From the NCBI GenBank assembly GCA_012845835.1, contig JABAKD010000024.1, positions 10,111,103 to 10,175,102 of the forward strand: a DNA stretch of 64,000 bases, written 5' to 3'. Positions 1 to 64,000 of this stretch are shown here, in pieces. Both the position numbers and the translations under genes were made by a program. Position 1 is the stretch's first letter, and each line of letters starts with the position of its first letter. The notes under the pieces were generated by a model that had not been told where the DNA came from, made no database searches, and worked only from the letters and a program-made list of their open reading frames with translations. This stretch comes from Undaria pinnatifida (taxonomy: Eukaryota; Sar; Phaeophyceae; Laminariales; Alariaceae).

Positions 1-433
1 ATCACGTTGGTCTACCGAATTACAGCAGTGCAATATTCGTAAGACTACTCTGAGAGCGAATATATAGGCGGTTGGGGTATAAATACGAAATCAAGCAATC
101 CTTACGATATAGTCCATACCTGGTATTGCGATAGGTGCGAGTTCAACCACCATCAACTCTGGATTCTGAAACGCGCCAACCGCGCATGTTCTATTTTTTC
201 AGCAGCCCCTCTCCGAAATATTACTGGAAGGCTAGTACTGTTGCTGTACTGACACATAGAACGAACGGAATCTTCGTACACTGACTTTATTATGATATGC
301 CATGTACATGGTTAACAATCAACAGGAAGAGTTGTGCGAATCGGATATAAAATGATACACTGCTGTGGAAGGTATGACAGATGTCAGGAGTCGGGAGACA
401 TGCTCGTATAGGGGAAAAGTGCCACGGTCAACG
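1..433. other. Left-edge non-coding stretch
   Basis: I see no gene, RNA or clear repeat here. Stop codons are frequent in all frames. Confidence 0.4.
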
Positions 434-660
434 GTGTTGTTGTTGCTGTTGTTGTTGTTGTTGTTGTTGTTGTTGCTGTTGTTGTTGTTGTTGTTGTTGT
501 TATGGGTGTTGTTGTTGTTGTTGTTGTTGCTCTCAAATTACCTCGCATATTCAAGTCCGTGGTCACAGGACAGGCTCCAGTCACTCTGGAGTGGAAGAAC
601 ACCTCAGGGGGGAAAAAAAAACGTAGCTGAAGCAATTCATGCATCCGCCAAAATGTATGT
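434..660 (-). repeat. Retroelement 3' end with (AAC)n tail, copy 1
   Basis: A GTT tract with a few interruptions (434-529) is followed by about 130 bp that recur at 4324-4475. The shared words include AAGTCCGTGGTCACAGGAC and CAGTCACTCTGGAG. On the minus strand the unit therefore ends in (AAC)n, the usual form of a LINE or SINE 3' end carrying a microsatellite tail. No reverse transcriptase is attached, so it is either a truncated LINE end or a SINE. The long Leu-rich and Cys-rich frames across the GTT tract are artefacts of the repeat. Confidence 0.5.
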
Positions 661-1624
661 AAGGCCGAGTTTTCCTTACCACAGCATAGTAGTTGGTCGA
701 CAGCTAGGCACAAATTGCTATATGTCGAGGGGTGAAACAAGTGCTGTCTCCTGACATGTATACTACTTAAATATGTATCATGCAGAATATCTACTATTGC
801 ACTACTGCTGTGGATCTTACCTGCTGTAGATATAGATACCTTTTATGTACGGTATGATACCTGATATCTAAAAATTTCCAGCCACTGCGGCATGATATGG
901 CATTCTGTACCTGGTATAATAAGTTGAGGCTGTTTTTCGTGGAACGAAATCTGTTTGGACTCGTAGACTACTGCAGCAGTATCCTTTTCTGTCATCGTAT
1001 CCTTTGTGTAGTATATCCATTTGGCACGTCGGAGAAGAAAAAGGACACCTACGCACAACAGCAATGCCCATCCTCGGCTTACATCTTGCCGATTCGTGTT
1101 GAACTCGTGGCCTGAACGTACCCACCCACCTATCTTCTCGCTCCTCTCGTGCTCTAACACAGTAGCACACCAGATCTATCTGATCAATCAGCTTCACGTG
1201 GTTCCAAGTTCAAATCTCAGCTGACCACCCCAAGCGGCAGCGTGGCAACTTGCAGATCTTGTTTTTCGGTGCGCTAACTTCTCCACATCTATTGCTCACT
1301 CACCGCGGCAATCTGGAATTATTCCCGGATCGACGAGTCCTGGCGTCCCCGCCGAGACCAGGACGGCTGCGTAGCTCCTTCCGAGCAACCGTATAGTGTC
1401 CCGTGGTTTGCCCGTGGTGAGATATCCGTTTCACAGCAAATGGGGCTGTTGGAGACTTCGGAGGCGGTTTTAAATCGGGGATCAAGGAGATTGGTATGCT
1501 GAAGATTTGGAAGGCTTTTTCTATGGGGGAGCTACCGCCGTGCACCGCACACCCTAGCGTCCGCACAGCGCACAGCGCAGCCCAGTTGGGGCTGTGATGT
1601 GGGCGAGGTTGATGGAGCGTTGAC
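661..1624. other. Upstream region of the GT31 gene
   Basis: No gene was seen. The last 100-200 bases before the ATG at 1625 are GC-rich and probably hold the promoter and 5' UTR. I see no convincing TATA box. Confidence 0.3.
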
Positions 1625-2220
1625 ATGTTCATCGCTCCTACTCGCAGGGGAATACCTGCTTCTTCAAACACGAAGAAAGCTGGCGGAGCAAACGCTGTCC
1701 GGCGCCGTGTACAGCTTGCTGCTGCTGTTGGCTTAGTCCTTTACATTATCTATTTTTGTTCGTCTTGTCTTCGAAGAACAGTAGGTGGCGGAGCTGCTGC
1801 TGGCTCCCCCTTCCAGGGGTCTCTGTTGAGGTCAGGTGCAGTGTCACCTGCCCTCGCATCTCGGGAAACCTTTGCTAATGGATCTGGCCTACCTCCTGAT
1901 GCTGCAGATCGACCCCACTACGATCTTGTGGTGGCGGTGTTGGTGGTGGGCGGAGATTCTCAGGAAGCTCAGGATGAAATAGCTCGTGTTCGGAGGGTGT
2001 ACTCGAGGTACAGCAGCCAGGTTGTTCCTGATGGCGGCACAGCGCCGGCGTTGTCGTTAAGAGTCGTGTTCGTGGTGGGGAGGGGGGGTTTGCCGGATAG
2101 TGTGATGATACCGGACACAGGGCTGCTGCGAGGAGACTTCTTCCACGTGAATGTTCGGGAAGGGTACACACACTTGAGCGATAAAACGAAGGCGATGATG
2201 GGCCTGTCGGCACACTTGAG
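1625..2220 (+). CDS. GT31 exon 1: start, membrane anchor, stem and first catalytic motifs
   Basis: Translation begins MFIAPTRRGIPASS. A Lys/Arg-rich cytosolic tail of about 28 residues is followed by a hydrophobic segment at residues 29-47 (LAAAVGLVLYIIYF), as in Golgi type II enzymes. After a Gly/Ala/Ser-rich stem, a beta strand DLVVAVLVVGG and a second one LRVVFVVGRGG mark the start of the Rossmann-like GT-A fold, followed by GDFFHVNVREGYTHLSDKT. The exon ends GAG|GTGAGT in phase 2. The two leftover bases plus the first base of the exon at 10755 make a serine codon. Confidence 0.7.
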
Positions 2221-5200
2221 GTGAGTGCAAGCAGCTCATGGGTTGCCATTTTTTTGCACCCATCGGACAGATCACGATCTACAGGTAGAGTATCTAGATC
2301 ATCTGTATTTGCCGTTATGAGCTGTCGCAAGAGCCGGCCGTACCATATAGGGATGCCACACAATGTAGTCATATGGATCCTACAATCGCCTCCATGACAT
2401 GTAGTGCAAGAGCCTTACCATGCACACCCCATATGCGAAGCAAGTAACACGTACTCGTATTGCACCATACCACAGGTACAACAGTACGGCGGTAGAATGC
2501 AGCGCCGAGCCTCTGATAAGAAACCGATATATCATTCAGGTACAGTAGACTAGATTTCTTATTTGAGAAACGTTGTGTCCTACACAAACTTCAGTATATG
2601 ACTTATAGCTGCTCGTCTTCCTGTAATGTTTCGGCGAATGTCTTGTGGCTTGTAGGGCTCTTTCTCATGACAGGGCCGGGCGTGTACTCTTTTTTTTGCC
2701 ATCTGTCTTTTCATCTTCACACTTTTCTTTCTTTCTCCCTCCCTAGACGTTACTCAGATCCAGGGTTACTGAGCAGGCTCTTCTCCCCCCTCCCCACCAC
2801 GGTACGTGCGTTTACTTTTATCGCGAGAAAATTTCCTTCTTTTCTTCCGTCGTCGACTCGCATGGAATTGCTCTAGTACATATAATACTTGGTATGGAAA
2901 AGGAGAGAGACGCCAATTCATGTGAGGCGCCTACACACGCGTCAGGAGTGCTGTATGTGCAAAAATGTAACACGTGGCACTTTTTGGGGGCATGCTGTTC
3001 TCCAGCGGCCGAGTTTTTTTTCTCGCGCTTTCGGCTGCGGGGCACGCAAAGGGAAGTGCCGTTACATTACGACGCTTGTACGGATCCCGACCGAGCCCCG
3101 TGGCGGTGCTCTGAGCATTCAACGTCGCAGAACTGACTCTTTTTTAAAGGGATTACCTTCCGCCTCGCTGAGCCGAGTAGGTGAATGGAAAACTCCGCAT
3201 TATTTATGTTTTTTTAAATAACCCGCTCCGCTCTCCCGCCCGCTGTACAACAGTAGCCCAATTGTTTTTACCTCTTATGATGTCTGCTGCGACGCTGCTG
3301 TGTACAGCCAGCAGCAGCAACAGCAGCAGCACGTGTCTCGAGCATCATACGTTTCTGTTGTATCTAGTCCTGTGAAATATCTCGTACACCTCGCACATGT
3401 ACTACACCTAGCCTGACAACACTGCGCCCCCCCGCCCATGTACTTGGTAGATTGGTACTATTAATAGCCACTGTTTCTCGTCTTCTTGTTGTGCTCCGCG
3501 CGCCGCATCTGGGAGGTAGTCGCACCGGGCAAGACCCACTGAGCAAGGCCCGTAATGCCGCCTGCCTCGTTTCGCCTCGCAGCGCACGGCCCATAGAAGC
3601 GCATATATTTGTCTGCAGCTGCTGTGCTGCAATACTGCGTCACACATGTCTCCCCAGACTCAGTACTTGTGGCAGTCACGGTACAGCAGCAGCACCGCGC
3701 TGTGAGCTCTCTCCTTTGTGGCCGCCACAGACGGTGCTTCTGTGTTGGTTAGTGCGCTTCTGTATGTATCAGGTTGTGTGCGTGGAGTACGTGCTGCCAC
3801 AACAATCGGTATAGAGGAGCAGCAGCACATCAGCAGTAATAGGGCAACCGTGTTTCAACTTCTTGCCTTCGTGCCAGTTGTCACGGTGTATGTGTGTGTG
3901 GCTGGTGCACAACAAGATATCGAGCCATGACAACGTTTTCACGTTCAATGCAACAATCAAACACACATCGTCGGTCCTCATGCCTGGTACACGAAGCAGA
4001 CAGCAGTAGGCAAAACCGTAGCTCATACGTATCATTGGCACGGCTGTGTTCCCCCTGTTGGACTATTGGCAGCGGCGCCCCCGGGATATCAAGCCAACCC
4101 CGTCCCGAAGGAGAGCCTTGTACTGTCATACCTGGCACAGCAGTGCAAAGCTCCGAGCACAAGCAGTATTAAAACCGGCAGTACCAACATCTGAAGTACT
4201 GCAAGTACTCAGAGTACGAGCAGCGCGAAGCTCCGAAATAATGCAGTCATACGAGTAAAATACTCCGAGTACTACTACCACCTCCAGCGCCTCGCGGTTG
4301 TTGTTGTTGTTGTTGTTGTTGTTCTCACATTCACTCGCACAATCAAGTCCGTGGTCACAGGACCGGTTCCAGTCACTCTGGAGCTGAGGAATACCCCAGG
4401 GAACAACACAAATAACCCGAGGTGGTACACGCATGTATCACAGCTGACGCAATTCATGCCTCCACCAGAAACATATAAAAGTGAAATCGGGAGTCAGTCT
4501 ACGATGTGCCAGGTCCATACCGGTGCATACGTATCATTACTCACGCCTGGAGAAACCGACTATACCGCTTGCCACCCAAGAAAGACTACCACGTATATGT
4601 TGCACATAGTATCTATCACTACGCATACGCACGACAGACGCAAGTCAATTGGAGAAAAGAAACAAAGAAAAGAAAATAAGATAAAGGAAAGGAAAGAAAA
4701 GAGAAGAAAGCGAAACAGAAAAACGAAAAAAGGAAAGGAAATATAAGAAAAAGACAAGAAAAGCAAGAAAAGACAAGACAAGAAGAGGAAGCAAGGAAAG
4801 GAAAAGAGAAGATAAAAAAAATGTCATACTAGCAGACCCTAGGAACTGGCTAAAGACGGCGTTGGGCTCATAGAGGGTATCAAGTGCACCATCAATGGCA
4901 CTGGAGAGAGAACGCAACATGGCGAAGAAGTCAGGGCGGTCTTAGGCTATCTTGTGACGGCCATTTGAAGGCCCACAACTTTCAAGACGATGATGGCCAA
5001 ACCCAGACTTCAGTCTCTTGGGCATGTCGCCCCCCCTCCCCTCCCTCCCCTTCCCCTCTTCCCCTCCCCCCCCTCCCCCCCTCCCCCCCTTCCCCTCCCC
5101 CCCTTCCCCCCCTCCCCCCCTCCCCCCTCCCCCCCCCCCCCCTTTCCCCCTCCCCCCGGCCGCTTAGCAATGCTGACGGTGGATGGCGCTGCCGCAGCCT

Positions 5201-8200
5201 TTGCGCGTCGCTCTGCAGCTTTTCGTCTCTCCGTTTCATGCCAATTCCGCATGAACAACTCGGCTCCCTCCTCTACTCGTCGAAACCATCTGCCAGCCTT
5301 CTGAGCAGCCTTTCGCCATCCTTCGAATTTCATTCCAAAGACCGACATATCCTCCTTCAGATGAGCTATCCAGCCTTTCTCTTGCCCCCCTGAGTAGCCC
5401 TTACCCCCAGCAAAACTCCCCAAGCATCGCGCTCTGTGGCAGACGCTCCTCCCCCATACGTGCTACGAATCCCGCAAACAATATCCTCCGTTTGCGCACT
5501 ATCGCCTCTATGCTCTCGGAAGCTGTCTTGGCAAGCGCGTCGGCGTACGATAGGGTGTGGTCGTCAGTATGAAACCCTGAAATATATGTACTCCAAGTTT
5601 ACTTCACCTTGCAGTACGAAACGGTGAAATGCTGCGAGTATTTGCGGTGTGAGCAGCAGTAACAGCCAAAGTACTGCAAGTACCACACTGTGAGAAGCAC
5701 AGAACCCCGAAATATTTTAAGCACACTTTCAGTATTTCACAGGATCGAACCCAAAATACGTCACGTGCTGGGAGTATCTACAGCATGAAACCTCTAAATA
5801 CTGCAAGACCTAGAGTATCTGCGGTACAGAACCCCGAAGCACTGCGAGTACTTACAGTATTTGCAATATGTAACCCCAAAGTGCTGCGAGTGCACGAAGT
5901 ACCTGTAGCATTTTTTTGTTCAGAATACTTCCCTTTACCCCAAGGTACTGGAAGCACTTGTGCAACTTTCGCCTTCGGAATGTGGTTGCCGTCAAATCCC
6001 GGGGGCGTCGCAAGTTGAAGTTGAAAAAAGGGAACGCAGGCGTTGCGTAGACAACTGCGGCCGCAAGATGTGCGTCAGACACGAGCCTATCTGATGTTGG
6101 ACATGTATGTACATTTTTGCGTTGTTGGACGTGAAAAGGTGGTCGCGCCGTTGTTCGATCTCATGCTGAGCACAGCACGAATGCACTCAAAAGCATCATG
6201 GTGTCACGAAGGGCAACAATAGCTCCAAACGTGCCCACTGCTGTTGGACCGCTGGTGTTGCATTGCTGCTGTGAACTGCTGCTGTGGATGTGACTGCGCG
6301 GGTGCTTTCGAGGTTCAGAGGACGTGTATCACACCTGATACATCGGTGCGGGTTGAGTCCGTGCATATTGTGTTCCTAACGATGACACACACGCACACAT
6401 ACTACAGGACCACCGTTTGCGGGTGTCACCAAGCGGACACCTTGACGCCTGTGGTGCTTTGCTTGTTGAAATCTATTGCTATTGGCCGATTTTACAACTA
6501 ATCAACAACTGGAAGCACCTCTTCTTTCGTGTTTGAGTACATTTCGTAAGTGTGCCCTACTGCTGCTCAAAATTGAACTTTCCCATTGATCCATAATTTT
6601 GCGAGGCGGGTGTAGGCTCCGTGGTGCACTCCCGTGAGGGTGGCAAAAAGCGGCAGCAGATTCCGTGCCCTCCTTGGAGGCGGACCTCGTCTCCGAATCA
6701 TATCAAAATGTGGGTCCAGGCGGTTGGATTAGATTTCCTGGTACTGTACTCTAATGTATTTTTCGCTGCTGCAGAAAAATCTGCTCGTGTCGTATGTACT
6801 CGTACAAATATCCTTTCGTTTTTGAGTCACGTTTTTTCGTGACATTTTGGTAGCTCTTCGCCCGGCATCGGCAGCGTAGAATAACCTCCGTCGCCCTCCC
6901 GCTACTCTTCCCAAGAACACAGTAGCTGCTGTATCAGCAAGGCCAGCACGTCCTACGTGTCTGAGTAGGCGCTGGGACAGAAAACGGAGCTTTTTGGGGC
7001 GTGTGTTCGATTGTCAGCACATGCGAGAGTAGGAGCAGGAGAGCCGTTTGGTGCATGCTTTTGGTGCTCTTCAGGCATCGTTCTCAGGTCAATCGTAGCA
7101 GCTGGAGTTTAGATCCCCATTGTCGCAAGGCGGAAATGTCATGCCTAGGTGTGTATGAACACACTGGCGGAATTGTGGTCGGTTTTGCCCAGGTCTAGGA
7201 GACGGACCTCGTCTGTGAAAATAGCTTATTAATAGTCCGGCGGGACAAGTACCTCGACCGAAGCTTCCGTTTGGAAAAGCTGCGGTGAACCGAATTTATC
7301 CAACTCGAGGAAGGCCAAGCACCAACCAGGTACGGAACAGACTACCATAAGTCACTGAGTCCCTCTGAGCCGTTGGAGGCTTCAGTGAGGCGCACGGTGC
7401 TTGTGAAGAGTGCCTCAAAAGGCCTTGCGTGGGGCTGATTCTAACCAAACCCCGGTTTCACAACTATTCGCGTAATTTAATTGTACCCCCACAGAACTTG
7501 TTGTGGGCAATTCAACGAAGGTGTTGAAGTGCGATTGCTGTTGTAATGTGGCTGCCACGAAGGCCGTAGGTTCAAGAGTTGTGTGATACAGACATGATGC
7601 AGCAGCAGCAGGCGGCGGAGCGGGCAGTGTTAAAGAACCACACACGATTGTGGCTTTTCATAGTGCATACTGGAATTTGGCCGTGCGACGCCAAACGTAC
7701 TGAATAGTAGTAATGCATGCACCTATAATATGTATATAATGAAACAAATTTGTCATACCATCAGGCTGCTGCAGGCTGTAGGGTTTGTTTTATTTTCTTT
7801 CTTTGTTTGGTCATATTACCGGTAACCGCTATGTGTGAACGGAAGAGGGAAAATTGCAGGTAGTTGCCAGTACATTCGATATTATGGATACGTCCAAGAA
7901 ACACGCCATATGTCGTAACGGCAACCCATACCAATAGGATCCGGGAGGAGAGCGGTTTGCTTGCTTCTCTCGAACGCAGTGCACTGGTGCTGTACGAGAC
8001 AGGATAGCTTACTTGACTCAAACCGTTATACTGATTTTCCGATGCAGTCCACGGTGCTGTTTGCTTATACAGTTAGTACTTGGAAGTACAATATCTACTG
8101 ATTGAGAATGCCATTGCACAGCCCTATGGTTCACCTTTTCGTGTTTTGGGGCCTAATGATACCAACGAGAAAAGCGACGAGTGCGATGTGCGATGTAACG

Positions 8201-11200
8201 AAGCATCTAGGAACAGCGTCCATCAGTGCTAGTACCACCTTGCCACCATGCTGAGCGTGTGGCTTTCACAGATCCTTGCTTTTTTGGTACGGACACAAAA
8301 ACCCAACCCTCGCAACCCGCGCGGTTTCTTGTGGCTTGGGCTGTAATCGCCACCCACCTTTGTTCGACACTACCGTGGTAGAATGATATTGCCAGCAGTA
8401 ATCAACGGGCGGTATGGACTATTAAAAAGCTGCACCAGTAAATGCAGTCGTTCAGGCTGGCCGGTGTTAGATGAATTGCGCGGTGGCTATTTTTATTCTT
8501 TTTTTTTTATCGTTTTCAAAGTTTTTCCTTTCCCCCCCTTCCAACTTGCGACACCCCCGGGGAGTGATTTTTACTGTAGAAGCCAACCACACCTCCATGG
8601 GGCAGCTTGTGGACATAACCAGTGCTCCTTACCAGTGCTCCTTACCAGTGCTCATTACCAGTGCTCATTACCAGTGCTCATTGCCAGTGCTCATTACCAA
8701 TGCTCATTACCAGTGCTCAGCACTAGGCAATGGTCAGGTCGGCATCCTTACGATATATGGACTCTGGGCCGCCCCTTGCAGGGGCGGCCATTGCAATGAT
8801 GGTCAACCCTGCTCACCGCCTGCTCTTGAGTTTTCTGGTTCTGTTATCCAGTTGGCGTGCGTGCTTGTTAAGAAAGAGACTTAGCCTAAACGTTTCGGGG
8901 AAATGAAAAAAATGTGCAGCTGTTATAATGGAGTTTGTGTCGGACAAACCCTTTCTCAAACAAGAAATCTATGATAGCCTAAACCGATATCTCGGTTTCT
9001 TATAGTGCCGATATTGCATGCCTCTGCAATGGTCATTTTTTGGCATTGCCTTGAAGTTTTGTTGGCTTTAACCCCTTAGAGCCCCAAAACGCCTTCCTAC
9101 ACTAATTCAAAGTATATTGTCCCCGAAAACGGGGTTCCAGTTGTAGAGGCGTTAACGCACGCCTCCATGACAGTGTCTATTTGAAACTGTTCCCGCAGAT
9201 AATGTGTTGACCTCTTTGATACTTGATTATGTCTTGATTGTAGTATAGGGATGCATGCATCCCGGGGCGCGGGGATAGGGGACACGTCCTACCTGCAGTG
9301 TAAGGAGCAGTGCGACACGCTTGTAGCATGGTGATGCTATTAGTAGCACTGTTAATGGTACTGCCACTCGCTCTTCCCAGACATTTTGACGGTGCAATAC
9401 CGCTATTACTATAGTAGTGCTCCCTCTATAGGGCCGGTATATGCACTGTAGAGGAATTTACAGGTACTATAGTGGCAACCGGCACTGCTCGGCATACTGC
9501 GACTACTGCGGTATTCTTAAACTCCGTTACCGATCATTTTTTTTTTTCAAGTATTGGATTGGATGAGGCCTCCTGCTCCCGCAGAAGGTCCTCACCTGTG
9601 GATACACCACCCGCGCTGAGGTTGCCTTTGGTCGAAGTGCCCTCAGCGCAGCAGTATTTCCTAAGGGAAATTATCACAACTGTTAAAAGAATACCCAGTG
9701 TAGGGTGGGTGGGATTGTCTTGACTTTTTCCGCTCCTCGCTGGTATCTCGTCGAGGATCTCGGGGACTATAACGCGAGTGAGCTCGCTTCATAGACAGTC
9801 CTAGTAATTGGTAACAAACATATGGTTCCAACTTTTTTGCCAACCGTGGGAACCTGAAGTTGGTTGACGATATTGCTGCGGTATTCTTTAACTCTGTTAC
9901 CGATCATTTCATTCAAGTATTGGGTTGGATGAGGCTTCCTGCTCACGCCGGTGGTCTCACCCGAACTTCTCTCTTTTCTGACCACCAGCCAGGAGCCATG
10001 TTACCTCAACCCACCCAAACTTACATTACTTAAAATGGAACGTCGGCGAACATGCAGCAAAATCTTCCGCGAAGGCCGGTGACAGTGGTAAGTCGGAGGC
10101 ATCGGCACAAGCCTGCTCCCGTTGCCGCTTGGCCCCTGCTACTCTCGTACTAGTGGTAGACCCAATGTAGTATCGTGCCATGCTCTCCGTCTTCCAGCCG
10201 CCCATGTGCATGATCTCGTCCATTGGGGTTCCTTCGGTCGTTTCCATCTGTGCCAAAAGATTTCACAGGCACCACACGTAGCGGGCAACCGGCACTACTC
10301 AGCCGACATTATAGAGGGACCACTGGTGCAATGACAATAGTTTTTTTTTAGCGCTACACACGGGCATGGTCCCAAAACGGTTATAACAGGGGACTCGATT
10401 TAAGAGCCCCTCGGAACAGACCAGTGTTGCCGCCTCCATATCTCTGCGCCACCCTTATGTGATATCATACCCGGTACGTGGTATTGAGTATTGTATGCGT
10501 TTTAGTTCAGGCATCGCAATGATGTACCTGGTACGTCTAGCGTAGGCGTTATAAGGCGTGATAGGCCTATTTCATCGCTATTAAACCTTTTTTCCAGTGC
10601 GCCCACGTGTTCGGGAACGAATTGCTTGGTATTAGTGTGGAATGATTGTTGCAGTAGCACAAGCGTTACGTCTGTTTTTCTGTTACTTGGAGCAGTCTTC
10701 AATCGGATACCCCACTGTGACGTGCTGTCATTCGGCGTCCCCCCCCCTTCGCAGTTTCCGGTTTTTGGCGAAGACGGACGGCGACACGTTTCCCTGCCTT
10801 TCGCGCGTGACGCAGCAGCTCGTCGACTTGCCCGCAGATGAGCAACCCAGGGTCTACGCTGGACTACTGGCCACGTAAGTTTACGCGTAACGTGTGCTGA
10901 GACGAGGGCACAGTAGCACCCCCTTTATGTAGCTATGTTATGTGCTCTCCGGAAATACCGCCACTCTATCGGCGACTACTGTACTACTATTCCGCGCACG
11001 GCCCCTACTGGCTGTTCTCACATAAGCGAAGCGGTTTCTCAGGCACTATAGTGGGCAACCGACGCGTGCTACGATAGAAGTATTGTAATATATTGTAAAA
11101 GCGCTTTTTAGGTCAAAATTTTCCTGAATTGCGGGGCCCCTTACCCTTAATCTTAACCTTAACCTTAACCTTAGCCTTAGCACTAACAAAATCATCGGAG

Positions 11201-14200
11201 TGCACTTCTTTTTTTTCGTATTATCAATGCTTTTTTACCTAGGCAGTAAGTCTGGTCCTCAAGTGGCACCCTTAGTTTACTCACAATTGCCGCATTTTAG
11301 TGAGGAATAGAGCACATCAGGTGGTAGAGCCTCAGAAGATTATGGGTGTGCACCTGTATGGTGGCATGCTTGAACCGGCACTATTCCATCGGCACTATAG
11401 GGGTCCCCCTGCTGAACCTCTCGGTCTGAGAAACTGCAGTAGCTCGAAGCATGCACTATAGAGGTACCTGTGCCGAACCTTTCTGCCTGACGGGGATCGC
11501 TCATCGTGGAGCACTTGTATTTTCCCCGAAATCAGTTTTTGGGAGGCGAGGTATGGAGTAGTTCGCTCCTCATGATGTATGATGTATGATGTATAATGTC
11601 ATCATGCCAGGAGCCTCAGAAGAAACAATGGTTGGTGGACTTCTACCGTGGCACGTGTTATTACTGTAATTTACTGTAATTTACTGTATTTTATTGTAAT
11701 ACTGTACTACTGTGATACTGTAATTTTCTCTAATACTGGTATAATGGTTGTTTCAAAGTCTGGGCCCATCGATAGGATCACCATTTGACGACGGCGCTAA
11801 GCAATAGGGCCTCATTTTCCAGACTTCTGTTTCCGAAGCTCCGTGCCCATTGTACTGTCCGACGACTCCGACGAATCTCCTGAGAAGAACAAACCGAGGA
11901 ACGGTCGAATTTTTGGTCGTCAAATAACCCTTTTCTGATTTCTACCCACGCACGCTGTTGACTATAGTTGCAAATATCCTCCAGCGCCAACTCCTAGCTA
12001 TTGTAGAGGTACAGCTTCTTCCTCCTCCTAAATGCCCACGCCTGAATGACGACCTTCTGCCACTGCTAAAGGTGCGGCAAAGTTTTCCCTAAGGGGCACA
12101 AGCTATACGACCCGGAGTTCCGCAAAGCTACTGGAGGCGTTCTCGACTGCCATCCAATGTACCACCAGGTCAGAGGCAGTGCTATAGCACACCCCGGTGA
12201 TATGCTTTAGCTTTTAAGAGTTCCTGAAGGCTACGTCAGGCGGTCTTGGCTGTCATACAATGCACCATGAGATCAGAGGCAGTACCGCATATGACGGTGT
12301 ATTTTTTTTTTTAGAACACCCCCGGTGATGTTTTTTTCGTTTGTATTTTTTATCCCCGGGGGTGATAATACCGTTGGGAGTGCGGTCTACATGGTAGGGT
12401 GTGGTGTCTACCAGGTCAAAGGCAGTATGCGCAGGCCGGTTGTGGTCGCGTTTACCAGGGCTCTTCACCGGTCGGGTCGGAAAGGAAAACAAATCACGGG
12501 TCGAGTTGGGTCAGATATAGATAGGGCAAACATATCGCCAGTCGCGTCGGGTTGGGTCCGGTCCGGTCGGGTCGGGTCGGGTCGGGTCGGGTCGGGTCGG
12601 GTCGGGTCGGGTCGGGTCGGGTCGGGTCGGGTCGGGTCGGGTCGGGTCGGGTCGGGTCGGGTCGGGTCGGGTCGGGTCGGGTCGGGTCGGGTCGGGTCGG
12701 GTCGGGTCGGGTCGGGTCGGGTCGGGTCGGGTCGGGTCGGGTCGGGTCGGGTCGGGTGGACCAGTGGTAATTGACCCGACCTGTGAAACCTGGTGTTTGT
12801 TTTTTCAACGTCAAACTTGCGTCTTCTTTTTCTTGATCCCATGCTTCGTTTTGTGTCCCTGCGTCGCAATACACCCCTTATATTTTTGCTGCGCGCCCGA
12901 ACCGGAATCGTCGCCCTCTTTTCGTGCTGGTGGTCCCCAATGCGTATTCGGTAGAGCCGTGAGTCGGCAGGATTTCACGACTTGAACCTAATTGGTGGGT
13001 GCCGTTGGCTAACTAACTGATTTTAGTCGGCAAGTCGGCTGACAACGCCAGCTGATGGCCAGCCAACTTGCCGATTTAAGTGAGGCGGGCGAAGCGAGCC
13101 CCATTATCCCCCCCCGGCCGAGAGGGTCCCACCCCAACAAAATACTTCCAGCATTAAACAGTCCTTTGTCAAATTATGGAAACCCAATGGGTCGGATAGT
13201 CTGCACCTCGGGCAGACGACTAATTTTTGGTCCGACTTTAGCCTAGTAGGCGACTTAATGTTGCCGGCTCTAACCTCTAGTAATCAGACGCGTCTACGGT
13301 ATTCATGTTCTGTGCACAATCGCAGCTACACTTGCCTACTGGTGTGTGGTTTGCGGGAAAAACATTGCATGGGTGTCCTTAGTAGGGTACATATGAGTGC
13401 CCGGGTACCCAGACTTTTTGTTTATTTACTCTTGAGTACCCGGATACCCTGTCTGGTCGTTTAAGTCATACTCGGGTAGGCACTCGGTTACCCCCGGCGT
13501 ATATAAGGCAGCTTCCACGCACAAATTGCCCGCCCGTCCGCCCCCCCCCCCCCCCCTCTCCCCCCCCCCCCTCCAACCCCGCTCGCTTTTGATCAAAACC
13601 AGGCCCCCACGTCCTTCAAAACTCCGCCCCCCCCTCACCGGTTATTCGACTTACAGGATTCACTTGATAAACGGATACATTCCCCTCCACAGCTGTCAGA
13701 TTTGGTCCCCCTCAGAAACGGGTTTTATAGTTTCCGCGCACCGACTGACTAACATCACCCTGTTGACCCTGATAGCTACACTGTAGTTGTAAGGGGAGTC
13801 GCCGACCTATATCCTCAATGAGGATACACAACTCGTAATACGCGCGATCGGAGTATCACACACAGCTTGCAAAGATGAGTTTCGACGAAATCTTTGATCT
13901 CACAGCTGGAGTGTATTTTCATTTTTTATAATATACCCTACTGAGCAGTCTCAGGGGGGCACCTGGGTACCCCGGGAGTTTCACCTTACTATTTGTAGGC
14001 AGTCATACTCGGGTAGGCACCGGGGTACCCCCGGCGTATACACCCTACTGAGCAGCCAAAGTCGGGCAGGTACCTGGGTACCCCTGGAGTGCATATACTG
14101 CTAGGCAGTCATATGCCGGTAGGTACCCACGGGTATCCCCGGAGTATATACCGTTCTAAGCACACTCTTGAAATGGTCATGCTGTAGTTTTGGATGTGTT

Positions 14201-17200
14201 GTTTCTGCCATGACATCGATGCCGCGCCCGGTTGGAGTATTTCAAGGATACATTTAGTAGGGTACTTCGGTTGTCTTGGATACCCGGGCGCCGACCCGGG
14301 TAGATTCCCGGATATGTTTAAGTTACACCGAAATATAGCCTACGAAGGACACTCCTGCAGTATTGATTCTGTTGTAGGAAGCGACGTCGGGAGTTTCTTG
14401 TGTGTAGGTGGCGACCCAATTCCGGTAAAAATCGACGAGATATGCGCCGCCACGTGATACCTAACTGTCTACGCCCCCAGTTAGAGCCCTATGTAAAGCA
14501 ATGGGTAAGTTAGAGGCCTTGATTTAGGAGTGGACACGATACGGGCCCTTGTTAAGCAAACGATAACATGGAGTCCTTTGTTACCCAATGGATATTGGCC
14601 GTCGCTCCTTTGTGCTCCACATTTTGCTACCCATCGCTGCGCGCCCACGTGCGCCGGTTGACCATGAAACTCAGTAGAGCTGTTGATTCATTGGAGGAAA
14701 TAGTGTAGGCACGCTGTGCACGAGGCGAAGGGAGTTGTCCGTACCTTGGTTGAGTGGCTTTCATTGGTTTGGGGTTAGAGTTGTATGTATAGTCTATATA
14801 CTTCGAAGTGTATGTCAACCCTTTCCTCGACCAAGTGGTAAGCTACCCTCATGAAGCGGCCGCTTTTGTCGGGCGCTGCTACTCGTACCTCTCTCTTTTT
14901 CCTCCCCCCACGACGTTACATCTTCTGTGCAACGCTTCTCCCTCGCTCTCTGTCGTGTTATTATGGCGACATGTCAGTTCCCTCGGGTTCGTTTTGTGAC
15001 ATGCTCGGGCGCTGCTTCTCACGCTCAGCCCGACTTCTCGCGGCCGACAGTATGGCGTGTTTTCGTAGGGGGGTTCTTAAGTTTTGAGCGTGGTTTCTTA
15101 TCACACTAACCCCTACTGCTCGTGCTCGTTCTTAAGTCTTGAGCGTGGTTTCTTCTCAAACTAACCCTTGCTGCTCGTGCTGAATAACATGGCGTGTTGT
15201 GGCGGGGGGGAGGGGTATGTCTTGCGGGTAGTGTGTGCTCGCGCTAACCCATGCTGCTTGTGCTCGATAGTTCGTATGGCGTTTTTTTTCGGGGGGCTTT
15301 TTATGTCTTGCGCGTGCTTTTATTCTCAAGCCTACCGTCGTTGCTCTGCCCGATAATATGGCGTGTTCTCTCAGGGGCCTTTTCATGTCTGCTTTCTTCG
15401 CACGCCCACCCCCCTGCCTGCCCGTGCCTGACAATATGGCTCTCAGGGGGCTTTTTATATCCTAGGAGAGAAAATCGTTGAGCACTTGGCTAGGAGCCGC
15501 GACCTGCTGACGATCATGTCTGTGGAGGATGCTATGGTTGGCGTTTGGCTTCTTGGGATCGATAAGGTGCGTTGATACTGTCTCTAGTACACGTTGTTTT
15601 ATGTGTGTTTAGTCAGGTATATAATTTAGGGTACAGCTATTCACACGTCGGACAAACGACGATATAGGTCGTGCAGATCCTATAGATCATATAGATCATA
15701 TAGATCATATAGATCATGCAGATGATCTAGATCATTTACAGTATAGGAACCCTATAGCTGTCGTTATGAGATGTTGTGCAGGATCTGTATATGTGGAGTG
15801 CAGGTCCGACCCCGGAAATCATGTGCTAGATCATGCAAGTCCAACCCCTTTAGCAACACGACCTATTCATAGACCATACGGATCTTCATGAGATATCTCA
15901 ATCAAAACCAAGTGGGGGTCGACTGTCAGTTCGACGTTTGCAACTGTTACACAGGTGTGGTTACTACCAGGTATATATTACTAGGGAATATGCTCTATAC
16001 TCTGGGGTGAAACAATTGCAAAAGTATATGTTTACTACCAATTACCTGGTACCTGGTAGGGTATAACTATACTTTGGGGTAAAACAATCGCACAAACATA
16101 TGTTTACTAGGGTATAGTCTATACTCTGCCGTGAACCTATTTCAAGAGTGTATATATATACTCTGGGGTGCAATTAATACAGGTCTGTTTAGTACGGTAT
16201 ATAGTCGGGGGTAGATAGATACCAGGGTATCCCGGACGGCTTGTTGCCGGTGATGTCACCCATGGTTGGTTGGTGGCTTCTTGGAATCGATACGGTGCGT
16301 TGATACTACGTCATTTTGCTTTATTATTAGACAGATAGATACTGTCGCGTGCTGTGATATTGTAGTTTGTTTTTGTTCCCAGGATCGTAGGCGTTACGAC
16401 TTTTTCGGCCTTATGGTTGACGCGCAGACACATGCTACTAATAGTATAGTAATTGTATTAGTACTAGTAGTACTATTCGGATGGTAAAGGTGCAGCAACC
16501 ATTGTTTTTGCCTTCTGAGGGTGGTTACTTGAGGAGCTCACCCACAGTCTCAAACTGCTGTGGTTTGTTTGAGCAAAGTGAGCAAAGTGAGCGAAAGTGC
16601 AACCCGATGACGAAAGCATCCCATGTTAAAGCCTAGTAATATTAATAGGAGTGAATACTCTTCAAATGGCGAACCTTCATGGTACTCCGACTATTGTATT
16701 AACAGTATTACTATTATTACTATTAATTGTATTCATGTTGTTATTAGTAATGTTGGTAATAGTAGTATTAATAGTATGGTATACTATTAGTAGGTCAAGG
16801 AGCCCCGTCATCCCTAAAATGCAAAATGCAGTTTATGTTAAGGTTGCTGCCTAAAAGCGGTATACCATATACCTCTGTCGCAGCACGCGCACGTACTGTG
16901 TAGTAAACGGAGAAAACTATCAATAATAGCCCTACAGATTGTTGATAGGGTTGGGGTTAGGGTTATTTATATCTGCCCCGATTGACCTCGTGAGGTCGGC
17001 ATATGATAAATGTGTATGAAAATACGATGGAGTATGGCGAGCTTAATCCATCAGCCAGAGGGAAAGAAAAGGGAATGTATACATAAATACGATGTGTGCA
17101 CTTACGCATGCTATGGTACTGCGTACTAAAAACACCTCGATTAGATTCACCTGAAAATACGATGGAGTATGGCGAGCTTAACCCATCAGCCAGAGGGAAA

Positions 17201-18659
17201 GAAAAGGGAATTTATAAATAAATACGATGTTGGCACTCACGCATGCTATGGTACTGGGTACTAAAAACACCTCGACTAGCTTCACCTGTTTTGGGGGATA
17301 CATTTTCTTGAAATCACTATAGGATTAGTTTTTTGCCGTAGAAAAGGGTTGAGGCCGCGGGGAATCTTAAACCACCCCCCCTCCCCGGGTTTCCGGTTCA
17401 CTCTAATATCTATGTACTTGATTGGTGAGCCTCAGCAAACTCTTGAACAAGAAACGTGTCCTGCTGAAACCTTATCGTGTCACGAACTTTGGCTGTAAGC
17501 TGCTCGATGTGTGGTAGGGTTTATAGTGTAAGTTTCGCCGCTGAGAGCGTGTCTTAATCTATTTTTTTCGGTGCAAGCTGTTCTGCACCTGATGGGATGG
17601 GTTCAAATCCCGTTGGTGATGTTTTCTTAACCCGATTTCTTAGGGTCCCCCGAAGAGTGAACTTCCGTGAGCAAGGGTACCAACTATCAAGCAACGCTTC
17701 TGCAAGGCTAAGGGCGAAACCTTGTTGTGACACCAATCTTTTGCGTAAGCTACTTGTTCTATACCTGATGCTGGTAGGATTTAGTGCGAGTTCCGTCGCT
17801 ACGAGCTAACGATGATTTATTCACCAATGCTGGTATTCCCAACGCCCTCGACAAATTCAACCTCAGTAAACCCTTTAATAGCAAGCGCCTTCTCGTTATT
17901 AAGCAAGGCTGGAACCTTGTGGCGACGCTAGCCTTGACCGCAACCTATTTTATTCCTGATAGATTTTATTGTAAGTTCCCCAGCTGAGCATGGCTTCTTA
18001 TCTTCGTCCAGTTTTATTTCCGCGCGCTGTTATTTACCTGTGAGGGTGTCGTGTGAATCCGATCTTTGTTAGCATGTTTGTCGCCCTCTTTTGTTAGCGT
18101 CCCCCCGAAAGTGAGCCTCAGCAAGCCCCCCAAGAAGAAACACCTTCTCTCATTAGGCAAGGCTGAAATGAAACCTTGTTGGGTCACCAGTCTTGACCAT
18201 AAGCTGTTCTATACCAGATAGGGTTTAGTGTAAGCCCCAAAGCTGAGCATGATTTATTGCTGTGATGATTTCCTTACCCTGCCTCAAGAAGGCAGCCTCA
18301 GTTTGTTGCTCGGTTGCCCCTTGCTGGAGGGCCCATCCATACTGTACATTAATATTGTACATTAATGAGTGCGCGTGGATGCTAAATCTACAACTTGGTC
18401 GAGGGCGCACGTTTTTTTTTTTGTCGACCGCATATATATATACATACATATTTTTACGCCCTTCCTTCAATGATGCGTGCCCACCCATGTCTTGTGTCTT
18501 TCGCTGTACAAACATTCGCAGGTCATTTTGGATATTGGCGGACAATTTTACTGCCAGTGTTTCACGCATCCGGTTCCGGCACAAAAAGAGTCCTTTTACC
18601 ACTTCTGCAAGACGGAAGAAAAGATCGACGGCTGTTTGCGGAAATTTGGGGCATGTTAA
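1625..18659 (+). CDS. GT31-type beta-1,3-galactosyltransferase-like gene (whole model, five exons found, at least one missing)
   Basis: The predicted enzyme transfers a sugar, probably galactose or GlcNAc, in the Golgi. The exons are 1625-2220, 10755-10874, 15466-15566, 16383-16448 and 18522-18659. In the joined reading, a basic N-terminus and one membrane segment are followed by a luminal domain with GDFFHVNVREGY and KTKAMMGL (the family's GDF..y.nlt.Kt motif), then FLAKTDGDTF (the DxD metal-binding site, DGD instead of the commoner DDD), then VEDAMVGVWL (the family's ED.yvG motif). Splice phases agree across exon 1 to 2 and across the last three exons. They do not agree between 10874 and 15466, where the family expects about 50 residues with a GGGYxLS motif, so an exon is missing there. 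The found exons encode about 340 residues. The roughly 8.5 kb first intron is full of repeats. The start is the first ATG before the membrane anchor. Confidence 0.62.
2254..2330 (+). repeat. Fragment of the CGGACAGATCACGATC MITE family
   Basis: The words TCGGACAGATCACGATCT and TGCCGTTATGAG match the ends and interior of the complete copies at 15639-15946, 19846-20096 and 35852-36239. Only one end is present. Confidence 0.45.
4130..4285. repeat. Degenerate short repeat, TACTNNGAGTAC words
   Basis: AAGTACTGCAAGTACT and related words recur here and in the cluster at 5570-5930. Confidence 0.35.
4297..4475 (-). repeat. Retroelement 3' end with (AAC)n tail, copy 2
   Basis: A pure GTT tract (4297-4323) is followed by sequence matching 530-660, in the same orientation as copy 1. 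Confidence 0.5.
4645..4820 (+). repeat. Polypurine (AAAG/GGAAA) tract
   Basis: About 175 bases on this strand are almost all A and G, in degenerate GAAAA and GGAAA units. Such a tract can form triplex DNA. Confidence 0.6.
5026..5158 (+). repeat. Polypyrimidine CCCCTCCCC tract
   Basis: About 130 bases of C with scattered T. The proline-rich and glycine-rich frames across it are artefacts. The complementary strand has many G-runs and could fold into G-quadruplexes. Confidence 0.65.
5570..5930. repeat. Minisatellite, unit about 50 bp
   Basis: The unit contains ACAGAACCCCGAA followed by TACTGCGAGTACTT and a GCAGTATTT word, repeated about six times with much divergence. Confidence 0.5.
5985..6050 (+). 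repeat. Dispersed repeat with TCGCAAGTTGAA core
   Basis: The core, TCCCGGGGGCGTCGCAAGTT then an A/G-rich run and GGGAACGCAG, also occurs at 8528-8576 (minus), 18965-19025, 20125-20172 and 43395-43435. It probably marks one end of a small mobile element; no partner end was identified. Confidence 0.45.
8528..8576 (-). repeat. Dispersed repeat with TCGCAAGTTGGAA core, inverted copy
   Basis: The reverse complement reads CCCCGGGGGTGTCGCAAGTT then GGAAGGGG, matching the copies at 5985, 18965 and 20125. Confidence 0.45.
8618..8719 (+). repeat. 13-bp tandem repeat ACCAGTGCTCATT
   Basis: About eight nearly identical units in a row; early units read CCTT where later ones read CATT. Confidence 0.8.
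9499..9962. repeat. Direct repeat pair (9499-9600 and 9869-9962)
   Basis: Both halves contain CTGCGGTATTCTT, ACCGATCATTT, CAAGTATTGG and TTGGATGAGGC in order, with roughly 270 bp between them. They lie just downstream, on the minus strand, of the recombinase-like fragment at 10026-10256 and may belong to the same element. Confidence 0.45.
10026..10256 (-). pseudogene. Tyrosine recombinase C-terminal fragment (Crypton or DIRS/Ngaro-type element)
   Basis: The 76-residue frame carries MHMGGWKTESMARYYIG. The H-x-GGWK...Y pattern resembles the end of the catalytic domain of tyrosine recombinases, with the histidine, the H/W-box region and the nucleophilic tyrosine. The rest of the domain is absent, so this is an element fossil sitting antisense inside the first GT31 intron. 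Which tyrosine-recombinase element it came from cannot be told from so short a piece. Confidence 0.5.
10755..10874 (+). CDS. GT31 exon 2: DxD motif
   Basis: The acceptor is a C/T tract ending CGCAG. The reading is FRFLAKTDGDTFPCLSRV..., then PRVYAGLLA. The DGD triplet takes the place of the DDD metal-binding motif, and RVYAG matches the short strand that follows in GT31 enzymes. The donor is GTAAGT at 10875, leaving phase 2. Incoming phase fits exon 1 exactly, which is the main support for joining them. Confidence 0.7.
11141..11180 (+). repeat. Short CCTTAA-type tandem repeat
   Basis: Six or so hexamers of the form CTTAAC with variants. It is telomere-like in look but not the TTAGGG unit seen elsewhere in the window. 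Confidence 0.5.
11370..11480. repeat. GGCACTATAG-family dispersed repeat
   Basis: GGCACTATTCCATCGGCACT and GCACTATAGAGG words recur here. The family also appears near 9425, 10285, 11030, 18800, 20490, 21360, 30700 and 50090, usually with GCCGGT next to a TATAGTGCC box. Confidence 0.4.
11570..11735. repeat. AT-rich simple repeats
   Basis: ATGATGT repeats (11570-11600) are followed by TTTACTGTAA repeats (11660-11735). Confidence 0.5.
12115..12430 (+). repeat. Degenerate tandem repeat, about 105-150 bp, three units
   Basis: Each unit contains a TACCA/CACCA word, AGGTCAGAGGCAGT or AGATCAGAGGCAGT, and a CCCCGGTGAT box. The units begin near 12115, 12222 and 12377. Confidence 0.45.
12565..12757 (+). 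repeat. Pentanucleotide (TCGGG)n array, about 38 units
   Basis: The array is almost perfect over about 190 bp, with imperfect units on the left from 12470. The G-runs could form G-quadruplexes. The Gly-Ser-Gly-Arg-Val and Arg-Pro-Asp repeat frames are artefacts. The same unit occurs, in both orientations, at 38701-38860. Confidence 0.85.
13385..13507 (+). repeat. GGGTACCC-type minisatellite, first block
   Basis: Words such as CCCGGGTACCC and TCATACTCGGGTAGGCAC recur here and at 13932-14155; a roughly 420 bp dispersed repeat separates the two blocks. Confidence 0.45.
13517..13931 (+). repeat. R420 dispersed repeat, copy 1
   Basis: From CACGCACAAATTG through a poly-C tract to CTGGAGTGTATTTTCATT, this copy is nearly the same as 55254-55655. 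Its last 135 bp also match 59337-59476, and 57309-57450 in inverted orientation. No protein is encoded. The sharp right end after the AT-rich tail suggests a mobile element. Confidence 0.6.
13932..14155 (+). repeat. GGGTACCC-type minisatellite, about 52-bp unit
   Basis: Four units of the form GCAGTCATACTCGGGTAGG...GGTACCCCCGGAGTATATACC with variation. Confidence 0.6.
14869..15463 (+). repeat. Degenerate tandem repeat, about 90-bp unit, abutting a GT31 exon
   Basis: Units contain TATGGCGTG, a GGGGGG run, TATGTCTTGCGCGTG, and CTGCTCGTGCTCG. They recur near 14960, 15050, 15190, 15270, 15357 and 15435. The last unit supplies the acceptor region of the exon at 15466. Confidence 0.55.
15466..15566 (+). 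CDS. GT31 exon: ED motif
   Basis: After a CCTAG acceptor the reading is EKIVEHLARSRDLL, then SVEDAMVGVWLLGIDK, ending AAG|GTGCGT in phase 0. E-D-x-x-V-G is the conserved acidic motif of GT31 enzymes, where the aspartate or glutamate is thought to act in catalysis. Incoming phase 1 does not match the end of the exon at 10874, which shows that an exon between them is missing. Confidence 0.68.
15639..15946. mobile_element. MITE-like element, CACACGTCGGACA family
   Basis: The left end TTCACACGTCGGACA and right end TCAGTTCGACGTTTGCAA are inverted. The interior has a GATCATATA tandem run (15675-15720) and CCTATAGCTGTCGTTATGAG, shared with 19846-20096. The family's clearest copy is at 35852-36239. 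It is non-coding. Confidence 0.5.
15960..16215. repeat. Degenerate AT-rich tandem repeat, about 65-bp unit
   Basis: GTTTACTAC, GGTATA and CTATACTCTGGGGTGAAAC words recur about four times. Confidence 0.5.
16261..16310 (+). pseudogene. Duplicated end of the GT31 ED-motif exon
   Basis: The sequence ATGGTTGG..TGGCTTCTTGG.ATCGATA.GGTGCGTTGATACT repeats 15532-15585, including the donor site. It lacks the first two thirds of the exon and an acceptor, so it is a partial tandem copy (period about 729 bp). Its reading frame is still open (MVGWWLLGIDT). Confidence 0.65.
16383..16448 (+). CDS. GT31 exon after the ED motif (probable)
   Basis: A clear acceptor (TTTTTGTTCCCAG) opens the reading DRRRYDFFGLMVDAQTHATNS in phase 0, which fits the preceding exon. 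The chosen donor, ATA|GTAATT, also gives phase 0 and fits the last exon. The donor choice is weak because several GTA triplets follow. Confidence 0.45.
16449..17016. other. Intron with TAATAGTA-rich DNA
   Basis: AT-rich TAATAGTATTA words recur at 16435-16480 and 16635-16790; otherwise I see nothing. Confidence 0.35.
17017..17288 (+). repeat. Tandem duplication, 135-bp unit
   Basis: Units 17017-17151 and 17152-17288 differ at only about ten positions. Each begins TGAAAATACGATGGAGTATG and ends near CACCTCGA.TAG.TTCACC. Confidence 0.8.
17380..18262 (+). repeat. Degenerate tandem repeat, about 200-bp unit, four units
   Basis: Each unit has a GTGAGCCTCAGCAA-like start, a CAAGGCTGAAACCTTGT core, TGTAAGCTGTTCTATACC, and a GGGTTTAGTGTAAG end. 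It lies in the last intron found of the GT31 gene. Confidence 0.6.
18522..18659 (+). CDS. GT31 last exon (probable)
   Basis: The acceptor is CATTCGCAG. The reading VILDIGGQFYCQCFTHPVPA continues as QKESFYHFCKTEEK and ends CLRKFGAC with a TAA stop. A C-x-C/H-P arrangement near the C-terminus fits the short Cys/His tail of GT31 enzymes. Phase 0 fits the exon ending 16448. An AATAAA lies about 195 bases past the stop, at 18853-18858, and could be the poly-A signal. Confidence 0.5.
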   Translation, partial: VILDIGGQFYCQCFTHPVPAQKESFYHFCKTEEKIDGCLRKFGAC

Positions 18660-19042
18660 GGGGGTCAACCTTTGCGTCTTCAGGCCAATGTGTTTGGTCG
18701 AACAGTGTTTTTTTGTTGCGAAGACTGCCGCTCGGCGGCAGCGAGGAGCCGCGATGGCTTGCTCATCGGCAGTGCGATATTATTAATTCTACACTGAGCA
18801 GTGTCGGTTGCCTGCTATAGTGCCTGTGAAATGGTTGGCACAATATGCGAAAAATAAAAGTAATGTCAGTATGTGGAGTGCCGGTTGCCACATAGTGCCG
18901 GTATTTCTGACTGTTACACAGTAATAGCACATAGCGACCCTATAGAGGTTCCTCTTCACGATGTGGTTGACGTCAAACCCAGGAGGTGTTGCAAGTTGAA
19001 ATGGGGGAACGCAGTCGTTCCTGCCTAAGGCCATTTCATATA
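18660..19042. repeat. 3' flank of the GT31 gene, GCCGGTATAGTGCC-family repeat and a TCGCAAGTTG-type repeat
   Basis: From 18795 to 18945, GAGCAGTGTCGGTTGCC, ATAGTGCCTGTGA, GTGCCGGTTGCC and ATAGTGCCGGTATT words recur. A copy of the TTGCAAGTTGAAATGGGGG repeat follows at 18965-19025. Confidence 0.4.
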
Positions 19043-19815
19043 CAGTCGGACTCCGCCAGTCGAAAACCGTTTTCGGCTGGACTTTCCTTCGACTGGATTC
19101 TTCTGGTCTTTCTTCTTATCGTCGGTCGAGCCGATCTTATAGTTTTTGTGCTCTTCCTAGAGGCGGTTGGTGTGAGGCAGTACTTCTGTATGGCAGTCGA
19201 AAATCGGTTGGCAGCTCTGTGCTTCGCGCGTTCTGCGCGAGCAATGCATGCTCGCGCTCGACGAACCCTTGTCCCAGCGAGTTGGGGGCTCTGGGCGTTT
19301 AGCCGAAAGCCGCCAAAGCTACGTTCGTGAAGTTGCACACAGCCGAGAGCCGCCAAAGCTACAGCAAACGTAGTCGTTGTTCGCAAAATGGGATCGACAC
19401 CGCGCGCTGCTGCCGTCGTGTGATACACGCTGCTGGCGAGCGGAGCTAGGAATGCGCCACGCTGACTTGCGGCGAGGAGGAATAGCAGTGATAGCAGCCA
19501 AGCCAGCGTCAGCGCCTTACATGATACTGCTGTGTGGTACCTGGTACTGCTGGGAGGGTGGGCGTGTGGCTGTGTGCTTTGGTGGTGGGGAACGGTACGA
19601 TGGGTTAAGAGAGCACGTGTAAAACTTTTTCGACTGAGTTTTTCGACAGGCGACTGGCGGATCCAGTCGAAAAAGTCAACTTTTTCGACTGGATTCCCCA
19701 GTCGGAAAACTCAGTCGAAAAAAGTTGAATCGAAAAAGCTCTTTTTCGACTGTAAACGAAAGCCCGATTTGGGCTTCGGTCGAAGAAGACCGTTTTCGAC
19801 TGACAGATCCGACTG
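19043..19815. mobile_element. Non-autonomous TIR DNA transposon, CAGTCGGA ends
   Basis: The left end CAGTCGGACTCCGCCAGTCG and the right end, read inverted as CAGTCGGATCTGTCAGTCG, make imperfect TIRs of about 26 bp. A TA dinucleotide sits directly to the left. Size and ends suggest a Tc1/mariner- or pogo-like element. I see no transposase. The right part (19620-19810) is a cluster of inverted AGTCGAAAAA / TTTTTCGACT words. Confidence 0.6.
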
Positions 19816-19845
19816 TGTAATAAATTACCTTATTAGGTAAATATC

Positions 19846-20096
19846 CCACAACTCGGACAGATCGTGATTTAGGTTATCTAGATGATCTACATTAGATCCT
19901 GTACCTGCCGTTGTGAGATATTCGTGCAGGATCTGTATATATAGAGGGTACGGATGCGACGGAGGAAACATATAGATCATGCAGATCATACGGCTCCCAC
20001 CCGGGAACATTATTTAGCTCTGTGTGTAGCCCACACAGATCTTCGTTGAAATATCTAGATCATCAAGTGGGAATCGATGATCTATCCGACGTGTGA
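19846..20096. mobile_element. MITE-like element, CTCGGACAGATCGTGAT family
   Basis: The left end ACTCGGACAGATCGTGAT and right end GATCTATCCGACGTGTGA are inverted. The interior shares TGCCGTTGTGAGATATTCG and GTGCAGGATCTGTATAT with 15639-15946. Confidence 0.55.
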
Positions 20097-20124
20097 AAGG
20101 CTGCCTTTTGGGATGTGTTTTACC

Positions 20125-20172
20125 TGATTTCCCGGAGGTGTCGCAAGTTGGAGAGGGGGAACAAAGCCGTTC
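20125..20172 (+). repeat. Dispersed repeat with TCGCAAGTTGG core
   Basis: ATTTCCCGGAGGTGTCGCAAG then TTGGAGAGGGGGAAC, matching the copy at 18965-19025 up to and including a CGTTCCT word. Confidence 0.45.
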
Positions 20173-20484
20173 CTACTTGTGTACCTGGTATCATACTTGT
20201 ATAAGCTAGTAGTCGTGGCCACCGGGCAAGAACGCAGAACATTAACAAAAAAGAAACGGTTGAAAACTAAAGGAAAATGTTACGTCACCGGGAAAGTAAC
20301 CGGAGAAGTGCACCGTACAGCTCACACGATTTTATTGCTACATCGGTCTGTTATGGTGGCTGATCAGGGCATGCGATCGTTTGCTCACGCAGGAACGCCA
20401 TCTGGGTTCCGATCAGTAAGCGCTAAACATTTCGTATGCCGTTGACGGCCATACCCCTGCGGATTATTTCATGGTGGGGTTCCC

Positions 20485-20640
20485 TCTACAGCGCCGGTTA
20501 AATAGTGTTTCAATCCAGTATAGTGCCGGTGAATCGCCTGGCACAACTGGAAGCCGCTATATTGCGAGTAGTACATGCCAGAATCGGCACTATACTCAAT
20601 AGTGCCGGTGTCCGGTATACTGCCGACGTTGTTGGTCGGC
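20485..20640. repeat. GCCGGTATAGTGCC-family dispersed repeat
   Basis: Contains CAGCGCCGGTTAAATAGTG, TATAGTGCCGGTGAA, ATAGTGCCGGTGTCCGGTAT and CGGCACAAACTGGCACC. The arrangement is palindromic in part. A further block lies at 21360-21430. Confidence 0.45.
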
Positions 20641-21899
20641 ACAAACTGGCACCAAATGGAGACGACTACTGATACAATGTATAAGGGCGTGGGTATGATC
20701 TACAGAGCTGTTGTACTTACCTTTTTTTCATATTTGTTTCTCTGTTGTGCTTATTTTGAAATAATACCGTTCACGAGCTTTGCTGCAGCTTTTTGGAAGA
20801 GTTGATTTTCGAACATGTGATTGAAAACCGCCACAGCAGTTGGCAACGGAGTACTCGTATAGCGTATTTGCAGCTATGTGACAGTGTAGTTTCTACATGA
20901 GGACATCTACGGCAGTCCTCCAAAGTTTCCATGGTCGAGTTTATGATACATTTTCATTTGTGATACCCCAACCCAGGTGTACTTTTGTAAAATCTCCATA
21001 GACTATATATCAAGGAAATAATGTGTGTACTGCTGTGCTACTTGCTTGTCCCTTGATACTAAAATACAGGATTCTCTAGTTTGTTCCTCACCGTCAACCA
21101 TCAACCTTTTTTCTAAGCCAGTTTTAGGGCATTAAAAATCCTTGGTGCAACGGCAAAGAAAAGGTTTTTACGCTGTCGCATGCACACGGACTGAATTTTT
21201 CACGGTATGCCGTTTTCTGGCAAGAGTCTGCGTTGTAAGTGGAGTCGTTTCAATAACTAACATGCCTGGCGTATCGTACTTCAATGTCCTCGTTATACCT
21301 AATTTTGGCAAATTTTCCTACATACCCTAAAGAGTCCATCGTACGACGGACGGAAGCACTGGCACTATAGTCTACATACGTACTTGTAGCGGAAACCGGC
21401 CCTATATAGCGGCAACCGGCACTACTCCACGCATATATACTGCCACTGCGGCGCTGATTGTTCCCACCTTGTGTCAAAGACGGGTTTCTTGTGTGTGGCG
21501 AGTCACCAAGGGTGAATAATGAAGTGCAATTATACAACATCATTATTAAGATTCCCCCGATGCGCACCGTCTTGTGGCCACTACAGCGAATGCCCCCAAC
21601 TCGCCAAAGCACTCACCGAGCACCCGAGGCAACGGACACAAGACATGGCAGTAGCCCACAGCCTGCTATTATCGCAATCCCCGCGACCTAACTACAGCAA
21701 GCAGCTCGATGTGAGCGCCCCCCGGTGCCAAAACATTGTTGGCAAAAAATGACACCTCGGGGCGTTCTCAGAGGTGATGTTATGTCTCCACACAGCCAGA
21801 AAAAAGAAAAACTCGGGGCCCGGGGTGTTGGTCTCTTCTTTTTCTGTTCGGGGCACACCCACCGGACGAACACACCAATACGCACTTTCCCGCGGACCT
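20640..21899. other. Stretch left of the gypsy element
   Basis: No gene was seen. The last few hundred bases may already be the 5' part of the gypsy element, but I could not find a 5' LTR. Confidence 0.3.
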
Positions 21900-24800
21900 C
21901 TGGCGCTGGAATCTATGATATCGGGCCTAAACATCAATCAGATATCAACGAAAAAACATTCAAGACGCAGAAGAAGGGCGGTTGGAGAAGCGAGCGTTTG
22001 ACTGCCGAACAAAGAGTTTCGTTCTTGCGCGTCTGGCACCGCCTGCCGAGGCGTCTGCGCGAAATGCCTTTCGACTTACATAGCCCGGAGTGGACCCCCT
22101 GCGGCTATCGAGGAACTAAGCGACGTCCTCCGCGAATTCCCGGATGTTTTTTCCAGCTCCAAACGGATTTCGGCTCCTGCTCTCGGATGCCCTTCGAAAT
22201 TTCGGTACCGGAGGGCATTGCGCTTGTCCCTTCCCGGCCACATGGCATCGACCTGATTTTGGCCAAAGAGGTGGGCGCCACCCTCAATCAGTACCTCCCT
22301 GCCGGTCTGATCCAACACTCGACTTCGCCATACTCGAGCCCTCTGGTGGTCGTCCCAAAACCATCTGGCGGGGTTCGGATCACTGTTAACTAAAAGAAGC
22401 TCAACAACACTAGCAGACTCAGCCAGCTGCCCATCCCGCGCGTGGGTCAGGTCCTGGGCTCTTTGGGCAAGGGACGCGTTTTCTCGCTTTTCGACCTAGT
22501 GTCGTCGTTTCACCAGATAACCGCCCACAAGAACACAGTTACACTCACGGCATTCTGCACCCCCACGGGCCTTCGCGGGTGGCTGGTTTTGCCTTAGGGC
22601 AGCAGCGCATCGCCTGGTTGGTTCGTGAAGGTGATCAACGAGGTTACCAAGGGCTTGGAACAGGTTGCGGCATACCTGGACGATGTGATCGTGTTCGATT
22701 CAGACCCGTCGACCCACGTTAAAGCCATCGGTGCCCTCTTCGAGCGACTGCGCAAGAACAACCTCAAGCTCTCCCCCATGAAAGCCAGACTCGGCGTGAC
22801 AGACGCCGATTTCCTGGGCCACTCCATCTCGCCCGCGGGCGTGTGCCCAAACGCCGAGAAAGTATCGGCTTCGACTCTCATGCCCATGCCGCGCGACCTG
22901 AAGCAGCTGCGCTCTCTCCTAGGTGGCCTTTCGTACTACCGAAAGTCTTCAGATATGTCCAAACGGATTTAGCCAATCACGCCCCTCCTCAAAAAGGGCG
23001 TCAAAGTCTTGTTCACGCCGAGCATGGAAGTCATCGTGCGTGACATGCTCGCGGTGCTCGCCGCTCCGCCGGTCCTGGTCTTCCCCGATTGGGACGCCGT
23101 GGAGGGCGGCTCCCGCCCTTTTCAGGTGCACTGCGACGCCAGCATTGACGGTTTTGGCGCTACGCTAGAGCAAGAACAACCCGACGGCTTCGTGAGGCCC
23201 ATTGCTTATGTTAGCCGCGCTACCCTCGACTCGGAAAGGCATTGGACGCCGCCCGATTTGGAAGGAGGCAGCATCGTATGGGCGAACAAGCGCCTTTGAG
23301 GCTACCTTTGGGGCACGAAGTTTCGCATTTTCTCGGACCGCAAGACTCGGGAAAATATAGGAAAAATTGGAGACCACAACGCGCGAGTCCAGAGGTGGCT
23401 CGAGCATCTCACTGTGTTTGACTACACGTTACTAGAGTACCGATGGTAATGCTGACTTCGTCTCGCGGTTACCACAGCCGGCGACTGAGCACGACCGCAG
23501 CGGTTCTAGCCGCCCCCCCCCTGTCGACGATGACGCCATATACCTCGTCAGGGCTTGCGGCCTGCTCACCCCGTCCACATCGATCCCCCGGTATTATTTG
23601 CTTGGGTGGGCTGGTGCCCCACCCCGATAGCGCCGTCTTGGGTGAGCTCCCCGTTACCTCCACTGACTTTCGCGACTTTCGCGCACACGGGCCACGTATG
23701 AGGATTGACGACCTTTCTGCTCCTACCGGGAGATTCGTCGCCTGTGTTTCTGCTTTCGTCGGTACCGGTGATGACCGCCTCGGCCGCGCGCCATATTGGC
23801 CTGCCGCCGACGACACTCTCACTCCAGTTTTCGCGGTGCCCTGCGGGGCTACCCCGCCAGACTTAGCCCCGCGGGCCCCTACGCCCCCACCGGAGGCTTC
23901 AGTGGCACCGCTGCCTACGGGCCGCATCTCCACTCGGACGCGCCGAAGAACAGCCGCTGCGGCCGGCGCTGCGAAGTCTGCCGTTGACTATGGTTTCGGA
24001 CCTGGCAGGGTTCCGCGGACGTCTTCCTCTCGGGTCGATCCTCCGCCGCGCGTTTCGCGACCTCGGCTGTCTTTGCTGCCGCCCCGAGCGAATCTGGAGC
24101 CCCAACGCCTGTCCCGACGGTACTCATGCCGTCTGACCGCGACCGAACGGAGCCTTTGGGTCTTCCGCCTTCAGGGCTCTCGACGCCTTCGAAGTCCCCT
24201 CCGCCCCTCCGGCCGTTTTGGACGCTCTCGGCGCTGCTGCCGAACCACACTTGGGTGATTCCGCTGCGCGTTATTGGCACGTTGATTGAGAGAGGGAGAA
24301 ACTTGCAGAGCCTACGTGCTACGCCGCCATACAATACATTCTCCTCGGCCGGCCACTGGCTTCGCCCACCGAAGTCTTGACGCGTTCCCCCTCACACCAG
24401 CGCCACCCCTTCTCGGGGATCCAGGAGCTCGCTGGCAAAGGCCACCTCATATTATACTACGACGAGGACAGTGCCCTCCGTGTCCGTAGTCCAACCCCTG
24501 CCCACTACTCCTTACGGCCTGCGGGGCGCGCGACTTGCCTTTTGGGCGACGAACTACTCCGTATTTTCGTGCCGCTACTCATGCGCTCTTGGATCATGCA
24601 AGCATGCTATTCGACTGCTTCCTGCCATCTAGGTACGGCACGCACACTTCGCATGCTCGAGCGTTTCTATTGGTGGATAGGAATGAGCATATGCCCCCGC
24701 TGGTGGTTGCGTCATTGCTTGAAGTGCCAAGCGCGGAAGACACCGCGACTGACGGTTCGATGGCCCGTCATTTTTATTCCCGTCCCTCCGGGGCCGGGCA

Positions 24801-26480
24801 TTGTGGCAAGCGTGGACTATTAGGGCCATTGCCGGTCACGCCCCGGGGTAATACCTAGATGTTGCTTTTCACCGACCGCTTTAGCCGTCGTACGGATATG
24901 TTCGTCGTCACCGCCGCGAAATTTACAGCTATAGGCACGGCCAAGATCCTTAGCAACCGGTACATTCCCCTTCGGGGGTGTCCACGTAGCATCCTCTCGG
25001 ACAACGGCCTCCAGTTCTTCTTCAAGCTTTCCCACGTCGTATATAATCTCCTTGTTGTTCGAAAAATCGCGACCAGCTCCTACCATCCAAGCGGCAACAG
25101 TGGTGTGGAGCGCGTTAACCACACAATGGCCCAAATGCTGGATATGGCCGTCAACGAACGCCAAGACGATTGGGACGCGCAGTTGCCGCACGTGGAGTTC
25201 GCCTATGACAATTCGGTCAGTACCGCCACTACCTGGCCCCCAACGAGATTCACATGGGCAGGCTCCCGCACCTCCCTCTCACTATTTTCGACCGCTCCGG
25301 GGTCGCCGGCCGTCAGAGCCTGGCCCGTGACCACCTCGCATACTGCGACCTGGCGTCAGAATTCCAAAAGTGCGCCAACGACATTAATCGCAAGATGCAT
25401 GCCTTAACAGTTTCCTGTGTGGAACGGCAAAACTCAGCCCTCTCGGACGCTTTGCTCCAGGTTCCTAACTTCGTTGTGGGTAATTGGGTTTGGCTGTATA
25501 ATACGACCTCCACTATTCGCCAAGGCGCGAAAGCCGGCACGGATGCAAAGGTACTCAAGGCCAAATTCGCGCTAAATTGGACGGGTCCCTACAAAATCCT
25601 TGCCGTCGGCCCCAGCCCCTTTAGCGACACATCGGACGGTCCCCCTCTCGGGGACAAGCTCCTCTATTTGGACCTCCCCACAGACATTCCCGGCGCGGAT
25701 GCGCCCGCCGCGTCTCCGTCGAGCGCTGCAAGCCCTGCACCAACCCCCACGACCACGGCGACATGCCTAAGTACCTTCCGGATGGGTTGAGTAGTACGTG
25801 CTCAACAATTTTACGACCCCCCCCCCATATAACGTGACCCAAGACGACGTGTCGGTGCCCCTCCAGCGGGTAGAGGTGGAGAGGATGACCGACATGGCGA
25901 CCGATGGCCATCAATGGCCATCAATGGCCATCAATGGCTCCGTGGTAGGGATGGGGTCATCGCCGTGATGTGATGTACGAGAGGGCTCTCCCGTCCGTCG
26001 TGGGAACGGGAGATAGACCTCCAGCTCTCACGCTGGCAGATCTTGCTCTACTGGACTGCCACTCTGAACCAACACCGCCAGACCAACCGCCTGTATCGAC
26101 AGATGCGCATAGGAGCTGCACATAGGGAGCTTTTCCGTGCTAACGGCGAACGTTTCTTGGCACCTGGTTACGGCTGCGTGCCACGCGCTTACTGGTTGCG
26201 CCACTACATCACTACAGCACTACAGCACCACGGTGCTCCTCAAGGGGGCCCATGCTTGGTACAAAGCCGATGACGGCTTGTGGTGGCTTAGGAAAATCAG
26301 CGCTCGCACATCCATCGGCGGGGAATATTTGGTACGTTTTCTAGACGACCCGGGACCGATCAAGCTTCCGCTCTCTCTGGCTCACTACACGACTTCGACA
26401 GGAGGTGTTCAAGGTTCCTGGTGCCTTCAACTTGGTCGGGGTACATCACCTGCACGCGGTATTCAAAGTAGCGACTAGTA
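21900..26480 (+). mobile_element. Ty3/gypsy LTR retrotransposon, broken, ends uncertain
   Basis: A fossil pol region lies in family order. Reverse transcriptase spans about 22.1-22.97 kb, with a YLDDVIVFD active-site motif and an LGHSISPAG connection. RNase H follows at 23.0-23.44 kb (HCDASIDGFG), then a spacer. Integrase runs about 24.4-25.3 kb, with an HH..CC-like zinc region (HCLKCQARK), a DNGLQFF core and HPSGNSGVERVN. A C-terminal region at 26.2-26.46 kb reads like a Tudor- or chromo-type fold (AWYKADDGLWWL, YLVRFLDDPGPIKLP). By eye it carries roughly half a dozen to ten breaks, so it is inactive and not young. Gag and protease were not recognised. The 3' untranslated part probably runs on to about 27.14 kb. 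Confidence 0.8.
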
Positions 26481-27020
26481 CATCAATCTGGAGACACGGA
26501 CGTGGCTAGTTCACGTTCAGGCCACCGCTGCCCTCGAGTATTGTGATCCGGTTTTCCCGGTTTTGAATTTTCTTCTTCGGGGGGCATTCGTTTTTGTCCT
26601 GGGCTTTTGATTCAGCTTTGCTGGGGAGATTTTCCTGGCGATTCTTCGCCCGGTTTCGACGTCGACCCCGCAGGTTGGGGCACGATGTCCATTCCGCGCG
26701 CGCGAGTTGGGTTTCGTACGTAGCGCGTTTTGGTACGTTCTTGCGACCGCTTGGGGTTTTGCTCACGAGGTTTTTGACTCCTTTGCCTTCGACCCCAGCG
26801 CTCTCGCATTTAGTTGTTTTTCCCTCTTTTTCTGCATAGTTCCCGTTTTCCCTTTTTTCTGGTCCCGATTCCCTCGCTAATCTGCGAAGGTGATAGCTAT
26901 CGCGCCTGTCGATCCCGCCATTTGCTGGAGTGTTCTGTACCTTTTTTTTCACGGTTTCTGCTCTTCGTTTGAGGTTTTCTGCCGTAGCATTTTCGCTGAG
27001 GCTTCGTAGCCTCGCAGGGT

Positions 27021-27140
27021 AGAGGTGTGGGAGTAGGTTGTGAAGAGCCGCATCTTCGAGTCATGTTTTAGACGGTGGAACCGGTGCTTCCCCGAATCTT
27101 CCATATTTCTGCATATACGGCTCATCAGGGTGGGCTAATG
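27021..27140 (+). mobile_element. Pre-LTR sequence and polypurine tract of the gypsy family
   Basis: From AGAGGTGTGGGAGTAGG to CAGGGTGGGCTAATG this matches 28813-28930 closely. In the second copy it is followed directly by an LTR-like repeat that starts TGTTAA. Here the first bases TGTT are followed by a foldback element instead. Confidence 0.5.
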
Positions 27141-27242
27141 TTTGTTGGTTATATAGCACTACCCACTGGCCCACGCAGTCAGTTATATAGCACTACCCAC
27201 TGGCCCACGTACTCACTGATGACGTGGGCCAGTCACTGACTA
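27141..27242. repeat. Partial tRNA-like arms forming a long palindrome with 27243-27282
   Basis: TTATATAGCACTACCCACTGG is present twice (27150-27210) and its inverse once at 27245-27275, flanked by TTGGT / ACCAA. The DNA can fold into a hairpin with a stem of about 40 bp. Confidence 0.65.
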
Positions 27243-27531
27243 CGTGGGCCAGTGGGTAGTGCTATATAACCAACAAAAGACATGTTTGGGAGTCCGCCAT
27301 TTGACTCTCACCGACTTCGTAACAGGGGTGTCCGGGGCTCTCTCCCCTTGCCACGCACTACCGTAGTACTCAGGAGCAAACTATCATAACCGTTCACGTC
27401 TCCAGCGCGCACACTCGCAAAGACGTTATTTCATTTTTGCTTTTCCGGGGAAAAATTGGCAATACGAAGTCGGTGAGACTCGAACCCATTTGTTGGCTAT
27501 GTAGACCTACCCACTGAGATACGTCGTCACG
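27243..27531 (-). mobile_element. Foldback element with tRNA-like inverted ends, copy 1
   Basis: The right end (27466-27531, minus strand) has a Pol III A-box-like TATCTCAGTGGGTAGG and a B-box GGGTTCGAGTCTC, ending CACCGACTTC. The left end (27243-27320, plus) has CCAGTGGGTAGTGC and the same CACCGACTTCG end, with a degraded B-box. The body between (CTCTCTCCCC, CACTACCGTAGT, CGTCTCCAGCGCGCAC) is the inverse of the body at 48567-48715. The two tRNA-like ends point outward-in, like TIRs. Confidence 0.55.
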
Positions 27532-27566
27532 TGACCTGGGGAGAGAGCCCCGGAGATCCCTGTTAC

Positions 27567-27649
27567 GAAGTCGGTGAGAGTCAATTGACGGACTCGCAAA
27601 CAGATATTTTGCTGGTTATATAGCACTACCCACTGGTCCACGTATTCAC
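27567..27649 (-). repeat. Extra tRNA-like end beside the foldback element
   Basis: Starts GAAGTCGGTGAGAG and ends GGTTATATAGCACTACCCAC. It is preceded by a short piece of body (GGGGAGAGAGCCCC). Confidence 0.5.
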
Positions 27650-27659
27650 CTATATAACC

Positions 27660-28287
27660 AACAGTGTTAACTATGGTATTCCCGTGGGAGCCTAACAAGG
27701 CGTAAGATATAGTATACGGCTGGATATTAAAAGGGTTCACATGCCTTTCAAGGCATGTGCGTATAGGTAAAAGGGGATGATGCTTTTGCCTCGCGGAATT
27801 GAACGCCATTCAGTTCGTCCGTGGCGTGTGTGGAACTAAGACAAGAGCTTATCTAGTACCAGTGAGTGACCAACGTGGGACCTGCCCAGCAGAGAAACCT
27901 GCAAAGGGTGTAACAGCCCCTTAATCTTTTTATATTGCGCCGTTCGCCGCCGGGGGCAAGCACCCCCTCCAAAGTAAAAAAAAAAGGGTTGTTGGGATAA
28001 TTCTTCTGCTTCTGGTATGCTTTATCGTATGTATATTATATGTGTTCGTTGTGTATTTGCCGGCAGGAGCGCCGAGATGGTCCGTGGTTTCAAGTTGATG
28101 GAAATGTTTTCAATGTGAACAAATAAAAACAACAACAACGAACGGGAGAACAACAGCAACAACAATAATAACAATGTTGCCGGAGAGTCGTTCTGAGGTC
28201 GACTATTATTATTATCACCGCTAATGTTATTCTTTGACGAAATCGCCGGTTTTGAAGCCAGAGCTCTCGGCCGTGTCTTTCTGCTGA
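27660..28287. other. Unassigned stretch
   Basis: AAC-rich DNA at 28125-28175 is the only repeat seen. Confidence 0.3.
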
Positions 28288-28291
28288 ATAC

Positions 28292-29204
28292 TGTTAAGAT
28301 ACGGCCTCGAAAGGCCTGCAATTATCCGTATTGAGAAAATTTAGATGGGTTTCGTATGATAAGGTTGGCGTTTTATATTCGGGATAGTCAGGAAATAGAT
28401 CGGAGGCACGTGCCTCCGGTCTCAGAAGCTATTCGGGGCTCTGGTGGAATCGAATGTAACAACATCTCTACGAAGGCTAAGAAAGTGAGCGCGCTCCGAG
28501 GACCAGCTCAATTGGCAGGCCTGCAGGGGACAATCTGTGTCCCCGCCCAATACTCTTACAATATGGCGTCGACGGCAGGACCGCTTCGTCATAGTGCCTT
28601 TTCTGTGGTCGGTTTGCCGTAGAGCCTTTCCTGCCCCCCCCCCGCTACACCGGCGATATGCGGCAGGTTCTAGAGCCTCTTCTGCCCCCCCCCGCCACAC
28701 CGGCGGTACGCGGCAGGTTTTTGATGGGTGGCTTTCGCATTGATGTAGGGTCTGCGTTGCCTTCAACTGCTTTCTTCGCGTGTTCCTGGCTCCATAGCCA
28801 GACCGTTAGTCTAGAGGTGTGGGAGTGGGTTTTGAGGAGCCGCATCTTCGACTCATGGTCTAGTTCGTAGAATCGGAGTTTCCCCGAATCTTCCATACTT
28901 TTACATATTCGGCTCGTCAGGGTGGGCTAGTGTTAATACACGGCCTCGAAAGGCCTGTAATTATCCGTATCATTGACATATTTGGATGGGTTTGGTATGA
29001 TAAGGTTGGCGTTTTATATTCGGGATAGTCAGGAAATAGATCGGAGGCACGTGCCTCCGATCTCAGAAGCCATCCGGGGCTCTGGTGCAATCGAATAAAG
29101 CTACGTCTCAACGAAGAAGGCTAAGAAAGTGAATACGCTTCGAGGACCTGCTCAATTGGCGGACCTGCAGGGGACAATCTGTGTCCCCGCCCAATACCCT
29201 TAAA
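28292..29204 (+). mobile_element. Small non-coding LTR element (TRIM-like), looks whole
   Basis: Two direct repeats, 28292-28560 and 28931-29204, both begin TGTTAA and end near CTTACA/CTTAAA. They differ at about 10% of positions by eye, which suggests an old insertion. The interior is only about 370 bp and non-coding. Its last 118 bp match the region just before the presumed LTR of the gypsy element (27021-27140), including a purine-rich AGGGTGGGCTAG before the second LTR. An ATAC flanks both sides and is likely the target-site duplication. Confidence 0.65.
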
Positions 29205-29320
29205 ATACGGTGCCCCTCGCCACCCCGACATCATCGTTCGATAGTCCTTTGAAAACAAGAAAAAAAAGATAATGTGTTTTTTTTTTTTTTCCATTGCATC
29301 CTTCCTCGTATTGAGCAGCC

Positions 29321-29520
29321 ATGAAGCGTTCGTTAAAGAAAATCACCGGTTTTGGGTGGGGGCTATCGCAGAATCAGCCCGGTATGCATGCCTTGGATTT
29401 GCGTGACCGCCCCGTGTTGGGCGTAAAAAAGAACAACCGAAAAACTAACACACCACTCCGGGACGAACTCAAAAAAAGTAGGGAGGAGGGGCACAAAAAA
29501 GACGAGCTTTTAGCCCGGGG
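29321..29520 (+). CDS. Short open frame, unrecognised, possibly a first exon
   Basis: An ATG in good context (GCAGCCATGAAG) opens a basic, hydrophilic frame: MKRSLKKITGFGWGLSQNQP, later LRDELKKSREEGHKKDELL. It looks more like coding sequence than its surroundings, but I know no family for it. No donor site with clear support was found, and the frame later runs into a poly-G tract. It could be an element remnant. Confidence 0.25.
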
Positions 29521-29559
29521 CGTTATAATCTTTCTGTGCTCTTCCCGGCGTTTTTTCTT

Positions 29560-29594
29560 CGGGGGGGGAGGCGGGGGGGGGGGGGGGGGGGGGT
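29560..29594 (+). repeat. Poly-G tract
   Basis: Some 30 G with one C and one A. The length is probably unreliable. Confidence 0.7.
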
Positions 29595-29699
29595 TGTTCA
29601 CAAGACCCAGGGCGTTCACAGAGGATGTTATGGTGTTCAGCCGTTGTTTCGTTTACAGAGGTCCTAGTTTCGTGCCTGGTACCCAGTAGTTATTTTTTA

Positions 29700-31240
29700 C
29701 GATAGTTAACGCATAATAATAGAGCGCGACCGCAATGTCCCATATATATCACGTTGACGTTGTACAGGACAGCCGCAACTGAGGTGTATACCTGGTATAT
29801 ACTAACTGCTGTGTTGTGGTGGTACTTTCTTGAACTCCCCAATCAACAACAATGAATGAGTTGGCACCCCGGCAGCCCCTTCTCCTGCTTTTTTACCAGC
29901 AACTTGGTCAAGCCTTCCTGGCAAGCGCCGGAAAAGGCGCCATTGCGCGCACATTGCGCCTACAGCGTACAACAGCAGTACGTGAACAATGGGAAGCGTC
30001 ATGGTGCGTACAACAGCAGTACAGCAGCAATAACAGTAGCATCATACACACCAATACATACAGCTAGTGGAAATCGCTATTATTTACCGTACAACAAGCA
30101 AGTCAGTGGTACAACAAGCAAGCAGTGGTACAACAAGACGCCGGGTCTGAGTGCCAGGCCCACGGCCCAGGTGTGACGGACATGGAGGTCATCTCTGGTT
30201 CGAATTTTGTTTTGACCACACGGGCTTCCACATGTATTGTGCTTGCGGGCAGTATTCTCGCAGCAGCGGGGAAATCGTTTCATGCTGTCGCGCTGCCGCG
30301 CTGCCGGGCTGTCGCTGTAACTGCCAGAAAATACTTGTAACTGCTGTCGCGGTCCATGGGTCGCAAATTTTCAATTTTGAGTTGAAGTTTGATTTTTTCC
30401 CTAGGTAAACATCCCAAACTATAATGTAAACTCCAAATTTGAATTGTTCAACCACCTCTCACCGCTTCTCGCTTCTTCTGCTGTGTGGGGTACTACGTTC
30501 ATGTCCGACTCGCTAGACGACCTCCTTGCTTCATGCCACCTCGTGTCAAGGTACAGTGCTGACTTCGCGATGGAAGATGAACGGTTGCTCCACAGCACAA
30601 GCGCCGATATCCTGCTATCTTTCCTGCTGTTGTGCGTAGGCCGAGCTCAAGCTTCTTGCTGGGTACCGCCCACGTAGCTACTGCTGTAGTACCGCCGTAC
30701 AGCACCGGTGGTCTCTCTGTAGTGCCAGTACGTGCCAGCCGACAATAGCGGCACTATACCGGACTCCGGCACTTTTAGGTATAGTAACGATACTGGTGAT
30801 AGTATTGCGGTGCGTCTTGTACTACTGTGAGCAAAAGTGATACCGGTACCAGGTACATATGTGTGCACAGCAGTATATGGTCCAAGCATGAGGCTTCGGT
30901 GTGCAAGACGCAAGACCCCTCGTATTACCAGCGAGTATTGAGAGCAACCGCCGTACCTTGTACTCGCTATTAGGGTGGATAGCGCGTTACGGTACTAGAC
31001 TTGATAGTTACGGGCTGAGGGTGTCTGCACAGATGTGGAGGCCTCAACTGCCCTCAATAATTCCTGTCTGTACAGATATAGAGGCCTCAACTGCCCTCAG
31101 TAGGGCGGTAGACCGCTCTATTGAGGGGTGAGCTGTGAATAAGCTGGTCACCGCCGTACTGTGGGTTTCAGTCATTCCGGGCTATAAATCTTATGAAGGG
31201 GGTGGTTGTAGAGTAAAATAATATATGGTTGTAGAGTAAA
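29700..31240. other. Unassigned stretch with a GCCGGTATAGTGCC-family repeat
   Basis: Words ACAACAGCAGTACG and ACAACAAGCA.GCAGTGGT recur at 29968-30130. GCACCGGTGGTC and GGCACTATACCGGACTCCGG lie at 30700-30790. GTCTGTACAGAT.TAGAGGCCTCAACTGCCCTCA is present twice at 31022-31100. Confidence 0.35.
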
Positions 31241-32848
31241 TCGAGAGTGTATAACGCCTTCCAGGTCCGATAGGAACAATGCCTGCAATGTAATTGGAAA
31301 CCTTTTTTTTCCATCACTATAGAAGTATGCCCACCACGAATTTCTGGGAAAATTCTTGGCGGAAATTTCCGGCAACATTCTTGCATAACTGCTGTGACAA
31401 CAGAAATCAATGCGCCTTCTTCGTAGATCGGGATGCTGTGTCCTAAAACTGGGGGACAGACGGCATGCATCTTGTGTGGGCAATCCTCGAGATGATGCAT
31501 TGGGCATTGGAGTACTGTCACCGTGTGCGCACGCACGTGCGCGCCCCCTCACAGAACTTTACCCGTGCTGCTGTCCGGCAGCCTTTCACACGTGGTTGCC
31601 ATCTGCCGCTTGGACGCGGCAGCGCACGATTGTCACGGAAAACGCGAGACACATACATGATGAGTAAAACAAGGGCGGGCGTGTGGCGACACACACAACC
31701 AAAGACAAGAGCACGGATGTGTATGGCGACAAACGGGAAGAAGACACAGCAGCTGCAGCTGCTGTGGTAGTAGTAGCCCACCTACGAGCACAGCCGAGAG
31801 AGGGCCCTCCCGGCCTAGCTATGGTGGCGCAGCCGCATCTACCTCGTGTCCGTGCCCTACAGGGCTGGGTGGTGATTGATGTAGACCGTTTGGAGGGGGA
31901 GGTGATATCGTTGTGTGGGGCGGGTGGGGTGTGGGGGGCAATCAATGACAACTGGCTTGCAGCTTGCAGGATACAGGATCAACTTCAACCAAAAAGCCCC
32001 CCTCGCAAGATTTATAACCCCCTGTCTTGCGGTTTGGGATCGTTCGAGTTTAATTCGAGAGTGTATAACGCCTTCCTGGTCCGATAGGAATAATGCCTGC
32101 GATGTAAATTGGAATACTTTTTTTCCATCACTATAAAAGTATGCCCACCACGAATTTCTGGGAAAATTCTTGGCGGAAATTTCCGGCAACATTCTCGCAT
32201 ATCTGCTGTGCGCCTTCTGCGTAGATCGGGATGTTGTTGTATTCTAAAAACTGGGGGACAGACGACATTCGTCTTGTGTGTGGGCAATCCTCGAAATGCA
32301 TTGGAGTAGTGCCACCGTGTGCGCACGCACGTGCGCGCCCCCTCACAGAACTTCACCCGTGCTGCTGTCCGGCAGCCTTTCACATGTGGTTGCCATCTGC
32401 CGCTCGAACGCGGCTGCGCACGATTGTGGCGGAAAACGCGAGACACATACATGATGAGTAAAACAAGGGCGGGCGTGTGGCGACACACACAACCAAAGAC
32501 AAGAGCACGGATGTGTATGGGCGACAAACGCGAAGAAGACACAGCAGCAGCAGCTAGCTGTTGTAGTAGTAGCCCACCACAGCACAGCCGAGAGAGGGCC
32601 CTCCCGGCCTAGCTATGGTGGCGCAGCCTCATCTACCTCGTGTCCGTGCCCTACAGGGCTGGGTGATGATTGATGTAGAGCGTTTGGAGGGGGAGGTGAT
32701 ATCGTTGTGAGGGGCGGGTGGGGTGTGTGAGGCAATCAATGAAAACTGGCTTGCTGCTTGCGGGATTAAGGATCAACTTCAACCAAAGAGCCCCCCTCGC
32801 AGGATTTATAACCCCCTGTGTTGCGGTTTGGGATCGTTCGGGTTTAAT
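31241..32848 (+). repeat. Tandem duplication, units 31241-32054 and 32055-32848
   Basis: Both units start TCGAGAGTGTATAACGCCTTC and end CGGTTTGGGATCGTTCG.GTTTAAT. They agree closely throughout, with small indels explaining 814 versus 794 bp. No conserved reading frame of known function was seen in either. Confidence 0.85.
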
Positions 32849-33344
32849 TAAAAAAAATGAAAAACATCACTTCAGCTGCGAGGGCACTGCTGTTTTAGGT
32901 ACCCCGATCTACATATTTAGAAATGGATCTTCCTGAGATTGGTTTCGCCGCTTAAAGATCAAAATGCCGACATAAGATGTCCAAGCAGTGCGTTTGGCAA
33001 AACGAGTCTCGATGCAGCAGCAAACAGCATTGTTCAATATATTCTAAGGCATTATTTAGGGGGATGGTTGTAGGCACTGGGCCGGGGGATAGGGAAAACG
33101 CTTGGATTTTTCTCTTACAAATCATGTGTGGCATGCAAGTCAAAGAACCAATCGAATTCGAGTCATGACTGGCATTATAGCTTGCACTTTGGCCGTGTTT
33201 GGTCAACAGTCGCAGGCAACTCCAGCAGCACGCAACACCATGCATCTGTGGCGGTACATCCGCACTGTACTCTGGCTTGTTGCATATATCAGAACCTGCG
33301 ATCTGTCACCGCGAGGATGGACCGAGGATAGAGCGGTCGATCCC
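32849..33344. other. Unassigned stretch
   Basis: Begins with ATGAAAAACATCACTTCAGC, which resembles the tail of the R420 repeat. Nothing else was seen. Confidence 0.3.
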
Positions 33345-33570
33345 GCCCAGTTTGTATATTTTTCGCCGGCCGACCGCACCGCCAGCAGCAACCCCCTTCC
33401 GAGGCAGCCTATAAACAACAGCAGTGGTAGTAGAGTGTGAGTGCCCCAGAGACACCCCGGCCCAGTTTGTATCTTTTCCGGCAGACCACACCGCCAGCAG
33501 CAAGCCCTCCCCGAGCCTAAACAACAGCTGTGGCAGAGAGAGATTGTACGTGCCCCAGAGACACCCTGGC
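33345..33570 (+). repeat. Tandem duplication, about 115-bp unit
   Basis: GCCCAGTTTGTAT, GACC.CACCGCCAGCAGCAA and GTGCCCCAGAGACACCC occur in the same order in 33345-33465 and 33470-33570. Confidence 0.6.
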
Positions 33571-34593
33571 GCGTGGATCCCGCTATCGATGATCATCATG
33601 TGTTGCTGCGGTACATCCCCGCCGTCTTTTGCCGAGCGCGGTATGACGCCGCGGGTGTGTCGCCAACGGTTGATCGAGCTTCGCTTGCCGGTGATTTTGG
33701 TGTATTGCTTCCCTGTCGTATTTCTCGTCGTGGAAGCGGTGCAGGCTCCAGTACCCGTACCCTCCCCATCGAGACCGGCGGCTCGTTTCGAAACAGCACA
33801 ACAAAGAACGGACCCGCGCAGGAAAGATATCGGCAGGAGAAAAGTGGTGTGTTGTCCTCATAATTGTTGTGAATCGTTGTGGACAACAGAGTTTGGTCCA
33901 GGCACAAGTAAATACATACCAGGGTATGATGCATGATGCTTTTACCACGGCACGTACGTACCTTGTATGATCGACAGACACAATGAAAGGCCAAACAGTG
34001 ACAAAACCAAACGACAAGAAAGCAAGAGAAAGAGAGATGCCATTCTTTTTGATTTATGTGTGTGTGAAAAAAAGGCAACCAAGCATCCGAACCGCTGCGC
34101 TTCAGAGCCAACAACAGTTTTCATCCAGGAGACGGCCTTTTCACCCCGTCGTAGACAACCTTGACGGCCAAAAACCGGGGACACGAAATATAATCCCCAC
34201 TTTTCGTGAAACGCCTGATCACATAGTTGAAAATAGCGCGTTTTGCCGGTTTTTTTTTGTTAGAACACATAAACCACGCAGAAGAAGTACGCTAAAAAAA
34301 TCGCGCTGCGCGCTCGTAGTCTTTCAACTGGCAAAAAGTTACCCCTATCCCCGGGAGGTGAGCCTGGTTGTACGATTTCGAAAACCCGAAACGCGCACAA
34401 ACGCGCCACAGCGCCACAACACACTACAGACCTTGGCGGTCGAGGCGCGCGAGGGTCAAGCTGCAGCTGTTTGGTACATGGCCCGGGAGGCTGCCGTATC
34501 TTTGCGAATTTCCGCTGTTCTACGCGTCATGTGTGCGCGTGGGGGAAAAATTGCGGGCCAACCCCGAGACAACATCTGGAGAAGAATTAATTT

Positions 34594-34620
34594 GTCCCGA
34601 TCTCCGCCTGAGATCGGGAC
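34594..34620. other. Perfect hairpin, 11-bp stem
   Basis: GTCCCGATCTC and GAGATCGGGAC are separated by CGCCT. It has no T-run after it and no known role. Confidence 0.7.
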
Positions 34621-35851
34621 GAAACACCTCTGTTCGGTGGATTTCCCTCTTGGAAATTGTCAAAGCCAACATTCGTCTCCACATGCAGTGTACACAGATA
34701 TTTCTTTGAGTGAATGTTGCTGAGATCAAGATCTATGACCTACATCAGGGTACCATAAACAGTGGCCTGAGATCGACCAAAAATGATTTTGATCAATATT
34801 CATCTTTGCAAACTGCACGTTACGGGGTTCGTATACCCTCGTGAAAGATACAGGTTGATGACTCCCCGCTCATACCAGGGTTAGGTTGTAAAAAAAATTT
34901 CGTTCTGTGGGCAAAACAACACAGGTGGATCATCACGTTATCTCTGAGGTGTACGTTGAATACCACACCCCCTACGGAGGAAGGCCTGGAAACAGTACCA
35001 AACTCCATATGACAGCGCCTGGTGGATACCATTCACCCGCAATGCGCACCGGTTTGGACACCAGCATGGACGCAACAGCCACGCCCCATCACGGTGAACC
35101 AAACGAGTCTGCAGCCCCGACCCCACCGGTGCCTTCTTCTGCCGCACCTCGAGCGATGATGACATCATTTTCTCCGAGATCCGCCCGATCGCCGGTGATG
35201 GTGCTACCGATACCACGTATCTTACTTCCGCCGTGCCCCAAGCCCGGACTACGGGTACCGGTTCGGGTCTATTCCACGGAGCTCGGGCAGCAATGGCCAA
35301 CTCGCCAGGCAAAGGGCCTGAGGTCGGTTAGCTGCAGCCCCCCTCGTTATCACATCCCCTACAATCTCGCCGCGATCTCTTCACTTCCCCTAGCAATCAT
35401 TGATACCGTTGGCACACCCCCTCTTTAGCACACCCTCTGTAGTTTCGCCGGGGTTTGTTTGCACTCCTTAGCAATCATTGGTGTCGTTAGCAAACTTCCT
35501 CAATACGCGCCCCCTCGTTACCACACCTCCTAGCTGCCGGGCTACCGTGCATGGTGATTACCACCGGGGATACGTTAGATACCCCCCCCCCCCCAACAAC
35601 AGCACGCCCGGTGATACTATCGATTTCGAACGTCCAATTGTTGTAACCGGGGTGTGCTTTCTTCCGTGTTATACTTCGAAGTACGGCAGCACCGCCTTGT
35701 TGGGGGACCGCTGCTGTCCCGGTAGGCTTTACCTATATAAATAGGAATACACTGGTAGTTATGCGACCAGTCAACCGAGCAATCAGTCGGGCTTACAGCA
35801 ATCGCACGCCGTCATGTACGAAGGTTAAATACCTTTAATAATATTTAACGT

Positions 35852-36239
35852 TGCACACGTCGGACATATCAGATCCCCATTACCGTATTCATTGTTCATG
35901 ATCTATGTCTTTCGGGTCAGACAGATCCCTGTCTATATGATCTGCATGGCCTATAGAGCACATCAATAATGCGGGATTTGACCGGATGATATGAATAATT
36001 TAGCATGTGTTTCCTGGCTTGGGCCTGTACTACACAGATCCTGCACAACATATATCGATATGTAACCGATCTATTCATAGATCATCTCTTTATAGACGAT
36101 CAATCAATAGAGATCAATTCACAGAGATCTATTCATAGAGATTTATTCATAGAGATCTATTCATAGATAATCTGATAGATATCTATGGATAGATAATCTA
36201 GTATTATATTATCTTGATCGTGATCTGTCCGAAGTGTGC
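35852..36239. mobile_element. MITE, CACACGTCGGACA family, most complete copy
   Basis: The TIRs are TGCACACGTCGGACATATCA at the left and, read inverted, TGCACACTTCGGACAGATCA at the right. The interior holds ATTCATAGAGATCT tandem words (36095-36180). No protein is encoded. Diverged relatives lie at 2254, 15639, 19846 and perhaps 62425. Confidence 0.65.
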
Positions 36240-37170
36240 AGGGTTGGGACAGCAGCGATCGACAAGAAACTGCTTGTGGTGTGATGTGTGCAACGCCCAA
36301 CAGCTACACTTGCCAGTTTTTTTCATCTGTAACTGGACGGAACTTCACTGCGAGCAACTAATCGCCAGGGAGCAGAGCCGACTACTTAGCTGACGTTAAC
36401 CGGCAACTCCATTGGTCAGTTCGAGCTGTATTTCTTACATCGATATTGTTATTGTTTGAAAATAACCGGGCCTCTAGTCCTTAGCGGCATAGCTAATCCG
36501 TACGGTTTCTTGTGTGCGGGTCTCAACAGAAGGTTGCTATCTTTTGGGAGCCACATGTATTTGTCCGCAGCGATTCGCGGACACAAGCTGTATCCCGCAT
36601 TCAGTAAGCCTTTCTACAAGTTATGAAACCCAGTAAGTCGGATATTGGCCCCCTCCGGGAAGCGGCTGACTGCGGGCCAACTAATAAAAAAAAGACAGTA
36701 GTAGTTTGTGGCCTATGTGCCGACTGGCAGCTCTACAATTTTCCCATCTCTCTCGCGTGACTTCTAGCATTCCTCTCTCGGGCTATCCCACTTATATGCT
36801 TCAGACGTACAGCAGTGAGGTACGTACGTACAGTAAGCCAGTAGGTACGGTAGCTATCCCACTGATCTCATCCTCTCTGGTTGTGTACGCATACATATCC
36901 CACCCTCTCGTGTTGTGTATACATACATCCGGTTCCTGTTCCCGCAAAAAAGTCGGGCCCGGAGACAAGCAACGCGAACGATACTCATGCGATTGCTATC
37001 GATTGCTGTACAGTAGAGTACCCGGCCATAGAGTGTCCAGAATACGAGAAAACGGACTTGACCCTTCTAGAACTGCAAGGAATCCCGCTAGTTCGAGGTT
37101 GTTTGTCCCCCGAAACGCGTGCGCAGTTCTGCAGGGGTTATTATCGGTCGGGTCGGCTCATCACGCCTTG

Positions 37171-37274
37171 TGACGCCTGTACTAAAACGTATATGATACC
37201 CGATCTGAGATAAGAACGGCACGAAAATGAGAGCGGCAATACTAACCTAATCCGAGGGTCTCTTAAATCGGGTA
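37171..37274. repeat. Short MITE-like repeat, TACCCGAT ends, copy 1
   Basis: GATACCCGATCTGAGA at the left and CTCTTAAATCGGGTACC at the right are inverted. The same arrangement recurs at 38283-38382, 1.1 kb away, on either side of an exon of gene B. Confidence 0.5.
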
Positions 37275-37326
37275 CCTCGCTGTACAAACGCCAACCATTG
37301 TAAACTGTTTGTGCCGTGCTCGGTAG

Positions 37327-37432
37327 GGCCATACGGCTGTTAACGGCTGAGGCGAAGCGGAGGGCGACGTTGCTGAGGCTCTGCTGCGCCGACTACGAGC
37401 GATCTTTGGACAGGCTGGAGAGGCTCGCTGCG
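37327..37432 (+). CDS. Gene B exon: helical Leu/Arg-rich segment
   Basis: After CGGTAG the reading is AIRLLTAEAKRRATLLRL, then CADYERSLDRLERLAA, ending GCG|GTAACG in phase 0. Hydrophobic residues are spaced as in an amphipathic helix or short coiled coil. Incoming phase is 2, so an upstream exon must exist. Confidence 0.45.
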
Positions 37433-40400
37433 GTAACGGTGCGCACAAGTTGGCGGGGGTTAGCGAAAGGATGGGGGGTGGGTGGGGGCTGGGTTGGGTG
37501 GAGGGATGGGGGCGTGGGGGCGGGGGGCGAGGTTTGGCGGGAGGGGGCGGCGGGGGGGCGTTTTTCGGGGCTCCTTTTCAGCCTCACACGCCCGAATTTC
37601 CATATCCAATGTCCCGCCCAACGACGGTACATTGGGCTGATCCCCCGAAAAAACATTAATGTATTGAGTCAATTAATTCCTTTGTGACTACTGGTGGCAT
37701 CGTGTTGAAATGTCCTGCTTCCCATCAACGCACATAGTTGATGACAGATACCTAATATCCGCCAGCACGAGTTCCTAGCGATAGCTACAGTAGCATCTTG
37801 TTCTTGTTGTCGCATGTACGCTGATGGTACGGTCGGAAAAGTTAAAAAGCCCCAGGTTGTCGGATGTCCTAGCGCGAGTTTCTAGCAATAGCTACGGTAA
37901 CATCTTACTCTTACTGTCGCATGCACGCTGAAAAGACGGTCGGAAAAGCTAAACAGCACCAGTTTGTCGGATGTTGGGCTTTAGCCGTTTCATTACGTGC
38001 GTTCAAGCTCGTTGGTTTAGGCTCCACCGCTGTGTCTCAGGTTGCACCGCATTTCTTTGTGAAACGCATCCTGTACCACCCTGCTGGCAGCTGCACACAA
38101 GTACCACACGCACCAAATATATCGACACAAGTATCGTGTACACTACGTATTGCGATTGACTGTTTGACGTGCATGCCATAGCTTCAACTACCGTAGTTTA
38201 TCGAATACAGTGGAGTCGGGTGCCTGGTTTAGGAGCGTCCGTGGCGGGCTTAAGAGCGGTGAAATCGGCTTGTCACTTTTTGTGGCGCCTAAAACTGCAT
38301 GATACCCCATCTGAGACCAGAGCTGTGTGGAAATAATAGCGGTAACACTTGGCTGTTCCGAGAGGCTCTTAAATCGGGTACCCAGTGCACGGTGTCTTGA
38401 GTCGTTTTTGGCGTCTGTCTTGTACGAGATGTATGACGTTGTTAGCGTGCAATAATGACGGACTTGCTATCGGCCAGTACATGCGTTTTGCTGGAGAATG
38501 AATATCATCCTCCGCGTGACAGGCGAGCCCGGTTCAGTAACGTGTGCATTCGAATTTCAATGCGCTCACAGCACTGCTACTGTCGATACAGCTGCATCAT
38601 TTCAGATACATCATTTCAGTTTTTTTCATGGGTGAGGAGTCAGGTCACGACCCGCGGGTGTGGCCAGGAGGTTTTTCAAAGTCTAGCGAGTCCATTGCTG
38701 TCGGGTCGGGAGGTGGTTTTATATCATGAGTCGGGTCGGGTCGGGTCGGATCGGGTCGGATCGGGTCGGGTCGAGTTGGGAGGTTTGCGGTTTTCACGGG
38801 TCGGGTAGCGTTAGGGTGCCTCGACCCGACCCGACCCGACCCGAGAGAAGCGACCCCACCCGTGAATATATGATTTAGAACAAGGCTGTTGTTGCGTTTA
38901 TCATTGTAAAAATTATGCATCTCTGAATTAAACCCGACATTTTACGTCGTAACGTGGGTGCGAGCTACCGGAGAGTTCGAGAACGGAGTTGATTTTCCTT
39001 TGCGTATCTTGAATGGCATCATACGGCAGTGCCAGCGTGCCCAACCGCAGCCGCAGAAGTTGGGATATATAGCCAGGTGTTCTGGCTTGTCTAATACCGC
39101 GTAGCCCGGGTGTCAAAGGAGTTATTGTCGCTCGTACGTGTGATAGCTCGGGGTGGCATTGCCGGGCCTACTTGCTGGTGTCCCGGTGGCCGATTGTTCA
39201 TAGCAGTGCACCTGTCCGATGCTTTCACCACAAACTAGGGGCATGCCCACGCTCGGACCGACCTTGCCTCAAACCTTTTTACTGACCTATCTCCGTGCTT
39301 GATCTTATCTTGTACTACTGTATAAAATCAACCCCCTACTAATTCCAAGCACTTTGTTCTAAGAGGGCCTTAAAGGGCACATACATTGGCCTGTGGGATT
39401 ATCCAGGGCCACGCCTTGAACCGGGGTGTGTTACAGTGGCTACACCGCTATAACCCCGTAATCTTATTTTGTGCGTTGGAATTTATCCGTACCCCTTGTT
39501 GTGTGCGTCACAGAAGCAACTCAATCAAGACGGGGCCGCGCAGGCGCCCGAGTCGAGAAAGCACCAAGAAGCAGAAGATGGGGTGGGTGTTATCAGTGCT
39601 CACGGTCAGGGAGATGGTGGTACCACGACTTTTAGTACTACCACGAGTTTTGATGGTATTACGCCATGTACTCCTGGTAGTACCACGATAGCTTCTTGTA
39701 TTAATAGAGGGCCAAGCCTTCCTGAAGCGGTGGTACCTGCGAGTGCGGAGATCAAACCGCGAAGATCACGTGAAAACCGCCTTCCGCCAGAGCATGATTG
39801 CGGTGGTAACATCTCGGCGCCGGACGATGGCTCATCGAGCATCACCGACAGCCTGCGGCAAATATTGGATCAGGCCCGCAGCATTCGGACTAAGGAGGCT
39901 TCGTCTTGTCGCAGCCGAGCGTCGACTGCAAGGCCAGAGAGATCTGTCGCTGCTGAACGCTCTCAGACAGCGACTCCGAGACTGGCTCGGGAGTCTTGCC
40001 GGGTGGCTTCCAACTCCGTCAATAGAACGCATCTGGGTGCATCGCCAACCCTGGGGGCTGGTCGAATCAATTCAAATGCCAAATTGACGTCGACCGCTTC
40101 GAATTTGAATCCAATCTACCGCGAGCGTTCTACCACTCGCATTACACGCTCCAGGCATGCCGAATCTGACTCTGGTTTGGGGCGGTCTGCCCGCGAACAG
40201 CACACCGCGCCGAACGCGGCTCCGACTTACGTGACCCCTGAAAGATCGGGTGCCGCTCTCCCCGCTGCACCAACTTCGTCTAGGGTAACCAGGTGCTCCG
40301 TGTTTGAGTCGCACTCGGCTGACGTACACGCGGCAAGCCCTCAACTTGCCGAAGGAGGATATGGAAACACCCCGTCCGAAGGTCTGGAACTTTCGACGGA

Positions 40401-43400
40401 AGTTACGGCAAGTTTGATGAACACCATTTTGGAAGAATCTGTGCGTTTCATGGTCTCTAGGGCCAGGTTCTTGCGCTCACGCGCGAGCTCTAGTAATACC
40501 GGCAGCGGCCCAAACAAGGCAGCGGAAGATGCTCTCTTGCTAGCGCTTGAATCAGAGCCATCGCGCAAGACGGAGGCTCACGTAGACCAACGAGCTTGGG
40601 CAGACCCGCACTTTGCAACGCGGCCAGATATGTTGCCGCGAGGGTCACCGTCCGATTGCGAGGGCGCTTGTTGGGAAGATAAGGGTCGGCGGTCGGGAGT
40701 CACATCGGGGTCTGTTTTAGGTCGTGAGAGTCGAAGGGACTGCGGCCCAAGTGCGAGGGGAATGAAACGGTCAGGAAAAGGAGGCTCCGGTGGGTGGGAC
40801 GAAGTAGAACAGCTGCAGCGGTCGCTTTTGATGCTGCTCGAGGAAGTGGATGGGGGGCGACAGGTAGCGGCCGCCAACGAGCGATTAGGCCGGACCGCGC
40901 AAGGCTGGGACGGGGGGGAGGAGGACCATGCAGGGACTCATCTCTCGCGGCGGTATCTTGAGGACTGGTATGGTTGGAACAAGGTAAGACGCATTGTGCG
41001 ACGAGGCTGTCGTTGAAGCATGAAATCGGCAGACGGCAGACTCACGGGGGGCATCGTTTTCCAGTAAAACCCGACAACATTGGTTGTTTACTTTTTTTCG
41101 TGCGGTGCGCTCAGTCATACATTGCGTGCGTAGCGAATCGAGCTGCGCTATCTGTAGTGGTCGAGCTACAATGTACGCAAATGTGGGTAGTTACATTGGT
41201 CACCCCTGGCCGTCGTTCTCGTGATTTTTCATTTTCCGTGGTTTTTACCCCTCAACATGTTGTTCCACATATCCGTTCGAGCAAGGGCGTTGGCGGTGTG
41301 GGACTAGCAAGCCAAGTCGGGGAAAGGTGTTCCTGAAATCGTCTCCTTCTCTGTCCTCCTCCCGCCCTAGTCGTAACTGAGATCCGACGTTGTGTGTTGG
41401 ACGGCTGAGTACGGACACATTGCTTGCTTTATTACCATACTATTTTGATACTGTATGGCGCGTTACAGCGGTTGTAAGTAAAATCTTGGTTGTTGTCTAA
41501 CTCCCCGAGACACCTTCATTGTAGTCGGATCATCCTCACCTTCCTATCGCATATGAGGGCAGTGTATAATGCACTCCCGGTGGTATTGTTTAGAGCTATT
41601 GTACTCTATCACCCGGGTTCTGTAGGGTATACAAGGTAGGGTGAGTTATACCCTGTTTTAAACTGTACGCTACACGTTTTTCACGGCAGAGTAGAAATCC
41701 CCCAGACGCTTTCAGTATTGTCGGATCGTCGGCGATACACCTACCGTGTATGACGGTGTATAACACCCCCTGGGTGATCGATTTTTATGTTTTACAAGTG
41801 TATCACCCAGTTGATATAACGTAGGGATGTGGTACACCTGGCACAAGGTCCGGCGTGTTGTACACTGTCATGCACGGCACGCTACACGTTTTGCACCCCA
41901 GAACAGAACTCCCGGAGGTGTTTTCATGGTCGTGGGATCATCCGCGCTAGACCTATACTGTGCGTCTTGCACGCCAGAATGCCCCTTCGTTGCTAAAGTC
42001 TCTCCGTGCCACCCTGTCGCACATGGCACCACCTAATCTGTTCGAAAGGTGGCGCACCTCACTGCCTTGCTGCGACGGTGTTTCTCCGACGAGGAGCGTT
42101 CCCGCTGTGTCGACCAAGCTTCACTTTCCAAGGTCAGATTACGCCAAGTCAGATTACGCAAGCGTGTCAGATTACACATGCTAAGGTAGCGGAGGGTCTC
42201 TATACATCATTATATAATTATACAGAATTACTGAAAACCAATGAAACCGCAACCCAATGAACTCTTCCACGACCAATGATATTCATCGATATTTTGCCGA
42301 CCAGATACTGGAACACGAATGTCATTTCAACTATATTGGGCATTATCTCAGGTAGCCCCTCCACAACTGGAAACCCGTTGTTTCTCGTTTTCGGAGACAA
42401 TTTACTTGGAATTTGTGTTAGGAAGGGTTTTGGAGCGGCGCCGTCGGTCGAAAATGGTTTCGCCGAAAAGTGCTACGCCTACAGCACTAATCGCATGCAT
42501 CAGGCACGGCGAGAGGTCTAACTCTTACTGCAAATAGAGTCGCCAGTAACGCGAGATAATCCCCTTCGCACGCTAGGAAGACCAGAGGGTCTTTCGTTCG
42601 GCTCAACGTGTCCTCGTTGGTATGGTACGCTGGGGGTATTCAGCGCAGACTGCTGTTTTGCAGCGAGGAACTCCGAGCAAGCACCAACCTCCCCCCACTC
42701 CCGTCCTCCCTCAAACCTTTTAGGAAGCTTCAGGGAAGGCCAAACGACCCCCGCCCCCCCCCCCCAATCATTTCCCTTGTCCCTGTTTAGGAAGCCGCCG
42801 CACTCATCGAGCACCCTTTGCTGGCACTGGCTAGGGGTAATCCTCTCCCCTCGCTCAGAACACCAGAGGTGAAGTCGACGCTGGAGGACTCCTTGCAGGG
42901 GTCGATGTGGCCGCGGGAGCTAAGTGGAACGGCGTGTTCGATGCTCGTCACGGACCTACAAGCGGATGCGCTGCCCTGCTGCCTTTTACAATGTGCTTGG
43001 CCTTGCTGCAGGTGGGAAAATGAGAATTGCACAGGCGCCTGCTTTTATAGTGCACATGCCGCCTAAGATGAAGTAAACATGAAAAGAGCGTTTTGTTTTT
43101 TTTCAGAGTTTGCTTTCTTTCCGCGTAAATGAAGAATATTGATCGCTTGATTTCCGCTCGAAAGCTCCACATGGGTAGGTAGGGTCAGGGTTGGTGTTAG
43201 GGTAGGGTCGGGGGTAGGCAGGCTTGAAAGCTTGGAAAACACTACTTTTTTTTTCTGGAATGGTTTAGACCGTTTGTGTGATTTATAGTACACAAAAAAA
43301 TATAGAGCATGCATCATCTCCCGTTGCCGGTGTGTCATATTATGAACTCCGGAGTAATATGCAAGGTTCCCCTTCGGGATTTGGGTAACTAACGTGAAAT

Positions 43401-46400
43401 CCCGGGGGGGTCGCAAGACGAAAAGGGAGACACAGGTAATACACGTATAGAAATATTTCCACCTATAATGTTGTTACACGTTCTCACATAGATAAACCGC
43501 ACTGCTCTTCTTGGAGGAAATGTGTAGCATGAGCTAGTGCATTGCTCCAAAGAAAGAGTAGTAGTGGTAGTAGTAGTAGTGGTATTCATCAGCGGGAAGA
43601 GTGTGATAACGGTGGGTGCATGTTGTACTGATGTATATACACGCAGACGAATTATGAGTGGTCAGGGGATGCTGTGTACCGTACGTGGAATAGTGCTCGC
43701 TGATATATTATGGTACGTCACATGTGTTTGTACTTGGTAGTGGATATAGGGTTGACCAGCGAATGTCAATCGCACTTTGATGCTGTACAATAATAATTTA
43801 TTGGTTGGCGGCAACAATTTCGGTATGTATCGCGTACGTGGTAGTATTTTCCATGAGTTGGAGGTGGTAGTGCTCAACGCTTTGGTACTGTGTTCGAGGG
43901 GAACCAAAAACCTTGATGTACTCCTCGTTTGTCCCCGTAAAATGTAGAGCTAGATGAATAGTGTTTTCGCCTGAACTCGCCACTATTTGATGCATGCGGT
44001 CAGAAATGTATGTGTGTACGATAATAGCAACAGGCGTAGAACCGATCAACCCAGCAAATCAGATGGCGTCCATGGCGAATTGTAGCCTATTTTGGCCACA
44101 ACAGCACCGTGTATATACCCGAGTTTGGCTATCGCTACTAAGGAGTTATATATCCTTGCACCCTACCCATGGTTCCACTCTGCCCCAAAAACATCTTTGG
44201 CCTGGTCGAGACTCGCGTGCATGCTGCGCTCGTGATGCATGTCACCCACGCCGCGCCCGGCGCTATCTTCCAAGCTTTCCCCGCTCTGTCCCTGTGAGCC
44301 CCTTCTGCCGCGCGGAGAGATGCAAGCCGTGCCCTGTGGCGCTCGTTCCAACACTCGGCTGCTCCCGGCCTCTCTACCTCCCAGCCTCCTCCTGCTGGTA
44401 TCCGCTCTGTCCGGAAACATAATACCGGGATATGTTTTCGTTGAACTGAAATGGTCCTCACATTCGGACGTGTCTAGTTATCCGGAAAAGGAAAAATAAA
44501 CACACCGGGGCAACCATGCCCACAGACGCTTTCGCTCCTGCCTCGGCGAGCGGCCGCCCTCGCGGCGGGATAGCGCAGGCCAGTTTACCCTTCTCTGCAC
44601 CCGTGCCCACGCACCCACATCGAGATCCGGGGCTGAAACGGCCCAGGGCGCCCCCCCCCCAAACGCCACACTAATCCGATCCACATGTGCACTGTTGCTG
44701 CGTTTATGTTGCTTCTACTGCTGCTGTTGTGCTGCTGCTGATGTTAATTTAGTCCGGGCGGTTGCTGCTACTGCGGCTATGCGGCTGCTGCTGAGGGTAA
44801 TTGAGTGTGTTAGGGTATCGGGTAATTTTTTTACGAACAAAACAACGAAGAACAAAAAATTGTATAAGAACTTTATAAACAAATCAAAATTTAAGAGCAA
44901 ACTATTATTGTGCTTGTTTCTGGGTGCTGTTCTAAGCGGTTACTATATTTATGTCCAATCCCGGTCTCGACCAGCAGCACCCGGAGATTTTTTTGGTTCC
45001 ATGGAGCCACCAGGCGCCCTATCCCCAGCCTCCCTCTCTCGGCCGCTGGCGGCCCAGTCGCGACGGAAATCGGCAGCCCCGCCCCTCGAAGTCGAGGAGA
45101 CCCAACCCACGTCACGCGTTCATTAGGTGCACACGGTTCCAGACAGCTATTACGGTGTCCGCGGAAGGCAACCAAACCTTGCGGATCTGTTCACAGTTTC
45201 TATCTGGGCGAAACTATAGAGGACGTTGACTATTGGATATGATTTTTGTATTGTTCCTTATATTCCCGGCCGACGGGGCATACTTAGTGAGAGGACAGGG
45301 GTGTAACAGTGCCATATCGGCGCACGAAACACCCCTATCTGCACCCTCGGCCCTGCTCGCCGCCGCGAGAGATATAGCACTTAGCAGATATGCACTGCTG
45401 CTGTCTATTGCTCCAGCTGCTGCTGTTGTGCTGCGGCTACTGGTGCGGCTACTGCTGCTTCTACTGCTGCAACTGCTGAGAGGGTGCGATAAAAACAGAG
45501 AAGGCGATCCGAGACTGGGCGGGTAGCGGACCATTTTTTCACAAACGAAAGGAAAAAGAACAAAAAAATGTAAAAGTTTATCAAGATTTGTAAAACAATT
45601 TGGGCTTTTGCAAACGACCTGCTCGTCTCAGGGAGTCGGAACGCAATCCCTTGCGAAATAGAGTCAACTAAACGACGTTTAATGCGCCGAACACCGCCAC
45701 GGAGCTCGGCCGAGATCCAGACATGTTTCATATTGTACTCATGGCAGGCTAGCTTGCCCCGCGGCCGAAAATACGAGAAGAAAACCTCGGGCGCCGGAGA
45801 GCAGCGAGTCAAACAAACACGAAGATAATATTTTAAATAGACATATACGAGCTGGGCCAGCAACAAAACGTACCAGATAGAATGTGTCAGAAAGTCGTAT
45901 CTCGTAAACCACTGCGAACCAGGACTTCAAATTTGGAGGCACCGACCATGACACGACAGTGTATTTGCGAAAAAAAGGTATGGGAAAAATTATGACATGT
46001 CTATACAGTCGACCCCGCTTTAAAGACGCACATGGTTTTTTTTTTCAGGGCGTCTTTAACCCGGGGAATCGTCTTTAACTTTCCGGGGACAATAACTCCC
46101 CTTCCCCGGGGTCAACGGAGACGTAACCTACGTCAAACGACGCGCCATTTCAGCAGGAATACTGGCATGACAGGCAAACGCCGAAAAAGAATCACCACGC
46201 CGTTGTAGGTATGTAGAATTTAAGTTTTCGCGGACATCACCTCCACCCGCGCCAACCTGAGAAACTACAACCTTGGCGCTGCACATAGACTACTTGCGTG
46301 TGTGGACTGCGCGTGCTTTGCGTTCGTATTTACAAACAAGGGAACCTGTATTCGAGTACATTTAGTCTCTCGTTGGCCCACTTGAAAATCACTCCTCTGA

Positions 46401-49400
46401 AGCCTACGCTTGATGTAGTCACCACATGAAAAATATGCGTACTGCCGTTTCAACGTCACGTACCAACCAGAGAGCCACCTGCGCTCGAAACCACACAGCT
46501 CGAGTACAGGGGAAAAATAACACCATGAAGCACGAAACACGCACAACGCTGAAACAAAGAGAGCTCACTCCACTGCAGTTTTAAAAACCGAATCCACACA
46601 GAGCATGAAACATGTTTGCCGAGCGAAGCAAAATCACAGATCGCACCAGCGACCTTAGCCCAAAGAACGGCATTCCCAAACTACGACTTCCATGCATCAC
46701 GAAGGGTGGACTGCACCTCACCCCTCCCCTTCGCTCTACGCTTGACTTGAGTTTCATGTGTAAACGAATGAACGGTTCTCAAAAGAAGGAATAGCGATTC
46801 GCTGTATTCGCCGTTTCCCCCTTTCGCGTACAAGTAGGAACGAACTTCCTCAAGACGAGAGCGGACTTCGGCTTCTGAAAGGGAGGTTGTGACTAACCCT
46901 AACCCTAACCCTAACCCTATGGTTCTGTAAAAAATGTCGTCTTTATAGCGGGGAGTTGACTTAAGCCGAGCGTCTTTAAAGCGGGGACGACTGTAATGCG
47001 ACTCGATGTCGACGACATCTCCGCGAAGATTCAAAAGCACCAACTTTTAACACCAAATAAAGGGGGCTTGTCATGGGCCGACGCTGGTGGGCCGGCCGGC
47101 CCGGCCCGGCCCATCACTTGCTCATGTGGTGGGCCGCGGCCCGGCCCGGCCCATCAATTTTCCAGTGGATGGGCTGCGACTCGGCCCTTGCCGTCAAAAA
47201 TTTAGAGGATGGGCCACGGCCCGGCCGGACCCATCGAATCTATTTTTTTTCCGGCCCGGCCCGGCCCGGCTCATGGCATTCTCCATTTTTCCGGCCTGGC
47301 CTGGACCGACCCATGACATTTGCAGCGAGGCTCATGAGACGCGGGCTCTAAATGGGCCGGCCCACCATCTCTGTGGGCCAGCCCGTTGATTTGAAGGGCC
47401 GGCCCATGAGCCGACGCATGGGTCACCCGGTATTATACAGTGCACGCTGACGTTTTTGGATTTGTGTTGATGATTATCGGCTGACTATTATGTGTTATAT
47501 TCTTCTTATATACCGGTTCGTGGCCGTTTCATGATTTTATTTACAGTACACTACATATCATGAGCCGCGGCCCGGGCAGGCCCGCGAAAACGCGTGGGCC
47601 GCCTCATAGACCGTGTCGGCGTCGTCGTCGTAGTAGCAGCAGTTGTTCACATATCATGGGCCGCGGCCCGGGCTGGCCGTGAAAACACGTGGGTCGCCTC
47701 ATAGACTGGGCAGCGCGGCCCATATAAAACCTACATCTCATGGACCGCGGGACGACCCGGTCTATCAAGTTTTCAAAATTCTCGGCCCGGTCCGATCACG
47801 CCTATCACTTTTTCAATTTTTTCGACCCGGCCCGTGACAATATTCCAATCGGTCCCGCCCGCACCATTGGCACCATTGGCCCATGGCAAGCCCTGCTAAA
47901 TTCCGTAACAAACCGTCGTTCCCGATCAAGGCGAAATCTGATGGAGACGTTGCTGAGGACACATGGAGAAGATCGAAACAAGTTTGAATGCCCAATTCGT
48001 CGCCCATCACGACATAGGGAGAAAATACAATTCGTCCTCGTTAATTGAAGTAAAACAGAGGACTAAGGTACTTACTGCGGTGCAGCGCTCAACTTTTCGA
48101 TTTTCGATCTGGAATTTTAACAGCGTATTCGTGACGTCCGTGCGAAATTATGTCGTTCGTGCCTTGTTTTCAAGATGAGTAGTTTTAGCCGCGTTTTTTT
48201 GGGGGGGTTGCTTTTTGGTGATATCTCTCGATCGAAAAACAACTCGAAAAATACAGGAAATCAACGTGTGGATTTGTGCATGAAAAACGCTGCGTGGCAA
48301 TTTTGCACGTCCAACTGCCTAAAATTGGGCGCTGGGTGGCCGATCTCCCGTTGTGACGGGGTGTTGGCTGGCCCAGATCGTGTGCGCACCGGAGTTATAC
48401 GCGCGGCGCGAGGCGCATCGCTAGTGGCCGTTTCGCACTTCAGTCGCTTGTTGGTTATATTGAACTACCCACTGAGCTACGTAGTCACGCGACTGCGTGG
48501 CTCAGTGGGTAGTTCTATATAACCAACAAAAGATATGTCGTGGGTTCGAATCCCACCGACTTCATTTTTCCGCTTGTTTCCGGGAAAAGCTTTACAATAA
48601 CGAAATTACGTCTCTACAAGCGTGCGCGCTGGAGACGTGAATGGTCATGATAGTTTGCTCCTGAGCACTACGGTAGTGCGTGGCGAGGGGAGAGAGCCCC
48701 GCAGATTCCTGTTACGAAGTCGGTGAGAGCCAATTGGACTCGCAAACATATCTTTAGTTGGTTATATAGCACTACCCACTGGCCCACGCAGTCACTAACC
48801 AACATTACTTTCTTAACGTACCGTGTACGACAGCGCGTATCACCCGGTACATTTTATGCCATATACCTAAAGTATGCCACACGTGGTGGTCATTTTTGTG
48901 GAGCTTCGCATGATTGTCACCGGGGGCGTGATATACACCGTCTTGGACGGCATGATATGTACCGGGGTCATACGCACCGGGCGAGGCGCATCGCGAGTGG
49001 TCAACTCACGCTGCAGTTACCTACTTGACCCTCTTTGTACTGCTAAAGTGCTATCCCATTCTACTTCCAAGTAGTTTTTCCCCAGAAATGTGGGTTGAGT
49101 TCTAGACGGGCAACCCCTTTGAATCTTTACACAAAGAGACGGACGTAAGACGAACACGATTATGGCGTGGAACTGTTTGGACATTTTTTTTCCGACCTAC
49201 GCGACTCCTCAACTACAGCATTCTTTGCATAGCCAACCACTGTCGTTTGTTGTTGTTGTTGTAATATTAGGCCGTGGGATTGGTTATCTGGTTGCAGTAA
49301 GCCTCGGTATGGATCTCTTCATATGAGAAACCTTAGAAAAATTGTGTGCACCCGTAATCCCGTAATGCATGCCTGGTAAGATAGGGGCGCACTTGCTTTT

Positions 49401-52400
49401 TTCTGAGGCGCTCTGTAACACCCCCCAAAACGGAGATTAAAGAAAAAAAAAACTGGGCGCTTCACCGGGATGAGCGTTCACTCGATGGACGATCTCACGG
49501 TCTATTTATAGCAACGATTACTAGTACTGTTACTGCAGTAGGTACAAGGTACAGTAGGTAGTAGTGGGTACAGTACAGTAAAACCTACGGAAGAGGTGCA
49601 CCCTTTTTATTTCGACGCTTATTGGTCACTTGGGGAGTTCCATACCTCACCAAAAAAACTGATTCCGAGTAAAAACTGCAAGTGCAATATTGGGATGATG
49701 AAATCATGCAATCCCATGGCCTAGGTATGCAAAGAAATCATGCAATCATGCAATCATGCAATCATGCAATCATGCAATCATGCTGCTAACCCCCCCCCCC
49801 CGACATTCCAACGGTTTATGGGTGGGTATGTGGAGCATGCAATCATGCAACGCGATTATAAAAACGTTCTAACCAAAAAGTGCTACCTCTATATTTCGTA
49901 GTACCTCTATGGTAGCACGCGTCCGGTACTGGGTAGTTTGTTTCAGGACCGCCGCCTGTCAGAACTAGTCGCGTCCTGTATCGTATGAAATAGCACGCGT
50001 CGTGGACGACTCTCGCGCGGCGTGATCCTCCTGGTGCACTCGTACTGCTGCTTGCTGACTGTAGATAGTTGGCTACAGTCGTATTCCACCTATAGCGCCG
50101 GTTGGGTAGTACCGGTTGCCCGCTATACTGTAGTGCCTGGCACATATGGGAACAACCAATAGTGGCGGTATGCGGAGTAGCGCCAGTTGTCCGGTATAGT
50201 GCCGGTATTCCCGACCTGCACGTACCGGCACTATCAGGGGCTCACAGCTGTATACCGTTTCACGTTCAATGCTACTGAGTTCCCGGCATTGAAGGGATGC
50301 GAGGGTCGATGATACAGCCATGCATGACAATTAGCACACCTCCCCTCCTCTTTGGCTCTCCGCATGCAATGGTGGGGAAGTTTCGGCATTAGAAGGTTAT
50401 AGGAATGCGAGGGTCTCATTGTAGGGATGCGATGGTCTATGGCACCGGCCTTGCATTACAAAGGGTACCCCCTCCCGCGCTCTACGCGTGTAACAACCAA
50501 TTACTACAGCAGGCAACAAACCGGTAATTCCCTGCCCCCATGCATGGTACGATCCTCCCCTCTTCCCATGCATTTTTTTAGGGAAGCGGCATCAGGTCAG
50601 ACGGCGAGGTCGTTCGGACAGCAGCTCCGGACTACTGCCCTCCTAGCTGCGGAAACAGACCTGTCCCGGGTTGTCGTCCCATGCCTGGCTCGGGCGATTT
50701 CCGCAGCATCTCAGCACGAACTGGCAAGTGGTGGGGTCTTGGTCCATTCCGAGGGCAGTCACACGCACAAAACTCCACGGCGAACGTTTAGGGAAGCGCA
50801 TTTTAACGGTTTGGAGCGATTGCCGCGAAACCCAAGAGAGTGTGACAGGCGAAACGAAGATGTTGCGCTTTGGGCCCCGGTGCTAGCGGTGTGTCGTTCT
50901 GTGGACGCCGTTGTAAGTGGCGTGGGGAGGCCAAGGATGAACTTCACACGGCGCAGCAGCACGGATTTTGTGGCTGGCGGGAGTTAAGTATTTACAAGGT
51001 TCTTCCGCTGGTTTTGTTATCTGATTCTTGACGCGTGGTACGATAGGGCTTGCGTTTTTCGGCCCACATGTTTCTATCAGACCATACGGCGATGCTGCGA
51101 TGCTGCGATGCTGCGATGCTCCTGTTCTTACTGTAGTGCAATCGGAACCCAGTGCGTGCGCTGCCCCCTACGCTGGTTGCGTTACCTCCTTTGTTGCTTG
51201 CTGTCTGTTTGGCTTGCTTAGTTGATGTTCCGTTTTTAGTCGTCGCGTCTTGGTTTGTTTCGCTCATGCTTTGTTTTCCTGAGGACTTCTCCCCCCCCTT
51301 TGCGTTCCTTCGTTTTTCTTGCGTTCTTTATTGTTCTTTTCCTTGTGTTATGGTATTACCTTGGAAAACCGGTAAGTACGTCAAGAGAGGTAGCGTGGAA
51401 GTAGTCGTATTATTTGGGAGGTGTATCTCAGATGCGAAAGACAGGAAGTAGGTGGGGTAGAGCTGGGCCCACATATTACCAGTCAACATCAGGATGAGAG
51501 GCCGGAATAAAGCTGGTTCGTCGCGTAGTACTTGCAAGTTGTCTGGTTTAGACGATAGTGTACTGGCTTAGACTATAGTCTAGATGTGTTCCGCTTTCGT
51601 ATTCATTGCGTTTGGCATTGCATGGCCGAGTCCCCTTACTGTATTTGCGATGTATATTTCTGTGTCGTAGTTTGTATCCTTTGTATCCACAGAGCTTGTC
51701 CCTTTCTGGGATGAGTGGGATCTTGAAAACTGACCCTATAAGATTGGATGGGAAGCTGAGACGATTAGGTTCAAACAACAAACAAGCCGCCGCGATGGTG
51801 GCAACTCGGCGTTATTGTTCGCTTTATTGTGCGAGTGGCCATACCAAGTGGCTACAGCACGGAATGGTGTTGACAGACTGGTAGAACACGCGAAGAGACA
51901 CTAGTGGTGGTGGTGCTACATTAGCATATGGCCAGGAGAAGAAGCGGGCTTAACATTGCGGGTTTGTCGATATTCATCGATACTGGTACAGTGGGTTGAT
52001 GCGCCTGCGATTGCGTACGCACCCAGAGAAGGAAAAGGGATTGGACGAGAGTTGTGGTGTTCGGTGTATTGTGTTATGGTGTTGCGTTACGTACCGCCAA
52101 AAACGGACACGAGTATTCCTTATATAGTAGTGAATCAGGCATTGCGCACAGTCGGACGGAAAGTGAATACACGTGGTGATGCCTTCGATTCGGTTACCCG
52201 ACCTGTGGGAGTTGGGGAGCCAACGAGAGCTCCGGGAGGAACGTTCGGAGGCGGGCCTCGTCAAACCCTCCGTGAGGAGCCGGTGGGGAAGGTTTCGTTA
52301 ATATGGCGCATCGCAATGACCGATGTGCCACCACGGGAACGCACTAGAGCATCTTGTGTTTTAGCCCGTATCTGACGCTGAAGGCCATGCTTGTTGGGCG

Positions 52401-55400
52401 GTGGTCAAAGCAAATTTGCGAAGTGAGTTGCGATCCAGATTAACACATAAATATCCTAACTTAGGGTTAGGGTTAGGGTTAGGGTTATCTTCCGCTCTTT
52501 ACGGTACGCTAAAACTATTGGAATATCCCTTATTTTGAGTCAGGCTCAACTTTCGTCTTGTCTGGCTGTGCGTCCTACGCTAATGTCAGTCTTAAAAAAG
52601 GCGTTTTTTGTTTTTTGAGCAAAGGCGCAGGGCTAATTTGTCTTACGCTCCCAATTCCTTGCCGCGTTGAGAACTTGAAACAAGTATCTCTTCACCCATT
52701 CCAAGCCTTTTGCCCCGAAACCGTGGGTTCAGTTCTAACGTAAATGGCGTTCGAAAGGGGTTATGTTGGCTGTTGTAACGTACGAATAGTGTATGCCAAA
52801 CAGTTATTCCGATATTCTCGTGTAGCACTTGGATCACCTGGCGACCTCACTTGCAGACACGGCAGACGACCTAATCGTACTATCATACGATAGGGGCGTT
52901 TTTTTTTTTTTTGTCTGGTTGATGGGGCTTCTCGGCTGAGGAACTATCAAATATCATCATGGTATACCCATCATGGTATAATCATGATGATGTACTAATC
53001 ACGGCATATAGCCCCTCAAGTGAAGAGCCTTGAGCATTTTTGCGTGAGCCCGCTACCGTAGCATTCGTCCGCGACCACAACTAGACGCAGCAGCTTGGCT
53101 GCGCCCCTTACCGGCAGGCCGGGGCGGCGACGGGCCGTGTCGGGGCGGATTGCCAACCACTCGTCGAACAAGTGGGTATTGAAAAAGGCCGGACTCCCCT
53201 CCTCCCCCCGCCTGATGCATCGCACCCGGTGGGGAGGGCGGCTTGCTTATTGAACGTCGAGCCTATCCCTACTCATCTTTCGCTTTTGCTCACCCCCCCC
53301 CCCCCCCCCCCTCCCCCCCGTTTCAATGACCATCTTCCGTGTATTTTGGATGCGACGTTTTGGGTGTGCGGCGTTTGTTCCTGGTAAAACCAACACACAG
53401 AAATATAACGGAAAATGGTGAAACGGTTCGCCCGTGCTTCTGGCGACTCAAACCCCAACCCCTCGCTACACCACGGCAATCAAAGCATAGCTAGATTCTG
53501 CTACTTCATCCTAGAAGCGTACCGGGCTTACCCGTCGAGTGGATAATACTGCGGCGGTGAGTTTACCGGCCGATAGTCATATATATATAATTTCTGTTAA
53601 GCACCCTTCTCGAGCGTTCATCTAGATACGATAAAAAAATCATGCACGTAGAGAAGTGCGGTCGCACGCATCATCATAGTGCATACATATCGACATCTCA
53701 ATCTTACGATGTAGGCCATCCTCAATTGGAACTCCCTAATGCCATCAAACCGTTGTCGTTGCTTCATTGCTGTATCCTGGTGCAACAATAATCAACAGCC
53801 TCCCTGCTTCACACCTGATACGGCATGACATCGTTTTATATACCTCTAGGTAAAACAAGCCAATGAACATTTGTAGTGAATCTACATCTTCCCTGAACTA
53901 CTTTGACCGAAAGAAAGGTTGCAGTACTATTGTCCCTGAAAGTCACTCCTAAAATCAAGAATCGAAATCTAGCGACAAAATCCAGAATAACTTTACAACC
54001 GAAATCCTAAATCAAAGTCCAAAATACGAAATCAACCCATCGAAAACAAGAATCCAAACTTCAAAAACCAGTATATTAGGTCCGAAAAACTAACTCCAAA
54101 GTTCGAAATCTCCATCATCAACCCGGTCATCAACACCCAGCTGCCATAACTAGAGATGTTACTGCACGATAATCTAACGGACACCAGCTGGTGAAATAGA
54201 GTCGAAACGAGTGTACGAGCACAGAAGTCCCCAAACTCACTATATAATCCCCTCCCCTCCCCCTCCCCTGATCCCTTTTGTTCATAACCCCCCCCCCCCT
54301 TCCCCCCCCCCCCCCCCCCCCCCCGATCCCTCCCCCCCCCCCCCCCCCCCCCTTCCGCCTAGTTTGTCCAAACGCCCCACTCACAATCGAAATCGGTCAG
54401 AGTAATAAACACCTATACGCAGTTGATATCACGTCATTTTCTTTCTAACCATCCATGACGTAGTTTTCATTCTTTCCCCCCACCCTCCCAAAAAAAAAAC
54501 CCTCCAACGCCCCCTCTTTTCCAACCACCCGCACGATCGCCTAGACCTAGCACCACGCCCATAACAAGCTCCTACATATCTTTGATCTCACAGCCGAAGT
54601 GTATTTGAATATTATTTGTGACCTAAACCTCCTAAAAAATCTCCCCCCCCCCCCCCCCCCCCCCCCTTCTCGCCCTCCCTTGCTCAAACGCCCCACCTAA
54701 TATCGAAGTCCGCCAGATTAATAAACACTTCACGCACTGGATATCACCTCATTATCTTTCGAAAGCCATCCATGCCGCTGCTTTCCCCCCCTCCGCCCCA
54801 AACGCGCCCTTCTTCCCCACCACCCGCACCATCGCCTAGACCTAGCACCACACGTATAACAAACCCCTCACTTAAAACCCTTCCTTCCCCCCGCCCACCC
54901 CCACCCCCCCGCCCCCTCCATCCCCCCTCCTCCGCCCCCACCCCCCACCTCCCCAACCCCCCCCAACCCATCCCAACCCCACCCCCTCGAACACTCTCTC
55001 TCTCTACTCACTGATTGTACGACTTACCCCATGATATACATGATAAACTGATGAATTCTTCCCAAAACCGTCACATTTATCCCCCAAAATAATGTATAGT
55101 TTCCACCCACAGATTGAGCTGCCCCACACGCCCCCCCCCCCGCCCAACGCCCCCCCCCCCATGATAAACTGGTGCATTATTTTTTTCTTCTTTTTTTCTT
55201 TTTTTTTTCCCCAAAACCGTCAGATTTATCCCCTTGAAAGGATTTATAGCTTACACGCACAAATTGTCCGCCCGTCCGCCCCCCCCCCCCCCTCCAACCC
55301 CGCTCGCTTTTGATCAAAACCAGGCCCCCACGTCCTTCAAAACTCCGCCCCCTCCCTCACCGGCTATTCGACTTACAGGATTCACTTGATAAAAAGATAC

Positions 55401-58400
55401 ATTTCCCTCTACAGCTGTCAGATTTTGTCCCCCTCAGAAACGGGTTTTATACTTTCCGCGCACCGACTGACTAACATCACCCTGTTGACCCTGATAGCTA
55501 CACTGTAGTTGTAAGGGGAGTCGCCGACCTATATCCTCATTGAGGATACACAACCCGTGATACGCGCGATCGGAGTATCACACACAGCTTGCGAAGACGA
55601 GTTTCGACGAAATCTTCGATCTCACAGCTGGAGTGTATTTTCATTTTTTTAAATATTCAGACAACTGCCCCCCGGCTTGGCACACACCAAACCTCATCCA
55701 GCTTCTAAATGCCCAACATATATGAAAACACAAACACGTCCTACGAGACAGCAAAATGCAGAAAAATCGTTATTCCAAACGTCCACAAGCATTTATCTCC
55801 CGATTCGCTTTCAATAATCTTTAATACTGGAAAAATAGAAGAATCTCGTTATTCCGACCAAGACACATATTCCCTAGGTTGTGCTCTGTAGGGTTTGTGG
55901 ATTCCGGGTGAGGGTATGGGAGTCTTACATAACTTACAGAAGTTCCGGGTACGGGTATTAAATGTGTCACAGAACTCACAGAAGCTCTAGCTATTATTGT
56001 GTCACTGGCGTACAAAACTCACAGAAGTTCCGGGTACGGTATATAAAGGTTGTATCCGCACCCCGGGTATTGTGGCACAGCCGTACATATCTCACAGAAG
56101 ATCCGGGTACGGGTATGAACGTCATACATAACCTACAGAAGTTCTGGGTACGGGTGCGGAAGTGTTACAGAACTCGCAGAAGTTCAGGGTATTGTGGCAC
56201 GGGCGTACGCAACTCACAGAAGTTGGGTAGGTATGAAAATGCTGTACCCGTACCCCGGGTATTGTGGCACGGGCTTACAGAACTTACCGAAGTTCTTTGC
56301 AGGGTAATATCCGGGCAAAAACCCAGGGTATGGTTCTGAATGTACCCTACAGAATACAGCATTGTAAAGAAGTTTGGGTTTGACTGTCGTATATACAAAA
56401 CTTACAGAAGTTCCTGGTACGGGTAATGCAGGTAAATATCCGCCTCAAAGGGGCGAACGAACAAGGTAAATGGCAAATACTGGTATCACATGTACATCCG
56501 TACGTACCATTGTCGCCCATGATTTTTTTTGTCGCTGTCTTCTACAATTTTGACAAAAATCGTTTCAACTTCTTGGAAAAAGACTTCCACGGTCACCGGT
56601 TTACCTTCCAAAATAGCATACTACCTGTTGAACAAGAACAACACCTTGCAATATAGTGTACTTAAATTACTGTATATTGAATCGTAGAATAGTTTATAAC
56701 TATGGCAAGCCCGAAAATCCTTCCAACTGAGAAAAAACGTGTAAAAAAGACGAGACAATGCCGATCACAACTACTACTACTACTACTGCTGTACGTACTA
56801 TTAATATTGATAATGTAATCAATCAATAAATAAGACGTCCTTGAAATATTGTTATTAAATATAGACTATAGTCCAATGATTGTACTTTTAAATTTTTTAA
56901 TAAATAGACTATACATATCATATACCTCGTATATGATACCCGGAACTCATACCGTGAAAAAGCATAATACCTCCATGATCATGGGGAGCACAGCGATACG
57001 GAGAAATATTATGAGTTTTGGGCATACCTACGGAAGAATTGGCCAATATACCTTGTAGCACGAACGTGAGTAAATGAAGCGTGCCGTACGTACGTACGTA
57101 CGGAGTGACCCGTGACAGGTAGAAGTCGGTTCCAACTATGTTAGACTTCCATACCGAATCAAGACATACCGAATCAAGACATACCGAATCAAGACAGGCG
57201 AGTACTAATATGCCTGGGTATAGCAGTACAGCTAGGGATTTCGTATGTGTGTGCACCGTAATTCGTAATTCCGTGTCGGTGCAGTGTGTGGCTGTGTGTG
57301 GCGGGCATATTATAAAAAATGAAAATTCACTCCAGCTGTGAGATCGAAGATTTCGTCGAAACTCATCTTTGCAAGCTGTGTGTGATACTCCGATCGCGCG
57401 TATTACGAGTTGTGTGTCCTCATTAAAGACATAGATAGGTCGGCGACATATACACATGACGTCGTTGTGGATGGCATTAACATTGCACCGCCCTCGACCG
57501 TAGTCTGTACCGACACTCGGGTATTGTGACAAGGATAATACCCGTACCCCGGGTATTGTGCCACAATCTTTCAGCAGTCAAAGAAGTTCCGGGTAAGGGT
57601 ATGGGGTTCTTACAGAACTTGCAGAAGTTCCGCGTACAGGTACGGAAGTATTACAGAACTCAAGAAAAGAATTACAGAACTCACATAAGTTCCGGGTATT
57701 GTGGCACGGGCGTACTCAACTTACAGAAGTTCCCGGTAGGTAGGTATGAAATTGCTGTACCCGTACCCCGGGCATTGTGGCACGGACGTGCAGAACTGAC
57801 AGATGTTCTTTGTAGGGTAAAATCGCCATGCAGAACTTCCAGAAGTTCCGGGTACGGGTATGAATGCCCTACAGAACTCACAGAAGTTCTTTTGTAGGGT
57901 AATACCCGGGGTAAATACCCCGGGTACGGTTTGTGAGTACCCTGCAAGAATAGAACACACCCTTGGATATTTCCAGTCAGTGATCCTTTGACAATCGACA
58001 TCAACCAAGTCTAGAACACCTCCAAAATAGCGTCGTATGAGTCATTGGAGTGCAGAAACATCTTTATTCCATGATTGCAAAATCAGGTCAGACATTATTA
58101 GTTAACTATTTAATAGTGTAATCTTCCACCCTGAAATCCAGCTACAAGCCTCCTTTCTGGCTCGAAGACCTGGTTGGTGGTCCTGTTTGCACCGATCAGC
58201 TCCCGGTATTGCTCCGAAGGGTATTAAGGATCATGAAGACAGGCTGAACAACTATACTGGTAACCTGCAGACCTAGTCCTTGGTAATTAACGTCGTCCTC
58301 TGCCGAGAAAGCAGTAGTACAAGTATGCTGCAATAGTATAGCATTTCGTCAGGTACAATTGTCGAAGTTCGCGCCGCCGTCCGCGGAGAAAGCAGTAGAC

Positions 58401-61400
58401 TATAATAGCATTTCGTACAGTACAATAACACAACATTTTTTTCCTTGCGAACTCGCGGGTCGTCGCAGCGGGTACACTCTGAACTTCAGCACCGCGGTGG
58501 AATCCCTCGCCGTCGTCAGCGGATATACAAATTGAAATCGAGATGATTTTCCCCCCCGCCAACGTACGAGCATACAAATTCGTAGAAAAGGTTTAGTCTA
58601 ATCTACCAACTTACCACCTCAACTAGCAAAAATCGTTCGTCGAGAAGGGCGGCTAAGTTTTCCGGCAGGATTGATGATCATAGACGATAGCTACCTTACG
58701 ATATACCTTACGACCAAGGCTACGTACGGTAGCCTATAGGGGAGGTACCCCTTTTTTCACTGCCAGGTTGGAGGCATTATCACAACATACATAGACTATC
58801 ATAGACTACAACAGAGTACCCGCACGAGCGACTCTCTACCTTGCTGACAAAAAATCTTCCGGCGATCGTGTTGGGCAGCGTATCTTACCATTTCATGGCA
58901 AATTCATACCGCAGAATTATTGTAGTAGTACATTGTAGTACATGCACTATGGAGCACCAACGCTTGAGATCGCCAAAAAACAGGGGGCTCGCTCGCCCGG
59001 GTGACTCTGAGCCACTGCAAAAATGTTGCCACCAAAATGACCCTCTTACCGTAGGCTTGGTCTTTCTCTTCTTACTTTTATTCCTACATACGGTCATTTC
59101 GATCACGGCTAGGTCACCGCAAAGACATCATGCGTATCTCCTGCTATTTCTGACCATGGTATGGAGGACGGCCCCGAATCTATCGGACGCTAGAGAAGCG
59201 CATCAGAGGGGGATTTTACTCGATCGAACGCCAGGTAAGCGCGTCAGAGGGGTAGACTATTCATTTCTACTCAAAAACAACTCGTCGTGACGATTCCAGG
59301 TGGTCGGAATATACTATAATACAATATATAATATATAGGAGTCGCCGACCTATATCCTTAATGAGGACACACAACCCGTAATGCGCGCGATCGGAGTATC
59401 ACACACAGCTTGCAAAGATGAGTTTCGACGAAATCTTCGATCTCACAGCTGGAGTGTATGTTAATTTTTATAAAATATAATATGCAATAACACTTCGGAC
59501 TGACTGTAGATATAGTCTAGCGAATTTATCGATCTTAATCATCAGACATTTCACCGAAAATCCTGCCCATGAAGCCATCACATTCCAATGTTGACTCGGC
59601 ACCCATTTGACGTCGGTACGACACAAAAATTCAAACCGTCCTTTCAGAGTACCAATGAATCGGAGCGCAAATCCCTCACGACATGCCACGGGGTTGTTAA
59701 GTCAGCGATCAAGGTTTTGCGCGTATTCCTTCCCGGAACGCGGCATCTGTCAGGTATCGTAGTGCTGCAGGGTTTTTAATCCGCGCTGTTGTGTAATAAT
59801 GTATCGTGGTAAATAGTATGATCTAGGTATGATCTTCTCAACAGTTGGGCAACTTGGCTACAAGTATACATTATTCGGTATCTGGTAAAATGTATAGCAA
59901 ACGCAGGGATATCGGCCACTTTCATCTGCGCTTCATTGCTCGTACAGATAGATGTATTTAATATCCTCCGCGAAGGCCGAGAGTGGCGGGGAAATATTAA
60001 ATTTTAGCGTTTCATCTCGCTCTCAACCTGGATTCCGTTGAACCCTGATTTTACGCGCGCGCTCTCCGAGGGTCGAGTTCCCCGGCGTTTGCCGGGTCTG
60101 TTCCCGCGCGCGCAGCCTCGAGGTCACGCGCAGCCGCCTAGAGCGGTGACCCCGTCAGTGACTTGGTTTGAACGGATTTTGTGGCGATGCTCTAGACGCA
60201 TGCCTCTTGAGGCATGCCTGGATTAATGTCTCAATGTCGTTTTCTGAACGCCTGAAGGCCCTTTTGGTGCCTATCTTGGCTATCGCGCCTCCGACAAGGC
60301 CAAGAATGTCAAATCGACCAAAGAATGCGCTAAAAAATAATGCGTTCGGTTGGAACACTCCCAAAATTTGGGGAAAGGCTGGATTATTTTTTCTGCCTTA
60401 TTTTTGCGATCACACAGCGCACAGCGCGAAGGTCAAAGCCCACAGCCCTCAGCCAACGCATCCCACAACGTGACAGCTCAGCCAGGGACGGTTGTCGTTG
60501 GATATTTCCACGATACCACCTTATGGGTGGCACCATTGCCGATGAAGAAGGAAGTATGCACACACCAGCAGCGGTTCCTCTCAGGAGTTGCGGTATAATA
60601 GGGGTGAACAGCCAACACCAATCAATCGTGGTGTGCCGTCAATTCAAGGGTCATTCGGTGACGTAGGACAACACACAACACCGTTGCTTGGCGGTTTCCT
60701 GTACGCAGATTCTTCACGGCTCGATGTAGACTAGACAACGACTAGACAACGACTAGACAACGACTAGGCAACGGAATTTCAATGCTTTGGATGGTGCTTC
60801 CTTGTGGTTTTTGTGTTTTTGTGTCCGGTGACTTTACCGATCACATCTTTGAAGGGTGGTGGGACAGAACCAACGCTAGGGCTTGAGAATTGGCTCGCCC
60901 GCGGAGCGGTGCAGCAGGTGATGAAGCTTAAAGTCGGACGCTTGAATGGACATCTCATAGCCATGGGCAGACGGCAGTACGCATATGGTGGTGGGGACTG
61001 ATGTTTTAGTAGAACACGCGGTCATGTGCTACCGCAAAGATTAGCTCAGCATACTCGTGCCAAGGCATGCTACTGTCTCCAATGGCTACACCAGCACGCC
61101 TTGTACCCTATTCCACCCGCTTCGCTGCCCGCGCGAAACTTAACCCTGCTCGCATTCGATCAGGTTTATGACAAGGGCTACTGCATTAGACTAGTCTACA
61201 CTATAAGGTATCCCCCCATTTTGAATATTGGGTAGGGCGAACATCCCCCTTTTACTTCCTAAGTTACGCCGCTTGAACGGGAAGCTCTGCCCCCCACTTA
61301 AAGCCTAGCCGTGAATATGCGCCGTTCGTCATCGTATCGGTACAAGCATCCGCTTGACGGTGTACGTGACGAAACCGAGACCGTAAAAGACCTTAGAAAT

Positions 61401-62395
61401 GTTAGAAATCCACCCCCCCTGCTGCAGCCTTGTTTTCCTGACCTCACCGGGCTGTGAAGCAACCAAACAGAGTTCGTCGCTTGCGGAGCTGCATGGACAC
61501 CGATTTCTCGCCGTTCTCTTGTTGCCAGGTGCTACCGGGTAGGCCACCGCGAACATAAGTTGGACACACTCGTGCTGTGCATACGATATGTAACTCAGTT
61601 GGCAATTACTCCCTCGCCCGTTCAAAACACATAACACATATACCTTTCACGGTAGCTGCCGAATAATGCTCGACACAGACCGCAGGGAGTTGTGAGCTAC
61701 AACATGCTAAATATACGAAGGGTTTTTGTGTGCGAAAAGCGAACGTATTCTCTGGACCGCTTAGTGGTTAGTGGTTAGTGGTTAGTGTTTATTTAACACG
61801 CCTGCTACGATCGAGGTGGCACTTTTTGGCAACTTTTTTTTGTTTGTGAATGGCGGGGCTCCTTAACCCAGAGCCTTGTCTGAAAAAAAAAAAACAGTCC
61901 ATTTTTTTTGCATGACTGTCGTTGCTTACCTAGGAATGACATGAATGACATTACTGTGGGATATTTCATCCGGTAGCATTTTACTTTTCTTCAAATCAGG
62001 TTTTGGGTGAAGAATGACGTGTCTTAACCTCCTCCCACATTGAGGAACCTCAGAAAAAAAACAATGGTTGGTGCACCTCTTGTCGTAGCACGCGTCTTCT
62101 CTTAAACAAAGAAGCGGGGCCCCTCTTACCAAAGATTAAAAACCCTCACAACGGGACCTGGGTTGCTTCAGGCTCGGCGAACATCATACGGCCAGCCAGC
62201 AACTGTACTCGTACGCCGTTCGAATTGTTTGACCGCGCCACAAGCGACCGCCCCCTCGCCGCCCCCAGCTGCCCCTCACGTGTTTTGCCCCCTCGTCGTG
62301 AACGGCGGCAGAGATCGATCGATGACGGTGGACGTTTTGTCGCTTGCATCTCGAAGAAACGCCTCGAACGCGTCTTACCATGCCGATCCTGCCTG
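37327..62395 (+). CDS. Gene B: unrecognised multi-exon protein (whole model, both ends missing)
   Basis: The exons are 37327-37432, 39514-40983, 42791-43011, 50582-50912 and 62172-62395. All borders are AG...GT and all four junctions have compatible phases (0, 0, 2, 0). The joined reading has about 780 residues: a helical, Leu/Arg-rich start, a long Ser/Arg/Thr-rich disordered middle, then Cys- and Leu-rich helical segments. I recognise no family. The helical parts could be HEAT-like repeats, but that is a guess. First and last exons are not found, and the 7.6 and 11.3 kb introns are so long that the last two exons may belong to another gene. Confidence 0.42.
38283..38382. repeat. Short MITE-like repeat, TACCCGAT ends, copy 2
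   Basis: GATACCCCATCTGAGA at the left and GCTCTTAAATCGGGTACC at the right, as at 37171-37274. Confidence 0.5.
38701..38860. repeat. TCGGG array followed by an inverted CCCGA array
   Basis: (TCGGG)n with variant TCGGA units (38701-38775) is followed, after 45 bp, by CGACCCGACCCGACCCGA (38822-38844). The two halves can pair into a hairpin. Confidence 0.75.
39514..40983 (+). CDS. Gene B large exon, 490 codons, Ser/Arg/Thr-rich
   Basis: It opens after TGCGTCACAG and closes at AAG|GTAAGA, phase 0 at both ends. It is the longest clean frame in the window. The first 330 residues are Ser, Arg, Thr, Ala and Pro rich and likely disordered, with basic patches such as IKPRRSRENR. A helical part (TASLMNTILEESVRFMVSRA) follows, then an acidic and Gly-rich part and EQLQRSLLMLLEEVDGG. 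It ends RRYLEDWYGWNK. I know no family. The antisense frames are shadows. Confidence 0.65.
40984..42790 (+). other. Gene B intron with a degenerate 200-bp tandem repeat
   Basis: At 41490-42010, three units share ACTCCC..GA..C.TTCA, GTCGGATCATC.., TGTATAA..C.C.C.GGTG.T and TACGCTACACGTTTT words. Short GTCAGATTACGC repeats lie at 42130-42175. Confidence 0.45.
42791..43011 (+). CDS. Gene B exon: Leu/Cys-rich helical segment
   Basis: The acceptor is CCCTGTTTAG. The reading begins EAAALIEHPLLALARGNPLP and later has CSMLVTDLQADALPCCLLQ. The donor is CAG|GTGGGA in phase 2. It is open throughout and in phase with the previous exon. Confidence 0.6.
44698..45600 (+). repeat. Diverged duplication (44698-44890 and 45405-45600)
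   Basis: Both halves have CTG-rich DNA (GCTGCTGCTGTTGTGCTG), then TTTTTT.ACAAACAAA, GAA.AACAAAAAA.TGTA and an A/T-rich end, about 700 bp apart. Confidence 0.45.
44779..45126 (+). pseudogene. Open frame with a type II membrane anchor, unrecognised
   Basis: An ATG at 44779 starts MRLLLRVIECVRVSGNFF. A Lys/Asn-rich stretch, a hydrophobic segment (LLLCLFLGAVLSGYYIYV) and a Pro/Ser/Ala-rich stem follow, a layout typical of the N-terminus of Golgi transferases. No catalytic domain follows, and an AT- and CTG-rich part of the region is repeated at 45405-45600. It may be a gene fragment, or chance. Confidence 0.25.
46006..46993. mobile_element. Non-autonomous TIR DNA transposon, CAGTCGACCCCGC ends
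   Basis: The left TIR is CAGTCGACCCCGCTTTAAAG. The right TIR, read inverted, is CAGTCGTCCCCGCTTTAAAG. Sub-terminal copies of GTCTTTAA follow on both sides. TA flanks both ends, the target site of Tc1/mariner and pogo-like elements. At 988 bp it has no recognisable transposase. A telomere-like CTAACC block lies at 46893-46920 near the right end. Confidence 0.75.
46893..46920 (+). repeat. Interstitial telomere-like (CCCTAA)n block
   Basis: Four and a half hexamers of CCCTAA, inside the TIR element. Confidence 0.85.
47080..47840. repeat. GGCCCGGCCC-rich degenerate repeat arrays
   Basis: Units of about 60 bp with GGCCCGGCCCATCA, CATGTGGTGGGCCGC and variants (47080-47430) are followed by a second block (47560-47840) with CCGCGGCCCGGGC and GTGGGCCGCCTCATAGAC. 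Many GGGCCGGCCC palindromes occur. The open frames across it are repeat artefacts. Confidence 0.6.
48448..48529. repeat. Palindrome of two tRNA-like A-box arms
   Basis: Left arm 48448-48486 and right arm 48491-48529 are near-perfect inverted copies of CTCAGTGGGTAGTTC..TATAACCAACAA around a 4-base centre. Confidence 0.75.
48491..48794 (+). mobile_element. Foldback element with tRNA-like inverted ends, copy 2
   Basis: The left end (48491-48566) has an A-box-like TGGCTCAGTGGGTAGTTC and a perfect B-box, GGGTTCGAATCCC, inside a 5-bp T-arm stem (GTGGG/CCCAC), ending CCGACTTCA. Its acceptor-stem pairing is poor and the anticodon arm is not canonical, so it is not a working tRNA. The body (48567-48715) contains GGAGACGTGAATGGTCATG and CACTACGGTAGTGC. 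The right end (48716-48794) is an inverted tRNA-like copy starting GAAGTCGGTGAGAG. The same layout occurs, inverted, at 27243-27531. Confidence 0.6.
49705..49802 (+). repeat. 8-bp tandem repeat AATCATGC and poly-C
   Basis: ATCATGCA units at 49705-49785 are followed by a C run. Confidence 0.75.
50085..50240. repeat. GCCGGTATAGTGCC-family dispersed repeat
   Basis: Contains CTATAGCGCCGGTTGGG, TACCGGTTGCCCGCTATACT, TCCGGTATAGTGCCGGTATT and TACCGGCACTATCAGG, partly palindromic. Confidence 0.5.
50582..50912 (+). CDS. Gene B exon: 110 codons, unrecognised
   Basis: The acceptor is CATGCATTTTTTTAG. With one base completing the previous codon the reading is EAASGQTARSFGQQLRTTAL, then AAETDLSRVVVPCLARAISA and, later, NEDVALWAPVLAVCRSVDAVV, before GTAAGT at 50913. 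If not spliced there, the frame runs on to a stop at 50985-50987. Helix-forming Leu/Ala/Val patterns suggest a folded domain of unknown type. Confidence 0.55.
50913..52460. other. Unassigned stretch
   Basis: A GCGATGCT repeat lies at 51088-51122. An open frame at 51956-52375 has no family resemblance or clear splice borders. Confidence 0.3.
52461..52487 (+). repeat. Interstitial telomere-like (TTAGGG)n block
   Basis: Four and a half perfect TTAGGG units, opposite in strand to the block at 46893. Confidence 0.85.
52488..54280. other. Unassigned stretch
   Basis: No gene was seen. A run of C lies at 53292-53318, and AATC-, AAAATC- and CCAAAA-type words dominate 53940-54120. Confidence 0.3.
54281..55170 (+). 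repeat. Poly-C-rich block with a diverged direct repeat
   Basis: Long C tracts occur at 54288-54352, 54643-54666 and 55130-55160. Between them, 54360-54580 and 54683-54875 are diverged copies sharing CAAACGCCCCAC, AATAAACAC, GATATCAC.TCATT.TCTTTC and CGCCTAGACCTAGCACCAC. A shorter piece at 54578-54622 resembles the end of the R420 repeat. Confidence 0.5.
55254..55655 (+). repeat. R420 dispersed repeat, copy 2
   Basis: Matches 13517-13931 along its whole length, apart from the length of the poly-C tract and a few substitutions. Confidence 0.6.
55890..56430 (+). repeat. CACAGAAGTTCCGGGTACGG minisatellite, cluster 1
   Basis: About ten units of 45-60 bp, each with TTACAGAACTCACAGAAGTT, a GGGTACGGGTA box and often CCCCGGGTATTGTGGCACG. 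Confidence 0.75.
56431..57308. other. Unassigned stretch between two minisatellite clusters
   Basis: AT-rich, without a gene. ACCGAATCAAGACAT is repeated three times at 57152-57198, and GTACGTAC runs at 57086-57103. Confidence 0.35.
57309..57450 (-). repeat. R420 dispersed repeat, partial inverted copy
   Basis: From ATGAAAATTCACTCCAGCTG to ATAGATAGGTCGGCGAC it is the inverse of the last 135 bp of 13517-13931. Confidence 0.6.
57490..57960 (+). repeat. CACAGAAGTTCCGGGTACGG minisatellite, cluster 2
   Basis: The unit is the same as in 55890-56430 and in the same orientation, with about nine units. Confidence 0.75.
57961..59336. other. Unassigned stretch
   Basis: A diverged tandem pair lies at 58291-58360 and 58373-58433 (GAGAAAGCAGTAG, ATAGCATTTCGT, TACAAT). 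An open frame at 58841-59290 has one hydrophobic segment (VGLVFLFLLLFLHTVI) but no known family. Confidence 0.3.
59337..59476 (+). repeat. R420 dispersed repeat, partial copy 3
   Basis: AGGAGTCGCCGACCTATATCC to CAGCTGGAGTGTATG, matching the last 135 bp of copies 1 and 2. Confidence 0.6.
59477..62171. other. Unassigned stretch
   Basis: Short tandem repeats lie at 60727-60772 (CTAGACAACGA) and 61764-61794 (TTAGTGG). A GC-rich part at 60040-60480 has frames without a family match. Confidence 0.3.
62172..62395 (+). CDS. Gene B exon (or exon of another gene): 74 codons
   Basis: The acceptor is GGTTGCTTCAG and the donor TG|GTAAGC. The reading begins ARRTSYGQPATVLVRRSNCL, has a Pro/Ala run, and ends DVLSLASRRNASNASYHADP in phase 2. 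Phase 0 at its start fits the exon ending 50912, but the 11.3 kb gap makes the link uncertain. No family was recognised. Confidence 0.4.
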
Positions 62396-62424
62396 GTAAG
62401 CTAACGTTCCATGCATTCCACAGG

Positions 62425-62650
62425 TCAACATCTAGATAGTCTAGATGCTATATTTGCCGCTAAAAGACGTTGGGCAAGCGCCATAAAGTACATATCCCAC
62501 GCGGCATTCATGTGCGCATGAGCCGTGTCGTACATATCCCACCGAGCAACATATTTTCCAGGCCGCGCACATCATGTATGTCAGGGATAGATAGGTCTCC
62601 TGCAAAATATGCAGATATGATAGTCCAGCTGATCTTCCCGAGGTGTGTAG
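62425..62650. repeat. Possible diverged relative of the CACACGTCGGACA MITE
   Basis: The left part has CATCTAGATAGTCTAGATGC and TTTGCCGCTAAAAGACGTTG. The right part has GATCTTCCCGAGGTGTGTAG. The TIR match is weak. Confidence 0.3.
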
Positions 62651-62724
62651 CATTAGACTGTATCGTTGTCACTTTCATAACACGTGTGGAGGACATCAGG
62701 TTCCGCGTGGGACACAGACGTTTA

Positions 62725-63656
62725 TTATATATATGATAATTCAAGGCGGTCAAGCACTAAGAAGATCGACCGAGTGACAGCCTCCGTAGATGAAGTAATC
62801 AGCAAATCTCGGTTTGTTGCCGTATAGACTACTGGCAGAGAATTAAGAATGTCTGTTCTGGGATTTTTGATGCTGGGTTCGGAATAGGAGCAGGGAACAA
62901 CATGTACGCGTCTGATCCCTAGTCCCACTCTTGGGAGCAGAGCTCTCGGCATGTCAGCCAAACCGACTTGAGCGCGAGAGAGTCGGAGTTCTTGCTGAGG
63001 TTGTCGACCAATTCAGGTAGGTGCCTGGGTTTGTCAGCCCAACCAGAAGTCTGTGCCCATTACTTCCACTAAACTGGTGATGGAGACAATGTCGCAGTGC
63101 TTCAGACCGCGCCGGACTAGCAGCATTTACTACGTTGTCCGTGTTAATACATATTTCGGCCAATAGTTCCTCGTCGTCCTTGTCCCCACCGACTAAATAT
63201 AAAATGGATTACCGAACCTTGCAAAACATTTCTTGGTTCGTTCGACACGAAAGTTTTCCTTTGAACCACGTGGATTTCTTCACATACATCTGAGCTGGGG
63301 CTTCGCCGTTGCACATTAGCCTAGCAGCATCCGCATGACGTTGTGCGAGACCCCCTTGCCTCCATGTTTCCTACCCAGCCCAACGGAAAACACCCTCTGG
63401 AAACCTCAATAACCAGCGGCAGAGTGTACTCGCATGGCCATGCCAACACGCCTTCGCGATGAGGGGAGTTCCTCCTCTCTATTTTACATGTTTTAAGCGC
63501 AATGACACCCTTTACGAACCACGGGGGGGCTAGGAGCAACCTACGCCTCGAATGGCGGTTACACATCTTTCCCGGGATATAGAGGCGTTCCTTGTAGAGT
63601 TGGCGGCTTCTTCCTCGGGACTGGTAAGCAATCTCTTCAGCGAAGGCTCCTTGCAC
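62725..63656 (-). other. Possible coding remnant, unrecognised
   Basis: Three consecutive minus-strand frames (63321-63656, 62954-63163 and 62725-62961) read more like protein than their surroundings, for instance YKERLYIPGKMCNRHSRRR and ICINTDNVVNAASPARSEAL. I cannot assign a family. It could be a decayed mobile element or exons of a minus-strand gene. Confidence 0.25.
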
Positions 63657-63718
63657 TGACTATTTCTATCTGCCGCGTTCTAAAAGACGCTCTCATTGGC
63701 GCTACACTAAAACCAGAT

Positions 63719-63785
63719 ATGCATGCATCCATACATGCCTACATGCCTGCATGCCTACATGCCTACATACCTACATACATACCGA
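63719..63785 (+). repeat. CATGCCTA/CATACCTA simple repeat
   Basis: Tandem ATGCCTAC and ACATACCT words; a GGAC run (63825-63850) and a poly-G tract (63850-63862) follow. Confidence 0.7.
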
Positions 63786-63929
63786 AACGCCAAACCTACG
63801 GTAACGGGGTCACTTTTACCGACGGATGGACGGACAGACGGACGGACGGAGGGGGGGGGGGGAGGTGCAGTGGCTCCGGGCCACGCGCGCTATTAATAGT
63901 GGTCCCCCTCTTCCTTTGAGGCATTGAGG

Positions 63930-64000
63930 TTTCATTATGCTTTCATCATGCTTTCATCATGATTTCATCATGATTTCATCATGCTTCCATCATGCTTTCG
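63930..64000 (+). repeat. TTTCATCATGC tandem repeat, runs off the window
   Basis: An 11-12 bp unit is repeated six times up to the last base, so the array continues beyond the window. Confidence 0.8.

Follow-up and report, generated by a model that had tools for sequence, protein, structure and literature searches.

The 64-kb window, by which we mean the whole stretch of DNA analysed, contains two copies of a short, apparently non-autonomous element that we regard, with about even confidence, as being of the foldback/MITE type: a DNA element with TG...CA ends and with arms derived from a sequence that is tRNA-like and perhaps of SINE origin. The two copies agree less well with an RNA-mobilised SINE. 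The copies lie in opposite orientation, and a self-comparison of the window aligns 27237-27535 with 48794-48484 at 81.8% identity over 314 columns (E 1.6e-87), which bears out the inverted second copy that an earlier note on this DNA had placed at 48491-48794. Within the aligned core 251/289 bases are identical and the differences comprise 23 transitions and 15 transversions, a divergence of ~13% between copy 1 and copy 2. Both loci of the earlier note are real, and we corrected the limits to 27143-27663 and 48449-48804 because the outermost tips fall outside the spans given there; the body, put at 150 bp, measures ~135 bp. BLAST with both copies found no third copy in the 64-kb window, other matches being at most 24 nt long with E values of 0.2 or worse. 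The copies and their parts are as follows:

27143-27663, minus strand (head strand): copy 1 from tip to tip (TGTTGGTTATATAG ... CTATATAACCAACA), the tips complementary at 14/14 positions
48449-48804, plus strand (head strand): copy 2 from tip to tip (TGTTGGTTA ... TAACCAACA)
48568-48703, plus strand: body of copy 2, ~135 bp, with 18 mismatches to copy 1 in 131 aligned bases
48704-48794, minus strand: tail of copy 2, the reverse complement of the tRNA-like arm, with the B box lost
27237-27355, plus strand: tail arm of copy 1 and the adjoining body end, inverted partner of 27530-27648 (119 nt, 88%)
27530-27648, minus strand: extra arm of copy 1 outside the head, missing from copy 2

Read in the direction of the head, both copies have the same order: the tip TGTTGG, an inverted half-copy or remnant, the tRNA-like head, the body, the inverted tRNA-like tail, half-copies or a short remnant, and the tip CCAACA. 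Only copy 1 has the additional 119-nt arm outside its head.

The inverted arms are tRNA-like, as had been proposed, but the picture of two facing tRNA-like sequences that each carry both boxes is half right, because the tail retains the A-box half and has lost the B box; both boxes occur in the heads only. The two heads are:

48491-48564, plus strand: tRNA-like head of copy 2, with an A box at 48498-48509, a B box at 48543-48553, a T-arm and the acceptor-like sequence CGACTTC
27466-27530, minus strand: tRNA-like head of copy 1, 10 nt shorter between the boxes, with no Rfam match at E 10

Neither the A box nor the B box of the copy 2 head has a mismatch, and the two are spaced as in tRNA; as read from the sequence, the T-stem is perfect, with all five pairs, and the 3' end is acceptor-like. 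In the copy 1 head the A box has one mismatch, a 10-nt gap lies between the boxes in the alignment, and the B box has 1 mismatch to GGTTCRANNCC and 0 to the shorter RGTTCRANNC. Copy 1 has two tail arms and copy 2 has one; in each of the three the A box has one mismatch, and their best B-box matches anywhere have 3, 4 and 3 mismatches to GGTTCRANNCC and 2 each to RGTTCRANNC, and by eye another hairpin occupies the place of the T-loop. A hand count of acceptor-stem pairs gave 4/7 for copy 2 and 5/7 for copy 1. The window contains a single cassette of A and B boxes, that of the copy 2 head, and 60 first-order Markov sequences simulated at the same length yielded one between them.

ARAGORN called no tRNA in the window, and Rfam at gathering thresholds gave no match. 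With relaxed Rfam settings the region of the copy 2 head (48400-48567) gave a weak tRNA-clan match, to the tmRNA model, at 15.1 bits and E 3.9e-4 (gathering score 47), and a second relaxed run gave the same model 13.2 bits and E 4.5e-4 for this head; both outputs omit lower-scoring matches of the same clan, the score of the plain tRNA model included. MicroRNA matches at relaxed Rfam settings (up to 51.1 bits, E 1.1e-9) were all under their gathering scores, were ascribed to hairpin shape and were rejected. A relaxed ARAGORN run, which treated each piece as circular, gave tRNA candidates in 4/5 pieces; among those listed, the candidates wrapped round the ends or had introns, and they were not used. 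The tRNA-like character of the copy 2 head is fairly well supported, and the putative tRNA likeness of the other arms rests on their similarity to this head.

Five consecutive T bases form a Pol III termination signal, and such a run lies 3' of each head:

48565-48569, plus strand: T5 run that follows the copy 2 head directly (copy 2 positions 117-121), an expected Pol III stop
27451-27455, minus strand (T on the minus strand): T5 run ~10 nt past the copy 1 head (positions 209-213 of copy 1 reversed)

Transcription by Pol III should therefore end ahead of the body, and for neither copy is a full-length transcript predicted of the kind expected of a tRNA-derived SINE. Both copies lack a poly-A or simple-repeat tail and contain no run of at least 6 A or T bases; they finish in CCAACA. 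The heads are internal, 42 nt from the tip in copy 2 and 133 nt in copy 1. These features, together with the recurrence of the same inverted tip at 4/4 ends, weigh against a tRNA-derived SINE whose Pol III RNA is copied by a LINE reverse transcriptase, with the cDNA often snapping back to give inverted ends. Such a SINE would account for the exact boxes of the copy 2 head, spaced as in tRNA, and for the weak tRNA-clan match, and candidate duplications of 5-7 bp would lie within the 5-18 bp reported for HaSE1 in the part of its description compared (PMC3272025). On balance we judge an RNA-mobilised SINE unlikely, and we favour DNA-type mobilisation in trans because of the shared inverted tips, the missing SINE tail, the T5 run after both heads and the internal position of the heads.

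The tRNA resemblance could also be convergent or accidental, in which case the copies would be an ordinary terminal-inverted-repeat MITE. ARAGORN's failure to call a tRNA, the copy 1 head with no Rfam match at E 10, the tails that lack a B box and the damaged acceptor stems (4/7 and 5/7 by hand count) are all in keeping with this reading. Against it stand the A box, B box and perfect T-stem found at tRNA spacing in copy 2, and a cassette of this kind was seen only once in the 60 simulated windows. We consider a convergent or accidental likeness improbable.

The ends speak for the foldback/MITE-type DNA element. All 4/4 outer ends of the two copies have the same motif, TGTTGGTTA/TAACCAACA, and a shared terminal inverted-repeat tip is a trait of foldback elements and MITEs. 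Exact occurrences of the 9-mer TGTTGGTTA number 7 in the 64-kb window, with 6 in these two elements and 1 at 3743. Each outer end is an inverted extra copy of the tRNA 5' half, 9 to 43 nt long, in which the motif is the outer part; the tip coincides with the anticodon-loop region of the tRNA-like arm, and the palindromes at the ends are centred near the tRNA 5' end. At the window-left ends the terminal arms are 43 nt long in copy 1 and 39 nt long in copy 2; at the right ends they measure 14 and 9 nt. The precise end of the element is uncertain because complementarity at the window-left ends continues 2 (copy 1) and 1 (copy 2) T bases past TGTTGG. The proposal that extra half-copies make long palindromes proved correct, with complementary arms of 39, 43 and 119 nt. 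The terminal palindromes are:

48448-48529, no strand assigned: terminal palindrome of copy 2 (outer inverted half and head half), with 39-nt arms 92% complementary and 4 nt apart
27141-27277, no strand assigned: terminal palindrome of copy 1, with 43-nt arms 98% complementary and 51 nt apart

The copy 1 palindrome is enlarged by a half-repeat 34 nt on and by a 20-nt tandem repeat, and the 119-nt arms at 27237-27355 and 27530-27648 are 88% complementary; we count this foldback-type expansion in favour of the foldback/MITE-type reading. Internally repetitive inverted arms, a foldback trait, are present in copy 1, and copy 2 has inverted half-copies only. Folding as single-stranded DNA went far beyond that of shuffles in both copies (z -9.57 and -18.33; 0/100 shuffles each).

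The half-copies also bear on how the palindromes arose. The outer half of copy 2 differs at 2/32 positions from its own head and at 5/32 from its own tail, and the outer half of copy 1 differs at 0/32 positions from the adjoining tail, 8/32 from the head and also 0/32 from the tail of copy 2. Both of the testable outer halves (n=2) thus match the adjoining arm best, as local snap-back palindrome formation predicts. Between the copies the tail half has 1 mismatch in 38 and the rest of the aligned core 37 in 251, a low divergence of the tail half that is expected if the tips are constrained. We rejected a recent snap-back origin for the 119-nt extra arm of copy 1, which is not young because its likeness to its own partner (88.2%) is about the same as that to copy 2 (86.7%).

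The sequences next to the tips suggest possible, imperfect target duplications of 5-7 bp at both copies:

27138-27142, plus strand: possible target duplication to the left of copy 1, ATGTT, paired with GTGTT at 27664-27668 on the right, imperfect
48444-48448, plus strand: possible target duplication to the left of copy 2, TCGCT, paired with TTACT at 48805-48809 on the right, imperfect, with transitions only

When the ends are read as GTTGG...CCAAC, the flanking 7 bases agree at 5/7 positions in copy 1 (AATGTTT/AGTGTTA) and at 4/7 in copy 2 (GTCGCTT/ATTACTT), where all differences are transitions; when they are read as TG...CA, the same register gives the 5-bp duplications ATGTT/GTGTT and TCGCT/TTACT. 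The combined duplication statistic was equalled by 342/20,000 random draws of two site pairs, with lengths and shifts included. With the ends at GTTGG/CCAAC, duplications of 8-10 bp, as in Mutator-type foldback elements, were not found, since only 1-4 bases match per copy.

The left flank of each copy has a paralogue close by. That of copy 1 is 28812-28934 (84.6% over 123 bp), which has AGTGTTA at the site, followed by another repeat (28928-29210, with a further copy at 28289-28566); homology stops where that repeat starts, so this paralogue gives no right-hand junction. The joined flanks of copy 1 scored 162 at every length tried, and copy 1 is therefore uninformative on duplication length. 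The joined flanks of copy 2 align ungapped over 80 columns to the nearby paralogue 48961-49040, and best when 7 bases are omitted between GTTGG and CCAAC (68, vs 62, 63, 65 and 62 for 5, 6, 8 and 9); the right flank alone gave no significant match to this paralogue, with 453/500 shuffles as good. A 40-bp direct repeat (85%) at 48388-48427 and 48961-49000, either side of copy 2, was taken as the possible empty-site paralogue.

Other repeats are present in the window. A 280-bp repeat has two direct copies, 88% identical, at 28289-28566 and 28928-29210, and it begins before the 123-bp repeat common to 27020-27142 and 28812-28934 has ended. A dispersed family occupies 13510-13934, 55248-55656, 57303-57447 and 59338-59479, with matches of ~137-426 columns that are 88.7-93.7% identical and occur in both orientations. 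There is also a tandem duplication of ~820 bp (31237-32055 and 32051-32849, 90% identical), and GTCGG pentanucleotide arrays lie at 12541-12757 (43.4 copies) and 38730-38773 (8.8 copies).

The TG...CA ends would also suit a solo LTR, or a small derivative of an LTR retroelement, that carries a tRNA-like sequence, much as a 5S promoter may be found in a TRIM such as Cassandra. The flanks permit 5-bp duplications, and TGTTG...CAACA fits the TGTNR described for Gypsy LTR and Ginger ends in the part of the source compared (PMC2836005). Inverted repeats of 14-119 nt and terminal palindromes, however, are not features of LTRs, and the self-comparison of the window found no direct-repeat pair of these copies round an internal region; we give this explanation little probability. 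It is likewise quite doubtful that two ordinary SINEs or pseudo-tRNAs landed inverted and then reached the second site by segmental duplication, for which the ~13% core divergence is old enough, because the outer flanks of 360-660 bp beyond the tips differ between the copies, whereas the order and the tips are common to both.

If the copies are a foldback/MITE-type DNA element, the transposase or integrase that binds and cuts their tips would come from an unseen partner and would leave short (~5-7 bp) target duplications. The arms may go back to a Pol III unit of tRNA-like sequence, possibly the head of a SINE, which would have been turned into the inverted repeat of the element. The outer half-copies would have arisen in place: through a hairpin or by snap-back, copying would have run from the 5' end of the tRNA in the direction of the anticodon loop, and trimming or slippage would have followed close to the palindrome centres. 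DNA mobilisation itself we infer from two copies with imperfect duplications. Both copies are too short to encode a DDE transposase, and none was found in the window frames scanned with Pfam (27 entries, 24 distinct frames, of 60 frames of at least 130 aa). The sole Pfam match among the frames scanned is an integrase H2C2 domain (PF17921, E 8.2e-11) at 24290-24820. This match lies in a stretch of broken reading frames, 21692-25787, that in our reading resembles a gypsy-type retroelement.

The earlier note had offered two readings of its own. The anatomy agrees with the first, a SINE pair turned into a DNA-mobilised unit, given the TG...CA tips at four ends, the lack of a SINE tail, the shared order and the unshared flanks, but there is one B-box arm per copy rather than a pair. 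The second, a new kind of element, goes further than the data, since foldback elements with internally repeated arms and a MITE-like element of the SINE superfamily are already known. More speculatively, and with a low probability in our view, a former tRNA-derived SINE may have come to move in another way: the palindromes would have been made by self-primed copying that began at the tRNA 5' end, and the CCAACA tips would now be used by an integrase-type transposase. The anticodon-loop sequence CCAACA would then happen to give TG...CA ends, and half a tRNA would serve as the end of a DNA transposon.

Should copies elsewhere in the genome confirm the foldback/MITE-type reading, this would be a tRNA head turned into the end by which a DNA element is recognised, a bridge between SINEs and inverted-repeat transposons, two groups usually kept apart; the element would also provide a tractable example of foldback arms born by local palindrome formation. 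For the open-licence PMC literature, the titles and abstract openings listed in the searches included no foldback element with tRNA-like arms. Exact DNA patterns retrieved no relatives from viral or prokaryotic contig collections, a blank that says little about a eukaryote. Four loci with pattern matches (L001-L004; one viral and three genome contigs) matched over at most 18-27 nt, had no ARAGORN tRNA and were taken as chance, with sequence context inspected for L001 and L004 only.

Several known elements share parts of this anatomy. The Twin SINE of Culex pipiens reportedly has two tRNA-related regions, as the present copies do, but these are said to form a dimer with both tRNAs facing the same way, in an element with features of a retroposon; in the copies here the second arm is inverted and the same inverted tip stands at every end. 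HaSE2 of Helicoverpa armigera joins a tRNA-related head to DNA-transposon sequence; according to the part of its description compared, it shares 98% identity with a mariner-like element over its 3' part and its tail is without a simple repeat or A/T stretch, though it was published as a SINE (PMC3272025). HzSINE1 of H. zea appears in a review table as a MITE-like, class II member of the SINE superfamily with a 5' inverted repeat (PMC9659126). Unlike the copies here, neither HaSE2 nor HzSINE1 has an inverted pair of tRNA-like arms in the descriptions compared.

The tips, TGTTG, fit the TGTNR ends of Ginger and related integrase-type transposons, for which duplications of 4-5 bp are reported (PMC2836005). 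As described there in part, Ginger1 targets CCGG/CCGT and Ginger2 prefers RTATAY, and neither sequence is present at the two sites here (ATGTT/GTGTT and TCGCT/TTACT); unlike these transposons, the present copies come with no transposase seen. A similar layout is seen in the foldback element Tetris and in Galileo, a foldback-like member of the P superfamily, which also have long, internally repetitive inverted arms, a non-coding middle and a variable arm layout (PMC4079207, PMC3688188). It has been proposed that several lineages of transposons gave rise to foldback structures (PMC4079207), and repeated arms can carry extra transposase-binding sites (PMC3688188). In the descriptions compared, Tetris differs from the present copies in its 8-10 bp duplications and Galileo in its terminal inverted repeats of 0.5-1.2 kb, and tRNA-like arms are mentioned for neither. 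Two points are unusual in the present copies: a tRNA-like sequence makes up the arm, and the tip coincides with the anticodon-loop region of that sequence.
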